This document shows, one piece after another, positions 1-64,000 of a stretch of 64,000 bases of DNA. The stretch is from an uncultured Bacteroidales bacterium (GTDB lineage: Bacteria > Bacteroidota > Bacteroidia > Bacteroidales > UBA932), in assembly GCA_944326225.1 (NCBI GenBank), contig CALVDI010000002.1, positions 30,298 through 94,297 of the forward strand, written 5' to 3'. The notes beneath the pieces were generated by a model. The model was not told the origin of the DNA, ran no database searches, and saw nothing but the letters and a program-made list of their open reading frames with translations. Position numbers and translations under genes: made by a program. Numbering within the stretch: position 1 is the first letter of the stretch; each line of letters starts with the position of its first letter.

Positions 1-235
1 ATCCGGTAATCCATGAGTCGGACGCGCTTGGAATCAGTTTTCCATCGGCTACAGGATTGGTAATTGTATAGGCAATGGACTCTGTTCCTGCAAGGAATGA
101 GATTTGGAGATTGCCTATTGCATCAGTAAAAGAGATTGAGGGGGCCTGGGACTCGTCTACAGGAGACTCGGCATTATCACATGCGTTGAGCAATACCAAT
201 GCAAGGATAGTGGAAAATACAATGATTTTTTTCAT
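1..235 (-). CDS. N-terminal part of a lipoprotein, BACON-like (runs off the window)
   Basis: Only the first 78 or so codons are inside the window. The reading frame begins MKKIIVFSTILALVLLNAC, a short basic start, a hydrophobic stretch and a lipobox-type LLNAC, so Cys19 is probably lipidated and the protein exported. After an acidic linker (DNAESPVDESQ) comes a beta-rich stretch with SIAYTITNP and a trailing SDSWITG. This resembles the BACON-like modules of Bacteroidales surface lipoproteins, but too little is visible to be certain. The start ATG (235..233) overlaps the stop of the upstream glycosyltransferase as ATGA, so it is translationally coupled to the glycan operon. Function unknown. 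Confidence 0.75.
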   Translation of the reverse strand, partial: MKKIIVFSTILALVLLNACDNAESPVDESQAPSISFTDAIGNLQISFLAGTESIAYTITNPVADGKLIPSASDSWITG

Positions 236-1140
236 ACAGTGTTGATTTTTAAATGGTTGAAAATCATATCAATGATGCCGCTGTCCACCGTCTCGTCGAA
301 TTTGCGGGCCCACAGGTGCGGTACGTTCATCAGCAGCTCCATATCCCCGGTGCGGAATGTCCAGGGATGGCGTACGCTCTCTCCGCGGCTCCAGTCGATG
401 AAGCGCATGTTGCTCAAGTTGACGGTATGCTCCTCTACGGCTTCTTTGACAAACAGCCGTTCCCGGAACGGGGAATTCCAGACGAGAGTGGCCATGAAGA
501 TCTCATCACAGGTATTGGTGTGGCGGAATACCTTTTCCAGCCAGTCCTCTTTTGACAGCACGTATCTGGCAAGAGAGTCGGTGATGCTGAACCACTGGGA
601 GGCGGAGTGAAAGTCTACTTCCCGGTTAATGCGGTGCCCAATGGCTTTCTGAATGCTCTTAAACGAGTTGTTGAGGAAATGGGTCAGGAAATTGCGGGCA
701 CCCTCGGGGAAGAGGGTAAAGTAATGCAGCCGGTCATAAGTCTCGTCTTTCATCTCCCAGAAGTCTATGAATTCGCATCCGTCATGCTTCTCGAAGAAGG
801 CGTGTATGGTGTCCTGGCTCTTGATCGGCAGGTCCATGCCAGACAGCAGGTGGAAGTAGCTGTATGTTCCGTGGCTGACGGCCTCCTTCAGCAGGGCGAG
901 CTCGCATCTCATGATGCTCACTCCTCCCCAGCTGACCCTTATTCTGGGCTCAATGAAGACGAGTCCGGAGTATCTGCAGGCATCATCCCAAGCCGACTGG
1001 TCGAAGGCGGCCTTCCGGTCCACGTGGACGAAGATGTCGTTGCGCGGGTCATCGAGCAGCGCGAGCAGCTTTCTCAGCTGTCCGAAGTTCTTATGCGCCA
1101 GTATCAGGTATGCGTGGCGTCTGAGTGTGGAGTCGGTCAT
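232..1140 (-). CDS. GT14-like glycosyltransferase (core-2/I-branching family), copy A
   Basis: 302 aa. The start (YLILAHKNFGQLRKLLALL), the DIFVHVDRK motif near residue 37, VSWGGVSIMRCELALLKEA near 70 and YFHLLSGMDLPIKS near 95 are typical of the bacterial core-2/I-branching beta-1,6-GlcNAc-transferase-like (Branch, GT14) family. These enzymes use a UDP-sugar donor; the sugar and acceptor here are unknown. No signal peptide is seen, so it is probably cytoplasmic or peripheral to the inner membrane. Residues 9 to about 208 are the same as in the upstream neighbour and the DNA is apparently identical. The remainder (from DEIFMATLVW on) differs and carries an insertion around residues 222-240. 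Its start overlaps the end of copy B by 50 bp in another frame. Confidence 0.85.
   Translation of the reverse strand: MTDSTLRRHAYLILAHKNFGQLRKLLALLDDPRNDIFVHVDRKAAFDQSAWDDACRYSGLVFIEPRIRVSWGGVSIMRCELALLKEAVSHGTYSYFHLLSGMDLPIKSQDTIHAFFEKHDGCEFIDFWEMKDETYDRLHYFTLFPEGARNFLTHFLNNSFKSIQKAIGHRINREVDFHSASQWFSITDSLARYVLSKEDWLEKVFRHTNTCDEIFMATLVWNSPFRERLFVKEAVEEHTVNLSNMRFIDWSRGESVRHPWTFRTGDMELLMNVPHLWARKFDETVDSGIIDMIFNHLKINTV
517..1116. repeat. Direct repeat, copy 1 (shared 5' part of the two GT14 genes)
   Basis: By eye this 600-base block is identical to 1364-1963, an offset of 847 bases. Translations in the coding frame and in at least one opposite-strand frame agree throughout. Identity stops abruptly at both ends: at 1117 two bases differ within four, and before 517 the sequences become merely homologous. 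Confidence 0.85.
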
Positions 1141-1972
1141 ATATCATGTCTATTATCTTACTGTCTACGGTCTCGTCGAACTTGCGGGCCCACAGATGAG
1201 GCACATTCATGAGCATCTCCAAATCCTCTGAACGGAATGTCCAGGGATGGCGTATGCTTCCTCCTCTGTCCCAGTCTATCAGGCGAAGACTGCCTTTGAC
1301 TGCCTTTTCCCGGAAGGGAGAGTTCCAGACGAGCGTGGCTATGAAGATCTCGTCGCACAGGCAGGTGTGGCGGAATACCTTTTCCAGCCAGTCCTCTTTT
1401 GACAGCACGTATCTGGCAAGAGAGTCGGTGATGCTGAACCACTGGGAGGCGGAGTGAAAGTCTACTTCCCGGTTAATGCGGTGCCCAATGGCTTTCTGAA
1501 TGCTCTTAAACGAGTTGTTGAGGAAATGGGTCAGGAAATTGCGGGCACCCTCGGGGAAGAGGGTAAAGTAATGCAGCCGGTCATAAGTCTCGTCTTTCAT
1601 CTCCCAGAAGTCTATGAATTCGCATCCGTCATGCTTCTCGAAGAAGGCGTGTATGGTGTCCTGGCTCTTGATCGGCAGGTCCATGCCAGACAGCAGGTGG
1701 AAGTAGCTGTATGTTCCGTGGCTGACGGCCTCCTTCAGCAGGGCGAGCTCGCATCTCATGATGCTCACTCCTCCCCAGCTGACCCTTATTCTGGGCTCAA
1801 TGAAGACGAGTCCGGAGTATCTGCAGGCATCATCCCAAGCCGACTGGTCGAAGGCGGCCTTCCGGTCCACGTGGACGAAGATGTCGTTGCGCGGGTCATC
1901 GAGCAGCGCGAGCAGCTTTCTCAGCTGTCCGAAGTTCTTATGCGCCAGTATCAGGTATGCGTGACGTTTCAT
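1091..1972 (-). CDS. GT14-like glycosyltransferase (core-2/I-branching family), copy B
   Basis: 293 aa, starting MKRHAYLILAHKNFG. It has the same family motifs as copy A (DIFVHVDRK, SWGGVSIMRCE, HLLSGMDLP). Its first about 200 residues are identical to those of copy A, whereas the last about 85 differ (CLCDEIFIATLVW, then a shorter variable loop and IDWDRGGSIRHPWTF). Its last residues (DRLHTQTPRIPDTGA) are encoded by the first bases of copy A in another frame, which looks like a by-product of the duplication rather than a conserved tail. The ATG overlaps the stop of the pyruvyl transferase (1969-1972). It probably adds a sugar to the same glycan as copy A, possibly to a different acceptor. 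Confidence 0.85.
   Translation of the reverse strand: MKRHAYLILAHKNFGQLRKLLALLDDPRNDIFVHVDRKAAFDQSAWDDACRYSGLVFIEPRIRVSWGGVSIMRCELALLKEAVSHGTYSYFHLLSGMDLPIKSQDTIHAFFEKHDGCEFIDFWEMKDETYDRLHYFTLFPEGARNFLTHFLNNSFKSIQKAIGHRINREVDFHSASQWFSITDSLARYVLSKEDWLEKVFRHTCLCDEIFIATLVWNSPFREKAVKGSLRLIDWDRGGSIRHPWTFRSEDLEMLMNVPHLWARKFDETVDSKIIDMIYDRLHTQTPRIPDTGA
1364..1963. repeat. Direct repeat, copy 2 (shared 5' part of the two GT14 genes)
   Basis: Partner of 517-1116 in the same orientation. Recombination between the two would delete 847 bases and leave one glycosyltransferase gene with the start of copy B and the C-terminus of copy A. Confidence 0.85.
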
Positions 1973-3054
1973 CTTACGGGCTTGTTCAGGGCGGTCTGCA
2001 GGAAATTGACGGAGGCGGTCCGCATCTCTTCTATTCTTGAAGCCGCGTAGGTGAAGTCAGTGTCAGGTATGGCGCCGGGATCGGAGTCCGGTGTGATGAC
2101 TCTTCCGCTCAGGCCGGTCATGGTGAGCAGGGAAGTGATGCGCTCCACTCCGTACCGGGGCAGGAAAGTAAGGAACTGTTTGCCCAGAAGTATGGAGAAT
2201 GCTGTCCCGTGAAATGAGTTGGTCACTATGAGCGAGGCGTTTAGGAAATACCCAAGGAACTCTCTCGGGCCGCAGTCTGAAGGCAGTGTCACAACTTCCC
2301 TTCCGGTCTGTGCAGCTTTCTCGCGGGCCATCTGAAAATAGACCTCGGGAAGCCCGAAGGAATAGGTCAGGATGTATCCCTGTTTTTCCGGCATGATCGC
2401 GATGCGGCTCCATCCGTCCTTGCCGATCATGAAGACGGGGTCCAGTACCACAGAGCACTCTATTCCGTTCGTTCTCAGAAATCCGGCCAGAGCCTCCTCT
2501 CTCACGCTGATGCTGTCCATGTTGGAGCATAGCCTCACGAACCCTGCGGTGTCCTTTGCTGCTATGCTCCCGTCTCCGGCACTGGCGGCGTAGGCTATTT
2601 TTCTGCAGGAGTTACCGAACCCGTTGCAGAAAAATACGGGCATGGATTTTTTGGCGATCCGCTTGTTCCATATCTGGTCGCTGCCGCATATTATCGCGTC
2701 CATGCCGTCAGTTATGTGTGAGGATGCGATGTCTGTGACCCTTTCTGTCTTGGGCAGGTATTCTGTGCTGAATGTCTCGAATCTTCGCCATCTTTCCGAG
2801 GAAATTTTGCGGTCCTGTCCCCGGTACTTCGCGAGAGCCCTGATCAGGGACACTGCCGGACCGTTGTATTGGTAAAACATGGAGTACAGCTGGCGGAACG
2901 AGTACTTCTGATAGATGTAGTCGATGAATGGAGACCGGTAATCGATGAGTCTGGCATCGTGCCCCCACTCTCTGAGAAGGGTCAGAAGGGCGTAGGCCTG
3001 CAGCATCGCTCCGTAATTGTGGGCGTAGTGAAAAGTCAGTATGCCTATGTTCAT
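1969..3054 (-). CDS. Polysaccharide pyruvyl transferase family protein
   Basis: 361 aa. The start MNIGILTFHYAHNYGAMLQAY, with the following ALLTLLREWGHDARLIDYR, is the hallmark opening of PF04230 proteins in Bacteroidetes glycan loci. Family members move a pyruvyl (or, in some lineages, another) group from a donor such as phosphoenolpyruvate to a sugar. The middle holds the usual ICGSDQIWN and VLDPVFMIGKDGW segments, and a second Rossmann-like half contains VTNSFHGTAFSILL (about residue 278), which is well conserved in this family. It overlaps both neighbours by four bases (ATGA) and sits next to an F420-hydrogenase-beta-like protein, a pairing frequent in capsule and exopolysaccharide clusters. 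Confidence 0.88.
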   Translation of the reverse strand: MNIGILTFHYAHNYGAMLQAYALLTLLREWGHDARLIDYRSPFIDYIYQKYSFRQLYSMFYQYNGPAVSLIRALAKYRGQDRKISSERWRRFETFSTEYLPKTERVTDIASSHITDGMDAIICGSDQIWNKRIAKKSMPVFFCNGFGNSCRKIAYAASAGDGSIAAKDTAGFVRLCSNMDSISVREEALAGFLRTNGIECSVVLDPVFMIGKDGWSRIAIMPEKQGYILTYSFGLPEVYFQMAREKAAQTGREVVTLPSDCGPREFLGYFLNASLIVTNSFHGTAFSILLGKQFLTFLPRYGVERITSLLTMTGLSGRVITPDSDPGAIPDTDFTYAASRIEEMRTASVNFLQTALNKPVR

Positions 3055-4184
3055 TTAATCAGTTGTTTGAGTTGTTGCAGTAGTCTCCTCAATCCGTGTT
3101 CGGGCATGTAGATCGGGAGTATGTGTCTGAATCCTCCTGCTTTGTAGTCTTTCTCGAAGGCCGGGGCATCTTTGCTGATGCTGCTTGGATGCAGGAGGTT
3201 GGGCTGTAGGCAGTCCTTGATGTCGACGGCTTTGCAGTGAAGATCGCTCATGGCTCTTTCCAGCAGTGCGCGTCCTTTTTCAGTATTGCATATCAGCAGA
3301 GACAGTCCCTTGTCGTCCTTATTCATATCCGGGGCAGCTTTCTCCCATCCCCAGAAATCTCCCAGTGTCAGGTCTGATGGCCGCTCCATGTTGGCGAACG
3401 GACATCGTCCGCAGGAGGGACGCAGCATGATGTGCTTGTAGAACAATGCCGTGAATGTCTTGCAGTGCATCGTGCCGCCGTCGGCAAAACGGTAGGTCTC
3501 GCGGTGGGCTTTCCATCCAAATGTCCTCTTGTCGCGGAAATCCACAGAGATGATTTCCGATCCGCGGCGCTCTTCCAACCATCCCAGATAGTCTTTCCAC
3601 ACGGCCGGGGACGGAACTCCGTGACATATGATGTCAACGGTCACGAGATGTCCGGCCAGTTGTTTCCCGATCGCTGATTTCACGCCGGCCACCTGACAGG
3701 GGGTGCCGGAGAACATTACCGAAAGTCCTTTTCCGAGGTCTTCCCTGACTTGCCTTATTATGCCGTCCATGTCGCTCTGGACATATTTGCTTCCTTTGAA
3801 GCCGTCCCGTTCCTGTCTGGAGGCAGCTCTCTTGTGCGTTACTGTAAAATGTCCGGACCAGCCGGCTCCATATACGGAACCTCCCTCTTCCAGAATCCGG
3901 TCTGACAGGGCTATGAATGCAGCTCCGCTCCGGCTGGAGGTCACCTCGTTCATGTCCTTATGACGTACTGCGTATGAAGTGGGAGCGATGTTCCGGCTCT
4001 TGTCGTAGCCGTTGTTGAACGGGCACACTCTCTCGCATAGTCCGCACTCGACACATAAGTCGGCATTGACTGCGGGATATCTGAATCCCATCGTGTCAGC
4101 CCGCATGGAGACGGCTCCGTGGGGACAGACTGCTGCGCAGGCAGTACATCCGCAGCAGTCAGCTCTGTCGGTGATGTGTATCAT
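3051..4184 (-). CDS. Coenzyme F420 hydrogenase/dehydrogenase beta-subunit-like iron-sulfur protein
   Basis: 377 aa. Two 4Fe-4S ferredoxin motifs lie at the N-terminus: Cys10/13/16/20 in CCGCTACAAVCP and Cys44/47/50/54 in CVECGLCERVCP. The rest matches the FrhB/FdhB-type fold by pattern, with SGTPCQVAGVKS near 160, DIICHGVPSP near 188 and LTLGDFWGWEKA near 283. In glycan clusters such proteins are annotated by homology only; they probably shuttle electrons for a sugar modification, and there is no evidence for real F420 use. It is coupled by four-base overlaps to the pyruvyl transferase downstream and the glycosyltransferase upstream. Substrate unknown. Confidence 0.87.
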   Translation of the reverse strand: MIHITDRADCCGCTACAAVCPHGAVSMRADTMGFRYPAVNADLCVECGLCERVCPFNNGYDKSRNIAPTSYAVRHKDMNEVTSSRSGAAFIALSDRILEEGGSVYGAGWSGHFTVTHKRAASRQERDGFKGSKYVQSDMDGIIRQVREDLGKGLSVMFSGTPCQVAGVKSAIGKQLAGHLVTVDIICHGVPSPAVWKDYLGWLEERRGSEIISVDFRDKRTFGWKAHRETYRFADGGTMHCKTFTALFYKHIMLRPSCGRCPFANMERPSDLTLGDFWGWEKAAPDMNKDDKGLSLLICNTEKGRALLERAMSDLHCKAVDIKDCLQPNLLHPSSISKDAPAFEKDYKAGGFRHILPIYMPEHGLRRLLQQLKQLIK

Positions 4185-5083
4185 GGCATTTTCTGCATTA
4201 TGTCGGAGAAGCTGCCTTCAATTGGCGATGACGCCGAGCGTGACCTGTACTCTGTTTTCTGGAAGAAGGCTCCGGCCGTGACTCTGTCAAATGTCTTCTT
4301 GTCGAAAGGCTTGTCCTTCCAGTCCCACCAGAGGGCATGGGTAGGATCCTGTATGATCTTGGGCATCTTGTCAAAAAGCCGTGCGGCTTCGGGGTTGCAG
4401 CTGACTGTCATCTCCAGCATCAGCTGGTGCATGAAGTAGTCTATGATGCTGTCTTCCTTGAGCCAGTAGGCCTGGATAGCTTTATTCCAGGCTTTTATCA
4501 GACAGTTACCTTTCCTGGCACGGAAAAAGCAGTTCTGGACGAAAGCATATGAGCCGGTCAGACGGTCTCCGCTCATGAATATGAAGAAGTCTTCGTTCAG
4601 TATCTCTTCCGGAACCGGCCGTGTGACGAATGCCGTGGCATCCAGCCAGATGCCTCCATGACGGTATATCAGCTCAGTCCGGCAGATGTCGGTGAAGTGA
4701 GCAGGCCCTATCTTTCCTTCCTTCCATTTTCTGAGTATAGGCTCTGGAAGCTGTATCCAGTCCTGAAGGCTGTGCTCGTCGAGGACAATCAGCTCCTGAC
4801 AGCAGTTGCGCCTTATGCTCCTGAGGCAGGCTTTGACTATTCCCGGAGCCTTGTCCTCTCCCTGAAGCCAGACAGTGAAGATCCTCTCCGGTTCGGACTC
4901 GGGGCTGATATCGCCGGTGACATCCTTTATCTCCGGAGCGTACCGGCTCAGGTATCTGAGTATGGCTTCCCGCTTGACATGTTCCCTTACTGTCTTTCTG
5001 ACCTTTCTGGGTCTCCATAGCCAGTTCAGGATATGCCCGTACAGGATGATGTGCAGCCTTAGTCCTGTTCTCATGATATTCAT
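4181..5083 (-). CDS. Capsular polysaccharide synthesis (Caps_synth) glycosyltransferase
   Basis: 300 aa. The central block FTVWLQGEDKAPGIVKACL, then IVLDEHSLQDWIQLP, a KIGPAHFTDICRTELIY segment and GGIWLDATAFV, matches the Caps_synth (PF05704, GT32-like) family. In this fold the DxD-type acidic site lies near the GGxWLDA strand (about residue 142-150). There is no signal peptide. A basic N-terminal region (RPRKVRKTVREHVKRE) could sit at the inner membrane. It is the first gene of the glycan operon, just behind the nifJ terminator. I see no clear promoter in the 70-base gap, so it is either read through from nifJ or uses an unrecognised promoter. Confidence 0.83.
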   Translation of the reverse strand: MNIMRTGLRLHIILYGHILNWLWRPRKVRKTVREHVKREAILRYLSRYAPEIKDVTGDISPESEPERIFTVWLQGEDKAPGIVKACLRSIRRNCCQELIVLDEHSLQDWIQLPEPILRKWKEGKIGPAHFTDICRTELIYRHGGIWLDATAFVTRPVPEEILNEDFFIFMSGDRLTGSYAFVQNCFFRARKGNCLIKAWNKAIQAYWLKEDSIIDYFMHQLMLEMTVSCNPEAARLFDKMPKIIQDPTHALWWDWKDKPFDKKTFDRVTAGAFFQKTEYRSRSASSPIEGSFSDIMQKMP

Positions 5084-5092
5084 GTCCTGTAT

Positions 5093-5129
5093 TATTAAAA
5101 TTCCGGCGGATGCACACCCGCCGGAATTT
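5093..5129 (-). terminator. Rho-independent terminator of nifJ
   Basis: A perfect 12-bp stem (5098-5109 with 5118-5129, AAATTCCGGCGG / CCGCCGGAATTT) with an 8-base loop. Read on the minus strand it is followed by TTTTAATAATA. It sits between the nifJ stop and the glycan operon start. Confidence 0.85.
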
Positions 5130-5152
5130 CTGTGGATTTACCGGAGTATCCG

Positions 5153-8100
5153 TTACTGAGCCAGACGCTTGTAGGACTCGTAGCGGATCTTGGCGTACTG
5201 CTCGGTCTTGTCGAAGAGTTCCTGAGCTGTATCAGGGAAGCTCTTCATCAGCGAGCTGTAGCGTACCTCGCCCTTGATGAACTCCTGGAACTTGCTCCAG
5301 TCAGGTTCCTTGCTGTCGAGGGTGAAGGGGTTCTTGCCTTCCTCGGCGAGAGCGGGGTTGAAGCGGTACAGATGCCAGTAACCGCACTCGACTGCGAGTT
5401 TCTCCTCATGCTGGCTCCTGCCCATGCCGTTGCGCAGGCCGTGGTTGATGCAGGGCGCGTATGCGATGATGAGTGAGGGACCGTTGTAGGCCTCTGCCTC
5501 CTTGAGTACGTTGAAGTACTGAACGGGGTTGGCTCCCATGGCCACCTGTGCCACGTAGACGTAGCCGTAGCTCATGGCCATCATGCCCAGGTCTTTCTTG
5601 CGCACCTTCTTTCCGGATGTCGCGAACTTGGCGACGGCTCCGGCAGGGGTGGACTTGGATGACTGTCCGCCTGTGTTGGAGTACACCTCGGTGTCGAGCA
5701 CGAGGACGTTGACATTCTCGCCGGAAGCCAGGACGTGGTCCAGTCCGCCGTATCCGATGTCGTATGCCCAGCCGTCACCGCCGAAGATCCACTGGCTGCG
5801 TGCGGGGATCCAGTCGCGGTAGCCGTACAGTTTCCTGCAGGCCTCGCAGTCGCTTTCCTCGAGCATCGGGACGAGCTTGTCGCAGATCTCGCGTGTGGCT
5901 GCGGCGTTGCCCCTGTCGGCAAGCCACTGCTCGAAGAGGGCCTTGATGTCTGCGGAGCACTTGTTGCACTCCAGTCCCTGCTTCATCAGTTCAGCTACGG
6001 TGTTGCGTACTCTCTCCGTGCCGAGTCGCATACCGAGACCGAATTCGGCATTGTCCTCGAACAGGGAGTTGTCCCATGCGGGGCCGCGTCCGTTCTTGTC
6101 GGTGCAGTAAGGTGAGGACGGGAATGACGCGCTGTAGATGGACGAGCATCCGGTAGCGTTGGCCACCATCATGCGGTCACCGAAGAGCTGTGTGATGGCC
6201 TTGATGTAAGGTGTCTCACCGCAGCCGGCACATGCGCCCGAGAACTCGAACAGAGGCTGTGAGAACTGGGAGTTCTTGAAGTTCTGTGTCTTGGGAGCGA
6301 CAGTGTCCTTGTAGCCCACGTTGGCATGCATGTAGTCGAATACTGCCTGCTGGTTCATCTGGGTGTCGAGAGGTTTCATCTCGAGGGCTTTCTCCTTGGC
6401 GGGACATACGTCTACGCAGTTGCCGCAGCCGGTGCAGTCCAGAGGGGATACCTGCATGGTGAAGCGGTAAGCCTTGAAGGCTGCCTTGCCTTCCGCGCTC
6501 CTGACTCCCTCGGGTGTCTTTGCCAGCTCCTCCTCGGTGGAGAGGAAAGGACGGATGGCTGCGTGAGGGCAGACATATGCGCACTGGTTGCACTGGATAC
6601 ATTTTTCGGGATTCCACTCGGGAACATTGACTGCGATACCGCGTTTCTCAAATGCGGCCGTACCTGCGGGTATGGTGCCGTCGGCATGTTCGCCGGTGAA
6701 GGCGCTGACGGGAATCTCGTATCCGTTCTGGGCGTTGACCACGTCGGCCACGCTGCGTACCCACTCGGGTGCGAGGCGGTCGAAGTTGGCCGGACGGAAG
6801 CGGGCCACTACGTTGCTCCACTCAGCGGGAACTGTGAGTTCCTCGTACTCGGCTCCGCGGTCCACTGCAGCGTAGTTCATGCTGACCACTTTCTCGCCCT
6901 TCTTGCCGTAGCTCTTGTCGATGGCTTTCTTCATGAAGGCCACGGCCTGCCCGTAGGGGATGATGCCGGTGATCTTGAAGAATGCGGACTGGAGTATGGT
7001 GTTGGTGCGGTTGCCCAGACCGATCTCCTCGGCTATCTTGGTGGCGTTGATGATGTAGACTTTCAGACCTTTCTCGGCGATAATCTGCTTTACATGGTCG
7101 GGAATCCTCTTGAGAGTCTCTTCCATCGACCAGAGGCTGTTGAGCAGGAATGTACCGCCTCTCTTGATGCCTTTGAGCACATCGTATTTATAAAGGTATG
7201 AAGGTACGTGGCAGGCCACAAAGTCGGGAGTGGACACCAGGTAGGGAGATGTGATGGGGCTGTCTCCGAAACGCAGGTGAGAGCAGGTGTATCCGCCTGA
7301 CTTCTTGGAATCGTAGTCGAAGTAGCCCTGGCAGTATTTGGATGTATGGTCGCCGATGATCTTGATGGTGTTCTTGTTGGCACCCACCGTTCCGTCGGAG
7401 CCGAGGCCGTAGAACTTGCACTCGTAGGTGCCTTTCTTGGCCAGGGAGACTTCCTCGCCTACAGGGAGGGACTTGAAGGTTACGTCATCGGTGATGCCGA
7501 TGGTGAAGTCGGCCTTGGGCTGTTTCTGCTTGAGGTTCTTGAAGACGGCGAATATCTGGGCGGGGCTGGTGTCCTTGGAGGACAGGCCGTAGCGTCCGCC
7601 GATGATGTAGGGAGCGTCACCGCCCATCTCGGCAAGTGTGGACTTGACATCGAGGTAGAGGGGCTCGCCTACGCTGCCGGGTTCCTTGCAGCGGTCGAGT
7701 ACTGCGATGCGCTTGACGCTCTTGGGCAGGACTCTGAGGAAATATTTGGCTGAGAAAGGCCTGTAGAGGCGGACAGTGATGATACCGACTTTCTCGCCTT
7801 TCTCCATGAGGGCGTCAACGACCTCGCGGGCTGTCTCGCATACGGAGCCCATGGCGATAATGATGTCCTTGGCATTGGGATCACCGTAGTAGTCGAACGG
7901 CAGGTAATGGCGTCCTGTCAGTTCGCCTATCTCGCCCATGTAGCGGGCTACGATGTCGGGAACGGCGTCGTAGTAGGTGTTGCTTGCCTCGCGGGCCTGG
8001 AAATATACGTCGGGGTTCTGGGCGGTGCCTCTGGTCACCGGCTTGTTGGGGTTGAGGGCTCTCTTGCGGAATGCCTCCAGGGCCTTGTCGCTGATCATGC

Positions 8101-8683
8101 TCTTGAGGGCATCGGGGTCGAGCACCTCTATCTTCTGGATCTCGTGTGATGTGCGGAATCCGTCGAAGAAGTGGATGAAGGGCACGCTGGACTTGATGGT
8201 GGAGAGATGAGCCACGGCTCCGAGGTCCATGGCTTCCTGTACGCTGGATGAGGCCAGCATGGCGAAACCGGTCTGGCGGCAGGCCATCACGTCCTGATGG
8301 TCTCCGAAGATGGACAAGGCCTGGGTGGCGAGGGCGCGGGCCGATACGTGGAATACCGTAGGCAGCAGCTCGCCGGCGATCTTGTACATATTGGGAATCA
8401 TCAGCAGCAATCCCTGTGACGCAGTGAATGTGGTGGTCAGGGCTCCGGCCTGAAGTGAACCGTGAACAGCACCTGCCGCTCCTCCCTCACTCTGCATTTC
8501 CGTTACTTTTACTGTCTCCCCGAACAGATTCTTCTTACCGAAGGCGGCCCATTCGTCTACGTATTCGGCCATGGTCGAAGAAGGTGTGATAGGGTAGATA
8601 GCGGCATGTTCACTGAACATATACGCTACATGCGCGGCGGCGTAGTTGCCGTCACATGTGATAAATGTTTTCTCTTTTGCCAT
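5153..8683 (-). CDS. nifJ: Pyruvate:ferredoxin (flavodoxin) oxidoreductase
   Basis: 1176 aa, the usual length of the single-chain enzyme. It decarboxylates pyruvate to acetyl-CoA and CO2 and passes electrons to ferredoxin or flavodoxin in the cytoplasm. All parts are visible. The N-terminal TPP-binding POR domain starts at residue 1 and includes YPITPSSTMAEYVDEW. The gamma-like domain follows (about 420-600). Two 4Fe-4S clusters are carried by CIQCNQCAYVCP and CTGCGNCVDVCP (about 690-760). The C-terminal TPP domain holds SGACAGCGETPYIKA, NATGCSSIYSASFP and GGDGWAYDIGYGGLDHV, with the distal cluster cysteines. It is 41 bases downstream of fabD and ends at a strong terminator. The ATG start matches family N-termini. 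Confidence 0.97.
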   Translation of the reverse strand: MAKEKTFITCDGNYAAAHVAYMFSEHAAIYPITPSSTMAEYVDEWAAFGKKNLFGETVKVTEMQSEGGAAGAVHGSLQAGALTTTFTASQGLLLMIPNMYKIAGELLPTVFHVSARALATQALSIFGDHQDVMACRQTGFAMLASSSVQEAMDLGAVAHLSTIKSSVPFIHFFDGFRTSHEIQKIEVLDPDALKSMISDKALEAFRKRALNPNKPVTRGTAQNPDVYFQAREASNTYYDAVPDIVARYMGEIGELTGRHYLPFDYYGDPNAKDIIIAMGSVCETAREVVDALMEKGEKVGIITVRLYRPFSAKYFLRVLPKSVKRIAVLDRCKEPGSVGEPLYLDVKSTLAEMGGDAPYIIGGRYGLSSKDTSPAQIFAVFKNLKQKQPKADFTIGITDDVTFKSLPVGEEVSLAKKGTYECKFYGLGSDGTVGANKNTIKIIGDHTSKYCQGYFDYDSKKSGGYTCSHLRFGDSPITSPYLVSTPDFVACHVPSYLYKYDVLKGIKRGGTFLLNSLWSMEETLKRIPDHVKQIIAEKGLKVYIINATKIAEEIGLGNRTNTILQSAFFKITGIIPYGQAVAFMKKAIDKSYGKKGEKVVSMNYAAVDRGAEYEELTVPAEWSNVVARFRPANFDRLAPEWVRSVADVVNAQNGYEIPVSAFTGEHADGTIPAGTAAFEKRGIAVNVPEWNPEKCIQCNQCAYVCPHAAIRPFLSTEEELAKTPEGVRSAEGKAAFKAYRFTMQVSPLDCTGCGNCVDVCPAKEKALEMKPLDTQMNQQAVFDYMHANVGYKDTVAPKTQNFKNSQFSQPLFEFSGACAGCGETPYIKAITQLFGDRMMVANATGCSSIYSASFPSSPYCTDKNGRGPAWDNSLFEDNAEFGLGMRLGTERVRNTVAELMKQGLECNKCSADIKALFEQWLADRGNAAATREICDKLVPMLEESDCEACRKLYGYRDWIPARSQWIFGGDGWAYDIGYGGLDHVLASGENVNVLVLDTEVYSNTGGQSSKSTPAGAVAKFATSGKKVRKKDLGMMAMSYGYVYVAQVAMGANPVQYFNVLKEAEAYNGPSLIIAYAPCINHGLRNGMGRSQHEEKLAVECGYWHLYRFNPALAEEGKNPFTLDSKEPDWSKFQEFIKGEVRYSSLMKSFPDTAQELFDKTEQYAKIRYESYKRLAQ

Positions 8684-8724
8684 TATTAGGACGATTTTAG
8701 TAGTTATTGTTATTTGTTGTAGTT

Positions 8725-9582
8725 TTATTTATTCGGAAGGCATTTTTTGATAAGCCCCTGCAGTACGGCTCCGGGACCGAGCTCCACGAACTCGGACGCT
8801 CCGTCGCGGTGCATGTTGAGCACCGTCTGGGTCCATCTTACGGGGGAGGTGAGCTGGCGCAGCAGCTTGTCCTTTATCTCTGCCGGGTCCGTGGAGGGCT
8901 GTGCGTCCACGTTCTGGTATACGGGGCAGACGGGAGCCTTGATCTCCGTCCTGCTTATGGCCTCGGCCAGCTCCAGTCTGGCAGGCTCCATCAGCGGTGA
9001 GTGGAACGCTCCTCCTACGGCCAGCCTGAGAGCTCTTTTCGCTCCGGCATCCTTGAGAGCGGCGCAGGCCTTGTCCACGGCTTCGATCTCGCCCGAGATG
9101 ACGAGCTGGCCGGGGCAGTTGTAGTTGGCCGGGACGACGATGCCTTCTGTCTCGGCGCATACTTTCTCCACCAGGTCATCGGGCAGTCCGATGATGGCCG
9201 CCATGGTCGAGGGTCTGGCCTCGCAGGCTTTCTGCATGGCCATCGCCCTGGCATACACCAGGCGGAGTCCGTCCTCGAAGGACATGGCTCCGGCGGCGAC
9301 CAGGGCCGAGAACTCTCCGAGGGAGTGTCCGGCTGTCATGTCCGGTCTGAAGTTATCTATGGTGGCCGCAGCGGCGACAGAGTGGATGAACACTGCCGGC
9401 TGGGTTACTCTGGTCTGTTTGAGGTCATCGGCCGAGCCGGTGAACATTATGCTGCGGATGTCGAATCCGAGGATGTCGCATGCACTGTCGATGAGCTTCT
9501 TGGCCCTGGGGCTTGCATCGTACAGATCCTTGCCCATCCCTGTAAATTGTGCTCCCTGTCCGGGAAAAACATAAGCAGTCAT
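8725..9582 (-). CDS. fabD: Malonyl-CoA:acyl carrier protein transacylase
   Basis: 285 aa from the ATG at 9582. A longer frame would need a TTG four codons upstream, and family proteins begin close to the YVFPGQGAQ motif, so the ATG is preferred. It moves malonyl groups to ACP for fatty-acid elongation in the cytoplasm. It has the Gln of FPGQGAQ (about residue 9), nucleophile Ser87 in GHSLGE, Arg112 in YARAMAMQ and catalytic His194 in GGAFHSPLM. It is followed by nifJ in the same direction after 142 codon-free bases counted from the start region's own end (41 bases between the two genes), so co-transcription is likely. Its upstream region lies antisense to a tRNA gene. Confidence 0.95.
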   Translation of the reverse strand: MTAYVFPGQGAQFTGMGKDLYDASPRAKKLIDSACDILGFDIRSIMFTGSADDLKQTRVTQPAVFIHSVAAAATIDNFRPDMTAGHSLGEFSALVAAGAMSFEDGLRLVYARAMAMQKACEARPSTMAAIIGLPDDLVEKVCAETEGIVVPANYNCPGQLVISGEIEAVDKACAALKDAGAKRALRLAVGGAFHSPLMEPARLELAEAISRTEIKAPVCPVYQNVDAQPSTDPAEIKDKLLRQLTSPVRWTQTVLNMHRDGASEFVELGPGAVLQGLIKKCLPNK

Positions 9583-9604
9583 ATTCTTTTTCAAATTTTA
9601 TTTG

Positions 9605-9612
9605 TACATTTG
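9605..9612 (+). promoter_or_regulatory. Putative -7 element for the tRNA-Arg gene
   Basis: TACATTTG fits the Bacteroidetes TAnnTTTG -7 box exactly and ends 11 bases before the mature tRNA 5' end. No good TTTG is found 19-21 bases upstream (the stretch there is TTCTTTTT), so the -33 part is weak. Confidence 0.45.
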
Positions 9613-9623
9613 CATTCCTTTTC

Positions 9624-9695
9624 GCCTCCGTAGTTTAATGGATAGAATGAGAGATTCCGGTTCTCTTGGTTGGGGTTCGATTCCCCACGGAGGTA
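9624..9695 (+). tRNA. tRNA-Arg (anticodon CCG)
   Basis: 72 bases fold as a cloverleaf. Acceptor stem GCCTCCG / CGGAGGT (with a G-U first pair), D-arm GTTT...GAAT around AATGGATA, a perfect anticodon stem AGAGA / TCTCT with loop TTCCGGT giving anticodon CCG (reads CGG, Arg), a T-stem TGGGG / CCCCA with loop TTCGATT, and discriminator A. The CCA end is not encoded. It is the only gene on the plus strand between two minus-strand genes, and its last base directly abuts the stop codon of the HdeD-like gene. Confidence 0.93.
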
Positions 9696-10262
9696 CTATT
9701 CTTCTATTATGAGTTCCTTCATTCTTTTTCTTACGATGTAAGTCGATGCGAATTCCGACAGTGAGTAAAGCAGCAGTCCGGCACCGAACAGTATGAACAG
9801 CCAGTTGCCTGCCTGATTCGGAAAGAAGAACATGATCACTCCTATGATGACAGTGAATGCCGGTCCCAGAAAGACAGTCCATGGTATCTGTATTGCTCTG
9901 CTCGCTCTTACCAGATTCACGATGTCCCCCAGACCGAAGATCAGCAGTACCAGCCCGAATACGAACATGATGAAGTTGATGAAGAACGACGGGAAGATCA
10001 GCAGCACCAGTCCGAAGGCGATGTCCACTATGGAATTGAGCATCAGAAGTGATATCTTCTCTTTTTTCCACTTTCCGGTATAGTACAGTATGATGTTCAC
10101 AATCCCGATAAGCAGGATCAGCGCACCCAGAATGTACATGCAGTAGTTCTTGACCTGCTCGGGCCAGATAACCAGTACCAGGCCTCCTATCAGGGCTACG
10201 ATGGCCCTGGCGTATCCGTAAGATCTGTCAAAAAAGACATTTGTCTGCTTCTCTCCGTTCAT
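9696..10262 (-). CDS. DUF308 / HdeD-like inner-membrane protein
   Basis: 188 aa, mostly hydrophobic. Six membrane segments can be counted as three helical pairs, each with a pattern like GALILLIGIVNIILYY or FGLVLLIFGLGDIVNLV, the repeating two-helix unit of the HdeD/DUF308 family. In enterobacteria HdeD is linked to acid resistance at high cell density; in Bacteroidetes the role is unproven. The short charged tail (RKRMKELIIEE) is probably cytoplasmic. It is transcribed away from the lipoprotein gene at 10358 from a shared 95-base region with back-to-back promoters. Confidence 0.8.
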   Translation of the reverse strand: MNGEKQTNVFFDRSYGYARAIVALIGGLVLVIWPEQVKNYCMYILGALILLIGIVNIILYYTGKWKKEKISLLMLNSIVDIAFGLVLLIFPSFFINFIMFVFGLVLLIFGLGDIVNLVRASRAIQIPWTVFLGPAFTVIIGVIMFFFPNQAGNWLFILFGAGLLLYSLSEFASTYIVRKRMKELIIEE

Positions 10263-10289
10263 GTCTACTACGGTATTTCAATTAATTTA

Positions 10290-10323
10290 CAAAGATACAA
10301 AACGATTTTGAAAACTCCGCAAA
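10290..10323 (-). promoter_or_regulatory. Promoter of the DUF308 gene
   Basis: On the minus strand TTTG (10323..10320), 22 bases, then TATCTTTG (10297..10290). The -7 box is a perfect TAnnTTTG; the spacer is one base longer than the usual 19-21. It ends 27 bases before the ATG. Confidence 0.55.
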
Positions 10324-10337
10324 ACAAAATATCTTTG
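10307..10337 (+). promoter_or_regulatory. Promoter of the lipoprotein/WG-repeat/patatin cluster
   Basis: TTTG (10307-10310), a 19-base spacer, then TATCTTTG (10330-10337). Both elements match the Bacteroidetes primary-sigma consensus exactly. The start codon is 20 bases further on. It interleaves with the divergent DUF308 promoter. Confidence 0.78.
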
Positions 10338-10357
10338 TAAACAAATAAGGCGAAACT

Positions 10358-10858
10358 ATGAGGAGAATATCCCTTTTTTTGATTTTCAGCGCATTTTCAT
10401 TTCTGCTCGCATCGTGCGGAAGCGCGTCTAAGCTGAGCAAGGCCGGTCAGGAGTGGAACTATGAGATTGAAAGTGTCGGAGTAGGGGTCGAAGGAACCTA
10501 TGCGGTCAAGGTGTGGAGCTATTACCGCAATCCTGACATGCCGGTGGAGATTCCGAAAAAAAATGCAGTACATGCCGTTATTTTTAAAGGAGTGCCGGCA
10601 GGAGGAGGCGCATCCGCGCAGCCACCGCTTAAAACAGATGCTGTCACCGCCTCGGATTCGGTATTTTTTGACAACTTCTTTCAGGGCGAATATCAGAACT
10701 ATATCAATTCCATGGCTCCCGGAAGCCGTCAGGTACTTAAGGTCAAGAGCAGGAACTATAAGTACAAGGTCGGCTATGTGATCTCGGTGGCTAAGGACAG
10801 GCTGAGGAAACGTCTTGAGGAACAGGGCGTGGTAAGGGCTCTGTCTGATGGATTCTAG
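10358..10858 (+). CDS. Lipoprotein of unknown function
   Basis: 166 aa. A classic lipoprotein signal (MRRISLFLIFSAFSFLLASC) with lipobox LASC and probable lipidated Cys20, followed by GSASKLSKAGQEW. The rest has no motif I recognise: an alternating beta-type pattern (EIESVGVGVEGTYAVKVWSY), a Gly/Ala/Pro-rich loop near residue 87 and a basic C-terminal region (SRNYKYKVGYVISVAKDRL). It leads a plus-strand cluster with a WG-repeat protein, a secreted protein and a patatin, and has its own strong promoter. Confidence 0.8.
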   Translation: MRRISLFLIFSAFSFLLASCGSASKLSKAGQEWNYEIESVGVGVEGTYAVKVWSYYRNPDMPVEIPKKNAVHAVIFKGVPAGGGASAQPPLKTDAVTASDSVFFDNFFQGEYQNYINSMAPGSRQVLKVKSRNYKYKVGYVISVAKDRLRKRLEEQGVVRALSDGF

Positions 10859-10886
10859 CTGCCATCAACTATTAACCAAATAAACA

Positions 10887-11840
10887 ATGGAAAAAACAAT
10901 TATTGCAGTAGTCTTGTATCTGTGCGCGGCGACTTCACTCTGTGCGCAGAACCTGGTTCCCTATGAACGCTCCGGGAAGTGGGGCTATAAGAGCCCGTCC
11001 GGGGAGGTGGTGGTCGATGCCAAGTATGCCGCCGTGAGCCGTTTTGCTGACGGATACGGGGTAGTATATGATTACAATACCCGACTGGCCGGCCTTGTGG
11101 AGTCATCCGGAAGAGTGGTCATAGAACCTAAATACCAGTACATCGACTTGTGTAGCGAAGGCTTTGTTGCTGTGTACATCTGCGGCAAGGACAAGGAAAT
11201 GTGGGTGGACGGCCTTTGGACCTACATAGACCTGTCATCCCCGGATGTCCTTTTTTTCGGAGATGACGGATATGATCTGGTAGGTCCTTTCATAGACAGT
11301 GTGGCATGGGTCAACTGTATGGAGACCAAGACAATGCGCAAGCAACGCTATATGCCTGTAATGGATAAGAAAGGCAAGAAGGAGATAGGCAGGGACTACC
11401 TTTTCGGTGTCTCAGAGTCATTTAGCATGGACGATTTGTATGCACGGGACGATGACGGAAACCGTATCGTCTATGACGGGGCGTGGGTGCTTGTGGACAA
11501 GGATAAGCATGTCAGGACAGACATGAACAGGCCTTATCAGATGGTAGGAGAGTTCCGGGACGGTCTGGCATGGGTCAAGAGAGACGGGTTGTACGGGTAT
11601 GTCAATGTTCGTGGTGAGGAAGTCATACCGGTGATATATACTTCTGTCCAGGGTGCTCCCGGAGCAGGCGCCACATCGCTGCTCCTGCGTCCCGAGAGCG
11701 GTGCTGTCAGGTGGGTGATGAACGGCAGGGGGGAGATGGCATGGCTCAATGAGAAGGGCGAGGTGGTCGTTGACTTTGTGAAATTCGACGGTAAGATTCC
11801 CGCCGGCGTGACTGTGCTTGAGTCTATGTGGGATTATTAA
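10887..11840 (+). CDS. Secreted WG-repeat protein
   Basis: 317 aa. A signal peptide (MEKTIIAVVLYLCAATSLCAQ) is followed by several WG-type beta repeats of about 35-50 residues: GKWGYKSPSGEVVVDAKY near 28, then a degenerate GLVESSGRVVIEPKY near 67, DGLWTYIDL near 108, a spaced repeat near 145, and the clear DGLYGYVNVRGEEVIPVIY near 235. Such repeats build small beta modules, usually in the periplasm or at the cell surface, and are assumed to bind partners; no substrate is known. The next gene starts 10 bases after its stop. An upstream in-frame ATG of that gene would overlap this one, but signal-peptide position argues against it. Confidence 0.82.
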   Translation: MEKTIIAVVLYLCAATSLCAQNLVPYERSGKWGYKSPSGEVVVDAKYAAVSRFADGYGVVYDYNTRLAGLVESSGRVVIEPKYQYIDLCSEGFVAVYICGKDKEMWVDGLWTYIDLSSPDVLFFGDDGYDLVGPFIDSVAWVNCMETKTMRKQRYMPVMDKKGKKEIGRDYLFGVSESFSMDDLYARDDDGNRIVYDGAWVLVDKDKHVRTDMNRPYQMVGEFRDGLAWVKRDGLYGYVNVRGEEVIPVIYTSVQGAPGAGATSLLLRPESGAVRWVMNGRGEMAWLNEKGEVVVDFVKFDGKIPAGVTVLESMWDY

Positions 11841-11850
11841 AGACGTGACT

Positions 11851-13143
11851 ATGAAAAAAATTAATATCGCAATACTTCTGTCAGTATTTTTTGTGTCAGC
11901 GCCTGCCGTGTCTCTGGCAGCGAAGGAGCAGGAGAATGATGCTTTCAATTACAGGCGCAGTTCTCTTTATTCTATTCTGATAAGTCATCCAGACCAGAAT
12001 ATGGATGAGGAGATCGTCAATGCCTTTATGTCTCTGGAGACTCCTGACAAATACAATGACCATGACCTTAGCGTCAAGGTGATAACCGTCAATACAAAGA
12101 ACCGGAATCAGGCGAGGACTCAAGTGGAGAGTTTCCTGAAACGCAATCAGGTGGCCAAGAGAATGGTGTCCAAATGGTTCTCCCGCAACAAGGAGACTGG
12201 TGGCTTTGATCCAGGGCTGGTTCTGGACAGAGGTATGTATGATGCCATGGCGGCTGACGTATCGATGGCGGAACAGAGCGTAAGGGGACTGAGTTCTCTG
12301 GCGGATAATGGCTATGAGCTGATTGACAATTCTTTCGTTGTGGTAAATGATATTCAGTACATAGACCATAAGGCCAACGCCAATACTGCAGCCGGAGTGC
12401 TTCTGTTTCTCGGTGCGCTGGCTGATGCAGTAGCGGGTATCGACAGTGATGATGATGGCTCTTTCTCCCAGATTGCGACATTGGGTGCTGCCATCTCGCT
12501 TATGATAGCCGGTTTCCAGGTAAATATTACCTCGCATCTGTATCAGTTGGAATGGAACGACGATATCGCGGACAAATTCTATAATGAGTATTATTACGAC
12601 AAGCCTCTTTCTGACTCTCTGTCCATGGCTCGGTTCGTCGCTGACGGGACTCTGGCTGCCAGAAAAGCGGCATATGAGAATGACCGTTCCACATTCGGCC
12701 TGAAATACATAGGAAGCTATAAGGCGAAGAGCAACAAGCCTGTGCTCCGCGGTCTGTACAACGATGTGGATGTGTTCCGCAAGGTCCTGGCCCGTGCCAT
12801 CGACAAGAACATTGTGATGCTTCAGAAGAAATACGACCAGTTCAAGGTCAAGGTACCACTGAACAGTGTGGAGCCTCTGACAGCTCAGATCGGAATGAAG
12901 GAGGGTGTTACCGCCAAGTCCAAGTACGAGGTGCTTATGCCGGTGTTTGATGAGGCTTCCGGAAAGTTCAAGTATGCCAGGCGCGGTGTCATAGCTCCCG
13001 TACCGGGGAAGATATGGGATAACCGTTACATGGCAGTGGAGGAGCAGGCGGCCGGTTCTACTCTTCAGGCTACCGAGTTCAGGATTGTCAGCGGATCCAG
13101 AGCGGCTTTCTCCGAGGGAATGCTCATCAGAGAGATAAAGTAG
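11851..13143 (+). CDS. Secreted protein of unknown function, with two central hydrophobic segments
   Basis: 430 aa from the ATG at 11851. An upstream ATG at 11818 is rejected because the signal peptide (MKKINIAILLSVFFVSAPAV) begins here. A charged helical-looking N-terminal half (about 30-160) is followed by hydrophobic stretches at about 179-195 (TAAGVLLFLGALADAVAG) and 208-225 (QIATLGAAISLMIAGF), separated by a short acidic loop (DSDDDGS). The C-terminal half resumes a mixed alpha/beta pattern. The hairpin-like pair could be membrane-inserted or a buried helical core. No family recognised. Its stop is three bases before the patatin start, so the two are almost certainly co-expressed. Confidence 0.78.
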   Translation: MKKINIAILLSVFFVSAPAVSLAAKEQENDAFNYRRSSLYSILISHPDQNMDEEIVNAFMSLETPDKYNDHDLSVKVITVNTKNRNQARTQVESFLKRNQVAKRMVSKWFSRNKETGGFDPGLVLDRGMYDAMAADVSMAEQSVRGLSSLADNGYELIDNSFVVVNDIQYIDHKANANTAAGVLLFLGALADAVAGIDSDDDGSFSQIATLGAAISLMIAGFQVNITSHLYQLEWNDDIADKFYNEYYYDKPLSDSLSMARFVADGTLAARKAAYENDRSTFGLKYIGSYKAKSNKPVLRGLYNDVDVFRKVLARAIDKNIVMLQKKYDQFKVKVPLNSVEPLTAQIGMKEGVTAKSKYEVLMPVFDEASGKFKYARRGVIAPVPGKIWDNRYMAVEEQAAGSTLQATEFRIVSGSRAAFSEGMLIREIK

Positions 13144-13146
13144 AAT

Positions 13147-14064
13147 ATGACTGAAAAGAAAAATGTCGCCCTGGTACTGGCCAGCGGCGGTTCCAGAGGC
13201 CTCGCACACATAGGGGCAATCGAAGTGCTGGAAGAACACGGTTTCAGAATAACATCCGTTGCGGGGGCCTCCATGGGGGCTCTCGTCGGCGGTATATACG
13301 CGGCTGGAGGCCTGGACGCATTCAAGGAATGGATGAAGACGGTGGACAGGATGAAGGTATTTAATCTGATGGACTTCACCATAGGCAACGGAGGCTTCGT
13401 CAAGGGAGAGAAGATCATCGACGAACTCAGGAGTATCGTTCCTGACAAGATGATAGAGGACCTTCCGATCCCTTTCACAGCCGTGGCCACAGATATTCGT
13501 CATCGCCGGGAAATCATATTCAACAGCGGCAGTCTCTACGATGCTGTACGCTCCTCGATATCCTTGCCCTCCATATTTACTCCCAACCGTATCGGTGACA
13601 TGCTGCTGGTGGACGGGGGTGTCGTCAATCCTGTTCCGGTCAACCGTGTTCGCAGGATTCCGGGGGACATACTTGTGGCCGTGGATCTTAACGGCCCCTA
13701 TATCTGGAAGTACGACACTGATGCGGATGAGAAGAAGAGGGGCCGCCTGCGTCAGAGACTGGAGAAGATGGTGGACACCATCTCGGACAAGGTCCTGAAA
13801 GAAAAGGTCGAGGCCAGTCTGCCTGCAAAGAGTGAAAAAGAAAAAGAGGATGAGGACGATATGGGTATCGTCTCCATCCTCAATCAGTCATCAAGCATGA
13901 TGATTCAGACCAATGCGGATCTGACACTTCAGCTTTATCCACCTGACATACTGGTCCGTATAGCGAAGAACGCATACGGCACTATGGAGTTCTATAAGTA
14001 TGACGAGATCGTCAGTCTGGGCCGCTCGAAGATGGAGGCGGCCCTGGCTGACGCCGGTTATTAA
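13147..14064 (+). CDS. Patatin-like phospholipase
   Basis: 305 aa. It has the full patatin catalytic set: an oxyanion loop ASGGSRGLAHIGA (residues 12-24), nucleophile Ser42 in GASMG and dyad Asp156 in VDGGVVNPVP. This predicts hydrolysis of phospholipid or other acyl esters. No signal peptide is present, so it is expected in the cytoplasm or on the inner membrane, unlike the three exported proteins encoded before it. After the catalytic domain comes a charged helical region (about 190-240, rich in Lys and Glu) not essential to the fold. The gene converges on the M6 protease gene with only four bases between the stops. Confidence 0.9.
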   Translation: MTEKKNVALVLASGGSRGLAHIGAIEVLEEHGFRITSVAGASMGALVGGIYAAGGLDAFKEWMKTVDRMKVFNLMDFTIGNGGFVKGEKIIDELRSIVPDKMIEDLPIPFTAVATDIRHRREIIFNSGSLYDAVRSSISLPSIFTPNRIGDMLLVDGGVVNPVPVNRVRRIPGDILVAVDLNGPYIWKYDTDADEKKRGRLRQRLEKMVDTISDKVLKEKVEASLPAKSEKEKEDEDDMGIVSILNQSSSMMIQTNADLTLQLYPPDILVRIAKNAYGTMEFYKYDEIVSLGRSKMEAALADAGY

Positions 14065-14068
14065 ATCA

Positions 14069-15886
14069 TTATTGGACTTTCAGTCTGGTGGTGATCCTTT
14101 CAGTTGAGTTGTCACTGTAGGTCAGAACGGCCTCCACAGTGTGCTCACCGGATGTAAGCAAGATGGAGTCATTGGTCTGCACCTGTCCGTCAAAGTACCA
14201 GATGATGTTGACCGGCTGATTGTTGCTTAGACTCAATAGAAATTCGAAAGTGTCTCCGTTGCTGTAGGTTTCCTTGTTTTTATGTATGCAGTTGATACCC
14301 GCTTCAATAAACTCTGGGATGGGTGTGCCGCTAGCCATAATCGAGAGGGTTAGGGTTGCATTGGTCCCGTTGTCAGAAATATCCGAGAGATTGTAACCGG
14401 TGGGATTATTTTTCCAGTCAACGGCAGCAGGGCTGCTGGAAGCATTGAATACTCTGTTGTTTGTTCTGCCTGGGAATACTCTGTCATTGTTACTGAAAAC
14501 AGAACTTTCCGGGTATATGGACTCGATCAGGTCATAGCATTGATGGTCTGCGTAGGCATTTACCTGGTTGTTGTTCCATCTTGAAATATATTCGCTGGTC
14601 CTGTCAACATGATAAATGAGTACTCCACTAATGTCCAGGTATGAATCTATGTAGGCATCGTAACCCTCACCGTTTCTGTACTCATATACAAAGAATTCTC
14701 CTTCGTTGGCTGTAGGTGTGATAAATGCAGTGTTTTCCTGTACGGGCGGCAGTGTCTTGATGCCTGATTCTGTCCATTCCTCGAGTTCAAGCCATCCAAG
14801 CAAAGCCCTTTCATATCCACTTAGATAAGGAGGAGTGCATCCATTGTTGTTGTACGGTCCTACGTCCATCAGAGAGAATGAGCCGATAGCGGGAGCATAT
14901 CCGTTGTAGTCGTAGTCAGTATCATAGAAATCGGGAAGTCCAATGACATGGCCGAATTCGTGTGTGAAAGTGCCGATTCCTGCCATGACAGTGCTGTGGT
15001 CTGTCCCTCTGTATTCAGACGTGCATGCGTAGGTGTTGATGTACTTTCCGTCTAGGGTATTGGGTTGCATCCAACTGTAGATGACTGACTGATGTGGCCA
15101 GATGCCTGTTCCTCCTTCAGCCTCATTATGCCCTGCATAATAAAAAAATATGTTGTCGATATATCCGTCATTGTCGAGGTCATACTTGGAGAAATCAATA
15201 TCAAGTGTCTCATCAGCTATCCGGCATGCCTCTATCCACAGATGATGGATGTTGCCAAAATTTTGCCCGGTACCGTAACTTTGCCTGCTTCCGGAAACAG
15301 TCACTGGACCGATAACATCAAAGGTAGGATTGAACTGGCCCATAGAGTTATTGTAGTAGTAGTCATATGACGAACCAGTAGCTCCGTTTTCACTGTATCC
15401 AGGCTCGTTCAATAAGCGGAAGAATGCTTCTTGAGGATTGTCAATAGTGAATCTGACATCAGAATATTCTACCAGCATTACCAGAAAGTGGCGTTCGCCG
15501 TTTGCCAGGTCCGGATTGCCTATGAAAGCTGTCGATTCTCTTTTTATTCTTGCAGCTGCCAGGGCTGATTCGGGGGGACGCACTGTGCTCGTTTGCGAGA
15601 TAGACAGAGTCTCTGCTTTGGCCCGTGTCCTGGAGATACTTTTTGTCCCGTCAGAGTTGAATGAGGCATAGTAGTAGAAACCGTCCTCTCCCTTGGCTAC
15701 GAGACGGTTCCCGACTGTAACCCAGTTAAGGAACTCGTCCCCGTGAATCTGAATAGTCAGGGTAGTGCCGTCAGGTTGGGTAACTGTTATTGGATGAGGA
15801 TACGCTTTTACTGCGTGTGCTTTGTTTACGATACCGGTCATGAGACCGAGAGACAGCAGGAAAGTTATAAAGTATTTATGATTCAT
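14069..15886 (-). CDS. Secreted M6-family (immune inhibitor A-like) metalloprotease
   Basis: 605 aa. A signal peptide (MNHKYFITFLLSLGLMTGIVNKAHA) is followed by a propeptide-like region with ITVTQPDGTTLTIQIHGDE, a common opening of M6 proteins in Bacteroidales. The catalytic domain contains a Ca-binding-like DLDNDGYID near 235 and the zinc site HEFGHVIGLPD with His309, Glu310 and His313. A Met-turn candidate is SLMDVGPY. The last about 90 residues (from IPEFIEAGINCIHK) form an immunoglobulin/PKD-like domain. It probably cleaves proteins outside the cell or at the surface. No obvious type IX sorting tail is seen. It lies four bases downstream of a BACON lipoprotein, and the pair looks richer in A and T than its neighbours. 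Confidence 0.9.
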   Translation of the reverse strand: MNHKYFITFLLSLGLMTGIVNKAHAVKAYPHPITVTQPDGTTLTIQIHGDEFLNWVTVGNRLVAKGEDGFYYYASFNSDGTKSISRTRAKAETLSISQTSTVRPPESALAAARIKRESTAFIGNPDLANGERHFLVMLVEYSDVRFTIDNPQEAFFRLLNEPGYSENGATGSSYDYYYNNSMGQFNPTFDVIGPVTVSGSRQSYGTGQNFGNIHHLWIEACRIADETLDIDFSKYDLDNDGYIDNIFFYYAGHNEAEGGTGIWPHQSVIYSWMQPNTLDGKYINTYACTSEYRGTDHSTVMAGIGTFTHEFGHVIGLPDFYDTDYDYNGYAPAIGSFSLMDVGPYNNNGCTPPYLSGYERALLGWLELEEWTESGIKTLPPVQENTAFITPTANEGEFFVYEYRNGEGYDAYIDSYLDISGVLIYHVDRTSEYISRWNNNQVNAYADHQCYDLIESIYPESSVFSNNDRVFPGRTNNRVFNASSSPAAVDWKNNPTGYNLSDISDNGTNATLTLSIMASGTPIPEFIEAGINCIHKNKETYSNGDTFEFLLSLSNNQPVNIIWYFDGQVQTNDSILLTSGEHTVEAVLTYSDNSTERITTRLKVQ

Positions 15887-15890
15887 AAAG

Positions 15891-16583
15891 TCACTCTTCT
15901 GTAATGATTATACCAAGTCTGTCATATTCGTTGTACAACCAGATTTTGCCTTCCGATATCTTTTCAACGGAAAAGCTGTCAGGCTTGATTTTAGATGAGA
16001 TGTTTTGCAGAATATCCGGTTCAATGGTGTCTCCTTCCTCTATGTCGGAAGGAATATTTTTGATTACGAGATATTTTGCCGGCTCTGTGCTGAGAATAGA
16101 ATAATCAAAGACTCCTTTTTCTGTGTAAGAGCGGACAGCATATTGGCTGGAGAATTCTTTGTATGTAAAACTTTCAAGATTCTGTCCATACAAGCCGGGC
16201 CCGGAATATTCCATGAAGGTGTCATGAAACATGTCGACGGAGCCTTTCTGTTTAATAGTCAATGTGTCGGTGTCATCCAGGTTCTTGAATACAAGATAGC
16301 CTGTACGGTTGTCAGTGCCCTTGTTTTGTGCAACGCTGAATGAGACGGGACCACTGCTGTAAATGTCATTTTCTGAATTTAAGTATATCCAGGAATCTGG
16401 TATTGTTATACTGAAGTCACTGGTTGATGTGACTTCTACAGTGAAACTGCCGCCTTCTTCTTCTATTTCAAGCTCGGTTTCCGAGATCTGGAGACTGCCT
16501 GTGGCAATATCTTCATTTTCGCGGCACGAAACGAGCAGAAAGATCAAAGCAGGAACGAGAATCAATACGTTCTTGTTCTTCAT
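15891..16583 (-). CDS. BACON-domain lipoprotein
   Basis: 230 aa from the ATG at 16583. A frame 44 codons longer enters the gcvP region and lacks a signal. The signal MKNKNVLILVPALIFLLVSC gives lipobox LVSC with Cys20. Residues about 32-120 fit a BACON domain: SETELEIEEEGGSFTVEV, then SDFSITIPDSWIYLN and a closing DTLTIKQKG. The C-terminal half (about 125-230) has no recognised family. BACON modules often mediate surface attachment or carbohydrate or mucin contact. With the M6 protease four bases downstream, it may tether or modulate the enzyme; this is inferred from position only. Confidence 0.85.
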   Translation of the reverse strand: MKNKNVLILVPALIFLLVSCRENEDIATGSLQISETELEIEEEGGSFTVEVTSTSDFSITIPDSWIYLNSENDIYSSGPVSFSVAQNKGTDNRTGYLVFKNLDDTDTLTIKQKGSVDMFHDTFMEYSGPGLYGQNLESFTYKEFSSQYAVRSYTEKGVFDYSILSTEPAKYLVIKNIPSDIEEGDTIEPDILQNISSKIKPDSFSVEKISEGKIWLYNEYDRLGIIITEE

Positions 16584-16627
16584 TTTTTGTTTTGATTGTT
16601 TACTGGGAAATGTTGATATGATGAATG

Positions 16628-19450
16628 TTATTTGACTACAGGTATCAGGTTGCGGTCGCCGTAGCCGTTGTCCACGCGGGCGCAGGCGGGCCAGAACTTG
16701 TTGTCGCGGATCCACTCAAGGGGATAGGCGGCCTGTTCACGGGAGTAGGGATGGCTCCATGAGTCGGAGCATACTTCCTCCGCTGTGTGGGGCGCCATCT
16801 TCACTACGTTGTCGGCCTTGTCGGCCTTGCCTTCCTTGATGGCCTCGCACTCTCTCTTGATGCTGATCATGGCGTCCACGAAGCGGTCGAGCTCCTCGAG
16901 GGACTCGCTCTCGGTGGGCTCCACCATCAGGGTCTCGTGTACGGGGAAGGAGAGTGTAGGAGCATGGAAGCCGTAGTCCATCAGACGCTTGGCTATGTCG
17001 GTGGCGTCCACTCCGTAGTCAGCCTTGAAGTTCTGCAGGTCTACGATGCACTCGTGGGCCACACGTCCGGTGACTCCGGTGTAGTAGATGTTGAACTCCT
17101 TGGACAGGCGGGATGCGAGGTAGTTGGCGTTGACGATGGCCATCTCGGTAGCCTTGCGCAGTCCGTCAGGACCGAGCAGCTTGATGTAGGCGTGGGTGAT
17201 GGGGGCGAGCAGGGGGCTGCCGTAGGGAGCCGATGCCACTGCAGTCACGTCATGACCGCCGCACTGGGGCATTACGGGATGTCCGGGTACGTAGGGCGAG
17301 AGGTGGGCCGCCACGCAGATGGCTCCTACGCCGGGACCGCCGCCGCCGTGAGGCATGGCGAAGGTCTTGTGCAGGTTGAGGTGGCATACGTCGGCACCGA
17401 TGAAACCGGGGTTGGTGATGCCGACCTGACCGTTCATGTTGGCTCCGTCCATGTAGACCTGACCGCCGTTCTTATGTATGATGTCGCATATCTCGCGGAT
17501 CTTGACCTCGAATACTCCGTGGGTCGAGGGGTAGGTGATCATGATGCCTGCAAGGCTGTCCTTGTTGGCCTCGGCCTTTTCCCGGAGCTCGTCCACGTTG
17601 ATGTTGCCGTGCTCGTCGCAGCCCACCAGAACGATGCTGAATCCGGCCATAGCGGCGCTGGCGGGGTTTGTTCCGTGAGCGGAGGTAGGGATGACGACGG
17701 TGTTGCGCGAGCCCTGCCCCTGTGCTTCGAGATAGCGGCGGATGGTCATCAGACCGGCATACTCACCTGCGGCGCCGGAGTTGGGCTGCAGGGAGCAGCG
17801 GTCGAAACCGGTGATGACGCAGAGGTCATGCTCCAGCTCGGAGAGTATCTGGTTGTAGCCCTCGGTCTGCCATGTGGGCGCGAAGGGATGCACGTCGGTG
17901 AGCTCGCTCCAGCTCAGGGGCAGCATCTCGGCTGCGGCGTTGAGTTTCATGGTGCAGGAGCCCAGAGGTATCATGGAGTGGGTCAGGGAGATGTCCTTGC
18001 GCTCGAGTTTCTTGATGTAGCGCATCATCTCGGTCTCTGAGTGATATTTGTTGAAGATGCTCTCGGTGAGGATGGCGCTCTCCCTCTTCATGGGTACGGT
18101 ATACTCGGTGCCGCGGGCGCACTCGGCCTTGACGCCGAAGATTCCGGCGATCTTGACAGCCTCTGCGCAGTCGGAGAGCTCGTCGAAGGAGAACTGTACG
18201 GTCTGGTCGTCGGGATAGTAGAAGTTGAAGCCTGCGGCCTCGGCCTTCTCACGGATCTCTCCGGCGTTGACTCCGAGCACGCGGATGGTGTCGAAGAAGT
18301 CCTCGTTGGCGAGCCTGTAGCCTCCATTGCGGAGCAGGGCTGCCATAGCATGGGCGTAGTTGAAGGCGTTCATGGCTATCTCGCGGATGCCCTCGGGTCC
18401 GTGGTATGCGGCGTACATGCCGGACATCACTGCCATCAGGGCTGTGGCGGTGCAGATGTTCGAGGTGGCCTTCTCTCTCTTGATGTGCTGCTCGCGGGTC
18501 TGGAGAGCCAGACGGAGAGCGGGCTTGCCGAGACGGTCAACGGATACACCGATGATACGGCCGGGGATGTTTCTCTTGTACTGGTCGCGGGTGGCCATCC
18601 AGCCTGCTGTAGGACCGCCGTAACCCATGCCGAGTCCGAATCTCTGGGCAGTTCCGACAGCTACGTCGGCTCCCCATGCGGCGGGCTCCTTCATGACGGC
18701 CAGTGCGAGGATGTCGCAGTGGGCGGCCACGAGCATGCCGGCCTTGTGGGCTGCGTCGCAGAATGCGGTGTAGTCGCGTACCTCACCGTCAGCGGCGGGA
18801 TACTGGAGCAGCGCTCCGTAGCACTCGGGGTCGAATCCGGCTGCGAGGACTTCCTTCCAGTCGCCTATAACTACCTTTATCCCAAGGCCCTTGGCCCTGG
18901 TCTCGATGACCGAGAGCACCTGAGGGAAGATGTTCTGGTCCACGAAGAATGTGTTCTTTCCGGCCTTCACAGCGTCGCGGGGACGGAGCTCGTGGATCAT
19001 CCTCATGGCCTCGCCTGCGGCAGTGGCGTCGTCCAGCATGGAGCAGTTGGACATAGGGAATCCGGTCAGGGAGGATATCATGGTCTGGAAGTTGATAAGA
19101 GCCTCCAGACGGCCCTGGGATATCTCGGCCTGGTAGGGAGTGTAGGAGGTGTACCACGAGGGGTTCTCGAAGATGTTGCGGGATATTACGGGCAGCGAAG
19201 CCGTGCCGTAGAAGCCCAGGCCGATCATCGAGCGGAAATGTTTATTCTTGGAGGCAATCTCCTTTAGACGTGCCAGATAGGCGTGTTCGGATACGTGCTC
19301 GTCCAGTTTGAGAGACTCGCTGAGCAGGATATCCGAGGGGATGGTCTGCTTGATGAGCTCGTCTATGGAACTGACTCCGATGACATCCAGCATCTGCTTG
19401 ATCTGGGACTGTCTTGGACCATTGTGTCTGTCTACAAAATTGAGTGGCAT
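16628..19450 (-). CDS. gcvP: Glycine dehydrogenase (decarboxylating), fused P-protein
   Basis: 940 aa, both halves of the P-protein in one chain. It decarboxylates glycine with PLP and passes the aminomethyl group to the lipoyl H-protein. The N-terminal pseudo-half starts FVDRHNGPRQ. The C-terminal half contains HPFAPTWQTEGYNQ, SAHGTNPASAAM and the PLP-lysine site NLHKTFAMPHGGGGPG with Lys695. The end WIRDNKFWPACARVDNGYGDRNL is typical. No gcvT or gcvH is nearby, so the rest of the cleavage system lies elsewhere. No glycine riboswitch was seen in the 64-base gap upstream. The ORF begins at an ATG 12 residues before the conserved Pro-Arg. Confidence 0.96.
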   Translation of the reverse strand: MPLNFVDRHNGPRQSQIKQMLDVIGVSSIDELIKQTIPSDILLSESLKLDEHVSEHAYLARLKEIASKNKHFRSMIGLGFYGTASLPVISRNIFENPSWYTSYTPYQAEISQGRLEALINFQTMISSLTGFPMSNCSMLDDATAAGEAMRMIHELRPRDAVKAGKNTFFVDQNIFPQVLSVIETRAKGLGIKVVIGDWKEVLAAGFDPECYGALLQYPAADGEVRDYTAFCDAAHKAGMLVAAHCDILALAVMKEPAAWGADVAVGTAQRFGLGMGYGGPTAGWMATRDQYKRNIPGRIIGVSVDRLGKPALRLALQTREQHIKREKATSNICTATALMAVMSGMYAAYHGPEGIREIAMNAFNYAHAMAALLRNGGYRLANEDFFDTIRVLGVNAGEIREKAEAAGFNFYYPDDQTVQFSFDELSDCAEAVKIAGIFGVKAECARGTEYTVPMKRESAILTESIFNKYHSETEMMRYIKKLERKDISLTHSMIPLGSCTMKLNAAAEMLPLSWSELTDVHPFAPTWQTEGYNQILSELEHDLCVITGFDRCSLQPNSGAAGEYAGLMTIRRYLEAQGQGSRNTVVIPTSAHGTNPASAAMAGFSIVLVGCDEHGNINVDELREKAEANKDSLAGIMITYPSTHGVFEVKIREICDIIHKNGGQVYMDGANMNGQVGITNPGFIGADVCHLNLHKTFAMPHGGGGPGVGAICVAAHLSPYVPGHPVMPQCGGHDVTAVASAPYGSPLLAPITHAYIKLLGPDGLRKATEMAIVNANYLASRLSKEFNIYYTGVTGRVAHECIVDLQNFKADYGVDATDIAKRLMDYGFHAPTLSFPVHETLMVEPTESESLEELDRFVDAMISIKRECEAIKEGKADKADNVVKMAPHTAEEVCSDSWSHPYSREQAAYPLEWIRDNKFWPACARVDNGYGDRNLIPVVK

Positions 19451-19494
19451 AATGTATTATTTATTTACTTGTTTGCTTGATTTCTAACGAACCC

Positions 19495-19502
19495 CAAAAG
19501 TA
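19495..19502 (-). promoter_or_regulatory. Possible -7 element for gcvP
   Basis: TACTTTTG on the minus strand fits TAnnTTTG and lies 44 bases before the gcvP ATG, just outside the rodA stop. No -33 TTTG is visible at the right distance, where rodA coding sequence lies. Confidence 0.35.
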
Positions 19503-19514
19503 ATAATTTTTTTA

Positions 19515-20948
19515 TTACTTCCATCTCTCCAAGTCGAATCTGATGTAAATAAATAATAAAATTGTAAAAGTCAGGAAGGATGATCCGCCGTAGCTGATCA
19601 ACGGCAATGGTATGCCTACTACGGGCATGATGCCGATAGTCATGCCTATGTTGACGAATACGTGCATGAACAGATAGGAGGCCACGCAGTATCCGTAGAC
19701 CCTGATGCTTCTCTCCCTCTGACGTTCGGCGGTCAGTATGATGCGGAGTATCATGGTCAGGAACAGGGCAAGGACTCCCATGCTGCCGAGGAATCCCCAC
19801 TCCTCACCTATAGTGCAGAAGATGAAATCCGTGCTTTGTTCCGGAACGAAGTTGAATTTGGTCTGTGTTCCCTGTAGAAAGCCTTTTCCGGTGAGGCCTC
19901 CGGAGCCGATGGCGATTTTGGACTGATTGACATTGTAGCCGGCTCCCATCAGATCTTGGGATATGCCGAGCAGGTTCTCTATCCTGTCGCGGTGGTGTGG
20001 CTTGAGAACGTTGTGGAAGATGAAGTCTACTGAGAAGATCAGGGTCAGAGCCACAGCCAGGAGAATGAGGTATCTGGACCATCCCCTTATGTTCTTCCTG
20101 ATGCACCTGACGGTGATGATGGTTGCCGTGATGACGATGATGGCCAACATCCAGTATTCAGGAGCCGGCAGATCCAGTCCCGACAGTGCATCGGTTCTGA
20201 GCAGAGCGGGAATAAACGCTGCGGCGGTGACGGACAGGACCAGAATCAGGATTGTCCGCACTGGGTGTCTGGATCCGCAGGCCATGACAGTGCCGATGAT
20301 GCCTGTGGCAGTAAGTATGGATACGCAGGAAGAGAATTTGAGCGTCAGCAGGAAAAGCAGCACGGCCACTCCGGCGTAGGCCAGGATCTTGCCGGGGAGC
20401 CCTTCCCTGTACAGCATGAATGCCAGGGAGCAGTATACCAGTATGGTGCCTATATCGGGTTCCAGAGCTATCAGCCCTACCGGGATGAGGATGACGGAGG
20501 CTACTTTCAGAAAATCTCTGGTGTTGGACAGGTTGAATCCGTAGCTTCCCATGATGCGTGCCAGGCACAGTGCCGTCGCCGGCTTTGAAAATTCGGAAGG
20601 CTGGATTGCGAATCCGCCGGGAAGTGTCAGCCACGACCTTGAACCGTTGACCTCGTGCCCGAACAGAAGCACGGCCGCCAGCAACAGTGCGGACAGGATG
20701 TATAGCGGCCAGGCTATACTGCGGTATATTCTGGTGTCGAAAACAAATAAGATGAAGATCGCCGCTACGGCAGCGACTCCTATCCATAAAAGCTGGTTGC
20801 CGCTTCTGGCCGCGAGCGAGAATATGCCGGCGGCCTCGTCGCTGTAGGTGGAGGCATAGATATTAATCCATCCGAACAGACTCAGCAGGATGTAGCACAG
20901 GATCAATGTCCAGTCCAGTTTTGCGTAGATGCTTCTTCCTCCGCTCAT
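19515..20948 (-). CDS. rodA: Peptidoglycan glycosyltransferase RodA (SEDS family)
   Basis: 477 aa, polytopic inner-membrane protein. SEDS proteins polymerise lipid II into glycan strands with a class B PBP partner in the elongasome. The SEDS signature is clear: GSRSWLTLPGGFAIQPSEFSK near 120, ALEPDIGTILVYCSLAFM near 160, GGLTGKGFLQGTQTKF near 340, FVPEQSTDFIFCTIGEEWG near 360 and GIMPVVGIPLPLISYGGSS near 440. It is about 100 residues longer than E. coli RodA because of extra helices in the middle (about 200-300), usual for Bacteroidetes. Its ATG overlaps the mrdA stop by one base (TGATG). It is the last gene of the purH-mre operon. Confidence 0.95.
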   Translation of the reverse strand: MSGGRSIYAKLDWTLILCYILLSLFGWINIYASTYSDEAAGIFSLAARSGNQLLWIGVAAVAAIFILFVFDTRIYRSIAWPLYILSALLLAAVLLFGHEVNGSRSWLTLPGGFAIQPSEFSKPATALCLARIMGSYGFNLSNTRDFLKVASVILIPVGLIALEPDIGTILVYCSLAFMLYREGLPGKILAYAGVAVLLFLLTLKFSSCVSILTATGIIGTVMACGSRHPVRTILILVLSVTAAAFIPALLRTDALSGLDLPAPEYWMLAIIVITATIITVRCIRKNIRGWSRYLILLAVALTLIFSVDFIFHNVLKPHHRDRIENLLGISQDLMGAGYNVNQSKIAIGSGGLTGKGFLQGTQTKFNFVPEQSTDFIFCTIGEEWGFLGSMGVLALFLTMILRIILTAERQRERSIRVYGYCVASYLFMHVFVNIGMTIGIMPVVGIPLPLISYGGSSFLTFTILLFIYIRFDLERWK

Positions 20949-22825
20949 CAGTCGTCGTTTTTAGGTGGTACATACTGTGGACTGGCAGGGACCTTGTGCA
21001 GGAGACTTGTGTTGATCATCTTGTCTTCCAACCATTTCCTGTTCTCGGATATGGAACCCTTGAGGTATTTCTCCACGAGAAGCGATGCTACAGGAGCCGC
21101 CCAGGTGCCGCCGTAGCCGGCATTTTCAAGGTATACGGCGACGGCTATGCGTGGGCTCTCTCTGGGGGCGAAGCATACAAATACTGCGTGTTCGTCTCCG
21201 TGCGGATTCTGGGCAGTGCCCGTCTTACCGCAGATGTCCAGGCTGTCTACAGCTGCAATGGCAGCGGTGGCTCCTTGGCTTGCCGGAGAGTTGACGGCAA
21301 GGTACATGCCCTTGATAACGGTCTCGAAGTGGCGGGTGTCGACCATGGTGTAATGTTTTTCCCGGAACTTTGCATTCAGGGAGTCATTGTTGTGGTCCCG
21401 CACTATGTGCGGTATGCGGTACCAGCCGCGGTTGGCTATGGTGGCAGTCAGATTGGCCAGATGCAGCGGAGTGCAGCCCAGCTCGCCCTGACCGATGGAC
21501 AGCGATATCACGGAGAGGGCTTTCCATCCGCCTTTGCCGTAGACGCGGTCATAGGTGCCGGCATCGGGTACGAATCCGGCTGCCTCTGACGGAAAATCGG
21601 AACCTAACCTGGTGCCGAATCCGAAACTACGGGCATAGTCACGCCAGTGGTCGAGAGCTTCTGCCTCTGATGAGTAATCCGGATTCTCAAGGATACTGCG
21701 GAACAGATAGCAGAAATACGAATTGCACGATGTCATGATGGCCTCGTCGAGATTGACCGGTGATGAATGGCTGTGGCAGCCTACATGTATCCCGGGAGCG
21801 GAGTATCCGTTGTGGCATGGATACAGGGTACGGGGACCGGTCACCCCTTCCTGCAGTCCTATGAGGGCGTTGACCAGCTTGAATACGGAGCCGGGAGGCT
21901 GGGGGGACATTACTGCCCTGTTGAACATAGGCTTGAACGGATCTGAGGCTATCCGGCTGTAGTGTTTGTTGATCTCGCCAAGAACGGATACATCGATGCC
22001 GGGGCTGGATATCATAGCCAGGATCTCGCCTGTGGACGGCTCTATAGCTACTACTGAGCCTACTTTGTTCTGCATGAGCAGCTCTCCGTAGTTCTGCAGC
22101 TCTGCATCGATAGTGGAGATTACATCTTTGCCGGGAACAGCGGCCTTATCCATCTCACCGTTGCGGTAGGAGGACTGGACCCGGTTGCTGGCGTCCCTGA
22201 GATATATACTGTAGCCCTTCTCTCCGCGCAACATGGGCTCACAGGTCTGCTCGAGTCCGGTACGTCCGGTGTAGTCACCTGTCTCATAGTCGGGATGGGC
22301 GTTAAGAAAGTCCTGATCCACTTCCGTTACGTAACCCAGGAGGTTGCCGCCGGCGTTGTAGGGATACATCCGTGTGGTTCTTGGCACTCCCCTGAATTCG
22401 GGAAAATTGTGGCTTATCTCCAGAAAACGGCTGTACTGTAGGGGAGACACCTGGGTAAGAAATGTGACAGTCCTGTAACCTATCCTCGAACGGTATTTGC
22501 GGTATTCCCCGAATTTGGCACGGACGTACTCCCGGTCTATATCCAGTACGCTGCACAGCGCGGCGGTATCAAAGTCCTTGACGTACCTTGGCGTGACAAG
22601 TATGTCGTAAGTGTTCTTGTTGCCTACCAGCACCTTGCCGTTACGGTCCAGGATCAGTCCCCTGGCAGGATACCGTGTCTGATACAGCAGGGCATTGTTG
22701 CGGGCACTGACCTTGAGGCTGTTGTCAAGCAGCTGTAGCCTGAACAGCTGGCCGGCCAGGATAAGGAATGCTGCGGCAAGTCCTATTATCAGATATTGAA
22801 CTTTGTTTTTGTCACCGCTTTCCAT
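20948..22825 (-). CDS. mrdA: Penicillin-binding protein 2 (class B, elongation)
   Basis: 625 aa from the ATG at 22825; a GTG three codons earlier would overlap mreD. One N-terminal membrane anchor (YLIIGLAAAFLILAGQLF) is followed by a dimerisation domain starting ARGLILDRNGKVLVGN and a transpeptidase domain. The catalytic motifs are SxxK in PPGSVFKLVN (Ser313), SxN in SCNSYFCYLF and KTG in ICGKTGTAQNPHG. It cross-links side-wall peptidoglycan in the periplasm together with RodA, whose gene follows with a one-base overlap. The C-terminal residues PASPQYVPPKNDD are a charged tail outside the domain. Confidence 0.95.
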   Translation of the reverse strand: MESGDKNKVQYLIIGLAAAFLILAGQLFRLQLLDNSLKVSARNNALLYQTRYPARGLILDRNGKVLVGNKNTYDILVTPRYVKDFDTAALCSVLDIDREYVRAKFGEYRKYRSRIGYRTVTFLTQVSPLQYSRFLEISHNFPEFRGVPRTTRMYPYNAGGNLLGYVTEVDQDFLNAHPDYETGDYTGRTGLEQTCEPMLRGEKGYSIYLRDASNRVQSSYRNGEMDKAAVPGKDVISTIDAELQNYGELLMQNKVGSVVAIEPSTGEILAMISSPGIDVSVLGEINKHYSRIASDPFKPMFNRAVMSPQPPGSVFKLVNALIGLQEGVTGPRTLYPCHNGYSAPGIHVGCHSHSSPVNLDEAIMTSCNSYFCYLFRSILENPDYSSEAEALDHWRDYARSFGFGTRLGSDFPSEAAGFVPDAGTYDRVYGKGGWKALSVISLSIGQGELGCTPLHLANLTATIANRGWYRIPHIVRDHNNDSLNAKFREKHYTMVDTRHFETVIKGMYLAVNSPASQGATAAIAAVDSLDICGKTGTAQNPHGDEHAVFVCFAPRESPRIAVAVYLENAGYGGTWAAPVASLLVEKYLKGSISENRKWLEDKMINTSLLHKVPASPQYVPPKNDD

Positions 22826-22827
22826 TT

Positions 22828-23343
22828 CTACCACTTTCTGTTGTCACCTGTGACAGCGAAAATAACTGTCAGCAGAGCGGTGTTGATGACAAGGGATATG
22901 AGCAGCCTGGCGGCGCATTGACCGAAAGGCCTGAATCCGGCAGTGTCCAGCAGTATGTATACGGACAGGAAGATAAACGACATGGCGGCGGCGTAGACTG
23001 CGAAACGGATGAGCCCGAGGTCCTCTATAGATGATTTACCGTCCATGGACGACGGGTCTTTCGGTACTGTGAGGCTGAGTATGGCTCTCCTGCACAGTCC
23101 TGCAGCAGTGAGAGCTGCGGAGGTGAGTCCTGGGATGCCGTTGCCAAGTATGTCCACTACAAGACCGGTCGCAAAGGCAACGAGCATTACGGTTACAGTT
23201 GCTGCCCTGGCGGGGAGGACCAGCAGTATGAACATAAACAGGGACAGGTCTATATAGATGCTGAGGTTGACATAGTTGTCCAGCGCTCCCTGTGCTATGA
23301 TCAGCAATGCTCCGATGATGATGTATTTCCACAGTCCTCTCAT
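22828..23343 (-). CDS. mreD: Rod shape-determining protein MreD
   Basis: 171 aa from the ATG at 23343. A longer frame upstream merely shadows mreC. Four to five hydrophobic segments are present (YIIIGALLIIAQGALDNYV, FMFILLVLPARAATVTVMLV, VDILGNGIPGLTSAALTAA and two at the C-terminus), with the GLVVDILGNGIPG pattern characteristic of MreD. It is an inner-membrane link between MreC and the elongation machinery. Start and mreC stop overlap as ATGA; two bases separate it from mrdA. Confidence 0.9.
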   Translation of the reverse strand: MRGLWKYIIIGALLIIAQGALDNYVNLSIYIDLSLFMFILLVLPARAATVTVMLVAFATGLVVDILGNGIPGLTSAALTAAGLCRRAILSLTVPKDPSSMDGKSSIEDLGLIRFAVYAAAMSFIFLSVYILLDTAGFRPFGQCAARLLISLVINTALLTVIFAVTGDNRKW

Positions 23344-24173
23344 AGGAAAGCTTCTTCTGGTCCGTCTATCAGTTCCTGCAGCTGATCCATGTCCTTGCGC
23401 ACAGCTACATATACATGCCGGAGCTTTGAGAAATCCTCGAACAAGCTCACGGAGATGTCGTAGTTGATGCCGTCCCTCACGGTCATCCCCTCCACGGTCC
23501 CTATTGGAATCCCCGGCGGATAGATGAGGGAGTATCCGCTCGATATGACCGTGTCGCCTTCCGAGACACCTGTATGAACAGGTATGTCGTGAAGGGTAAT
23601 TCCTCCGGGATTGCCTCCCTTCCACTGGAGGACCCCGAAAGTGTTTGAACTTTTGAGTATTGCACTGGCCATGTTGTCAGTGTCGAGTATGGAAGACACT
23701 TTTGAGTATCTGTCTCCGGCACACAGGATATATCCTACTATGCCGCGGCCTGTTATGACACCCATGTCCTCTTCAATCCCGTCAAGCCGGCCTTTGTTGA
23801 TGATCAGGATGTTGTGAAGACGGTCCGTGCTGTTGGAGACTATGGTGGCCGGGATGTAGTCAAACACCGGGCTGGCATCAGTAAGGGTGTCGGTTCCGGT
23901 CGCAAGCTCCAGGGCCGCTCTAAGACGGTCGTTCTCGATCCTCAGGTCTACGTTCTCCACGGCAAGGGCGTTGTTGACTCTGCCCAGGGAGAAATATCCT
24001 CTGATACTCCCCGTTACCCCGGTTATCGCATTGGATACGGCTGAGATGGACTTCATGATCTCGGACCGCTGTATGATGCTGTGCCTGGAGACCATGACAA
24101 TAGAGACGGCCTCAAGCGCGATAAAGACGATGGTGTTAAGGATGTATATTATGTATGCTTTCCTGCTGTTCAT
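23340..24173 (-). CDS. mreC: Rod shape-determining protein MreC
   Basis: 277 aa. One N-terminal membrane helix (YIYILNTIVFIALEAVSIVMV) is followed by a coiled-coil region with ALAVENVDLRIENDRLRAAL near 75 and then the beta domain (IPATIVSNSTDRLHNILIINKG, DMGVITGRGIVGYI, DTVISSGYSLIYPPGIPIG). It is a periplasmic scaffold that contacts PBP2 and MreD. Its start is directly next to the mreB stop without a gap. Confidence 0.94.
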   Translation of the reverse strand: MNSRKAYIIYILNTIVFIALEAVSIVMVSRHSIIQRSEIMKSISAVSNAITGVTGSIRGYFSLGRVNNALAVENVDLRIENDRLRAALELATGTDTLTDASPVFDYIPATIVSNSTDRLHNILIINKGRLDGIEEDMGVITGRGIVGYILCAGDRYSKVSSILDTDNMASAILKSSNTFGVLQWKGGNPGGITLHDIPVHTGVSEGDTVISSGYSLIYPPGIPIGTVEGMTVRDGINYDISVSLFEDFSKLRHVYVAVRKDMDQLQELIDGPEEAFL

Positions 24174-25193
24174 TTACCGCATCAGGAATGGGTAGCGCGA
24201 CGAGTTCTTCAGGGCCAGGCTTGTACCTCTGGCAACGGCCCTGAGGGGATCTTCCGCCACGTGGAACGGTATGTTGATCTTGTCATACAGCCTCTTGTCC
24301 AGTCCTCTGAGCAGAGCTCCTCCTCCTGTGAGGAAGATGCCTCGTTCCACGATGTCCTGATACAGTTCCGGAGGGGTCTGTTCGAGCACCTGCAGTACAG
24401 CGGCCTCGATCTTTGCCAGGGACTTGTCCAGACAGTGGGCCACTTCCTGGCTGGTGACGGCAATCTCAACCGGATGGGCGGTCATAAGGTTCGGGCCTCT
24501 TACGATGAACGGATCGGGTACGTTCTCCAGTTCGGGGATAGCGGCTCCGATACGCATCTTGATCTCCTCGGAAGTCAGCTCACCTACTTTGATATTGTGC
24601 TGCTGACGCATATATTGCTGTATGTCAGAGGTGAATACGTCTCCGGCAACCCTTATGGACTGGCTGGTGACTATACCTCCCAGGGAGATGACTGCTATCT
24701 CGGTCGTGCCGCCTCCTATATCTACAACCATATTGCCTGTCGGGGCCTCTACATCCAGTCCGATACCCATCGCTGCGGCCATGGGCTCGAATATCATGTA
24801 GATGTCCCTGCCTCCGGCGTGCTCGGCGGAGTCACGTACAGCCCTTATCTCGACTTCGGTGCTGCCTTTGGGTATGCAGATCACCATCTTGAGGTTGGGA
24901 GTGAAGAAAGAACGTTTGTAGTTTATCATCTTGACAAATCCCCTTATCATCTGCTCGGCGGCGTTGAAGTCGGCGATGACTCCGTCGCGCAAAGGCCTTA
25001 CGGTCTTGATGTTGGGGTGTGTCTTCTCGTGCATCAGTCTGGCTTTCTGGCCAAATGCTATCGGCTTGCCTGAGGTCTGGTCAAATGCTACTATGGACGG
25101 CTCGTCCACTACGACTTTCCCGTCTACAAGTATGACGGTGTTGGCCGTGCCGAGATCCATGGCAAGCTCCTGTGTCAGAAAAGAAAATCCCAT
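24174..25193 (-). CDS. mreB: Actin-like cell-shape protein MreB
   Basis: 339 aa, the usual size. It forms cytoplasmic filaments that place the wall elongation complex. Actin-fold ATPase motifs are visible: MDLGTANTVILVDGKVVVDEPS at residue 13 on, a phosphate-2 loop VVDIGGGTTEIAVISLGG near 160 and an adenosine loop IFLTGGGALLRGLDKRL near 287. An amphipathic N-terminus (MGFSFLTQELAM) fits membrane binding. The gene follows purH by seven bases, so it is expressed from the purH promoter or beyond. Confidence 0.97.
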   Translation of the reverse strand: MGFSFLTQELAMDLGTANTVILVDGKVVVDEPSIVAFDQTSGKPIAFGQKARLMHEKTHPNIKTVRPLRDGVIADFNAAEQMIRGFVKMINYKRSFFTPNLKMVICIPKGSTEVEIRAVRDSAEHAGGRDIYMIFEPMAAAMGIGLDVEAPTGNMVVDIGGGTTEIAVISLGGIVTSQSIRVAGDVFTSDIQQYMRQQHNIKVGELTSEEIKMRIGAAIPELENVPDPFIVRGPNLMTAHPVEIAVTSQEVAHCLDKSLAKIEAAVLQVLEQTPPELYQDIVERGIFLTGGGALLRGLDKRLYDKINIPFHVAEDPLRAVARGTSLALKNSSRYPFLMR

Positions 25194-25200
25194 AGCTATA

Positions 25201-26727
25201 TCAGTGTTTGAAGTGTCTGTGTCCGGTCATTACCATCGCCATGCCGTGCGCGTTGCAGTAGTCCACGCTGTCGTTGTCGCGGATGGAGCCGCCCGGATGG
25301 ATGACGGCCTTGATACCGGCCTTGTCGGCTATCTCCACGCAGTCGGAGAAGGGGAAGAATGCGTCGGAGGCCATGACGGCTCCGTCGAGGCTGAATCCGA
25401 AGCTGCGGGCCTTCTCAATGGCCTGTCTGAGTGCGTCCACTCTGGATGTCTGGCCTATGCCGCTGGCAATCAGCTTGCGGTCCTTGGCCAGGACTATGGC
25501 GTTGGATTTGGAATGCTTTACTATGATGTTGGCGAAGAGCATGTCCTCGATCTGCTCAGGGGTGGGTGCCTCCTTGGTCACCTGTCTGAGGTCTTCGGGG
25601 CTCTCCTTGAAGGTGTCCCTATCCTGTACCAGTACGCCCGAGAGCATCGAGCGGAACTTCACGGCTGACGGACGGGCCTGGGCGGTCCTGAGGATGATGC
25701 GGTTCTTCTTTCCCTCGAGTATCTGAAGGGCCTCTGGCTCGTAATCGGGAGCGATGACCACCTCGAAGAATATTTTGTGCATCTCCTCGGCCGTAGCCTT
25801 GTCCACGGGGCGGTTGGCGGCGATGATGCCTCCGAATGCGGATACGGGATCGGCGGCCAGGGCTGACTCCCATGCCTCTTTCAGGGTGGCTCCTATGGCG
25901 CAGCCGCAGGCATTGTTGTGCTTGATGACGGCGACAGCGGTCTCGTCGAAGTCGGATATGAGCTCCAGGGCGGCCTCGATGTCCAGCATATTGTTGTAGG
26001 ATATCTCCTTGCCGTGCAGCTGCTCGGGCAGGGATGTCTCACTTCCGAAATACAGGGCTTTCTGATGAGGATTCTCCCCGTAGCGCAGGTGAGTGGCGCG
26101 GGTCTCGCTGGCAGTGAAGGCCGGTATCTGCTCCTTCCTGTTGAAATACTGGAAGATGTGTGTGTCGTAGTTGGAGCTCTTCAGGAACGCCTTTGCCGCG
26201 AAGGCCCGTCTGTCCTCTATGGACGAGTGTCCTTTCTTCTCCCTGAGCAGGGTGAGCAGGTCGGAGTATGACTCCTTGCCGGCTACGATTATCACGTCGT
26301 TGTAGTTCTTGGCGGCCGCCCTGATGAGGGAGATGCCTCCTATGTCTATCTTCTCGATGATGTCCTCTTCGGAAGCGTCCTTTGCGACATATTCCTCGAA
26401 AGGATACAGATCCACTATCACAAGGTCGATGCCGGGGATGTCGTATCTCTCCCTCTCGGCCACATCCGACGCCTCTTCCCGGCGGTACAGGATGCCGCCC
26501 ATGATCTTGGGATGGAGGGTCTTCACCCTGCCTCCGAATATGGAGGGATATCCGGTGAGGTCCTCGACTGCTGTAACAGGAATGTTATGGCTGCCCAAAT
26601 ACTGCTGCGTACCCCCTGTGGATAGTATCTCTACACCGAGGCTAACCAGCTCATTTGCAATGTCTAGGATGAGGTTCTTGTCGTACACTGAGATCAGTGC
26701 TTTCTGGATCTTTCTGTCGCTGTTCAT
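25201..26727 (-). CDS. purH: Bifunctional AICAR transformylase/IMP cyclohydrolase
   Basis: 508 aa. It carries out the last two steps of IMP synthesis in the cytoplasm. The N-terminal cyclohydrolase (MGS-like) domain has SVYDKNLILDIANEL, LSTGGTQQYLG and a GGRVKTLHPKIMGGIL loop (residues about 67-83). The C-terminal transformylase domain has NNACGCAIGATLKEAWESA, SAFGGIIAANRPVD, KHSKSNAIVLAKD and a closing VIHPGGSIRDNDSVDYCN. It is the first gene of an operon continuing into mreBCD-mrdA-rodA. Confidence 0.96.
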   Translation of the reverse strand: MNSDRKIQKALISVYDKNLILDIANELVSLGVEILSTGGTQQYLGSHNIPVTAVEDLTGYPSIFGGRVKTLHPKIMGGILYRREEASDVAERERYDIPGIDLVIVDLYPFEEYVAKDASEEDIIEKIDIGGISLIRAAAKNYNDVIIVAGKESYSDLLTLLREKKGHSSIEDRRAFAAKAFLKSSNYDTHIFQYFNRKEQIPAFTASETRATHLRYGENPHQKALYFGSETSLPEQLHGKEISYNNMLDIEAALELISDFDETAVAVIKHNNACGCAIGATLKEAWESALAADPVSAFGGIIAANRPVDKATAEEMHKIFFEVVIAPDYEPEALQILEGKKNRIILRTAQARPSAVKFRSMLSGVLVQDRDTFKESPEDLRQVTKEAPTPEQIEDMLFANIIVKHSKSNAIVLAKDRKLIASGIGQTSRVDALRQAIEKARSFGFSLDGAVMASDAFFPFSDCVEIADKAGIKAVIHPGGSIRDNDSVDYCNAHGMAMVMTGHRHFKH

Positions 26728-26775
26728 ATATGCTGGATAACTTTTTAGTTACATAATCCGTGGATGAATCGGAGA

Positions 26776-26783
26776 CAAAATTA
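26776..26783 (-). promoter_or_regulatory. Possible -7 element for the purH-mre operon
   Basis: TAATTTTG on the minus strand matches TAnnTTTG and lies about 48 bases before the purH ATG. No convincing TTTG is present 19-21 bases upstream in the A/T-rich spacer. Confidence 0.4.
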
Positions 26784-26806
26784 GTAATAAATAATTTATA
26801 AATTGC

Positions 26807-26814
26807 TACATTTG
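26807..26814 (+). promoter_or_regulatory. Possible -7 element for ispD
   Basis: TACATTTG, an exact TAnnTTTG, 23 bases before the ispD ATG. The upstream -33 element is poor (TTAG at 26781-26784, spacer 22). Confidence 0.5.
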
Positions 26815-26837
26815 AGAAAATATTTTGAGCCTGTAAA

Positions 26838-27515
26838 ATGCGAGAAAGATACGTGATAATTCCGGCAGGAGGAACGGGAAGCCGTATGGGGGCGCAGGTC
26901 CCCAAGCAGATGCTGGATCTGGATGGAGTTCCTGTTCTGCGCAGGACTCTGGAACTGTTTGTGCGTCAGCCGTTCGAAGTACATGTGATAATAGCTATCA
27001 ATCAGTCGATAAGGTCCATGTGGGTGGATTATTGCCGGAGAGAGAATCTCCTTTTCAAGTATGTGCTGGTGTCCGGAGGCATGACACGTTTCCATTCTGT
27101 ACGGAAGAGCCTCAGGTATGTCCCGGACGGGGCCCTGGTCGCAGTGCATGATGCCGTCCGTCCTCTTCTTAGACCGGAGGACGTAGGGCGCCTGTTTGAT
27201 GAGGGTGAGGTCAGCCCGGCAGTGATTCCTGTGCTCCCGGTCGCGGATTCTATGAGAAGGATACTTCCTGACGGAGGCTCGGAGGGAGTGAACAGAGAGT
27301 CCTACCGTCTGGTTCAGACTCCGCAGGTATTCCACTCCGAGATACTTAAGCGGGCCTATGATACGGCTTACTCGCCGGATTTCACGGACGATGCCTCAGT
27401 GGTGGAGAAAAGCGGGGTGCCGCTGCGTCTGACTGCCGGCAGCAGGTTCAACATCAAGCTGACTACACCTGAGGACATGATCTTCGCAGAGACTGTTCTC
27501 AGAACCATTTTGTAA
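26838..27515 (+). CDS. ispD: 2-C-methyl-D-erythritol 4-phosphate cytidylyltransferase
   Basis: 225 aa. It forms CDP-methylerythritol in the non-mevalonate isoprenoid pathway. The nucleotide-binding start IPAGGTGSRMGAQVPKQ is diagnostic, with HDAVRPLLRPEDVGRLF near 107, QTPQVFHSEILKRAY near 165 and a closing NIKLTTPEDMIFAE. All belong to the GT-A-like IspD/TarI fold; TarI-type activity cannot be excluded from sequence alone, but no teichoic-acid genes are near. Its 3' end overlaps the 3' end of prmC by 17 bases, tail to tail. Confidence 0.93.
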   Translation: MRERYVIIPAGGTGSRMGAQVPKQMLDLDGVPVLRRTLELFVRQPFEVHVIIAINQSIRSMWVDYCRRENLLFKYVLVSGGMTRFHSVRKSLRYVPDGALVAVHDAVRPLLRPEDVGRLFDEGEVSPAVIPVLPVADSMRRILPDGGSEGVNRESYRLVQTPQVFHSEILKRAYDTAYSPDFTDDASVVEKSGVPLRLTAGSRFNIKLTTPEDMIFAETVLRTIL

Positions 27516-28383
27516 AAGTGACGAACCGCGGCTTTCCGCGGAAGTCTTCCAGTATTTCCACGTCGCTGAATCCCCGGCTTTCAAAGAGTTCCCGGGACTG
27601 CTCCCCATAAGCCTCATTGATCTCGAACCAGCATTTGCCGCCCGTTTTTACTGTCCCGGCAGCCCATCCGGCCAGTGCCTTATAGAACCGCAGCGGATCG
27701 CTGTCGGGTACGAAGAGGGCTTTCTCAGGCTCGTAATCCAGGACATTGGGGGCCATAAAGGCCTTCTCGCTCTCGCAGACATAGGGGGGATTGGATACCA
27801 GTATGTCTATGTCGTCTATCTCCTCCGGAGGACCTTCGAGGATGTCGGCCTTGAAGAAGACCGGCGGGGTCTGCAGCGGCTGGCGGCCTGCCTCGTCCAG
27901 GTATATGCGCTGCCCTTTCGCTACGTCCAGGGCGTCTTCGTCCACGTCGAACGCCAGGACCTGTGCCTTTGGAAAGGCTGCGGCCAGGGTCCATGCTATG
28001 CAGCCGCTGCCGGTACAGGCATCCAGTATCCTGAGCTCCTGATAGCCGGACTTGCGCCATTCGTCTATGATGAGCCGGCACATCTGCTCGGTCTCCGGAC
28101 GCGGGATGAGCACGGCTTCCGAGACGTGGAATATGCGGCCGGCGAAGGTCTCCTCTCCGATGACGTACTGGACAGGACGGCCTGCCGCCAGCTCTTCCAG
28201 CGCACTCTGTATCTTTACAAGGTAAGGCTTGGGTATCACTACGTTGGGCTCGACGGAATACTCGTATTCGGACAGGCCCAGGAAGTGGGACAGAATCCGG
28301 ACGGATATGGCCTTGGCCTCGCCGGGGGAGTACTGCTCCGCCAGACACTCGGTGGCTTTGGTGACGAATTCCTTTCGGGTCAT
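27499..28383 (-). CDS. prmC: Release-factor glutamine methyltransferase
   Basis: 294 aa. It methylates the Gln of the GGQ motif in RF1/RF2. The N-terminal helical domain (about 1-85) ends in GEETFAGRIFHVSEAVLIPRPETE, a strong PrmC signature. The SAM site ILDACTGSGCIAWTLA lies near 118 and the catalytic NPPYVCESEKAFM near 190. It is the last gene of a pbp1A-ddl-prmC set, three bases after ddl. Confidence 0.94.
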   Translation of the reverse strand: MTRKEFVTKATECLAEQYSPGEAKAISVRILSHFLGLSEYEYSVEPNVVIPKPYLVKIQSALEELAAGRPVQYVIGEETFAGRIFHVSEAVLIPRPETEQMCRLIIDEWRKSGYQELRILDACTGSGCIAWTLAAAFPKAQVLAFDVDEDALDVAKGQRIYLDEAGRQPLQTPPVFFKADILEGPPEEIDDIDILVSNPPYVCESEKAFMAPNVLDYEPEKALFVPDSDPLRFYKALAGWAAGTVKTGGKCWFEINEAYGEQSRELFESRGFSDVEILEDFRGKPRFVTFTKWF

Positions 28384-28386
28384 ACG

Positions 28387-29391
28387 CTACTGTCTCCCGT
28401 CTATCAGTCCTTTCAGGAAATCCTCCATGGTCATGCCTGCCTGACGGACCATCTGGGGCACGAGGCTGGATGCCGTCATACCCGGATTGGGATTGATCTC
28501 CAGCAGGTAGGGTCTGTCGTCCTCGCTCAGGATGAAATCCATTCGCACCAGACCGGTGCATCCCAACCGGCGGAAGATTCTCACGGCCTCGTTCTGAATG
28601 AGTGCGGTCTGGGCTTCGGATACAGGGGCCGGACATATCTCCCGGCTGGCTCCCATATACTTGGCGTCGTAGTCAAAGAACTCATGCCCGGGTCCGGGCA
28701 CTATCTCGATGAGCGGGAGGGCGTGGACACCGTCGGCATCGGCGTAGACTCCGCAGTCTATCTCCTTGCCTGTTACGGCTTTCTCTATGATAAGAGTGTC
28801 GCTCTCCTTGAAGGCCGCCTCAATGGCCGCCGCCAGGTCCTCCGTCCTTTTGACCTTGGTGACTCCGAAGCTGGAGCCTCCGCCCGACGGCTTGACGAAT
28901 ACCGGCAGACCGAGCTCCGCCGTTATCCCGGCCGCGTCGTATGTGTCGCCCCTGCGCAGCATGACATCGTCGGCCAGATAAGTCCCCGAGTCCCTGAGAT
29001 AGGTCTTGCAGGCGTATTTGTCGAAAGCGATGGCCGCGCACAGGGAGCCGCAGCCTATGAACGGTATGTCCAGCAGCTCGAAGTAGGCCTGGAGCCTGCC
29101 GTTCTCGCCCGGGTCTCCGTGAATGATGATGAACACATTGTCAAAGCGGACTCTGTTCCCATCGATGGTGCAGGAAAAGTCGTTTCTGTCCATAGTGTGG
29201 CGCACCTCGCTGCCGTCCGCCGAGGATGTGACGGCCCACCAGCCTTCCCTGCACAGCAGGACCTCGTAGACATTGTATCCCGCATTGCGCAGCCATCGGG
29301 CGACGGACTTGCCGCTCTGTTTGGATATCTCCACTTCCGAGGAATATCCGCCGTATACTACCGCGATATTCCGTATTTTATCCGTACTCAT
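28387..29391 (-). CDS. ddl: D-alanine--D-alanine ligase
   Basis: 334 aa, ATP-grasp enzyme that makes the D-Ala-D-Ala end of the peptidoglycan stem peptide. The start IAVVYGGYSSEVEISKQSG is typical, with IIHGDPGENGRLQAYFELLD near 93, PVFVKPSGGGSSFGVTKVK near 150, the metal/ATP loops and a C-terminal LLEINPNPGMTASSLVPQM. All substrate-binding landmarks appear intact. The gene is six bases after pbp1A, so wall cross-linking and precursor supply are co-expressed here. Confidence 0.95.
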   Translation of the reverse strand: MSTDKIRNIAVVYGGYSSEVEISKQSGKSVARWLRNAGYNVYEVLLCREGWWAVTSSADGSEVRHTMDRNDFSCTIDGNRVRFDNVFIIIHGDPGENGRLQAYFELLDIPFIGCGSLCAAIAFDKYACKTYLRDSGTYLADDVMLRRGDTYDAAGITAELGLPVFVKPSGGGSSFGVTKVKRTEDLAAAIEAAFKESDTLIIEKAVTGKEIDCGVYADADGVHALPLIEIVPGPGHEFFDYDAKYMGASREICPAPVSEAQTALIQNEAVRIFRRLGCTGLVRMDFILSEDDRPYLLEINPNPGMTASSLVPQMVRQAGMTMEDFLKGLIDGRQ

Positions 29392-29397
29392 GGTATT

Positions 29398-31755
29398 TTA
29401 CATATTGAAAAATGAGTTCATGTCATCCTCGGTCTCCGTGACGGTGTCGTTGTCACTGCCGTCGCAGTCAGTGTCAAAATGCACTCCCGGCGGGGCGATG
29501 AACCTGTCTTCCGGAGTGACTCCGAGCGTTCCGTCATTCATGACTTTCTGCATGAAGAGTCCCCAGATGGGCAGGGAGGTATTGGCACCCTGTCCCTGGG
29601 CCATGCTCTCGAAGTGTACCTGCCGGTCTTCCGCTCCCACCCATACACCGGCGGTCAGATGGGGTACGTAGCCTATGAACCAGCCGTCGGACTTGTCATT
29701 GGTCGTACCCGTCTTGCCGGCTATGGGCCCTTCCAGTCCGTATCTCCAGCGCAGACGGGCTCCGGAGCCCTCATTCACCACACCTTCCATAAGATTGACC
29801 ATCAGGTATGCCGTCGCCTCGCTTACAGCTTCCTGCTTGCGGGGACTGAAGGTGCCGAGCACATTGCCCTCGCTGTCCTCTATGCGTGTCACCATCATCG
29901 GGTATATGTGGACTCCGCGGCTGGGGTAGGTGTTGTACGCGCTGACCATCTCCAGCAGGGTGATGTCGGCAGGTCCCAGGCAGAGGGACGGGTAGGGTGC
30001 CAGATAGGAGGTGATGCCGAGCTTGCGGCACATCTCCACCATGGCCGTCGGGCCGAACTGCCGCATCAGGTAGGCCGATATGTTGTTGCTGCTTCGGGTC
30101 AGACCCCACTTCAAGGTGACTTCCTTGCCGATATATTCCAGACGGTCCTCACTTTCGGGAGTCCATGTGGTGTCGGCCAGCACGAAGGTCTGCGGTACAT
30201 TGAGCACCTTGTCACAGGGATAGTAACCCTCCTGCATCGCCAGGGTGTAGAGGAAAGGCTTGATGGTCGAGCCTACCTGACGCTTGCCCTGGCGGGCGTT
30301 GTCGTATTTGAAATACCGGTACTCGGGGCCTCCGATGTAGGCCTTTATGTGGCCTGTCGTGGGCTCCATCGCCACGAACGAGGCGCGGAGGATGGATTTG
30401 TAGTACCGTATGGAGTCGTCCGGGGTCATGACGGTGTCTATGTATCCGTTTGTGTTCCATGAGAAGACGCGCATCTCTACTTTCTCCTTGAAGGCTCTCC
30501 CGATCTCTTTGGCAGAGGCTCCTGCGCTTCTCATGTTGCGGTAGCGGTCGCTCCATCTGCGGGCCTGTTCCATGACGGTGTTGCGGGTTGATGCCGGGAT
30601 GCCTTTGGCGAAAGGCCTGTGCGGATTGTCCTGCAGGTCCCGGAAGAAAGCCGGCTGGAGATCCTTGCCGAGATGCTGTCTCACCGCTTCCTCAGCGTAT
30701 CGCTGCATCCTGGAATTGATGGTGGTGTATATTGTAAGACCGTCTCTGTCAAGGTCGTAGGAGGTGCCGTCCGGTTTTTTGTTCTTGTTGAGCCAGCCGT
30801 ACAGCGGGTCATTTTCCCAAAGATCCATGTCTGCGGCATAGTCCTCCTCGAAGTAGTAGTCGCCCCTCTCCGGCTCGGACGCGCTCATGTATTTGCGCAG
30901 CATGTCCCTGAAATAGGGGGACTTGCTGGTGTTGTGGTCCAGCTGTCTGTAGTCCAGCACTATCGGCAGGGCCATCAGGGAGTCGGCCTCGGCCTGGGAG
31001 ATGTAGCCGTATTTGTCCATCTGGCTGATGACGTGGTTGCGCCGCGTGACGGACTTATCATAGTTGAGCACCGGGTTATAGCGGGTGGGCTTGTTGACCG
31101 CGCCCACCAGTGTCGCGCTCTCCTGCAGGTTGAGGTCTATGGGCTCCTTATTAAAGAAGGTATTGGCCGCCGCCTTGATGCCGTAGGAGTTGCTGCCGAA
31201 GAATATGGCGTTCATATACATGGCCATGATCTCGTCCTTGGTGTAGTTGCGCTCCAGCTTTACGGCGGTGATCCATTCCTTGAACTTGCTGACTACCAGT
31301 CTGAACACTGCCTCTCCGGGGAATTTGCCGGTGGCCTCTTCCCTAGGGAAAAGAGTCTTGGCCAGCTGCTGTGTGATGGTGCTGCCTCCTCCTCCCGAGC
31401 CGGCGTTCCCCAGCAGTATCGACTTGACGGCCACCCTGGCCAGGCTGCGGAAGTCTATGCCGCAGTGCTGGTAGAAACGCGCGTCCTCAGTGGCCACGGC
31501 TGCCTCTACCAGGTAGGGGGACAGGTCGTCAAAGCCCACGTGGGTACGGTTCTCGATATGATACGTGCCTATCAGCTCGCCGTCCTCGGATATGAGTTCG
31601 GTGGCCAGATAGGTCTTCGGGTTCTCCAGTTCCTCGAAGGACGGAATCTCTGCAAAGATGCCTACGCCTGCGATGAAAAGCACCATAATACCTATGGGAA
31701 TGAATACTACACACCAGATTGCGGTTATGAGTCTGCGTTTGGTCTTTTCTTTCAT
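29398..31755 (-). CDS. Bifunctional penicillin-binding protein 1A (class A)
   Basis: 785 aa. One N-terminal membrane helix (LITAIWCVVFIPIGIMVLFIAG) is followed by a GT51 glycosyltransferase domain. The catalytic Glu lies in AAVATEDARFYQHCGIDF, and the glycine-rich GSGGGGSTITQQLAKTLFP and KDEIMAMYMNAIFFGSNSYG are hallmarks. The transpeptidase domain has SxxK in VGSTIKPFLYTLA, SxN in TRSSNNISAYLM and KTG in IAGKTGTTNDKSDGW. It polymerises and cross-links peptidoglycan in the periplasm. The final 60 residues are an acidic Asp/Ser tail. It is divergent from topA across a 90-base gap. Confidence 0.95.
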   Translation of the reverse strand: MKEKTKRRLITAIWCVVFIPIGIMVLFIAGVGIFAEIPSFEELENPKTYLATELISEDGELIGTYHIENRTHVGFDDLSPYLVEAAVATEDARFYQHCGIDFRSLARVAVKSILLGNAGSGGGGSTITQQLAKTLFPREEATGKFPGEAVFRLVVSKFKEWITAVKLERNYTKDEIMAMYMNAIFFGSNSYGIKAAANTFFNKEPIDLNLQESATLVGAVNKPTRYNPVLNYDKSVTRRNHVISQMDKYGYISQAEADSLMALPIVLDYRQLDHNTSKSPYFRDMLRKYMSASEPERGDYYFEEDYAADMDLWENDPLYGWLNKNKKPDGTSYDLDRDGLTIYTTINSRMQRYAEEAVRQHLGKDLQPAFFRDLQDNPHRPFAKGIPASTRNTVMEQARRWSDRYRNMRSAGASAKEIGRAFKEKVEMRVFSWNTNGYIDTVMTPDDSIRYYKSILRASFVAMEPTTGHIKAYIGGPEYRYFKYDNARQGKRQVGSTIKPFLYTLAMQEGYYPCDKVLNVPQTFVLADTTWTPESEDRLEYIGKEVTLKWGLTRSSNNISAYLMRQFGPTAMVEMCRKLGITSYLAPYPSLCLGPADITLLEMVSAYNTYPSRGVHIYPMMVTRIEDSEGNVLGTFSPRKQEAVSEATAYLMVNLMEGVVNEGSGARLRWRYGLEGPIAGKTGTTNDKSDGWFIGYVPHLTAGVWVGAEDRQVHFESMAQGQGANTSLPIWGLFMQKVMNDGTLGVTPEDRFIAPPGVHFDTDCDGSDNDTVTETEDDMNSFFNM

Positions 31756-31789
31756 TTCTGTAAAATAAACATCGCGAAGTTAGAAAAAA

Positions 31790-31822
31790 TTTGGTTTTTG
31801 TCTTACTTTATCCTTTACTTTG
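31790..31822 (+). promoter_or_regulatory. Promoter of topA
   Basis: TTTG (31790-31793), a 21-base spacer, then TTACTTTG (31815-31822), which matches TAnnTTTG at seven of eight positions. The ATG follows after 22 bases, a usual leader length. A one-base-shorter TAC-TTTG reading of the -7 box is also possible. Confidence 0.6.
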
Positions 31823-31844
31823 CAACTTCATTCAACCGGTACAT

Positions 31845-34145
31845 ATGGAGAATTTGGTTATCGTGGAGTCTCCCGCCAAGGCGAAGACGATAGAAAAAAT
31901 ATTGGGAAAGGATTATACAGTGCGTTCCAGTTTCGGCCATATAAGGGATCTGGCCAAGAAGAATCTAGGTATAGACATCGAGCACGGCTTCACTCCTCAG
32001 TACGAGGTGTCGCCGGACAAGAAAAAAGTCGTGGCCGATCTGAAGTCGGCCTCCGACAAGGCTGCGGTGGTATGGCTGGCATCCGATGAGGACCGTGAGG
32101 GAGAGGCCATAGCGTGGCATCTGAAGGAGACCCTGGCTCTGGATCCGTCCCGCACCCGCCGTATAGTCTTCCATGAGATTACCAAGGACGCTATTCTCAA
32201 TGCCATAAAGACCCCCAGGGACGTGGACATGAATCTGGTGATGGCCCAGCAGGCCCGCAGGGTACTGGACCGTCTGGTGGGCTTTGAGCTCTCGCCCATT
32301 CTCTGGAAGAAGATAAAGCCGTCGCTCTCGGCCGGCCGCGTGCAGTCGGTGGCCCTCCGCCTGATAGTGGAGCGGGAGCGGGAGATCAACGCATTTGATT
32401 CCAAACCCTATTTCAGGGTAGAGGGCGTGTTTGTCCCTGAGAAATTGAAAGGCGGCAGGAGCTCCGCCAATAAGGTCATAGGAGTGCTGGACCGCAGGTT
32501 TGACTCGCAGCAGGAGGCCGAGGCTTTCCTTGAGAGCTGCCGGGGCTGCGTGTTTACCGTAGGTTCGGTGGAGAAGAAAGAGGTCTCCAAGTGTCCGGCT
32601 CCTCCGTTCACTACCTCGTCCCTTCAGCAGGAGGCCGCCCGTAAGTGCGGATTCTCGGTCAGCCAGACCATGTCCATAGCGCAGCATCTGTATGAGTCCG
32701 GACTGATTACCTACATGCGTACCGATTCCACGACTCTGTCGAAGCTCGCCATAGGTGCGGCCAAGTCCTGGATCACTGACAATCTGGGAGCGCAGTATCA
32801 CAAGGCCCGCCAGTACAAGACAGGTGTAAAGGGTGCTCAGGAGGCGCACGAGGCCATCCGTCCGACATATATCGCCAATACCGAGATTGAGGGTACGGCT
32901 GCCGAGAAAAAGCTCTACAGCCTTATCTGGAAGCGCACGGTGGCCTCACAGATGGCCGATGCCCGCCTGGAGAAGACGGATATAACCGTGGTAGGAGACA
33001 GGATTAAGGAGCATTTCGACGTGACCGGCTCCACGGTGCTGTTTGACGGTTTCCTTAAATTATATATGGAGTCGTCCGACGATGACGCTCCTTCGGGAGA
33101 CGAGGAGAGGATGCTTCCTCCTCTGGCCGTCGGAGATCTCATGCTGAGGGACACGATAACCGCCATGCAGAAGTACACCGTACATCCTCCCAGGTATTCC
33201 GAGGCCTCGCTGGTCAAGAAGATGGAGGAGCTGGGCATAGGCCGTCCCTCCACGTATGCACCGACTATCTCCACTCTCCATCAGAGAGGTTACATCCTGC
33301 GGCAGGACCGCAAGGGCGAGGAGAGGACAGTGACAGTGCTCACCCTGAAAGGAGACGACATAGCGCGCTCGGGCAAGAAGGAGACGACTGGCTCGGAGAA
33401 AGGCCGTCTGTGTCCTCAGGACATAGGCGTGATGGTCACGGACTTCCTGGAAAAGGCGTTCCCGTCCATCATGGACTATGGCTTTACCGCCAGGGTGGAG
33501 ACGGACTTCGACAAGGTGGCTGCCGGAAAACTGGTGTGGAACAAGATCGTGGCGGACTTCTACAGGCCTTTCCACGAGAAGGTGGAGGAGACCATAAGCG
33601 AGAGCGCTCCTGTGAAGACCCGCAAGGTGCTCGGGACTGATCCGGCTACGGGCAAGACGGTGATAGCCCGTATGGGACGTTACGGCTCGGTGGTGCAGAT
33701 AGGGGAGGATGACGATCCCCAGAAGCGGATTACCGGTCTGGACAAAGGTATGCTGATAGAGTCGGTGACTCTGGAAGATGCTCTGCGCCTGTTCGTCCTG
33801 CCCCGTACTCTGGGAGAGATCGACGGTAAGGAGGTGACCTGCTCCAAGGGCAAGTTCGGTCCCTATGTCAAGTATGACGGTAAGTTCGTATCCCTGAAGA
33901 AGGGCATGAACCCGTACACTATAACCCTGGAAGAGGCCCGCAAGCTGATCTCGGATCATGAGGAGCAGCAGAAGAACCGTAACATCAAGGCCTTCCCCGA
34001 AGCCGACATAGAGGTGCTCAACGGACGTTTCGGCCCTTACATCAAGCATTCGGGTGCCAACTATAAGATACCGAAAGGTACTGATCCCGGGACTTTGACT
34101 CTGGAGCAGTGCCGGGAGATAATAGAGAAATCCAAGAAAAAATAA
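31845..34145 (+). CDS. topA: DNA topoisomerase I
   Basis: 766 aa from the ATG at 31845. A longer frame would begin at 31791 inside the promoter. The start MENLVIVESPAKAKTIEKIL is the TOPRIM opening; acidic TOPRIM residues lie in ASDEDREGEAIAWHL near 83. Domain 2 has QQARRVLDRLVGFELSP. The active-site tyrosine is Tyr290 in GLITYMRTDSTTLS. The family Cys4 zinc fingers are absent; instead the C-terminus carries repeats of the form GKFGPYVKYDGKFVSLKKG and GRFGPYIKHSGANYKIPKG, common in Bacteroidetes enzymes. It relaxes negative supercoils in the cytoplasm. The Lrp-type regulator begins five bases after its stop. Confidence 0.96.
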   Translation: MENLVIVESPAKAKTIEKILGKDYTVRSSFGHIRDLAKKNLGIDIEHGFTPQYEVSPDKKKVVADLKSASDKAAVVWLASDEDREGEAIAWHLKETLALDPSRTRRIVFHEITKDAILNAIKTPRDVDMNLVMAQQARRVLDRLVGFELSPILWKKIKPSLSAGRVQSVALRLIVEREREINAFDSKPYFRVEGVFVPEKLKGGRSSANKVIGVLDRRFDSQQEAEAFLESCRGCVFTVGSVEKKEVSKCPAPPFTTSSLQQEAARKCGFSVSQTMSIAQHLYESGLITYMRTDSTTLSKLAIGAAKSWITDNLGAQYHKARQYKTGVKGAQEAHEAIRPTYIANTEIEGTAAEKKLYSLIWKRTVASQMADARLEKTDITVVGDRIKEHFDVTGSTVLFDGFLKLYMESSDDDAPSGDEERMLPPLAVGDLMLRDTITAMQKYTVHPPRYSEASLVKKMEELGIGRPSTYAPTISTLHQRGYILRQDRKGEERTVTVLTLKGDDIARSGKKETTGSEKGRLCPQDIGVMVTDFLEKAFPSIMDYGFTARVETDFDKVAAGKLVWNKIVADFYRPFHEKVEETISESAPVKTRKVLGTDPATGKTVIARMGRYGSVVQIGEDDDPQKRITGLDKGMLIESVTLEDALRLFVLPRTLGEIDGKEVTCSKGKFGPYVKYDGKFVSLKKGMNPYTITLEEARKLISDHEEQQKNRNIKAFPEADIEVLNGRFGPYIKHSGANYKIPKGTDPGTLTLEQCREIIEKSKKK

Positions 34146-34150
34146 GAGTA

Positions 34151-34627
34151 ATGAAGTACCAGTTGGACAGAATAGACCAGAGAATCCTTTCCTTTCTGGT
34201 CAAGAACGCCAGGATGCCGTTTCTGGAGATAGCCCGTGAGTGCGGAGTCTCCGGTGCGGCCATTCATCAGCGGGTCAAGAAGATGGAGAACATGGGCATC
34301 ATCACCGGCTCCCGCCTTCTGGTGAAGCCTCAGGCCCTCGGTCTCAATGTCTGCGCCTTCGTGGGTGTCTCGCTCTCGGAGACCAACAAGTACAACGAGG
34401 TGATAAAGGACCTCAAGCAGATACCCGAGGTGGTGGAGTGTCACTTCGTCACCGGCAAGCATGCCCTGCTGATCAAGCTCTACTGCACGGACCACGATCA
34501 CCTGATGCGCATCCTCGTCCACACTATTCAGAACATCCCCTACATCCAGAGTACGGATACGATGATCTCTCTGGACCAGGCCATCGAGCGTCAGATCTGG
34601 GTCGCCGATGTCCCCGTCAAGGACTGA
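34151..34627 (+). CDS. Lrp/AsnC-family transcriptional regulator
   Basis: 158 aa from the ATG at 34151; an upstream start would overlap topA. It opens KYQLDRIDQRILSFLVKNAR, followed by an AsnC-type helix-turn-helix (PFLEIARECGVSGAAIHQRV, about 22-45), and an effector-binding RAM domain (about 65-155) with VECHFVTGKHALLIKLYC and a closing IQSTDTMISLDQAIERQ. Such regulators respond to amino acids or related ligands. The ligand and targets are not deducible. It is probably co-transcribed with topA and ends tail to tail with the serine hydrolase, with 11 bases between. Confidence 0.9.
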   Translation: MKYQLDRIDQRILSFLVKNARMPFLEIARECGVSGAAIHQRVKKMENMGIITGSRLLVKPQALGLNVCAFVGVSLSETNKYNEVIKDLKQIPEVVECHFVTGKHALLIKLYCTDHDHLMRILVHTIQNIPYIQSTDTMISLDQAIERQIWVADVPVKD

Positions 34628-34638
34628 ACCCTTGCTGT

Positions 34639-36303
34639 TCAGAGTTGTTGAATCCAGGGGCCGAAGTTCTCGTTGTAGTTGAAGTCAATCTCGAAATCCA
34701 CAGGGCCGCTGTCCCCTTCGCTGTAGTTGTGGAAGTAGACAGGGAAGGTGTGGCCGTCGGAGCGCAGCCAGTATTCATTGCCTCTGTAGTGGTCCAGCCT
34801 GTGGGTCCAGCCGTAGCGTCCTATGGTCAGATACAGCCGGCCGTTTTTAAGAGTGACTTCTGCGTCTCCGAACGGTTCGGGTTTGGTGTAGAGTCCGACC
34901 AGTCTGGCCGGATCAGGAGTCCGGCTGTCTCTTTTTATTGTGCACGGTACGGCACGGCGCCGGGGTTTCTTTCTGTCGGCAAACCACTGCTCCAGTCCCT
35001 CCGTGCTCCAGTCCCGGATGATGCCGTCCTGGAGATAGAGGTCGATGATATATCGCATCAGGCCGAGGCGGGCGTATTCGGACACCTCGGAGTTGCACAG
35101 CAGGGCGATACCCAGGTCCAGTCCGGGTACGAATCCGCATACGCCGGTAAATCCCCAGGTGGTGCCGGTGTGATAGATGACATCGTATCTGTCGTTGTGT
35201 TCCACGTACCAGCAGTAGCCGTAGTCGCGGGTCATGGTGGTGTCGGTCCTGACATGGACGGCCCCGGTGTGCAGGAAGTCCATCTGCTTCCCGGAGATGA
35301 GCCGGATAGTGTCATGATATGGGTAGAACCGGAATTCCGCCACCTCGCTGCAGCCGTTTTCGGGGAAATAGGCGTAGAGGGCGTTGATGTCGGCCGGGAA
35401 GGAGGAGTGCCACGAACTGTCCGGAGTGATGAGCCTGGCTACTTTCCCGTTGTCAAGATGAAAGCGCACCCACTTGGCCATGTCTTCGGCTGTGGAGCTG
35501 ATGCTTCCGGCCGGGCCTATCACGTCCACCCAGTGCAGGGCCCTCTCCTCTCCGTACAGCGGAGTGACATAGATGGAGCCTTTGTTGTATCCGAAATAGT
35601 GTGCCGTGGAGGCTTTTTTGCCGGCGGCCCTGTAGCCGTCAGAGCCGGGTACGGATGAACTCATATCCAGGGGATTGAAGATCCTCTCCCGGATATTGTC
35701 CTCCCAGGACTTGCCTGTGACGGTCTCTATGATGCGGGCCGCGATGATGAAGGTGATGTTGTTGTAGGCGAACTTCTCCCGGAACGGATAGACAGGCTCG
35801 ATATAGCGGAACATCCGGTAGATGTCGTCCCGGTTGTATCCGAGATTGGCGATGTAGGTTCCAGCCTGGGCCACCAGCCCGGTGGAGTGGGTAAGCAGGT
35901 CGCGCACCTGCATCGCGTTCTCCACGCTGTCGTCGTACCAGTCGAAATCGGGCAGGATGTCCTTCACGGTGTCGTCCCAGGACAGCAGCCCTTCGTCCAC
36001 TAAGGAGGCTATGACTGTGGCGGTAAATGCCTTGGTCATGGAACCTATGTGGAAGAGTGTAGACGGAGTGACAGGATCATCGCCGCCTTTTTCCTTTACG
36101 CCGAAGCCCTGCACCAGGACTGTGGAGTCTCCATGGATGACAGCCAGCGACATGCCGGGTATCTTCCACTGCTGCCTGACCTGTTCCGCATAGGCGGCGA
36201 TGTCCGCTGCCCGGGAGGAAACGGATATCGCCGGCTCCTGGGCCGGGGCTGACATGGTCAGCAGCAGAAGGACGGTAGAAATTAATGCGACCTTTCTCAT
36301 CAT
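34639..36303 (-). CDS. Secreted serine hydrolase of the class C beta-lactamase fold
   Basis: 554 aa from the ATG at 36303 (ATGA overlap with radA); an adjacent second ATG is equally possible. A much longer frame through radA is rejected. The signal peptide MMRKVALISTVLLLLTMSAPAQ is followed by the PF00144 fold with SxxK at Ser88 (IGSMTKAFT) and a Tyr-x-Asn motif in FAYNNITFIIAAR near 182. A C-terminal beta domain (about 445-554, with VGLYTKPEPFGDAEV) matches the extra domain often found in such enzymes (DUF3471-like). Candidates are esterase or D-aminopeptidase/carboxypeptidase; true beta-lactamase activity is unproven. It is periplasmic. Confidence 0.88.
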   Translation of the reverse strand: MMRKVALISTVLLLLTMSAPAQEPAISVSSRAADIAAYAEQVRQQWKIPGMSLAVIHGDSTVLVQGFGVKEKGGDDPVTPSTLFHIGSMTKAFTATVIASLVDEGLLSWDDTVKDILPDFDWYDDSVENAMQVRDLLTHSTGLVAQAGTYIANLGYNRDDIYRMFRYIEPVYPFREKFAYNNITFIIAARIIETVTGKSWEDNIRERIFNPLDMSSSVPGSDGYRAAGKKASTAHYFGYNKGSIYVTPLYGEERALHWVDVIGPAGSISSTAEDMAKWVRFHLDNGKVARLITPDSSWHSSFPADINALYAYFPENGCSEVAEFRFYPYHDTIRLISGKQMDFLHTGAVHVRTDTTMTRDYGYCWYVEHNDRYDVIYHTGTTWGFTGVCGFVPGLDLGIALLCNSEVSEYARLGLMRYIIDLYLQDGIIRDWSTEGLEQWFADRKKPRRRAVPCTIKRDSRTPDPARLVGLYTKPEPFGDAEVTLKNGRLYLTIGRYGWTHRLDHYRGNEYWLRSDGHTFPVYFHNYSEGDSGPVDFEIDFNYNENFGPWIQQL

Positions 36304-37694
36304 CGGTTTTCCCTGAACAGACTGCGGCAAAGCTCCGCGATATCCTTTATCTCTATGACCCGGATGCCGTGCGGCTTGTTGCGCAGGTCGTCCGACAGAC
36401 TGTATGACGATATGTATATCTCCTTGTAACCCAGGCGGGCGGCTTCGGCTATGCGGGCCTCGATGCGGCCCACGGGACGTATCTCTCCGCTCAGTCCTAC
36501 TTCGGCGGCGAAACACGAGCCCTGGCTGACGGCCAGATCGAAATTGGAGGAGAGTATGGCCACCACTACCGCCAGGTCGCAGGCCGTGTCGCCCACTCTC
36601 ATGCCTCCGGCCACATTGAGGAACACGTCCTTGGCCGAGAGCTTGAAACCGGCTCTTTTCTCGAGTACGGCCAGCAGCATATTGAGTCTGCGGACATCGT
36701 AACCGGTGGCCGATCTCTGCGGCATCCCGTAGACGGCGGAGGAGACCAGGGCCTGTATCTCTATCATGAAGGGCCTGGAGCCGTCCACGATGCTGCCTAC
36801 GGCCACTCCGCTGAGCGTGCTGTCGTGCATGGGCGTCAGGATCTCGGACGGATTCTCCACTTCCCTGAGGCCCGAGCCGGTCATCTCGAAGATGGCCAGT
36901 TCGTCGGTCGAGCCGAAACGGTTCTTGATGCTGCGCAGGATGCGGTGCGAGTGACGGATGTCGCCCTCGAACTGTAGTACGACATCCACTATGTGTTCCA
37001 GTACTTTCGGGCCGGCGATGGCTCCGTCCTTGGTGATGTGTCCGATGAGTATCACCGGTATGCCGCTCTCCTTTGCCAGGCGCAGCAGCCGGGCGGCGCA
37101 TTCCCTTATCTGGGTGACGGAGCTGGCGGCTGACTCCACGCTGTCCGTGTAGATGGTCTGTATCGAGTCCACTACGAGCAGGTCAGGAGTCAGTTCCTGC
37201 GCGTATTTGATGATGTTGTCCACAAGAGTCTCGCCCAGTACGGTGCAGTTGTCCTCCATCTCCCCGTCCTCCTTGCGGAGCAGTCTCATGGCCCTCAGCT
37301 TTATCTGGCGCGGGGACTCCTCTCCGGAGACATAGAGGGTGCGCAGTCCTTTGCACCGGAGCGGTATCTGCAGGGCCAGGGTGGACTTGCCGATGCCAGG
37401 CTCGCCTCCTAAGAGTATCATGGAGCCGGGGACAATGCCGCCTCCCAGCACCCGCTCGACTTCCCGGTTGCCGACCAGTATCCGGCTGTCCTCCGATACG
37501 GGTATCTCTTTGAGGGATACCGGCTTGGGACTGCTGAGGCCTACAAGAGACCTGTCCCGGGAGGGTGAAGTTCTCTCCCGGGGGGCCTCCTTGAGGGTAT
37601 TCCATTCTCCGCAGGCGGGGCATCTGCCCATCCATTTGGAAGTCTCGTTACCGCAGGCTGTGCAGTACCATACTGTCTTGACTCTGGCGGGCAT
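36300..37694 (-). CDS. radA: DNA repair protein RadA (Sms)
   Basis: 464 aa. It has a zinc finger with Cys11, 14, 25 and 28 (CTACGNETSKWMGRCPAC), a RecA-like ATPase with Walker A GEPGIGKST (97-105), the RadA-specific KNRFGSTDE motif near 255 and a C-terminal Lon-protease-like domain (AKDVFLNVAGGMRVGDTACD near 350). It promotes branch migration in recombination in the cytoplasm. Its stop overlaps the next gene's start, and it follows a lipoprotein gene by four bases. Confidence 0.95.
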   Translation of the reverse strand: MPARVKTVWYCTACGNETSKWMGRCPACGEWNTLKEAPRERTSPSRDRSLVGLSSPKPVSLKEIPVSEDSRILVGNREVERVLGGGIVPGSMILLGGEPGIGKSTLALQIPLRCKGLRTLYVSGEESPRQIKLRAMRLLRKEDGEMEDNCTVLGETLVDNIIKYAQELTPDLLVVDSIQTIYTDSVESAASSVTQIRECAARLLRLAKESGIPVILIGHITKDGAIAGPKVLEHIVDVVLQFEGDIRHSHRILRSIKNRFGSTDELAIFEMTGSGLREVENPSEILTPMHDSTLSGVAVGSIVDGSRPFMIEIQALVSSAVYGMPQRSATGYDVRRLNMLLAVLEKRAGFKLSAKDVFLNVAGGMRVGDTACDLAVVVAILSSNFDLAVSQGSCFAAEVGLSGEIRPVGRIEARIAEAARLGYKEIYISSYSLSDDLRNKPHGIRVIEIKDIAELCRSLFRENR

Positions 37695-37698
37695 GGAC

Positions 37699-38478
37699 TT
37701 AGCCTACGAAGGGTACGAGATCGGTAGTGACAGAATATTCGGCCTTGCCGTCTGTCAGTGCGGTGAAGACATCGATAAGCGTCTGCTTGATGGCCGGGAA
37801 GTTCTCGGCGGTGACGGTGTCTGCCAGTTCCAGACCGCTGCTCTGGAGCAGGGCTGAGAACATCTCGTATGTAAGGGAGTCGAGTAATCCGGAGATGGTC
37901 TCCACGGCCGGAGCGAACAGGTCTTTGTAGGGCTCAACGGCTTCCTGTGTGACGGTAAGTGACAGAGAACCCTCCGATACACTGTATGTGAGGGGAATGT
38001 CCACACTCTGGGGATTCTCGATCAGTTCGGCCAGACCCAGCATGGACAGTATGTTCATGATGTCCTGCTCATTCTTGATCTGTTCGGTCAGGCTGCTGAT
38101 GACAGACTGGTCTGCATGTACTGTCATAGTGGAGTTTTCAGTGGTGTAGGTGAGAGGCGTGTCGAGATCTCCGAGTATGAAGCCGCCGTTCTCGGTCAAT
38201 GTCAGATCAGGGTACGTGGAAGGGAATTCTTTCAGGCTGTTGTTAATCGCTTCGTTCCCCATGGCAATCAGGTCGCTTATGGCTATCTCGCCCAGTTCGG
38301 GAGAGATGACGCTCAGATCGATGCTAGTAAGGTCTGGATGCTGGAATGCTATCGACGCATGGCTGATAGCCCATTCGCCGACAAGAGTTGCGGATGTCTG
38401 TCCGTTGTCGTTTTTCTCTTTCTCGCAGGAGGCCAGCAGCACGAGAGAGGCTGCGGCCAGAAACATAATTTTTTTCAT
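37699..38478 (-). CDS. Lipoprotein of unknown function (paralogue-like to the next)
   Basis: 259 aa. Signal MKKIMFLAAASLVLLASC with lipobox LASC (Cys18), then an acidic linker EKEKNDNGQT. The mature part is predominantly beta, with TLTENGGFILGDLDTPLTYT and a later segment PLTYSVSEGSLSLTVTQEAVEPYKDLF. That segment resembles one in the next lipoprotein (VPAGCTVSGSNMTLTLDKTA, then LKPFADML). This looks like a Bacteroidetes lipoprotein family (possibly DUF4925-like, but I could not confirm it). It lies four bases upstream of radA. Confidence 0.75.
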   Translation of the reverse strand: MKKIMFLAAASLVLLASCEKEKNDNGQTSATLVGEWAISHASIAFQHPDLTSIDLSVISPELGEIAISDLIAMGNEAINNSLKEFPSTYPDLTLTENGGFILGDLDTPLTYTTENSTMTVHADQSVISSLTEQIKNEQDIMNILSMLGLAELIENPQSVDIPLTYSVSEGSLSLTVTQEAVEPYKDLFAPAVETISGLLDSLTYEMFSALLQSSGLELADTVTAENFPAIKQTLIDVFTALTDGKAEYSVTTDLVPFVG

Positions 38479-38505
38479 GAGTAAATCAATAATTTTGGTT
38501 TGTGT

Positions 38506-39519
38506 TTATTCTGTCTTTTCAAATATAATCTCTGCTCCGTATGTGGTTGAGGGCATGGCCAGCACGCCCTGGATGAGGGGCAGCAGGGCCTTGTATTCGT
38601 CAAACTGTGTCTCGGTAAGGTCTCCGAGGGGAGAGCCGGCTTCGGTGTAATCGCTGTAGCTCAGGTCTCCGGCGGCTGACAGCAGCATGTCTGCAAAAGG
38701 CTTCAGGGCTGTCTTGTCCAGCGTCAGTGTCATGTTTGAGCCGCTGACAGTGCATCCGGCCGGAACGTCCAGAGGTGATACGGGAAGGTCCAGCCCGTCC
38801 GTGAGTGTCCTGCGCAGGTAGAGGTGAAGCTGTTCCTGCTCAGGGTCGGGCCAGTACTGTATGACATCCTGCAGCAGAGGTCTGAGAGCGTCGCTGATAT
38901 CCCCGGACCAGGCTATGTTGATGTAACCGGTGCGGCTCAGTTCCATATAGTCCAAATGGTCGAGAACCGGGGTCAGGGCGGTGCGCAGTGCGGTATTGGC
39001 CAGAGCCACGGCAGTCTCCAGGCTTATAGTGGTGTCTCCCAGCGGGATGCCGGATATCGCAGTGCATTCGAATGTGATATGGAGGTCTGCAAGACCGTCC
39101 TCTGCAGAAGACGGCCTCCACCGTCCGGCCGCTTCCGTAGTGTACAGATCGGTGATGCTCAGCGAGAGCCGTCCTTTGTTGACGCTGCCGTTCAGCTCTA
39201 TCTCCCTGTCCTGACCGGAGTATGCTCCGTAGAACGAGTATTTGTCCCGGTCTGTCCTGGACACCTCGCACGGCATTGACAGTTCCTCAAACCCAAGCAG
39301 GAGGCTGTCTATGCTTACATCTGCGCTGCTCTCGCCGGTGCCGGCTATGCTCACCGAAGCTTCCGGCCAGTCACCCATGTTGATGATGACTCCGTTGATC
39401 TGTACGCTCTGCGCTTCGAGGGTATATTCCCCCTCGACTGCGGTGGCAGGGTCAGCCGAGCATCCGGCCAGGATGCCGAGGCTGACAAGCGGCAGTAGGA
39501 TATATGCGGCCTTTTTCAT
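38506..39519 (-). CDS. Lipoprotein of unknown function (possibly DUF4925-like)
   Basis: 337 aa. Signal MKKAAYILLPLVSLGILAGC, lipobox LAGC (Cys20), followed by VEGEYTLEAQSVQINGVIIN and two beta-rich repeats, the second of which (about 200-330) shares the VS....LTL......(V/L)(E/K)P(Y/F).D pattern with the next lipoprotein. No catalytic motif is visible. It may serve as an outer-membrane partner, a guess from lipidation only. The two lipoprotein genes are 27 bases apart and run into radA. Confidence 0.75.
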   Translation of the reverse strand: MKKAAYILLPLVSLGILAGCSADPATAVEGEYTLEAQSVQINGVIINMGDWPEASVSIAGTGESSADVSIDSLLLGFEELSMPCEVSRTDRDKYSFYGAYSGQDREIELNGSVNKGRLSLSITDLYTTEAAGRWRPSSAEDGLADLHITFECTAISGIPLGDTTISLETAVALANTALRTALTPVLDHLDYMELSRTGYINIAWSGDISDALRPLLQDVIQYWPDPEQEQLHLYLRRTLTDGLDLPVSPLDVPAGCTVSGSNMTLTLDKTALKPFADMLLSAAGDLSYSDYTEAGSPLGDLTETQFDEYKALLPLIQGVLAMPSTTYGAEIIFEKTE

Positions 39520-39577
39520 AAATCAGAGTTTTGCGGATATCCCGGTAGATGTACAATAACCGTTCCAAAGGGGTGTG

Positions 39578-42241
39578 TCAGGCCTCTGTCAGGCTCTTGA
39601 TCATGCCGTTGAAAGCCTCGTTGGCGGTAAGTTCCTCCAGGGACAGGTGCATCCTGTATCTCCAGTAATGCCTGGGATTGGACGGCACGTTGATGCGCTC
39701 TGCTGCCGGATCCTGCGCCCTTATGCTTCCGTCTATTGACAGCCAGTCCTGCAGCGGCAGTATGGTCAGCATGGATGGACTGGAGGTGTGCAGCCTGAGA
39801 ATCTTCCCGCATAACCACGGCTCGCAGTAGTGGGGCGGCTCTCCGCTTTCATGCAGCATCTCGTGCCAGAAACGGGTGGACGCACTGCGGTCCTCCTCCC
39901 ACCAGGCCCTGAGGGTGCTGGTATCGTGAGTGCCGGTGGTGCAGACGCTCAGGTAGGGGTAGTGGGCCGGGTCTCCGAAGGCCTTCTCCGGATCCTTGGA
40001 CATCCTGAATATCTCCAGGGACAGCATCCGGAGATTGCGGAGTACTTCCGGTACGCAGTCCGGAATCATGCCCAGGTCCTCGGCGCAGGTGAGCATGTTG
40101 GTGGAGGATATCAGCACAGGCAGTCTGCGCAGGGCCGATTCTTTCCAGAAGTCGTTGTGTCTCTTGTAGAAGAAATGGTCGTATATCCGGTTGAACACTT
40201 CTTTCTGCTCTCCGGGCAGGTCTCGGTAGGAATAGGTGAACTGGGCGGATATCCTGGGGTGGAATTTTCCGGGCTGCCGCTCGTCTTCCAGGAACAGCAC
40301 TTCGGATACGAGGGCCATGAGACCGTCCTTTATATCGTCTTGTCCCGGGCCGAAATGCTCTTCTATCTTCCGCTGGGTGCTGAACTCCGGCTTGAGGGTG
40401 AAGACCTCGTACCGGTTGCTGTCAAGGTATTCCCTCATGACCGTGTCGGTCTTGTCCCCGAACATGTCCCGCAGCTGCCAATATCTTATGTACGGAGTGG
40501 CGTGTCTGGCGTAGTCGAAGTCGAATCCCCGGTCCCGCAGCTCCTCATAGCTCATCGGCAGGGCGGGAGAGAAGTGCCCCATGACGCCCTTGATCTGCCT
40601 GGACGGTATCTCCCAGATGCGGAAGAATCCCAGTACGTGGTCTATGCGGTAGGCGTCGAAATATTCGGCCATCTTGACAAACCGTTTCTTCCACCAGCTG
40701 TACTGCGTTTCGGCCATCTTGTCCCAGTTGTAGGTCGGGAATCCCCAGTTCTGTCCGTCAGCCGAGAAATCGTCTGGCGGTGCGCCGGCCTGTGAGCTCA
40801 TGTTGAACAGCTCCGGAGAGGCCCATGCGTCCGCGCTGTTGCGGGTTATGCCGATGGGGATGTCGCCTTTCAGGGCGATCCCGAGCGAATGCAGGTAATG
40901 TACGGAGTCCAGCAGTTGGCGGTGCAGGTGATACTGTACAAACAGATTATAGGATATCTCCGGGTATATGTCGCTGCCCTTAGTGTTGAGGCGGGTTATC
41001 AGCTCGGGGGTGCAAATGGACTCGTTACCCCATTTGGAGAAGTCAGCTGTGCCGTATTTGTCCCTGAGAGCGCAGAAAGTGCAGTAGGGCAGAAGCCAGT
41101 CCCTGTTTCTGTGATAGAATGACAGGAACTTGGGCTCGGCGAAGGTTTCCACTGCGTATGCCTGATATTGGAGTCTAAGATATTTGGTCTTTAAAGCCAG
41201 CACTTTCTCATAGTCGATGGCGGTGAGTGCGTCAAGGGCTTTACGCTCACGGCTGTAGGCTGCCCTGGCTCCAGGGTTTTTCATGGGGCCTATGGCAGTG
41301 ATGTTGATGTATATCGGGTGCAGGGCCATGACCGATATGCCGCCGTAAGGGTAGGAATCAGTCCAGGTTCCGGTTGAGGTGGTGTCGTTGACAGGAAGTA
41401 TCTGGACAATGCTCTGCCCTGTTGCCTTGGCCCAGTCTCCAAGAGCTTTCAGGTCGGTAAAGTCCCCTATACCGCAGCTGGTCGCGCTCCTGAGGGCGAA
41501 TACCGGTACAGCCGTTCCGTAGAATCTTGGATGCCCTGTTCTGAATGCGGCCATGGAATGCTCCACGGACCATGTCTGATGCTCCTTCAGAACCGGAACG
41601 CTCAGACGGCGGTTGTCTGTCTCTTCCCAGACGGTTTCCCCGTTGCGCGAGTTGTATTTTATGAATTTGTACTCGAAGGCATCCGCCAGTTTGTTTGCCG
41701 GCAGATGCACAACCCATCTTGATCCGTGCACGGGAGTCATGGCCGGTGCTTTCCCGGGATCCCAGGAACCGAGTATGGGAGTGTCGCCGCAAATCTTCAC
41801 GGTGCAGTCCGGCTCCACTGCGGGAGCGGTAACACGTATTATGAGTTCTTTTGAATGCAGGTGAGTCTGAGTGGCTTCATTGTGCCCGTGGGAGTAGAAT
41901 ATCTCCGAGAACGGGGCTGTCAGCAGCGGGGCGGACTCGGAATTGCCCTGCCATTCGTCCCTCAGAAACAGCTCCTTGGAGGCGCTGTTCAGACCGAGCG
42001 TCCTCTCCGGCCCTGCCTCATGGAATTCGCCTGCGTCATCGGATCTGACGAGGTATCTGTAGGAAAGGTTTCTCTCCTGGAGGGATGTGAGCTTTATGTC
42101 TTTCGTCCATGTTCCGCCTTCTGTCCAGGACATCGGGACTGCCTTTGAGGTGTCTCCCCCGCCAAGTTCCGGCAGAGAGCCGGTGATATACAGCCGCTGT
42201 CCCCACACGGTGTGGAAATTGATAAGAAAATGAATGACCAT
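39578..42241 (-). CDS. malQ: 4-alpha-glucanotransferase with two CBM20 starch-binding domains (GH77)
   Basis: 887 aa, cytoplasmic (no signal peptide). Two N-terminal CBM20 modules: residues about 1-100 (INFHTVWGQRLYITGSLPEL) and about 125-235 (RVTAPAVEPDCTVKICGDTP, with GSWDPGKAPAM). A GH77 barrel follows. The nucleophile is Asp534 in YRIDHVLGFF, the acid/base Glu721 in AEDLGMIPD and the third acid Asp773 in GTHDTSTLRAWW. It transfers maltodextrin segments between chains, channelling maltose and short glucans into glucose. The architecture (CBM20-CBM20-GH77) resembles plant DPE2 and some bacterial amylomaltases. It is encoded divergently from the sensor operon with overlapping promoters. Confidence 0.93.
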   Translation of the reverse strand: MVIHFLINFHTVWGQRLYITGSLPELGGGDTSKAVPMSWTEGGTWTKDIKLTSLQERNLSYRYLVRSDDAGEFHEAGPERTLGLNSASKELFLRDEWQGNSESAPLLTAPFSEIFYSHGHNEATQTHLHSKELIIRVTAPAVEPDCTVKICGDTPILGSWDPGKAPAMTPVHGSRWVVHLPANKLADAFEYKFIKYNSRNGETVWEETDNRRLSVPVLKEHQTWSVEHSMAAFRTGHPRFYGTAVPVFALRSATSCGIGDFTDLKALGDWAKATGQSIVQILPVNDTTSTGTWTDSYPYGGISVMALHPIYINITAIGPMKNPGARAAYSRERKALDALTAIDYEKVLALKTKYLRLQYQAYAVETFAEPKFLSFYHRNRDWLLPYCTFCALRDKYGTADFSKWGNESICTPELITRLNTKGSDIYPEISYNLFVQYHLHRQLLDSVHYLHSLGIALKGDIPIGITRNSADAWASPELFNMSSQAGAPPDDFSADGQNWGFPTYNWDKMAETQYSWWKKRFVKMAEYFDAYRIDHVLGFFRIWEIPSRQIKGVMGHFSPALPMSYEELRDRGFDFDYARHATPYIRYWQLRDMFGDKTDTVMREYLDSNRYEVFTLKPEFSTQRKIEEHFGPGQDDIKDGLMALVSEVLFLEDERQPGKFHPRISAQFTYSYRDLPGEQKEVFNRIYDHFFYKRHNDFWKESALRRLPVLISSTNMLTCAEDLGMIPDCVPEVLRNLRMLSLEIFRMSKDPEKAFGDPAHYPYLSVCTTGTHDTSTLRAWWEEDRSASTRFWHEMLHESGEPPHYCEPWLCGKILRLHTSSPSMLTILPLQDWLSIDGSIRAQDPAAERINVPSNPRHYWRYRMHLSLEELTANEAFNGMIKSLTEA

Positions 42242-42253
42242 CGCGCCTATTTT

Positions 42254-42285
42254 TTTGCAAAATTATCTAAAAATCCTTAATTTTA
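42254..42285 (+). promoter_or_regulatory. Promoter of the membrane protein-histidine kinase operon
   Basis: TTTG (42254-42257), a 20-base spacer, then TAATTTTA (42278-42285), seven of eight bases of TAnnTTTG. The ATG follows after 17 bases. It occupies nearly the same bases as the divergent malQ promoter. Confidence 0.62.
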
Positions 42286-42289
42286 CAGA
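42258..42289 (-). promoter_or_regulatory. Promoter of malQ
   Basis: On the minus strand TCTG (42289..42286), 20 bases, then an exact TAATTTTG (42265..42258). The ATG follows after 16 bases. Three of four bases of the -33 TTTG match. Confidence 0.6.
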
Positions 42290-42302
42290 AATATCTGAGA
42301 CT

Positions 42303-42698
42303 ATGAAACGGTTTTTCTCCATACTGGAAAGTCCTGGCCGGGACTTCCTCAAATCCAGTCTCATAGTGCTGGTCTTTGTGTTCGCACATGCCCTTACGTG
42401 CCTTCTGCTTCACGACACCAAGGTGGGAGACGGGATATTTCTGACCTGCCTTACGATAGGTATGGTGTATGCGTTGATAAGCTTTTACAGGGCCTCTTTC
42501 GACGTCTTTCTCGGACTGGCTTTCCTGGCCTGTTTCGCAGGGTTCTATATAGGGACGGAAGGGGCGGACCTGCTGGAGCGCTGGATACCGTCGTGGGGAG
42601 TGTGGGTCAACGTTATAGTCACGATGGTCACCACCGAACTTCTGGGTCTGATCATCATTCTGCTGATAAGAAAGAACTGGAATGCCGATAAGAGATAG
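42303..42698 (+). CDS. Small inner-membrane protein preceding the sensor kinase
   Basis: 131 aa from the ATG at 42303; a longer frame reaches into malQ. Four hydrophobic segments (SSLIVLVFVFAHALTCLL, GIFLTCLTIGMVYALISFY, DVFLGLAFLACFAGFYIG and VWVNVIVTMVTTELLGLIII) with small soluble loops. No family recognised. Its last 17 bases overlap the histidine kinase gene, so it is probably a membrane partner of the kinase, perhaps its sensory or stabilising subunit. That is inference from coupling only. Confidence 0.72.
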   Translation: MKRFFSILESPGRDFLKSSLIVLVFVFAHALTCLLLHDTKVGDGIFLTCLTIGMVYALISFYRASFDVFLGLAFLACFAGFYIGTEGADLLERWIPSWGVWVNVIVTMVTTELLGLIIILLIRKNWNADKR

Positions 42699-43728
42699 AG
42701 ACAGTCAGGTGTCGGCTCTGGATCTGGTGATAATAGCTGTTATCGTCCTTTTTTCCAGGGTGTTGATAGAAAAGGTGATGCCCTTGTTCTACGAGAGCTT
42801 CGGACTGTATTTCGGCGACTTTCTGTTCCAGACCCTGTCGAATTTTACACTTACGTTCGGGGCCGTGCTGGCGGACTTCCTGGTAGTGCGTATTCTGGTG
42901 CGCTGCTTTCCTTACGGAGGCCGCTTTATCATACGCTCTTTGGTAGAGGTCGCGGCCATATGCCTGGTGGCCTTTCTGGTCTCGTTGCTTATAAGGCTGG
43001 AACAACGCAGCGTGGCCGGCGGAGACTTCCGCATATTCGACCATCTGTTTTTGTTTACTTACGTCAGCAATCTGGTGTTCAATGCCGTGGTGATGCTGGT
43101 GACTGACCTGATTTTCTATTACCGCTGGTCCAACAGGCGGGCTGTGGCAGTTGAGGCAGAGAAACGGGCCAGAGCCAATTACCAGTATCAGCTTCTGAAA
43201 AGCGAGACCAACCCGCATTTCCTGTTCAACTGCCTGAACGTGCTCCAGTACCTCATACACGAGGACGCCGACAGGGCCAGTGATTATGCGGGGAAGCTGG
43301 CCGGGGTGTACCGCTATTTCCTGAAACTGGAGAAGAGCACGGTCGTCATGCTGGAGGAGGAGCTGGAGTTTGTCGGTAAGTACTGTGACCTGATGCGGGA
43401 GCGTTTCGGCTCAGCATTCGTGACGGACATAGATATTCCCCGGGAATACAATGAGGCCAGGATCATCCCGTGCGCCCTGCAGATGATGATAGAGAACGCG
43501 GTGAAGCACAATATCGTCAATTCGGAGAACCGGCTCAGGATAACCGTGCGTGCTGACAGCCGTTTCATCACGGTCTCCAACAATCTCAATCCCAAGCATC
43601 AGGCCGGGGATGCCAACGGTATGGGACTCAGGAATATAAGCCGTCAGTACGAGATGCTCTTCTCCCGCAGTGTGGAGGCCGGAGAGGACGGCGGTGAGTT
43701 CGTGGTCCGCATCCCTTTGATACTCTGA
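42682..43728 (+). CDS. LytS/YehU-type sensor histidine kinase
   Basis: 348 aa. An N-terminal membrane region with about four segments (LDLVIIAVIVLFSRVLI to VFNAVVMLVTDLIFYYRW, residues 13-148) lacks a large extracellular sensor domain. The His_kinase (PF06580) domain follows with phosphoacceptor His179 in NPHFLFNCLNVLQYL, an ATPase N-box segment CALQMMIENAVKHNIVNSE and a G-box GMGLRNISRQYEM. Kinases of this class work with LytTR regulators; the only such regulator in the window is encoded convergently right after it (eight bases between the ends). This supports them as a pair. Confidence 0.88.
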   Translation: MPIRDRDSQVSALDLVIIAVIVLFSRVLIEKVMPLFYESFGLYFGDFLFQTLSNFTLTFGAVLADFLVVRILVRCFPYGGRFIIRSLVEVAAICLVAFLVSLLIRLEQRSVAGGDFRIFDHLFLFTYVSNLVFNAVVMLVTDLIFYYRWSNRRAVAVEAEKRARANYQYQLLKSETNPHFLFNCLNVLQYLIHEDADRASDYAGKLAGVYRYFLKLEKSTVVMLEEELEFVGKYCDLMRERFGSAFVTDIDIPREYNEARIIPCALQMMIENAVKHNIVNSENRLRITVRADSRFITVSNNLNPKHQAGDANGMGLRNISRQYEMLFSRSVEAGEDGGEFVVRIPLIL

Positions 43729-43736
43729 CCGCTGTA

Positions 43737-44486
43737 TCAGGCACCTTCAATCCATTCGAGGAAGGACTGAACTCGGTCCCGGGGCACGATTATAGGCTCT
43801 ATGTTCCTGGGCGATACGGTGACTTTCAGACGGGAATTGAAGTATTTGGAGATGGTGTATATGGAGTCCATGCTGATGATGCACTTGCGGGATATCTTGT
43901 AGAATACGGACGGATCCAGTTCGTCGCCTATCATTACCAGGGACTCGTCAGTCATGTATTCCTTGCCGCTCCTGGTAACCAGGTATGTGGACTTGTCGTT
44001 GGAGTGGAAATAGGCTATGTCGCGTGTGTCTATGGCCAGTATTTGGCTGCCGAGTTTTATGGTATAGTGATGTTTGTAAGTCGGTTTTGCATAGGCAGTA
44101 ATATCCGGCTTGTCCTTTTTTGCGGCAGTTACCCCGCATAACTGCAGGCATCTCTCAACGGATTCCCTGAAAGCTCCGGACTCGATGGGCTTCATTAGAT
44201 AGTCGATGCACTTGACCTTGAAGGCATCCAGAGCATAGTCGGCGTATGCGGTGGTGATGATGACCGGACACCGGATGTCCGTCTGCCGGAAGATCTCGAA
44301 GCACTTGCCGTCGGACAGCTCCACGTCCATGAAGATCAGGTCCGGGCTGTTGTCCTGGAGGTACTTCGCGGCGGCCTTGACAGAGTCCAGTGCCCCGATG
44401 ATGTTGAAATCGGGGAAATACTGCTTTATCAGCCTTATGAGTATCTGCTGAGCGGGGAGCTCGTCTTCTATTATCAGGACATCCAT
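43737..44486 (-). CDS. LytTR-family response regulator
   Basis: 249 aa. The receiver domain starts MDVLIIEDELPAQQILIRL, with phosphoacceptor Asp54 in LIFMDVELSDGK, Thr in ITTAYADYALDAF and Lys in CIDYLMKPIES. A linker near 125 leads to a LytTR DNA-binding domain (about 145-245) with GSQILAIDTRDIAYFHSNDK, KISRKCIISMDSIYTISKYF and the closing PRDRVQSFLEWI. It is transcribed away from the MFS-susCDE operon, and a LytTR-type direct repeat lies in between. The partner kinase is most likely the one at 42682. It is a probable activator of the starch locus. Confidence 0.88.
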   Translation of the reverse strand: MDVLIIEDELPAQQILIRLIKQYFPDFNIIGALDSVKAAAKYLQDNSPDLIFMDVELSDGKCFEIFRQTDIRCPVIITTAYADYALDAFKVKCIDYLMKPIESGAFRESVERCLQLCGVTAAKKDKPDITAYAKPTYKHHYTIKLGSQILAIDTRDIAYFHSNDKSTYLVTRSGKEYMTDESLVMIGDELDPSVFYKISRKCIISMDSIYTISKYFNSRLKVTVSPRNIEPIIVPRDRVQSFLEWIEGA

Positions 44487-44494
44487 AACGGAGG

Positions 44495-44525
44495 CAAAGT
44501 TAAGACTAAAATCCCGTTTGTTAAA
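44495..44525 (-). promoter_or_regulatory. Promoter of the LytTR regulator gene
   Basis: On the minus strand TTTA (44525..44522), 19 bases, then an exact TAACTTTG (44502..44495). The ATG begins only eight bases after the -7 box, so the leader would be very short. Confidence 0.6.
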
Positions 44526-44533
44526 AAAATGTT

Positions 44534-44563
44534 ACAGTCCGTCAGTCTTTTTCTACAGTCTGT
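44534..44563. promoter_or_regulatory. Candidate LytTR operator (direct repeat)
   Basis: ACAGTCCGT (44534-44542) and ACAGTCTGT (44555-44563), separated by 12 bases, so the start-to-start distance is 21 bases, two helical turns. Both boxes fit the published LytTR half-site pattern (W-M-M-G-T-T-N-R-K) in eight of nine positions. The extended repeat TACAGTCYGTC is even longer. It lies 33 bases upstream of the MFS -7 candidate and 8 bases from the regulator's own -33 element. Confidence 0.65.
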
Positions 44564-44596
44564 CGGAAAGTATAATGATTAAAAGGTATACGGTGG

Positions 44597-44604
44597 TAAT
44601 TTTA
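44597..44604 (+). promoter_or_regulatory. Possible -7 element of the MFS-susCDE operon
   Basis: TAATTTTA matches TAnnTTTG at seven of eight bases, 24 bases before the MFS ATG. No TTTG-like -33 is found at 44572-44577 (TATAATGATT region), as expected of a promoter that needs an activator. Confidence 0.42.
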
Positions 44605-44628
44605 CATCACTTAAACTGACCGGTCATT

Positions 44629-45963
44629 ATGGAAAAGAAAAAGATGACTTTCTGGCAGATCTTCAACATGAGTTTCGGTTTTCTCGGGATTCAGTTCGGT
44701 CTAGCCCTGCAGAATGCCAATGTGAGCCGTATCCTGCAGTCTTTCGGCGCTGACGTGGAGCATCTGTCTTATTTCTGGCTGGCGGCCCCTGTCACCGGCA
44801 TGATAGTTCAGCCCATCATCGGGCATTACAGCGACCGTACGTGGTGCAGGCTGGGACGGCGGCGTCCGTATTTCCTGGCAGGAGCCATTCTGGCCTCCCT
44901 CATGCTGTTCCTGATGCCCAATTCCCCCTCGCTGGCGGGCCTGATGTCTCCGCTGCTGATAGGAGCCGGTATCCTGATGATCATGGATGCCTCCATCAAT
45001 GTGGCCATGGAGCCTTTCAGGGCTCTGGTGGCGGACAAACTGCCCTCAGAGCAGCGCACATTGGGATTCTCCATGCAGACATCCCTTATAGGTATCGGAG
45101 CTGTGGTCGGAGCCGTCCTGCCCTTTGTGCTGACCAACTGGTTCGGTATGTCCAATACCCCTGCGGTTGAGGGCGGTGTGGCCCCCAATGTCAGGGCTGC
45201 GTTCTATATCGGAGCGGCTGTGCTGCTCGTATGCGTACTGTGGACAGTGTGCAGCACTTCCGAGTATCCTCCCGAGCCCGGGACGGAGAAGAAAAAAGAC
45301 GGTGGTTTTCTGGAAATATTCAGGGACTTCGGCCGTATGCCCAGGACTATGGTGCAGCTCGGAGTGGTGCAGTTCTTCTCCTGGTTCGCGCTGTTCTCCA
45401 TGTGGGTGTACATGACTCCGGCCGTGGCCGAGCACTGCTACGGCACTGTGGACCGCGCCTCGGCTGCTTACGGTGATGCCGGGGACTGGGTAGGAGTCCT
45501 GCAGGGAGTCTACAACGGAGTGGCGGCAGTCTATGCCTTCCTGCTCCCGCTGATAGCCGCCAGGATAGGCCGCAAGGCCACTCACTCCCTCTCTCTGCTG
45601 TTGGGAGCCCTCGGTTTTGCCTCTTTCTTCATCTTCAAGAATCCCAATATGCTGGTCATATCCATGATAGGTGTGGGTATAGCATGGGGCAGCATCCTGG
45701 CCATGCCTTACTCAATCCTGGCCGGTTCGCTTCCGGCGCAGAAGATGGGCGTGTTCATGGGCATATTCAACTTCTTCATCACCATCCCGCAGGTATGCAA
45801 CGGTCTGCTCGGCGGAGTGCTGGTCAAGCATGTTTACGGCGGACATACCATATATGCTATGGTGTTCTCGGGGCTCTGTCTGCTGATAGCCGCGCTGTCA
45901 GTCCTGTTCGTGGAGGACAAGGATGACCCGGTGCAGCTGCGCCTCTTCGGCAATAGAAAGTAA
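44629..45963 (+). CDS. MFS transporter of the SLC45/GPH-like sugar family
   Basis: 444 aa, about 12 membrane segments. The start WQIFNMSFGFLGIQFGLALQ is characteristic of the sucrose/maltose-type MFS proteins, with IIGHYSDRTWCRLGRRRPYF between helices 2 and 3 (the MFS A-motif-like loop) and PFRALVADKLPSEQR near 126. It probably moves maltose or short maltodextrins across the inner membrane, being first in the operon with susCDE and the amylases. In B. thetaiotaomicron the sus cluster has no such gene. The gap to susC is 44 bases, and no promoter is visible in it. Confidence 0.87.
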   Translation: MEKKKMTFWQIFNMSFGFLGIQFGLALQNANVSRILQSFGADVEHLSYFWLAAPVTGMIVQPIIGHYSDRTWCRLGRRRPYFLAGAILASLMLFLMPNSPSLAGLMSPLLIGAGILMIMDASINVAMEPFRALVADKLPSEQRTLGFSMQTSLIGIGAVVGAVLPFVLTNWFGMSNTPAVEGGVAPNVRAAFYIGAAVLLVCVLWTVCSTSEYPPEPGTEKKKDGGFLEIFRDFGRMPRTMVQLGVVQFFSWFALFSMWVYMTPAVAEHCYGTVDRASAAYGDAGDWVGVLQGVYNGVAAVYAFLLPLIAARIGRKATHSLSLLLGALGFASFFIFKNPNMLVISMIGVGIAWGSILAMPYSILAGSLPAQKMGVFMGIFNFFITIPQVCNGLLGGVLVKHVYGGHTIYAMVFSGLCLLIAALSVLFVEDKDDPVQLRLFGNRK

Positions 45964-46007
45964 TCATTACAAAATAATTTATTACCAATCCATTAAATAT
46001 TTAACGT

Positions 46008-48980
46008 ATGAAAAGATTGATGACAGTGCTAATCTCGGTTACATTGCTCTCGCTGACCAGTGCTTTTGCCCAGTATACGGTGAAAGGCCGGGTGGTCGAT
46101 GCAATGGGCCCTGTAATCGGAGCAGCAGTCCTCGAACAGGGGACGCTTAATGGAACGGAGACAGACATGGACGGTTATTTTGAACTGACTGTGCCTTCCT
46201 CCTCATCGATTATCGAAGTAGTGCTAATCGGTTACAAGACGGTGGCGGTGCCTGCCGGAGAGGTCTCGGTTATCGTCCTGGAAGAGGACACTGAACTTCT
46301 GGACGAGGTAGTGGTTATCGGTTACGGTACGGTCAAGAAAGAGGACCTGACCGGTTCGGTGTCCACAGTCCGCGCCGACCAGCTGAACAAGGGCTCGATT
46401 ACCTCTCCTTCTGAATTGTTGAAAGGCAAGTCCGCCGGTGTCGTTATCACGGACGGAGACGGAGCACCCGGTTCTGCAGCCACTATCCGTATCCGCGGCG
46501 GTTCTTCCCTGTCGGCTGTCAATGACCCTCTGATCGTGATAGACGGTCTGCCTATCACCAACACAGGTATCAGCGGTGTCGCTGACCAGCTTTCAAGTAT
46601 CAACCCCAGCGATATCGAGTCATTTACAGTGCTGAAGGACGCATCGGCGACCGCCATCTACGGTTCGCGTGCATCCAACGGTGTGATCATCATCACCACA
46701 AAGAAGGGCAGCAAGTATGACTCGGCTGTGCCTCGTGTAAGTGCGGACTTTACCGCGTCCCTGTCTCAGAATACCAGATTCCTGGATGTGATGACCGGAG
46801 ACGAGATGAGGGCTGCGATGGCGCAGTACAGGGGCATCACTGATGTGGCGAATACCGACGACCCGGCCTATCTGGCGTTGGGAGATGCCAATACAGACTG
46901 GCAGAAAGAGATTTACCAGCTCGGTCAGAGCTATGAGGGAAATGTCAGCCTGCAGGGTAACTTCAAGTTCGGCAATGTCGGTTATATGCCTTACCGCGTG
47001 TCCGGAGGCTATATCAACGAAAAAGGTACGCTCAGGACTTCCAGCATGGAGAGGGGAACAGTCTCTTTGAACCTGACCCCTACGTTCTTCGACGACCATC
47101 TGACTATCTCTCTCAATGGTAAGGGAATGTTCCAGAAGAACCGTTTCGCCAACACGGCGGCCATCTCGGCGGCTGTAGAGTACGACCCTACCCAGCCTGT
47201 ATATGACGAGGACGGAAACTATACCGCATGGATGGGCTCGGACGGTTTCAATACTCAGTCCACCGTCAATCCTCTGGCTGCCCTTTATGAGAGGGATGAC
47301 CGTTCCAAGGCTTCCCGTTTCATCGGTAACGCACAGATTGACTATAAGATCCACGGTCTTGAGGATCTGAGGTTGAACCTCAACCTCGGTATGGACTATT
47401 CGCATTCGGACGGAACTGTCAATGTTCCCTACGATGCAGAGCAGTCATGGCACAACCAGACTCAGAACGGACGCGGTCTGTACAATCCCTACAACCAGAC
47501 CAAACGTGACATGACCCTTGAGGCCTACGCGGACTACACCAAGGAGATAAATAAGCACAGCTTCGGAGTGATGGCCGGTTATTCATGGCAGCATTTCTAT
47601 ACGGAAGACTACAGTCTCTCCATGACACAGCCCGACCCCGTGGCCGGCAGTCAGGAGACCCTGACAGAGTTTACCAATGCCACCGAGTACTACCTCGTGT
47701 CATTCTTCGGCCGTGCGAACTACAACTATGACGACCGTTATATGATTACGGCCACTGTCCGCTGGGACGGAACATCCCGTTTCACCAACAACAAGTGGGG
47801 CTTCTTCCCCTCGGTGGCATTGGGCTGGAATATCAAAGGCGAGGATTTCCTGAAGAATTCCAAGGCCGTCTCCGACCTAAAGCTCCGTCTGAGCTGGGGC
47901 CAGACAGGACAGCAGGACCTCAATGCGGGAGACTACCCGGCTCTCGCCACCTATATGTACAACTCCAATGGAAGTATGTATATGTTCGGCGGTCAGATGA
48001 TTGTCCCTATCAAGCCCAACGGATACAATGCCGATCTCAAATGGGAGACCACCACTACATACAACGTGGGTATTGATTACGGCTTCTTCGACGGCAGACT
48101 CTACGGTGCCCTGGATGTGTACTACAGGGAGACGACCGACCTGCTGAACAGTATTCCCGTACCTGCCGGAGCCAACCTTACCAACTATTTGACAGCCAAT
48201 ATCGGCAGCCTGGTAAACAAGGGAGTTGAGTTTGAGATAGGTGCTGTAGCCCTCCAGACTCAGGACTGGAACTGGACCATCGGAGCCAATTTCGCATACA
48301 ATGACAACAGGATTACCAAGCTGACCACCAATGATGATCCTGCCTATACCGGAGTTGAGACAGGAGGCATCAGCGGCGGTGTCGGCAACAACGTTCAGAG
48401 ACATATGGTGGGTTATGCGGCCAATACCTTCTATCTCTATGAGCAGATCTATGACGAGAACGGTGCTCCCATACCGGGTGCATACGTGGACCAGAACGGA
48501 GACGGTGTGATAGACTCTTACGACCGAGTATTCAACGGTCAGGCCGCTCCCAAGTGGACTATCGGTTTCAATACCTCCCTGTCCTGGAAGAACCTGACCC
48601 TGGCCATCGCCGGTCACGGCAACCTCGGTCAGATGGTGTACAACAACAACGCTTCCCGTCTTTCGCTGCTCTCCGACCTGTGGACCAATAATTTCGTCCG
48701 CAACTGTATCGGCAATGCCATGTCCCTGGGCTTCAACAACGCAGCTTATCTGTCCGACTACTGGCTGGAGGACGGCTCGTTCTTCAAGATTGACCGTATC
48801 ACCCTCAGCTATCTGTTTGACCTGGACAAGGGCGGTGCTCTCAGTATCTTCGGAACAGTACAGAACGTGGCTACATTTACCAAATACTCAGGTATAGACC
48901 CCGAGGTGTTCAACGGTATCGACAACAACCTGTATCCCCGTCCCCGTACTTACATCATCGGTCTCAAGTACAATTTCTAA
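46008..48980 (+). CDS. susC: SusC/RagA-family TonB-dependent outer-membrane transporter
   Basis: 990 aa. Signal MKRLMTVLISVTLLSLTSAFAQ, then a CarboxypepD-regulatory-like domain (TVKGRVVDAMGPVIGAAVLE, about 23-105), a TonB-box-like stretch and the plug with ELLDEVVVIGYGTVKKEDLTG, IRIRGGSSLSAVNDPLIVID and ASATAIYGSRASNGVIII (about 100-230). The beta barrel ends in TYIIGLKYNF. It imports oligosaccharides from the partner SusD encoded next, using TonB energy. No N-terminal STN domain is present, so it is not wired to an anti-sigma relay. Sugar specificity is inferred as starch from the neighbouring amylases. Confidence 0.95.
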   Translation: MKRLMTVLISVTLLSLTSAFAQYTVKGRVVDAMGPVIGAAVLEQGTLNGTETDMDGYFELTVPSSSSIIEVVLIGYKTVAVPAGEVSVIVLEEDTELLDEVVVIGYGTVKKEDLTGSVSTVRADQLNKGSITSPSELLKGKSAGVVITDGDGAPGSAATIRIRGGSSLSAVNDPLIVIDGLPITNTGISGVADQLSSINPSDIESFTVLKDASATAIYGSRASNGVIIITTKKGSKYDSAVPRVSADFTASLSQNTRFLDVMTGDEMRAAMAQYRGITDVANTDDPAYLALGDANTDWQKEIYQLGQSYEGNVSLQGNFKFGNVGYMPYRVSGGYINEKGTLRTSSMERGTVSLNLTPTFFDDHLTISLNGKGMFQKNRFANTAAISAAVEYDPTQPVYDEDGNYTAWMGSDGFNTQSTVNPLAALYERDDRSKASRFIGNAQIDYKIHGLEDLRLNLNLGMDYSHSDGTVNVPYDAEQSWHNQTQNGRGLYNPYNQTKRDMTLEAYADYTKEINKHSFGVMAGYSWQHFYTEDYSLSMTQPDPVAGSQETLTEFTNATEYYLVSFFGRANYNYDDRYMITATVRWDGTSRFTNNKWGFFPSVALGWNIKGEDFLKNSKAVSDLKLRLSWGQTGQQDLNAGDYPALATYMYNSNGSMYMFGGQMIVPIKPNGYNADLKWETTTTYNVGIDYGFFDGRLYGALDVYYRETTDLLNSIPVPAGANLTNYLTANIGSLVNKGVEFEIGAVALQTQDWNWTIGANFAYNDNRITKLTTNDDPAYTGVETGGISGGVGNNVQRHMVGYAANTFYLYEQIYDENGAPIPGAYVDQNGDGVIDSYDRVFNGQAAPKWTIGFNTSLSWKNLTLAIAGHGNLGQMVYNNNASRLSLLSDLWTNNFVRNCIGNAMSLGFNNAAYLSDYWLEDGSFFKIDRITLSYLFDLDKGGALSIFGTVQNVATFTKYSGIDPEVFNGIDNNLYPRPRTYIIGLKYNF

Positions 48981-49001
48981 CCGTCTAAAGAGAAAGTTAT
49001 C

Positions 49002-50639
49002 ATGAAAAAATATACAACAGTATTAGTATCATTGATGGTATCGGCCGTGGCGCTGTTCACGCCTTCCTGTGTCAATGACCTGGATGTGTCTCCCATAGAT
49101 CCCGATATCAATTCTCCCGACAAGGTGCTGAACAGTATCGAGGCTTTCCAGCAGCTTCTTGCAAAGTGCTACGGCTCGCTGGCAGTGAGCGCGTCCGAAG
49201 GACCTGACTCGTCTCCGGACATCAGCGGTATCGACGGCGGCTTCGGTCAGTATATGAGGGCCCTTTTCAATGTCTGCACACTGCCTACCGACGAGGCCAG
49301 CTGTACATGGAACGACCAGACCATCAGGTCTCTGCACGGTCTGAGCTGGACTACCTCCGATGTGTTCGTGACAGCGATGTTCTCGCGTATCTACTATCAG
49401 ATAGGTCTGTGCAACGAGTTCATCCGTCAGGCTCATGCCGCTCCCGCTGACCTTCAGGGAGCCGAGATGGACTATATGATAGCCCAGGCCAGGGCACTCA
49501 GGGCCTTGAGCTACTATCATGCCATCGACCTGTTCGGCAATGTGCCGTTTGCTACCGAGGAAGACCCGATCAGTGCCACTGAAGGCCCTGACCAGGTGTC
49601 CCGTTATCAGCTCTACGAGTGGCTGGTGGACGAGATAGGCGGGGAGAACGGTTTCCGCAAGGACCTGCGTCCCGCCGCCGGTACAGAGTATGGCCGCTGC
49701 AGCCAGGAGTTCGCCACCATGCTGCTGGCCAAGCTGTACCTGAACTCGCAGATATTCACCAACTGCGATGATCCCAAGTACGGCGGAGAAGGCCGTCCGG
49801 CCATTGCCGGCGAATGGGACAAGTGCATAGAGGAGTGCCGCAGCATTATCAGCTCCTATCCTCTGGATACACCTTATCCCAATCTGTTCAGTGCAGACAA
49901 CAATCTCTTCAACGAGATTATATTCGCTGTCCAGAGCGACGCTGACATGATCCAGTCCTACGGAAATACCAATTTTGTCATTAAGTCCTCTATCGTCTCC
50001 GGCAACAGCGCATGGCAGGCGGCTCTCGGAGTCAATGACGGCTGGGGCGGACTCGTGGTTACGGCTCAGCTGATAGACCTGTTCGCAGGCAATGAAGAGA
50101 CTGACGCCAGGTATATCTTCACTGACGGAGTGGAGTTCGGAGACCCTCATATCAAGAACGTGCTGGATCAGTCCGACTTTACCAACGGCTACTGCCAGAT
50201 GAAGTTCACCAACCTCAATCACGACGGGACCAATATCAGCAGTACGGCAGGCTATCCCAATACAGACTATCCTATATTCAGGGCTTCCGATGCCTACCTG
50301 ATGCTGGCGGAGGCGCAGCTTCGCAGAGGAAGCATTGACGCCGAAGGACTGGAAGCATTCAATGCAGTCCGTGAGAGAGCCGGTCTGGAGCCGCTGTCTA
50401 CAGTTACTCTCGACGACATCATCGATGAGCGGGGACGTGAGTTTTACTGGGAGAACATGCGGCGTCAGGACCTGATCCGGTTCGGACTGTTCACTACCGA
50501 TGATTATGTGTGGGAATGGAAAGGCGGTACGTATGACGGCCAGGGCGTGGACGATCATTTCAACCTGTTCCCCATACCTACGACCGAGATCAATGCCAGC
50601 GGCAAGCTGGAACAGAATCCGGGATACGGCGGAATGTAA
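49002..50639 (+). CDS. susD: SusD/RagB-family outer-membrane starch-binding lipoprotein
   Basis: 545 aa. The lipoprotein signal MKKYTTVLVSLMVSAVALFTPSC ends in Cys23. Family hallmarks are AQARALRALSYYHAIDLFGNVPF (about 165-187, the TPR-like helical core), MLLAKLYLNSQIFTN near 240, a PIFRASDAYLMLAEAQLRRG block near 425 and the closing ENMRRQDLIRFGLF with NLFPIPTTEINAS. It forms the lid of the SusC transporter at the cell surface. It follows susC by 21 bases and is followed by susE after 25. Confidence 0.94.
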   Translation: MKKYTTVLVSLMVSAVALFTPSCVNDLDVSPIDPDINSPDKVLNSIEAFQQLLAKCYGSLAVSASEGPDSSPDISGIDGGFGQYMRALFNVCTLPTDEASCTWNDQTIRSLHGLSWTTSDVFVTAMFSRIYYQIGLCNEFIRQAHAAPADLQGAEMDYMIAQARALRALSYYHAIDLFGNVPFATEEDPISATEGPDQVSRYQLYEWLVDEIGGENGFRKDLRPAAGTEYGRCSQEFATMLLAKLYLNSQIFTNCDDPKYGGEGRPAIAGEWDKCIEECRSIISSYPLDTPYPNLFSADNNLFNEIIFAVQSDADMIQSYGNTNFVIKSSIVSGNSAWQAALGVNDGWGGLVVTAQLIDLFAGNEETDARYIFTDGVEFGDPHIKNVLDQSDFTNGYCQMKFTNLNHDGTNISSTAGYPNTDYPIFRASDAYLMLAEAQLRRGSIDAEGLEAFNAVRERAGLEPLSTVTLDDIIDERGREFYWENMRRQDLIRFGLFTTDDYVWEWKGGTYDGQGVDDHFNLFPIPTTEINASGKLEQNPGYGGM

Positions 50640-50664
50640 TGTTTAACGACTTATAAATCTGATT

Positions 50665-51795
50665 ATGATGAAAAAGATTTTAAATACTGTATTGGTGGTG
50701 TCGGCATTGCTGCTTACGGCCTGCACTGTGGAGAAAGGACCTGTGTTCAATCCTGAAGATGCAGTGCCTTCCGTCCTTGAACCAATAGACGAGAGCTACG
50801 AGCTGGCAGACTCGGTTGAGTCTTTCTTCTCGCTGAATTTCACGCCTACAGACTTCGGTGTGGAGGTGGCCCGTTCCTATACGGCTTATGTGGATCTTGC
50901 AGGCAGCAGCTTTGCGAACCGTCAGGCAATAGGAACTCTCAACGGTACGGTCGGAGATGAGCCGTTGTCAATGGTAATCGGAACAGCTGACTTCAACGGG
51001 GCCGTCCTGGGCCTGGGAGCCGCTTTCGGCGAGCCTGTGGATGTGGAAATATATGTGGTCGCCTCCATTATGGGAGAATCCAGTGTAGTGGCCGGCACAG
51101 AAGTGGCCTCCAACCCGATAGCCACGACAGTAACTCCTTATGATATGGCCAAGGTATATCCTAAGGTATATGTTATCGGAGACTATTGCGGTTGGGATCA
51201 CAGTCAGACTCTCTTCCTGTACAGCTATGCCGAGGACGAGGAGAATTATGTTGGTGTGATTGACTTCGGTGAAGGCTATGAGACCAATGGTTTCAAGCTG
51301 ACAGGAGACGCCAACTGGGACAACGGCAACTGGGGCTCAGGAAGTATGACTTCAACCGATCCCGAAGCTCCTTCCATCACTCTGTGGGATGACGGAGGCA
51401 GCGGCAACATCACAAACTATTCGACTTACCGTTACTACAGCTTCCATTTTGTCAAGTCATCCCTGACTCTTAATATGAACAAGGGCTTCAATCAGGTCGG
51501 CATCGCCGGTGACCTTACGGGATGGGCTGACGGAGCTGATATCGTCATGACACAGATGCGCTCCGACCAGAGATTCTATGCCGATGTCGAGTTCCCCGCT
51601 GCCGGAGGATTCAAGTTCAGGCTTGACGGTCTGTGGGATACCAACTGGGGCGGAACAGTCGACGCGCCTCTCTCACAGGGCGGTGACAATATAAGCATAG
51701 AGGCCGGTAACTACCGTATCTATCTTGACCTCAACGACTGGGACAATCCTACAGCTGTCATCAGCGCGGAGGATTACGGTGCGCCTGTAGAGTAA
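50665..51795 (+). CDS. susE: SusE-like outer-membrane starch-binding lipoprotein
   Basis: 376 aa. Signal MMKKILNTVLVVSALLLTAC with lipobox LTAC (Cys20). An N-terminal Ig-like domain (about 30-155) precedes two starch-binding modules: about 165-270 (KVYVIGDYCGWDHSQTLFLY) and about 275-370 (NQVGIAGDLTGWADGADIVM), each with the aromatic pair expected for glucan stacking. SusE and SusF share this layout; with only one of the two present here and two modules (not three), SusE is the better name. A strong hairpin with a T run follows the gene. Confidence 0.87.
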   Translation: MMKKILNTVLVVSALLLTACTVEKGPVFNPEDAVPSVLEPIDESYELADSVESFFSLNFTPTDFGVEVARSYTAYVDLAGSSFANRQAIGTLNGTVGDEPLSMVIGTADFNGAVLGLGAAFGEPVDVEIYVVASIMGESSVVAGTEVASNPIATTVTPYDMAKVYPKVYVIGDYCGWDHSQTLFLYSYAEDEENYVGVIDFGEGYETNGFKLTGDANWDNGNWGSGSMTSTDPEAPSITLWDDGGSGNITNYSTYRYYSFHFVKSSLTLNMNKGFNQVGIAGDLTGWADGADIVMTQMRSDQRFYADVEFPAAGGFKFRLDGLWDTNWGGTVDAPLSQGGDNISIEAGNYRIYLDLNDWDNPTAVISAEDYGAPVE

Positions 51796-51815
51796 CAAAT
51801 TCATGTAATGTTTAA

Positions 51816-51846
51816 GGGCGGGAAGGTGATTACCCGCCCTTTTTTA
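51816..51846 (+). terminator. Terminator or attenuator between susE and the amylase genes
   Basis: A perfect 7-bp G+C stem (GGGCGGG 51816-51822 with CCCGCCC 51833-51839), a 10-base loop and six T's. The next gene starts 17 bases after it on the same strand with no visible promoter, so it probably lets through only part of the transcripts. Confidence 0.85.
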
Positions 51847-51862
51847 AAATACTTATTTGGTT

Positions 51863-53902
51863 ATGAGAACAAGTGTATCCTATATAATCCTGATGTGGAT
51901 GTCTGCTGCCGCACTGCTGTCCTGCCGGCCTGATGCTCCGGGCGAGGACGGCGGCCAAGAGGAGGGACAGCGTGTGACGGCCTCTCTTCCCGAATGGGAC
52001 GGAGTAAAGGCCGGTGATATCACATATCAGCTTCTGGTATACTCTTTTGCGGATTCGGACGGAGACGGCATAGGGGATTTTCGGGGTATCATAGACAAGC
52101 TGGACTATCTGGACTCGCTGGGAGTCTCTGCTTTGTGGCTGTCTCCGATACATCCGGCAATGTCCTATCACGGCTATGACATAACGGACTACGGGACTGT
52201 CAATCCGGAGTTCGGGACAATGGATGATTTCAAGGCCCTGGTGGAGGCGGCGCACAACCGCGGTATCAGGATATACATGGATTACGTGCTCAACCATACA
52301 GGCAGTGATCATCCCTGGTTCCTGGAGGCCTGTGAGAGCGGGGACAGCCCGTACAGGGACTTCTACATTTTCTCGGAGAATCCCGCCGCGGATATAGAGG
52401 CCGGCAATATCCCGATGATAGCCACGGAGGGTTCCGGAGGATATGACGCCGGACAGTGGTTCGTGGCAGGAAATTCCGCAAAAGGGGTCATGGAGTTCGT
52501 ATTGGACTGGTCGGATCCGGCTCATCCTTTACTTACCGTGACGGAGTCGGACGGCCCGGCGGACAGTGAGAACACCGCTCCGGATACTGACAGCGACAAG
52601 TATCTGTATATGGGTGACCCGGCGCGTTATGTAAAGTTCCATGATGACGGGAACGGGCTTTATTCCCTGGCGGTGGACTTCGATTCTCCATGGGGTTTTC
52701 TGATACGGACGGAGGGAACGGACGACTGGACTCCGGGTACCAAGTACGGGGCGGCAGATGCCGCGGACGCGGTAATAGAGTACGGTGTGGAGTATCCTCT
52801 GTTTACATCAAGTGACAACAACGCAGTCCATGATCTGCTCATGCCCGGTACTCTCTACTACCATTCCCACATGTGGACCAGCTGGTTCGCTGACCTCAAC
52901 TACGGTCCTGCGGAAAGTGCGGAGCAGTCCCCGGCGTTTGAGGAGATGGTGCGCATAGGCAGACAGTGGATAGATGCCGGGATAGACGGTATGCGTCTGG
53001 ATGCGGTGAAACATATTTATCATAACGCCGGCTCCAACGAGAATCCGGTCTTCCTCGGAAAGTTCTACGAGGCCATGGACGGTTATTATTCCGGAGACGG
53101 GCCTTTCTATATGGTCGGGGAGGTATTCTCCGAGCATAACGAGGTGGCTCCATATTACGCCGGCTTGCCCGCTGCCTTTGATTTCTCTTTCTGGTGGAGG
53201 CTGTCGGCGGCCATTAACGGGGGTGTCGGGAATACGTTTGTCAGGGATATTCTGTCCTATCAGGATGAATATGCAGCAGTCCGTCCGGACTATATCGAGG
53301 CGACCAAGCTCTCCAACCACGATGAGAACCGTGCGGGAAGTGATCTCGGCGGTTCGACTGCGAAAATGAAGCTGGCAGGGGCAGTGTTGCTGACAGCCGG
53401 CGGTGCACCTTATATATATTATGGTGAGGAGCTGGGATATACCGGAGTCAAGGATCAGGGCGATGAGTATGTAAGGACTCCTATGAATTGGGGAGACAGC
53501 TATACGCCAGACCTGTACGCGTATGCAGGAAAGTCTGATGTCAGCCTCGGAGCGGCTTCTGTCATGGAACAGACCGCAGATTCGGCGTCGGTGTTCCGGG
53601 TGTACAAGGATTTTGCGCTGGCGCGCAATGCTGTTCCCGCACTTGCAAATGGAAAGATGGTGCGTCATGACCTGTACAATGAGTCTTTGACGGCCCTGCC
53701 TGCTCTATGCGCCTGGATTATGGACTACGAAGGAGACCGCGTGCTTGTCCTGCACAATTTCAGCGGTTCGGAGATTAATTTCCTGCTGCACGACGCGGTC
53801 AATGAGGCCGTGGCGGTGCAGGGTGAGGTATTCAAGGACGAAAGCGGCTCTCAGCCCCGCTTGAGGATGGGAGCGTATTCGTCCGTGGTATTTGATTTGT
53901 AA
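51863..53902 (+). CDS. susG: SusG-like surface alpha-amylase (GH13) with an inserted CBM58-like module
   Basis: 679 aa from the ATG at 51863 (a TTG two codons earlier is not preferred). Lipoprotein signal with LLSC near residue 21. GH13 start YQLLVYSFADSDGDGIGDF. Catalytic residues: nucleophile Asp380 (MRLDAVKH), acid/base Glu420 (VGEVFSE) and Asp487 (SNHDENR). Between the first barrel strands and the catalytic half sits an about 120-residue insertion (about 200-320: DSDKYLYMGDPARYVKFHD, SPWGFLIRTEGTDDW) resembling the CBM58 of SusG. It cuts starch at the cell surface to products small enough for SusC. The closing domain is the usual GH13 beta cap. Confidence 0.9.
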   Translation: MRTSVSYIILMWMSAAALLSCRPDAPGEDGGQEEGQRVTASLPEWDGVKAGDITYQLLVYSFADSDGDGIGDFRGIIDKLDYLDSLGVSALWLSPIHPAMSYHGYDITDYGTVNPEFGTMDDFKALVEAAHNRGIRIYMDYVLNHTGSDHPWFLEACESGDSPYRDFYIFSENPAADIEAGNIPMIATEGSGGYDAGQWFVAGNSAKGVMEFVLDWSDPAHPLLTVTESDGPADSENTAPDTDSDKYLYMGDPARYVKFHDDGNGLYSLAVDFDSPWGFLIRTEGTDDWTPGTKYGAADAADAVIEYGVEYPLFTSSDNNAVHDLLMPGTLYYHSHMWTSWFADLNYGPAESAEQSPAFEEMVRIGRQWIDAGIDGMRLDAVKHIYHNAGSNENPVFLGKFYEAMDGYYSGDGPFYMVGEVFSEHNEVAPYYAGLPAAFDFSFWWRLSAAINGGVGNTFVRDILSYQDEYAAVRPDYIEATKLSNHDENRAGSDLGGSTAKMKLAGAVLLTAGGAPYIYYGEELGYTGVKDQGDEYVRTPMNWGDSYTPDLYAYAGKSDVSLGAASVMEQTADSASVFRVYKDFALARNAVPALANGKMVRHDLYNESLTALPALCAWIMDYEGDRVLVLHNFSGSEINFLLHDAVNEAVAVQGEVFKDESGSQPRLRMGAYSSVVFDL

Positions 53903-53914
53903 AATAAAGACAAT

Positions 53915-56005
53915 ATGACTCATAGAAAAAATGCGATGATGCTGGTGCCGCTGTTGGCTGTTATGGCGGTATCGTGCTCTTATAGAGTGGACAGGGCTCC
54001 GTTTTTCAACGAGGAGTCGGCTCCGGCCATGCCCTGTCTGATTTCAGGGGATACCACTCTCCTGATAGTCAGGGATTATTTCCCCAGGATAGAAAAGGTG
54101 GATGCTGTGAGCAGTGAGGACTACACTGTAATACCTGTGTCAGTGGATGATATGGATACTGTGATGCTTGTCGCAGGTCCTTCTTCGCGCAACGTGTCAA
54201 CGGTCAGAGTGACATCCGGAGAAGAGAGCGGAGTGATCGTGCTGAAGTGGAAGACACCGGCCGGAGCAGCCGTTCCGTCAATGGCTACCATAGGCAGCAA
54301 TATGGGGGGCAGGGAATTTACAGTGAGGGCACAGAATTCTCCGGCAGGTTATCTTGTCTTGTGGCAGAACACCTTACTTGACCATAAATTCATGTCTTAC
54401 CGCAAGGACGGGGAGTTCACCGTGCATATTCCCGACAATGCAGAGGACATGGAACGCTCCTATATCCGTATCTATACCTACAATGCCGGGGGAGCCGGAA
54501 GCGATATCCTCGTGCCCGTGCGCTACGGGAGAGTGATGGCTGCGGCTTCGGAACTGGAAAGGACTGACCGTCAAGGCTGGATTATGTACCAGATAATGGT
54601 GGACCGTTTCGTCAACGGCAATACCGCCAACGACTGGAAAGCCAACCGTCCCGACGTGCTTCCTAAGGCCGATTATTACGGAGGTGACCTGGCCGGCATA
54701 GACGCCAGGCTGCGGGAGGGGTATTTCGATACACTCGGAGTGAACACCCTGTGGATATCTCCGATAACCCAGAACCCTTATACCGTCTGGGGACTCAACA
54801 AGGATCCATATACCCGCTTTACCGGATACCACGGCTACTGGCCGGTGTATATGACCAAGATTGATCCCCGTTACGGTACGCCGGAGGAACTGCGCGGCCT
54901 GATAGCCGACGTACACGGGGATGACAAGAACATCATCCTGGACTATGTGGCCAATCATCTGCATGTTGAGAGCCCGCTTCTTCAGGCCCATCCGGACTGG
55001 AAGACGCCTGAGCTCACCCCGGACGGGCGGCCCAATCTGGAACTATGGGACGAGTTCCGTCTGACTACATGGTTCGACAGGCATATTCCGACCCTGGACC
55101 TGGAGAGAGAGGATGTCAATGAGCCGATGACAGACTCCGCGGTGTTCTGGATGCGGGAGTATGACTTCGACGGATTCCGCCATGACGCTACCAAGCATAT
55201 TCCGGAGGTGTACTGGCGCAAACTGACCCGCAAGCTTCTGGAGCAGGTGCCCGACCGCAGCGTGTTTCAGATAGGGGAGACGTACGGCTCTCCGGAACTT
55301 ATCTCGTCCTATGTCCGTACAGGGATGCTGGACTGTCAGTTTGACTTCAATATCTATGATACATACATCTGGGCAACGTCCACACCGGAAGGCTCATTCG
55401 CCGACCTGGCAGGGACGATAGACGCCAGCCTGCATACCTACGGCTATCACAATCTGATGGGTGTCATCTCCGGCAACCATGACCGGGCCCGTTACGTGTC
55501 CATAGTGGGCGGTGACCTGATTCCCGGCGAGGACTACAAGGCCGCCGGCTGGAAACGCGAGATAGGCGTGAGCGATACTGTGGCCTACCGCAAGCTGGCC
55601 ATGCTGCACGCCATGAACATGACCCTGCCCGGCATACCTGTCATCTATACCGGTGACGAATGGGGACAGCCCGGAGGCAATGATCCGGACAACCGCCGCT
55701 GGGCTCAGTTCGAGCCGCGCAACAGGCATGAGGCCGATGTATTTGACACGGTACGTGCCCTTACTGCGGAACGCTCCTCCAGTATGTCTCTGCTTTACGG
55801 AGACTGGTACCTGCTGTCCGCTGAGAAGGATTACCTGGCCTATATGCGGGTCTATATGGGCGAGTATGTGCTTGTGGCCCTGAACAAGTCTTCCGAGCCG
55901 GTACGCAAAGTATTCGACCTGCCGTTCGGACTGCAGTATGACGGCTCCGGCTCAGTGGCTGTGGAGACCGCGCCTTTTTCATTCAGTATAGTCAATTCAA
56001 AATAA
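53915..56005 (+). CDS. Surface GH13 glycosidase with an about 210-residue N-terminal region
   Basis: 696 aa. Lipoprotein signal (MTHRKNAMMLVPLLAVMAVSC, Cys21). The first about 210 residues before the barrel form two beta-rich domains; the second (about 120-200) is like an early-set/CBM48-type fold (AGYLVLWQNTLLDHKFMSY). The barrel starts WIMYQIMVDRFVNGNTAND. Catalytic residues Asp424 (FRHDATKH), Glu455 (IGETYGS) and Asp523 (SGNHDRA) are all present. It resembles cyclomaltodextrinase/neopullulanase-type GH13 enzymes that keep a WISPITQNPYTVWG loop. It probably degrades branched or cyclic glucans at the surface; the exact specificity is unknown. Confidence 0.87.
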   Translation: MTHRKNAMMLVPLLAVMAVSCSYRVDRAPFFNEESAPAMPCLISGDTTLLIVRDYFPRIEKVDAVSSEDYTVIPVSVDDMDTVMLVAGPSSRNVSTVRVTSGEESGVIVLKWKTPAGAAVPSMATIGSNMGGREFTVRAQNSPAGYLVLWQNTLLDHKFMSYRKDGEFTVHIPDNAEDMERSYIRIYTYNAGGAGSDILVPVRYGRVMAAASELERTDRQGWIMYQIMVDRFVNGNTANDWKANRPDVLPKADYYGGDLAGIDARLREGYFDTLGVNTLWISPITQNPYTVWGLNKDPYTRFTGYHGYWPVYMTKIDPRYGTPEELRGLIADVHGDDKNIILDYVANHLHVESPLLQAHPDWKTPELTPDGRPNLELWDEFRLTTWFDRHIPTLDLEREDVNEPMTDSAVFWMREYDFDGFRHDATKHIPEVYWRKLTRKLLEQVPDRSVFQIGETYGSPELISSYVRTGMLDCQFDFNIYDTYIWATSTPEGSFADLAGTIDASLHTYGYHNLMGVISGNHDRARYVSIVGGDLIPGEDYKAAGWKREIGVSDTVAYRKLAMLHAMNMTLPGIPVIYTGDEWGQPGGNDPDNRRWAQFEPRNRHEADVFDTVRALTAERSSSMSLLYGDWYLLSAEKDYLAYMRVYMGEYVLVALNKSSEPVRKVFDLPFGLQYDGSGSVAVETAPFSFSIVNSK

Positions 56006-56014
56006 TAACAAGTT

Positions 56015-57340
56015 ATGAAGTTTTTAAAGACAATAACAGTCCCGGTGCTCGTGCTCTTACTTGCGGGATGCGCTGGAAATGCCGGTAAGGAGACAGTGTC
56101 TCCTGTAACAAATGTCATTCATCCTGAATGGACAGCTGATGCCGTAATATACGAGGTCAATGTCCGCCAGTACACCAAGGAAGGTACTTTCAAGGCCTTC
56201 GAGGAGCATCTGCCCAGACTCCAGGTACTGGGAGTGGACATTCTCTGGTTCATGCCCGTCTATCCGATAGGAGAGGTGGAGCGCAAGGGAGAGCTTGGCA
56301 GCTACTACTCCATCCGCGACTACAAGGCCGTCAATCCGGAGTTCGGGGATATCGATGACTTCCGCTCCGTAGTGGACAAGGCCCATGAGCTGGGCTTCAA
56401 GGTCATTCTGGACTGGGTGGCCAACCACACCTCCCGCGACCATGCCTGGATATCCGAGCATCCCGAGTGGTACGTGATGGATGACAGCACCGGTACTCCG
56501 GTGGCTCCCTTCGACTGGACCGATGTGGCCGAGCTGAACTACGACAATGCCGATATGCGTGCCGCCATGCTCGATGCCATGACTTACTGGGTGTCCGAGG
56601 TGGGAGTGGACGGCTTCCGCTGCGATGTGGCCCACGAGGTGCCGGTGGATTTCTGGAACGATGCCGTGGCCTCGCTGCGTCAGGTGCGTCCCGACCTGTT
56701 CATGCTGGCCGAGTCCGAGGAGCCCGCTCTGATGACCGATGCCTTCGATGCCTATTACGGCTGGTCCAACCATGCGTATATGAACAGGCTCGCACAGGGT
56801 AAGGCCACTGCCGCCGAGTATGCCGCCTACCGCGTGGAGCATGAGGGCAAGCTGCCGGTGGAGAGCATCGAGATGAACTTTACTTCCAACCATGATGAGA
56901 ACTCCTGGAACGGCACCGAGTTCGAGAGGATGGGGGAGGCTGCCCGCCAGATGGCCGCCCTGACATTCGCCGAGCCGGGTATGCCGCTTATCTACAGCGG
57001 ACAGGAAGTGGGCAACGATAACTCCTTGGAGTTCTTCATGCGCGACCCTATCGTCTGGGAGGACCGCGGTGGCTATACGCAGTTCTATAAGGAGCTTATA
57101 GCCATGCGTGACGCTCATCCGTCCATGTATGCTCCCCGTGAGGGTGCCCCGATGGTCATTCTGGCCAACGACATGCCGGAGCAGGTATTCTCCTTCGAGC
57201 GCAGGCTCTCTGACGGCAGCGACGGCTTTGCGGCCGTGTTCAATTTCTCCGCTGAGGAGGTGACGGTGACCGTCTCCGAGGGAAGCATCGCCGGCAAGAG
57301 CTACACCCTGCCTGCCCACGGCTATGAATTTGTTTTTTAA
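56015..57340 (+). CDS. GH13 alpha-amylase-type lipoprotein, compact
   Basis: 441 aa. Signal MKFLKTITVPVLVLLLAGC (Cys19). A compact GH13 enzyme without extra domains: AVIYEVNVRQYTKEGTFKAF, then LGVDILWFMPVYPIGEVERK and VILDWVANHTSRDHAWI. Catalytic residues Asp204 (FRCDVAHE), Glu233 (LAESEEP) and Asp294 (SNHDENS). The loop after strand 4 is shorter than in SusG. The family of similar Bacteroidetes proteins includes alpha-amylases and maltogenic enzymes. It starts nine bases after the previous gene's stop. Confidence 0.87.
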   Translation: MKFLKTITVPVLVLLLAGCAGNAGKETVSPVTNVIHPEWTADAVIYEVNVRQYTKEGTFKAFEEHLPRLQVLGVDILWFMPVYPIGEVERKGELGSYYSIRDYKAVNPEFGDIDDFRSVVDKAHELGFKVILDWVANHTSRDHAWISEHPEWYVMDDSTGTPVAPFDWTDVAELNYDNADMRAAMLDAMTYWVSEVGVDGFRCDVAHEVPVDFWNDAVASLRQVRPDLFMLAESEEPALMTDAFDAYYGWSNHAYMNRLAQGKATAAEYAAYRVEHEGKLPVESIEMNFTSNHDENSWNGTEFERMGEAARQMAALTFAEPGMPLIYSGQEVGNDNSLEFFMRDPIVWEDRGGYTQFYKELIAMRDAHPSMYAPREGAPMVILANDMPEQVFSFERRLSDGSDGFAAVFNFSAEEVTVTVSEGSIAGKSYTLPAHGYEFVF

Positions 57341-57358
57341 TTGGAAATCTGATAGAAT

Positions 57359-59308
57359 ATGAAGAAGAATTTACTGACGACCATTCTGGCAACGGTGGGA
57401 CTTACCTCGATAGCCTCTGCCGCCGGTGCGCAGGAGGGACTGCGCGTGGAGCCGCCCTGCTGGTGGACGGGTATGGAGACCCCTCTGACCCTGATGCTGC
57501 ATGCTCCCGGGCTTTCCGGTGCAGGAGTGAGCGTGGCTTCCGACGGGATTACGGTCAAGGCCGTGCATTATGCCGAGAGCCCGAACTATCTGTTCGTGGA
57601 CCTGGAGATCGCCGACAACCTGACTCCCGGGGAGTATACATTTACCATCAACTATCCGGACGGGAGGACCGGGACATTTGCCTACAGCATAGGCGAGCGC
57701 AGGGAAGGCTCCCGCGAGAGGGTGGGCTTCGGCCCTTCCGACGTGGTGTACCTGCTCATGCCGGACCGTTTCGCCAACGGGGACAAGAAGAACGATTCTT
57801 CGCCCCTGACCGCCGAGAAAGGCAACCGCAAGCTGCCGGGCGGGCGTCACGGCGGTGACCTGCAGGGTATCATGGACCATCTGGACTATCTGGCCGACCT
57901 CGGTATCACAGCCATCTGGCCCACTCCCATTACCCTCGACAACGAACCGGCCTATTCCTACCACGGCTACGCCTGCGCGGACTATTATCAGATAGACCCC
58001 CGTTACGGCTCCAACGAACTTTACCGCTCCCTCGTGGCAGCCGCCCATGAGAAGGGCATCAAGTTCATCCAGGACATCGTGCCCAACCACAGCGGCACCG
58101 CCCACTGGTGGTACAACGACCTGCCTTTCCAGGACTGGATCCACCAGCACCCTACATTTACCCGCTCCAACTACGCCATGTCCGGACATTCCGACCCTCA
58201 TGCGGCCCGGACTGACCTGGATGCATGCGTGACCGGCTGGTTCGACACCTCGATGCCGGACATGAACCTGGGCAATCCCTACTGCCTCCAGTACTACATC
58301 CAGCTGGCCGTATGGTGGATAGAATACGCCGATCTGGACGGTATCCGCGTGGACACCTATCCCTACACCCGCAAGGAGGACATCTCCGCCTGGGCTGAGG
58401 GGATTCTCAAGGAATTTCCGAACTTCACCCTCGTGGGCGAGTGCTGGTTCCACAACACCCAGCAGATAGCCTACTGGGAAGGCTGCCGCACCGCTGACGG
58501 AGGCTTCAAGACCAATGCCGACGGCTACACCTCGCACCTGCCCATGGTGATGGACTTCGCCCTGACAGACGCTCTGACTGAGGCATTCGTGCAGAATGAC
58601 AATCTGGGCTACGATGACGGCATCAAGCGCGTGTACAACTCTGTGGCCCTCGATTTTGCCTACTACAATCCCTACAACCTGCTGACTTTCATAACCAATC
58701 ACGACATGGAGCGTCCGGCCATCCGCTTCGGCACCTACAAGGATCCGGACGAGACAGTGCTGGCCCGTATGAAAAATGCCACGACCCTGCTGCTGACCAT
58801 GCGCGGAGTGCCCCAGTGGTACTACGGAGATGAGATTCTGATGCACGGACCCGAGGAGATGATAGGCAAGGGCGACGCCTGGTGGAGGACCGACTTCCCC
58901 GGCGGCTGGCCCGGTGACAAGGTCAATGCCTTCACATCTGCCGGACGCACCGCACTGCAGAATGAGATGTTCGACCACACCCGCACCCTGATGCAGTGGA
59001 GGAAGACCTCGCCGGCTGTCACCGCCGGCAAGCTGAAACACTTCATGCCGTTCGGCGACCTGGTCAATACCTACGTGTACTTCCGCTACACCCCTGACTA
59101 CAAGGACTTCGTGATGGTGGTTATCAACAATGGCACCGAGTCCGTCTCCCTCGACTGGGCTCACTACGCCGAGATATTCGACGCGGCCTCCGCTGCACTC
59201 GGAAAAGACAGATTCACCGGCTGCGACATCCTCACCGGAGCGACTGTCTCCAGCAGTACCGGTTCGCTGACCGTTCCGGGAATGGCCTCCATGGTCATTC
59301 AGTTCTGA
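57359..59308 (+). CDS. susA: Neopullulanase/cyclomaltodextrinase-like GH13 enzyme (SusA-like)
   Basis: 649 aa. A cleaved signal peptide (MKKNLLTTILATVGLTSIASAAGAQ, no lipobox) predicts periplasmic location, like SusA. An N-terminal Cyc-maltodext_N-like domain (about 27-120: LRVEPPCWWTGMETPLTLML) precedes a barrel with VVYLLMPDRFANGDKKND, a long loop after HGGDLQGIMDHLDYL and catalytic Asp332 (IRVDTYPY), Glu361 (VGECWF) and Asp449 (TNHDMER). The C-terminal cap is of the Cyc-maltodext_C type. It probably cleaves alpha-1,4 bonds in imported oligosaccharides. It is the last gene of the locus; a hairpin terminator follows. Confidence 0.9.
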   Translation: MKKNLLTTILATVGLTSIASAAGAQEGLRVEPPCWWTGMETPLTLMLHAPGLSGAGVSVASDGITVKAVHYAESPNYLFVDLEIADNLTPGEYTFTINYPDGRTGTFAYSIGERREGSRERVGFGPSDVVYLLMPDRFANGDKKNDSSPLTAEKGNRKLPGGRHGGDLQGIMDHLDYLADLGITAIWPTPITLDNEPAYSYHGYACADYYQIDPRYGSNELYRSLVAAAHEKGIKFIQDIVPNHSGTAHWWYNDLPFQDWIHQHPTFTRSNYAMSGHSDPHAARTDLDACVTGWFDTSMPDMNLGNPYCLQYYIQLAVWWIEYADLDGIRVDTYPYTRKEDISAWAEGILKEFPNFTLVGECWFHNTQQIAYWEGCRTADGGFKTNADGYTSHLPMVMDFALTDALTEAFVQNDNLGYDDGIKRVYNSVALDFAYYNPYNLLTFITNHDMERPAIRFGTYKDPDETVLARMKNATTLLLTMRGVPQWYYGDEILMHGPEEMIGKGDAWWRTDFPGGWPGDKVNAFTSAGRTALQNEMFDHTRTLMQWRKTSPAVTAGKLKHFMPFGDLVNTYVYFRYTPDYKDFVMVVINNGTESVSLDWAHYAEIFDAASAALGKDRFTGCDILTGATVSSSTGSLTVPGMASMVIQF

Positions 59309-59331
59309 TCTGACTCTGGTTTTACCTTAGG

Positions 59332-59374
59332 AGAGAGTGTGCCCGTTTCCGTCGAGACAGGTACACTCTCTTTT
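59332..59374 (+). terminator. Terminator at the end of the starch operon
   Basis: 12-bp stem (AGAGAGTGTGCC at 59332-59343 with GGTACACTCTCT at 59360-59371, one G-U pair) around a 16-base loop, followed by TTT. The T run is short, so it may act in both directions for the converging genes. Confidence 0.7.
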
Positions 59375-59443
59375 GGTTTCTTTCGGTCGTCTGCGTCGAG
59401 AAGTATGTAAGTGATGTACGTGACGGTTCTTGTCGATGTCCGG

Positions 59444-60547
59444 TTACAGCTTGCTGCGAAGGATGAAGTGGGAGCGTGTGATGGGGTTGAATACGGGGCG
59501 GGAGAATGTATTGCCAGGAGCAGCAGCTGTCTCGGTGGATGCTGCCGTCAGTCCTATCGTACCTTCGTAGAGACACACGACTGTATTGCCGGATGATGTG
59601 ACCAGTTCTGTTTCGATGGAGTATACGGTACTGTCGTTTGCCGCTATACGCTCTATGTAGACAGTGCCGGAGGATAGGAATCCCAGATACGATCTGTCTT
59701 CCTTGAACAGTTGCACATGCGAGCCCACGTATTGTCCGTTGCTCTCCTCTCCGGGACTCAGAGTGTAGTCTTTCATTCCCCACAAGTCGGATATCTCATA
59801 TCTGCCGGGGATGATTCCGGCCTCGTCGACCGGCATATAGCAGTCAAGTGTCAGGATGCTGCCCGGAGGTGTGACATGACTGACGCTGTCAGCCGTCATG
59901 TCTGTCATGGAGATTATAACGTTGTCAAAACCGTTGACGGGTCCGTAATTGACGGCGGCCAGGGTATGACAGTTGATCTCTATGTCCTCTTGCAGCGGCA
60001 GGTAATCCGGAACGGTATCTCCTGAGCGGTCAGCAAGATGCTGCGCTCCGGTGTATCTGACACTGTGTGTCATGCCGGAAATGTCTGTAAGCATGGCCTC
60101 GAAGGTGTAGATGTCATCCTTGCAGGTAATGTCAAGAGTTCCGTGACTGAAGGCAAGTACGGTCTCAGGTGAGCCGCACGGGCCATTGATGAAATAGGAG
60201 GAAAGTTCAGGTGTGAAAGTGCCGCACACTGTTGCATTTTTGGTCCCCAGGACATATCTGCCGGTAGGTATGGAGATGATGTCCGGACGGACAGGCCCTG
60301 GTGCGAAAATATCAAAGCGGTAATAGTTTCCGTTCGATATGGATTTACCGTCAGCACTGAAGCCTTTGTCGGATAAGTGAATGTAATAATTGTGCTCACC
60401 GTTGTTCCCTATATTTCCGTTGTATTCTCCGGACAGTACTGCTGCCTCCAGAACGTAATCGGCTTCTTTTTCCTGCCGGCAGGATGCCGCGGACAGAAAA
60501 AGGACAGCGGTAAAGGATAGTAGTATGGCCAGCCTTGAAAACTTCAT
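59444..60547 (-). CDS. Two-repeat lipoprotein of unknown function
   Basis: 367 aa. Lipobox LSAASC near residue 23 after MKFSRLAILLSFTAVLF. Two beta domains of about 140 residues share a pattern. Repeat 1 (about 45-165) contains NYYIHLSDKG, YRFDIFAP, IPTGRYVLG, FSHGTLDI and YTFEAMLTDISG. Repeat 2 (about 210-345) contains NVIISMTDMT, LTLDCYMP, IPGRYEISD, LSSGTVYI and YSIETELVTSSG. No catalytic motif is visible. It is the last gene of an antiporter-NamZ operon, six bases after namZ. Confidence 0.75.
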   Translation of the reverse strand: MKFSRLAILLSFTAVLFLSAASCRQEKEADYVLEAAVLSGEYNGNIGNNGEHNYYIHLSDKGFSADGKSISNGNYYRFDIFAPGPVRPDIISIPTGRYVLGTKNATVCGTFTPELSSYFINGPCGSPETVLAFSHGTLDITCKDDIYTFEAMLTDISGMTHSVRYTGAQHLADRSGDTVPDYLPLQEDIEINCHTLAAVNYGPVNGFDNVIISMTDMTADSVSHVTPPGSILTLDCYMPVDEAGIIPGRYEISDLWGMKDYTLSPGEESNGQYVGSHVQLFKEDRSYLGFLSSGTVYIERIAANDSTVYSIETELVTSSGNTVVCLYEGTIGLTAASTETAAAPGNTFSRPVFNPITRSHFILRSKL

Positions 60548-60553
60548 AGGTCA

Positions 60554-61837
60554 TCAATTGATTCCGTAAAGGTAATACTTTTGTGACATCTTCTGAAATT
60601 TTTCTGCAAAGTCATTCCATAAATGGAAGATATCCTCATACCTGAGCCGTTTGCTGAACTCCATGCGGACGGCTTTCGAGCCGGTGACCTTGTCGAACAT
60701 CTCCAGGCGCTGAGCCGGGACATTGAAAGGATTGAATTCCGGTCTGATGCCGGCTATGACCTGTACGGCGTAGAACTGTATCTCGGAAAGGCGGGCTGTC
60801 TTGAAGTCCGTGATGTATATCTGGACACCTCCGAGCTCCTTGCCTTTCAGCGAGCCGTAAAATGGTGTGGCGTAGACGGGACGAAACAGCAGGCCAGGCA
60901 GATAAAGGGCGTTCATGCGTGAGGCCAGCAGGTCAGCGTCCATGTCTTCGCAAGCTATCATTCCGAACGGCAGGGTGTAGCCGATGCCGGTGGAGAGACA
61001 TCCCAGCTCACCCAGTATTCCGGTGGCCGGATAGAAATACGCGGCTTCCGGTGTCGGGATATGGGGCGAGGTGGGCACCCACATCAGTCCGGTGTCGTCC
61101 CAGCTCATGCCGCGGGTCCAGCCCTCCATTCTCACTACCGTAAGCCTGCATCTGACAGTGCTGTCCTGTCCGCGGCTGCCGGTGACTTTCAGCATTCCCT
61201 CCTCATTGAGCAGCATGGCCAGCTCACCGCAAGTCAGGCCGTAGACATAGGGGATATTGTATTGTCCTACAAACGATATCAGAGAATCATCCACTCCGGG
61301 CCCTTCGACCCTCAGTCCTCCAAGAGGATTGGGCCGGTCGAGAATAATCATCTCAACGTCCTCCATCGCGGCCACTTTCATCACATTGCCCATTGTACTT
61401 ATGTATGTGTAGGAGCGGCAGCCGATGTCCTGTATGTCGTAGACTATCGCGTCCAGACCCTCCAGCTGTGATGCCGACGGCATCCGGCTTTTCCCGTAGA
61501 GCGAGAAGATCGGCACTCCGGTACGGGAATCGACAGCCTGTCCGGCCACGTGCTCGCCGGCATGTGCGTTGCCTCTTACCCCGTGCTCAGGACCGAAAAG
61601 GGCGACCATCTCCACGTCAGGGGCATTGAAGAGCACGTCGACCGTGGAGTTGAGGTACCGGTCCACTCCGGTGGGATTGGTCACAAGTCCTATCCGCTTG
61701 CCCCGCACCTGCTTGAATCCGTTTTCCTCCAGTACGTCGATACCGGTTTTTACATGTTGCGCCGCAAGATTGCCGAGAGAGGCGGTCAGCAGTAGAATTA
61801 TCGTTGCAATATGGGATATTGGAATTTTCATGTTCAT
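60554..61837 (-). CDS. namZ: Exo-beta-N-acetylmuramidase NamZ-like protein (DUF1343)
   Basis: 427 aa with a signal peptide (MNMKIPISHIATIILLLTASLGNLAAQ), so exported to the periplasm. The DUF1343 pattern is clear: GKRIGLVTNPTGVDRYLNST near 47, FGPEHGVRGNAHAGEHV near 80, DIQDIGCRSYTYISTMG near 135, DRPNPLGGLRVEGPGVDD near 165 and PTSPHIPTPEAAYFYPATG near 262. In Bacillus and some Bacteroidetes such proteins remove terminal MurNAc from peptidoglycan fragments (GH171). It would recycle wall fragments. It overlaps no neighbour but is only three to six bases from both. Confidence 0.88.
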   Translation of the reverse strand: MNMKIPISHIATIILLLTASLGNLAAQHVKTGIDVLEENGFKQVRGKRIGLVTNPTGVDRYLNSTVDVLFNAPDVEMVALFGPEHGVRGNAHAGEHVAGQAVDSRTGVPIFSLYGKSRMPSASQLEGLDAIVYDIQDIGCRSYTYISTMGNVMKVAAMEDVEMIILDRPNPLGGLRVEGPGVDDSLISFVGQYNIPYVYGLTCGELAMLLNEEGMLKVTGSRGQDSTVRCRLTVVRMEGWTRGMSWDDTGLMWVPTSPHIPTPEAAYFYPATGILGELGCLSTGIGYTLPFGMIACEDMDADLLASRMNALYLPGLLFRPVYATPFYGSLKGKELGGVQIYITDFKTARLSEIQFYAVQVIAGIRPEFNPFNVPAQRLEMFDKVTGSKAVRMEFSKRLRYEDIFHLWNDFAEKFQKMSQKYYLYGIN

Positions 61838-61840
61838 GTG

Positions 61841-63880
61841 TTAATTGAGACTGTGGCCTGATTCATCGTATTTTTCCGGATACAGCAGGATGAGGCTTGA
61901 CTTGATGAGGTCCTTGCCGAGCATCTTGGGCAGGCGCTCGAACGAGCTGTCGTAGGAAATGGAGCCCTGCCGTGCGCTGATGACGGCGAGCAGGCTGTCG
62001 CTGCCGGTCTGTGATATCAGCGAGGGCAGGCTGTCGAAGCTGTCAATTCTTTGGAAGGTGGCCTCCGTGCTTTTGAATTCATCCATCATCAAGGGCTGCA
62101 GTACGGCAATGGTGCTGTCAGTGGCGAAGAAATCCAGTCGGCGTTCCAAGGAATTGCCAAGGCGGCCGAAATGCTCCACCCATTTCCGGAATCCGGGCTC
62201 GTATTCGGCCTTGGGCGGTACGGCTATGATTATCCTGCCCAGAGTGTTGATTGGAACCATGAGACGCATGACCATGATCTCGCAGTACAGGCTGCGGAGC
62301 AGGTTGGTGGCCAGATTGCCTATGACATAGCTCTTGATATCCGAGTCCCTGCGCAGTCCGATGATCAGGCTGGTGATGTTATGCTCTTTGACCGTGTGGA
62401 TGATTCCTGAAGCGATGTTGATGTCGTATCGGCTTATCTTTTTCAGGTCGACATGAGCCGAGGCGGCTATTTTCGCGGCAGTCTCGAGGTTACGGTTGCC
62501 GGTATTGACCGCCTGTTGATTGTCGCTGTCATATATGATGCTGAGAGCATGTATGTTGTCTGTGATTTTCGGGTTGCGGACAGCGAGGGAGAAACATACC
62601 ATGTCCTTCACGGTATCGGGGTTTGCGACCGGTATCAGGATCTTCTCCTGGTCTGTATCGGAATTGCTGTCGGCAGCCGGCTGGACTACAGCTGTCTTTC
62701 GTGCCGCGCTCTGTGTGGTGAGTGAGCTGACGATGCAGGTGACCAGAATGAGCAGTATGGTGCCGTTGAGCACATCGTCGCTCAGGAGACGGCTTCCGTC
62801 CGGTAGAATGATTTCATGGCCGATAAGTGCTGCGGCCAAAGTGGCTGCGGCCTGCGAGGTACTCAGTCCGAACATCAGCCTGCGCTCGGTCCGTGACATA
62901 CGGAAAATCTTCTGTGTCACGAAGCTGGCCAGCCATTTGCCGGTGATGGCTGTGGCGGTCATTACGGCGGCTACCTTCAGCGCGTCTCCGTGTCCGAAGA
63001 TTACCCGCAGATCTATCAGCATGCCCACTCCTATCAGGAAGAACGGGATAAAGAGTGCGTTGCCGACGAATTCTATGTGGCTTTTGAGAGGTGATATGTT
63101 GGGTATGAGGCGGTTCAGGAGTATGCCGGCCAGAAAGGCTCCGAGTATGCCTTCGAGTCCGGCTGTCTCCATGAGGCCGGCCGATGCGAAAAGCAGTACC
63201 ATTACGAAGATGAACTGCATGATGGTATCGTCGTACTTGCGGAAGAACCAACGGGCTATGCGTGGAACCGAGTACATTATGAGGGCACCTGTCAGCACGA
63301 CCTTTATCGCCAGGCCTATCCAGTACATCTGCCCTGTCCCTCCCTGGTAGATGCCGCTTATGATTGCCAGCACGAGCAGGGTCAGGGTGTCTGTGACAGC
63401 TGTAGCTCCTACGGCGATGCTTACGCTTCTCTGGCGCGAGACTCCGAGTCTGAGCACTATCGGATAGGAGATGAGGGTGTAGGAGGCGTACATGCTGGCC
63501 AGCAGGATGGAGGTGACTACGCTGTACTTGAGCAGCGTCGTGTTGACTATGAACCCTATCGAGATGGGAATCAGGAATGCCAGCATGCCCAGGACAGCGG
63601 CCTTTTTCCGGTTGCGCTTGAAATCGCTCATGTTGATCTCCAGACCGGCCAGGAACATGATGTAGTAAAGACCCACGTTGCCGAACAGCTCGAAACTGCT
63701 GTCGCGGGCCAGCAGGTTGAGTCCGTGCTCGCCGATGAGCACGCCGGCCAGTATCATGCCGATGATATTCGGTATCCTCAGCCGGTTGAACAGCAGGGGC
63801 GCGAAAAGTATGATCAACAGCACGATCAGGAATATCCACGTCGGGTCGGTTATCGGCAGGCTCAGTTCACTCCAGTTCAT
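61841..63880 (-). CDS. CPA2-type cation:proton antiporter with a C-terminal Usp-like region
   Basis: 679 aa. The first about 400 residues carry about 12 membrane segments with NIIGMILAGVLIGEHGLNLL, LYYIMFLAGLEINMSDFK, VGATAVTDTLTLLVLAIISG and GAFLAGILLNRLIPNISPL, characteristic of Na+/H+ or K+/H+ exchangers (PF00999). The C-terminal 270 residues are soluble, with two universal-stress-protein-like halves (AVRNPKITDNIHALSIIYDS, ITSLIIGLRRDSDIKSYVIG). The ion is unknown. The start at 63880 is set by a promoter whose -7 box ends four bases earlier. It heads the operon with namZ and the two-repeat lipoprotein. Confidence 0.9.
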   Translation of the reverse strand: MNWSELSLPITDPTWIFLIVLLIILFAPLLFNRLRIPNIIGMILAGVLIGEHGLNLLARDSSFELFGNVGLYYIMFLAGLEINMSDFKRNRKKAAVLGMLAFLIPISIGFIVNTTLLKYSVVTSILLASMYASYTLISYPIVLRLGVSRQRSVSIAVGATAVTDTLTLLVLAIISGIYQGGTGQMYWIGLAIKVVLTGALIMYSVPRIARWFFRKYDDTIMQFIFVMVLLFASAGLMETAGLEGILGAFLAGILLNRLIPNISPLKSHIEFVGNALFIPFFLIGVGMLIDLRVIFGHGDALKVAAVMTATAITGKWLASFVTQKIFRMSRTERRLMFGLSTSQAAATLAAALIGHEIILPDGSRLLSDDVLNGTILLILVTCIVSSLTTQSAARKTAVVQPAADSNSDTDQEKILIPVANPDTVKDMVCFSLAVRNPKITDNIHALSIIYDSDNQQAVNTGNRNLETAAKIAASAHVDLKKISRYDINIASGIIHTVKEHNITSLIIGLRRDSDIKSYVIGNLATNLLRSLYCEIMVMRLMVPINTLGRIIIAVPPKAEYEPGFRKWVEHFGRLGNSLERRLDFFATDSTIAVLQPLMMDEFKSTEATFQRIDSFDSLPSLISQTGSDSLLAVISARQGSISYDSSFERLPKMLGKDLIKSSLILLYPEKYDESGHSLN

Positions 63881-63884
63881 TCTA

Positions 63885-63916
63885 CAAATTTAAGAACTGT
63901 TTTGAACTTTTTCAAA
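63885..63916 (-). promoter_or_regulatory. Promoter of the antiporter-namZ operon
   Basis: On the minus strand TTTG (63916..63913), 20 bases, then TAAATTTG (63892..63885). All elements match exactly. The ATG begins just four bases after the -7 box, which implies a leaderless or almost leaderless transcript. Confidence 0.7.
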
Positions 63917-64000
63917 AGATTTTAAGAGACAGCCAGTACAACCGCATCAAAAACAAACCGTATGTTCGAGGCCCGATACTGATTCCCCTTGCGGCTTGCC

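Follow-up and report, generated by a model that had tools for sequence, protein, structure and literature searches.

The sus locus is a model for polysaccharide use by gut Bacteroidota, and its control is described as depending on SusR or on hybrid systems. In the uncultured Bacteroidales bacterium studied here, a Sus-type operon lies next to genes for a histidine kinase and a response regulator with a LytTR domain, which raises the question of what controls the operon. The window, that is, the whole stretch of DNA analyzed, is 64,000 nucleotides long, and its locus was compared with loci of related genomes, which are numbered with the prefix L.

Genes of the locus and its putative sensor

The genes that bear on the question are the following.

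39578..42241, minus strand: GH77 4-alpha-glucanotransferase with CBM20, beside the TM154 and kinase genes
42303..42698, plus strand: TM154, a four-helix membrane protein; the gene overlaps the kinase gene
42682..43728, plus strand: histidine kinase of 348 aa (PF06580) with four predicted N-terminal TM helices; convergent with the regulator gene
43737..44486, minus strand: response regulator of 249 aa; receiver domain (PF00072) and LytTR domain (PF04397), both above cut-off
44629..45963, plus strand: MFS sugar transporter, first gene of the operon; resembles GPH/sucrose symporters, far below the family cut-off
46008..48980, plus strand: SusC-like TonB-dependent receptor (domain match)
49002..50639, plus strand: SusD-like protein (domain match)
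50665..51795, plus strand: SusE-like protein (domain match)
51857..53902, plus strand: SusG-like alpha-amylase with CBM58 (domain match, SusG C-terminal domain included)
53915..56005, plus strand: alpha-amylase family (GH13) enzyme (domain match)
56015..57340, plus strand: alpha-amylase family (GH13) enzyme (domain match)
57359..59308, plus strand: cyclomaltodextrinase-like GH13 enzyme (domain match)

The joint presence of SusC, SusD, SusE and a SusG-like amylase identifies a Sus-type starch locus. A GH77 gene is also found near the LytTR regulator in many relatives. A head-to-head overlap exists between the open frame of GH77, with its start at 42241, and that of TM154, at 42234. The stretch 42234-42303 contains -7-like elements in both directions and, by eye, no LytTR unit.

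The regulator belongs to the LytTR response regulators, as it combines receiver and LytTR domains with a conserved phospho-acceptor Asp, Thr and Lys (D54, T79 and K99), which are invariant in 17 aligned rows. In a profile search of PDB sequences, the alignments among the matches listed cover the receiver domain and provide nothing on DNA contacts. The kinase matches PF06580 with 75.4 bits against a cut-off of 25.2. This is its only match in Pfam at E <= 10 (HMMER filters apply), and no 5TMR-LYT sensor was detected. LytS-like kinases possess a 5TMR-LYT input domain (PMC10653868). The initial annotation had described a LytS/LytTR pair; the regulator half of that description stands, with matches to PF00072 and PF04397, whereas "LytS" is too specific for a PF06580 kinase that lacks a 5TMR-LYT match. 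Judged by its domain matches, the system is LytTR by membership and LytS-like in its catalytic domain only.

TM154 has no family in Pfam or NCBIfam. Its open frame extends over 42234-42698, and the likely start is at 42303, where the protein begins with a conserved MKRFF. Distant loci mostly encode a longer kinase, whose N-terminus is related to TM154 (profile comparison P = 2.8e-17). The same comparison of TM154 with the N-terminus of window-type kinases gives P = 0.49, and with that of the MFS transporter P = 0.33. Past the TM154-like stretch, the fused kinase and the N-terminus of the window kinase show no detectable similarity (P = 0.046). Residues F25, H29, L47, T51, G80, G84, T107, T111 and G115 are invariant in 29 rows of free and fused forms. 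The structure model of TM154 is confident, with a pLDDT of 88.6 and four helices, and its search against the PDB returned no match at E <= 0.001; the model of the fused kinase is poor (mean pLDDT 62.5). The fusion in relatives and the gene order suggest that TM154 and the kinase may function as one sensor. Kinase and regulator genes converge in the window as well as in L002-L013; in the other sus-linked loci showing both, the two genes share one direction. A local inversion may therefore have split them.

A direct repeat in the divergent gap

The gap between the regulator gene and the MFS gene (44487-44628) measures 142 bases, as the initial annotation had it. The direct repeat that it reported there is likewise present: ACAGTCCGT at 44534-44542 and ACAGTCTGT at 44555-44563 are 12 bases apart and 21 bases from start to start. 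The tenth base, C (44543 and 44564), extends both units and is kept in relatives. The gap contains the following elements.

44495..44502, minus strand: candidate -7 element of the regulator gene, TAACTTTG, assigned by eye from the general consensus
44513..44522, plus strand: putative third unit, CCCGTTTGTT, weaker, in register 21 bp before unit 1, with 5/7 core bases
44534..44543, plus strand: putative operator unit 1, ACAGTCCGTC, aligned with homologous units of relatives
44555..44564, plus strand: putative operator unit 2, ACAGTCTGTC, starting 21 bp after unit 1
44597..44604, plus strand: candidate -7 element of the MFS-sus operon, TAATTTTA, with 5/6 fixed bases of TAnnTTTG, 32 bp after unit 2

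The LytTR consensus is [TA][AC][CA]GTTN[AG][TG], and both units match it at 8 of 9 positions, the number given in the initial annotation. They differ from the core of the GTDB family, RTYCRTC, at position 6 (C for T). The consensus of -7 elements is TAnnTTTG. If such elements are centered at about -7, the operator pair would extend over roughly -74 to -44. The 32 bp between unit 2 and the -7 candidate contain no TTG, consistent with the earlier placement of the repeat just upstream of a -7 element without a -33 element. In the -7 element of the regulator gene, TAnnTTTG is preserved among the Coprenecus relatives inspected and the two nn positions are variable.

LytTR sites share a common layout without a common consensus, and their target promoters contain two repeats of 9-11 bp separated by a spacer of 11-13 bp (PMC4847170). 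The window repeat obeys this rule, and its unit length and spacer fit known LytTR sites (PMC4847170, PMC6193735). The pattern of the window pair has one match in the 64-kb window and none in 100 dinucleotide shuffles, and one match in the 1,994,415 bases of the assembly, which is 83% complete. When three mismatches were allowed, the assembly gave 13 matches, compared to 19 for a reversed-pattern control; no wider regulon is therefore detectable in it, and no further targets are claimed.

Spacing and promoter distance in related loci

A scan of genome contigs with the regulator as query yielded 33 loci, and the named regulator relatives are almost wholly from metagenome-assembled genomes (MAGs). 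Thirteen loci from Coprenecus, other Bacteroidales MAGs and one genome labelled Alistipes (L002-L014) encode regulators with 65-100% identity to that of the window. The MFS gene is divergent from the regulator gene in 13/13 of them, and SusC is located beyond the MFS in all 12 that reach that far, L002 comprising the start of the MFS only. Ten distant loci (L015, L016, L018-L022, L025-L027), with 39-45% identity, have a kinase-regulator pair beside the MFS, which is followed by SusC. The DNA before the MFS contains paired units at 21 bp in 10/10 of these distant loci. Unit sequences of the Coprenecus type are variable (ACAATTCGTC, ACGATTCGTC, ACGGTCCGTC and others) at a constant spacing, and the unit ACCGTTCGTC of some distant loci agrees with the LytTR consensus at 9/9 positions. 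In a motif-free self-match, the distance of 21 scores clearly highest in the distant set (mean 8.7; next 7.1; median 6.2). Its lead is marginal among the Coprenecus promoters, where 21 has a mean of 7.5 and 46 follows with 7.375 (median 5.9).

A matrix of the pair was trained on eight Coprenecus-type promoters and applied to 15 other sus-linked loci, of which the divergent ones were scored over the 200 bp before the MFS. The 21-bp pair is detected in 14/15 at p <= 0.022 (dinucleotide shuffles). For the fifteenth, L079, the scored stretch excluded unit 1, and the full gap gives p = 0.0005 (mononucleotide shuffles). The 11 control loci are LytTR relatives not beside MFS or SusC, scored on one strand over the 200 bp that precede the farthest in-frame kinase ATG, with L083, L029, L033 and L034 left out; p is below 0.09 in none of them. 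The mean matrix score over the 15 loci is 15.0 at a spacing of 21; the runner-up, 8.3, is at 42, double that spacing, in keeping with three-unit arrays. The place of the third unit has a TTGTT ending in 7/8 training promoters, and has at least 6/7 core bases in 13/32 aligned relatives.

The distance from unit 2 to the -7 element, 32 bp in the window, is 32 or 33 bp in the other seven training promoters. It is 32 bp in 8/10 distant divergent loci and 31 bp in L015; the scripted pattern found no -7 element in L016, and inspection by eye locates one with one mismatch at 32 bp. The best-scoring pair of L081 has its -7 element at 53 bp, and by eye one more unit follows 21 bp downstream, at a distance of 32 bp from the -7 element. 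In L076, L078 and L079, inspection by eye shows octamers at 32 bp that differ from the -7 consensus by one or two mismatches. At least three units are arrayed both in L081 (11686-11777) and in the divergent gap of L016, most of them keeping the 21-bp register, with a unit nearer the promoter in L081 and an additional off-register unit in L016. A palindrome-like sequence, CGTTTTTTTAAAACG, is positioned between unit 2 and the -7 element in L018, L019, L020 and L025, and could mark a binding site for a second regulator.

At the level of the order, 258/393 genomes have a regulator relative at E <= 1e-35, a threshold that also admits other LytTR regulators, as MFS or SusC is found in 7/13 stretches examined at length. 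Within the GTDB family of the window, 94/199 genomes match at E <= 1e-50, and a gap between 3.3e-91 and 1.7e-78 separates two groups. The upper group provided 43 orthologue loci outside the genus of the window, that is, all those listed except G008 (= L081), with L116 and L117 taken as the genomes of L018 and L019. The lower group provided 17 more distant LytTR loci out of about 57 listed rows, mostly from its top. The MFS is contained in the fetched stretch of 40/43 orthologue loci, and neither MFS nor SusC occurs in any of the 17 more distant loci. We defined a composite as a pair of units 21 bp apart (RTYCRTC, at most one mismatch in the 14 core positions) followed 31-34 bp on by a -7 element with at most one mismatch. 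It is present in 28/43 orthologue loci, compared to 0/17 of the more distant ones; the loci share descent, several pairs being near-identical, so that these counts are not independent events.

Spacing 21 yields 32 composites, and the other spacings from 15 to 30 yield 0-3. Within 260 bp upstream of the MFS and on its strand are 28 of the 32, in 27 of the 40 MFS loci, and their -7 elements are offset by 32 bp (25 composites), 33 bp (2) or 31 bp (1). The composites of L127, L142 and L156 are located elsewhere and resemble background, and that of L154 is close to the end of a contig, where no MFS was seen. The combination (21, 32) ranks first among the 288 pairs of spacing and offset scored over the 40 promoters, with a mean of 17.85; the next reaches 15.95, and the median is 13.22. 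At the strict cut the composite is absent from 15/43 orthologue loci, several of which carry units degenerated to core scores of 4-6 out of 7, and some of which end at a contig edge. One of the stretches, L155 (G483 contig 4), has a second orthologous regulator copy near a SusC/SusD-like pair, without MFS and without a composite. The spacers were aligned for 32 of the 40 promoters, forced to the 21/32 geometry and with a few rows out of register, and no column of this alignment exceeds 0.83 bits; together with the lack of TTG in the window spacer, this means that no conserved -33 element is seen. The 21-bp pair also occurs in four loci of two further GTDB families (L076, L078 and L082 in f3; L079 in f108). 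Conservation in syntenic loci had been put forward as a check of the proposed regulation, and the pair and its distance to the -7 element are indeed kept despite dissimilar spacers, and were not found beside the non-sus LytTR relatives compared.

Proposed control of the operon

The reading that we favor, with a probability of about 0.86, is that the repeat serves as operator for the adjacent LytTR regulator, which would receive its signal from the kinase and TM154 and activate the MFS-susCDE-amylase operon. The genes, the operator pair, its fixed geometry and its co-occurrence with the regulator clade and the operon are computed here. The comparison of loci strongly supports the predicted operator and its target, and the conserved pair and -7 distance in syntenic loci speak for the LytTR regulation of the MFS-sus operon that the initial annotation had suggested.

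The promoters in the window are divergent and the third unit is close to the -7 element of the regulator gene, so the operator might serve the regulator's own gene and not the sus operon. However, regulator and MFS are on the same strand in 27/40 family loci, and 16 of these 27 have the composite directly before the MFS; the divergent family loci have it in 11/13. Where a same-strand locus has the composite, the regulator gene is the first of the two. The order in L076, L078, L079 and L082 is TM154, kinase, regulator and sus genes, with the 21-bp pair between the regulator and the sus operon. A pair that follows the regulator gene and precedes the sus operon cannot serve the regulator's own upstream promoter, and its presence there indicates that the operator serves the sus operon, not just the regulator. 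The fixed distance also runs to the -7 element of the operon. Autoregulation in place of control of the operon thus seems very improbable, and the operator may serve both the regulator gene and the operon. The opposite sign of control, in which the regulator would bind the units and repress the operon, has a similarly small chance: the sign cannot be proved from position alone, but the site is upstream of the -7/-33 region without overlapping it, there is no -33 element, and activation is described for BtsR at btsT and for the LRS regulators at their own promoters. It is from the operator position and the missing -33 element only that we infer activation.

The repeat could also be bound by a different regulator, such as SusR, an AraC-type HTCS or a Crp-like protein, with the LytTR gene a mere neighbor. 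AraC-type sites are likewise direct repeats about 21 bp apart. The known sus regulators are SusR and HTCS (PMC3878776). Nevertheless, the site tracks the LytTR clade in the family survey, and the centers of predicted SusR sites are 67 or 77 bp apart (PMC3878776, section 7), compared to 21 bp in the window. A search of the 83% complete assembly for the Y_Y_Y domain gave no match. In the genus, 11/19 genomes match and 5 are over the cut-off; three over-cut-off proteins, in L176, L178 and L179, were considered as regulators and rejected, as Pfam shows no DNA-binding domain in them. They consist of Y_Y_Y, fn3-like and other sandwich-type domains and have, by eye, lipoprotein-like starts. On the clade tracking, the site spacing and the Y_Y_Y search, we regard a different regulator as a highly unlikely explanation. 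Two-copy short repeats are common, and the repeat might be a chance resemblance; its absence from 100 shuffles and the conservation of a fixed geometry across three GTDB families refute this, and leave chance a negligible probability.

For the preferred reading, activation by the LytTR regulator, we infer the following course. The membrane kinase, in partnership with TM154, would sense a signal tied to the supply of starch or maltodextrin and phosphorylate the regulator at D54. Two tandem units, and probably a third, would then be occupied by regulator molecules along one face of the helix, at a spacing of 21 bp or two helical turns. With 32 bp between the end of the promoter-proximal unit and the -7 element, the occupied pair would be positioned just upstream of the would-be -33 element. 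From there it might recruit RNA polymerase to a promoter that lacks a -33 element, and thereby turn on the MFS-susCDE-amylase operon.

Known systems resemble the window locus in part. The BtsS/BtsR-btsT and YpdA/YpdB-yhjX systems of E. coli likewise combine a membrane kinase with a LytTR regulator, and YpdB uses a paired direct repeat before one transporter gene, like that of the window (PMC4847170, PMC10653868, PMC5552118). BtsS has a 5TMR-LYT domain and binds pyruvate (PMC10653868), whereas the window kinase has no 5TMR-LYT match and is encoded with TM154. The E. coli targets are a transporter gene, whereas for the Bacteroidales locus an MFS-sus operon is predicted as target. In Bacteroides thetaiotaomicron, SusR controls susC-susD-amylase starch genes of the kind predicted as target here, but is one membrane protein and not a two-component LytTR system. 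The HTCS of Bacteroides polysaccharide utilization loci likewise signal by histidine kinase, but each is a single protein that joins a large periplasmic sensor to an AraC-like output (PMC3878776), whereas the window has separate kinase and LytTR regulator genes and no Pfam sensor domain in the kinase. Neither the site spacing of SusR nor the design of HTCS fits the window locus. The LRS of Streptococcus mutans have 9-bp repeats mostly 12 bp apart just upstream of the promoter and a membrane protein partner, as here, and their repeats are about 10 bp above the -35 element, at a distance to the promoter similar to that of the window pair (PMC6193735). However, LRS are described as distinct from two-component systems and have a membrane inhibitor (PMC6193735), whereas the window encodes a kinase as well as a receiver domain.

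The open-access literature searched yielded no account of a sus locus under LytTR control. PMC5320581, PMC7440613 and PMC11278836 do not describe a system of the window type in the parts consulted, the nearest content in PMC5320581 being a Roseburia arabinoxylan locus with a LytTR regulator. The Bacteroidales family of the window appears to rely on an ordinary two-component system of the LytTR type, with a rigid layout of units 21 bp apart and 32 bp to the -7 element. This layout makes prediction of regulator targets possible in genomes of the family, and offers a candidate for a portable inducible promoter. It is conceivable, though somewhat doubtful, that a lineage of gut Bacteroidales has placed starch use under the LytTR type, for which the literature searched gives no sus example, and that TM154 and the PF06580 kinase form a new intramembrane sensor, perhaps with the MFS as co-sensor, that replaces a periplasmic sugar-binding domain. 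The question raised is what a kinase without a recognized periplasmic sensor domain senses.

The triad of TM154, kinase and regulator is also encoded in L080 (G041), with no MFS or SusC in the 15-kb stretch analyzed, and may therefore have other targets in the family of L080. The assembly of the window contains two LytTR genes; the only other one found, L044 (G000 contig 5), also adjoins a kinase gene.
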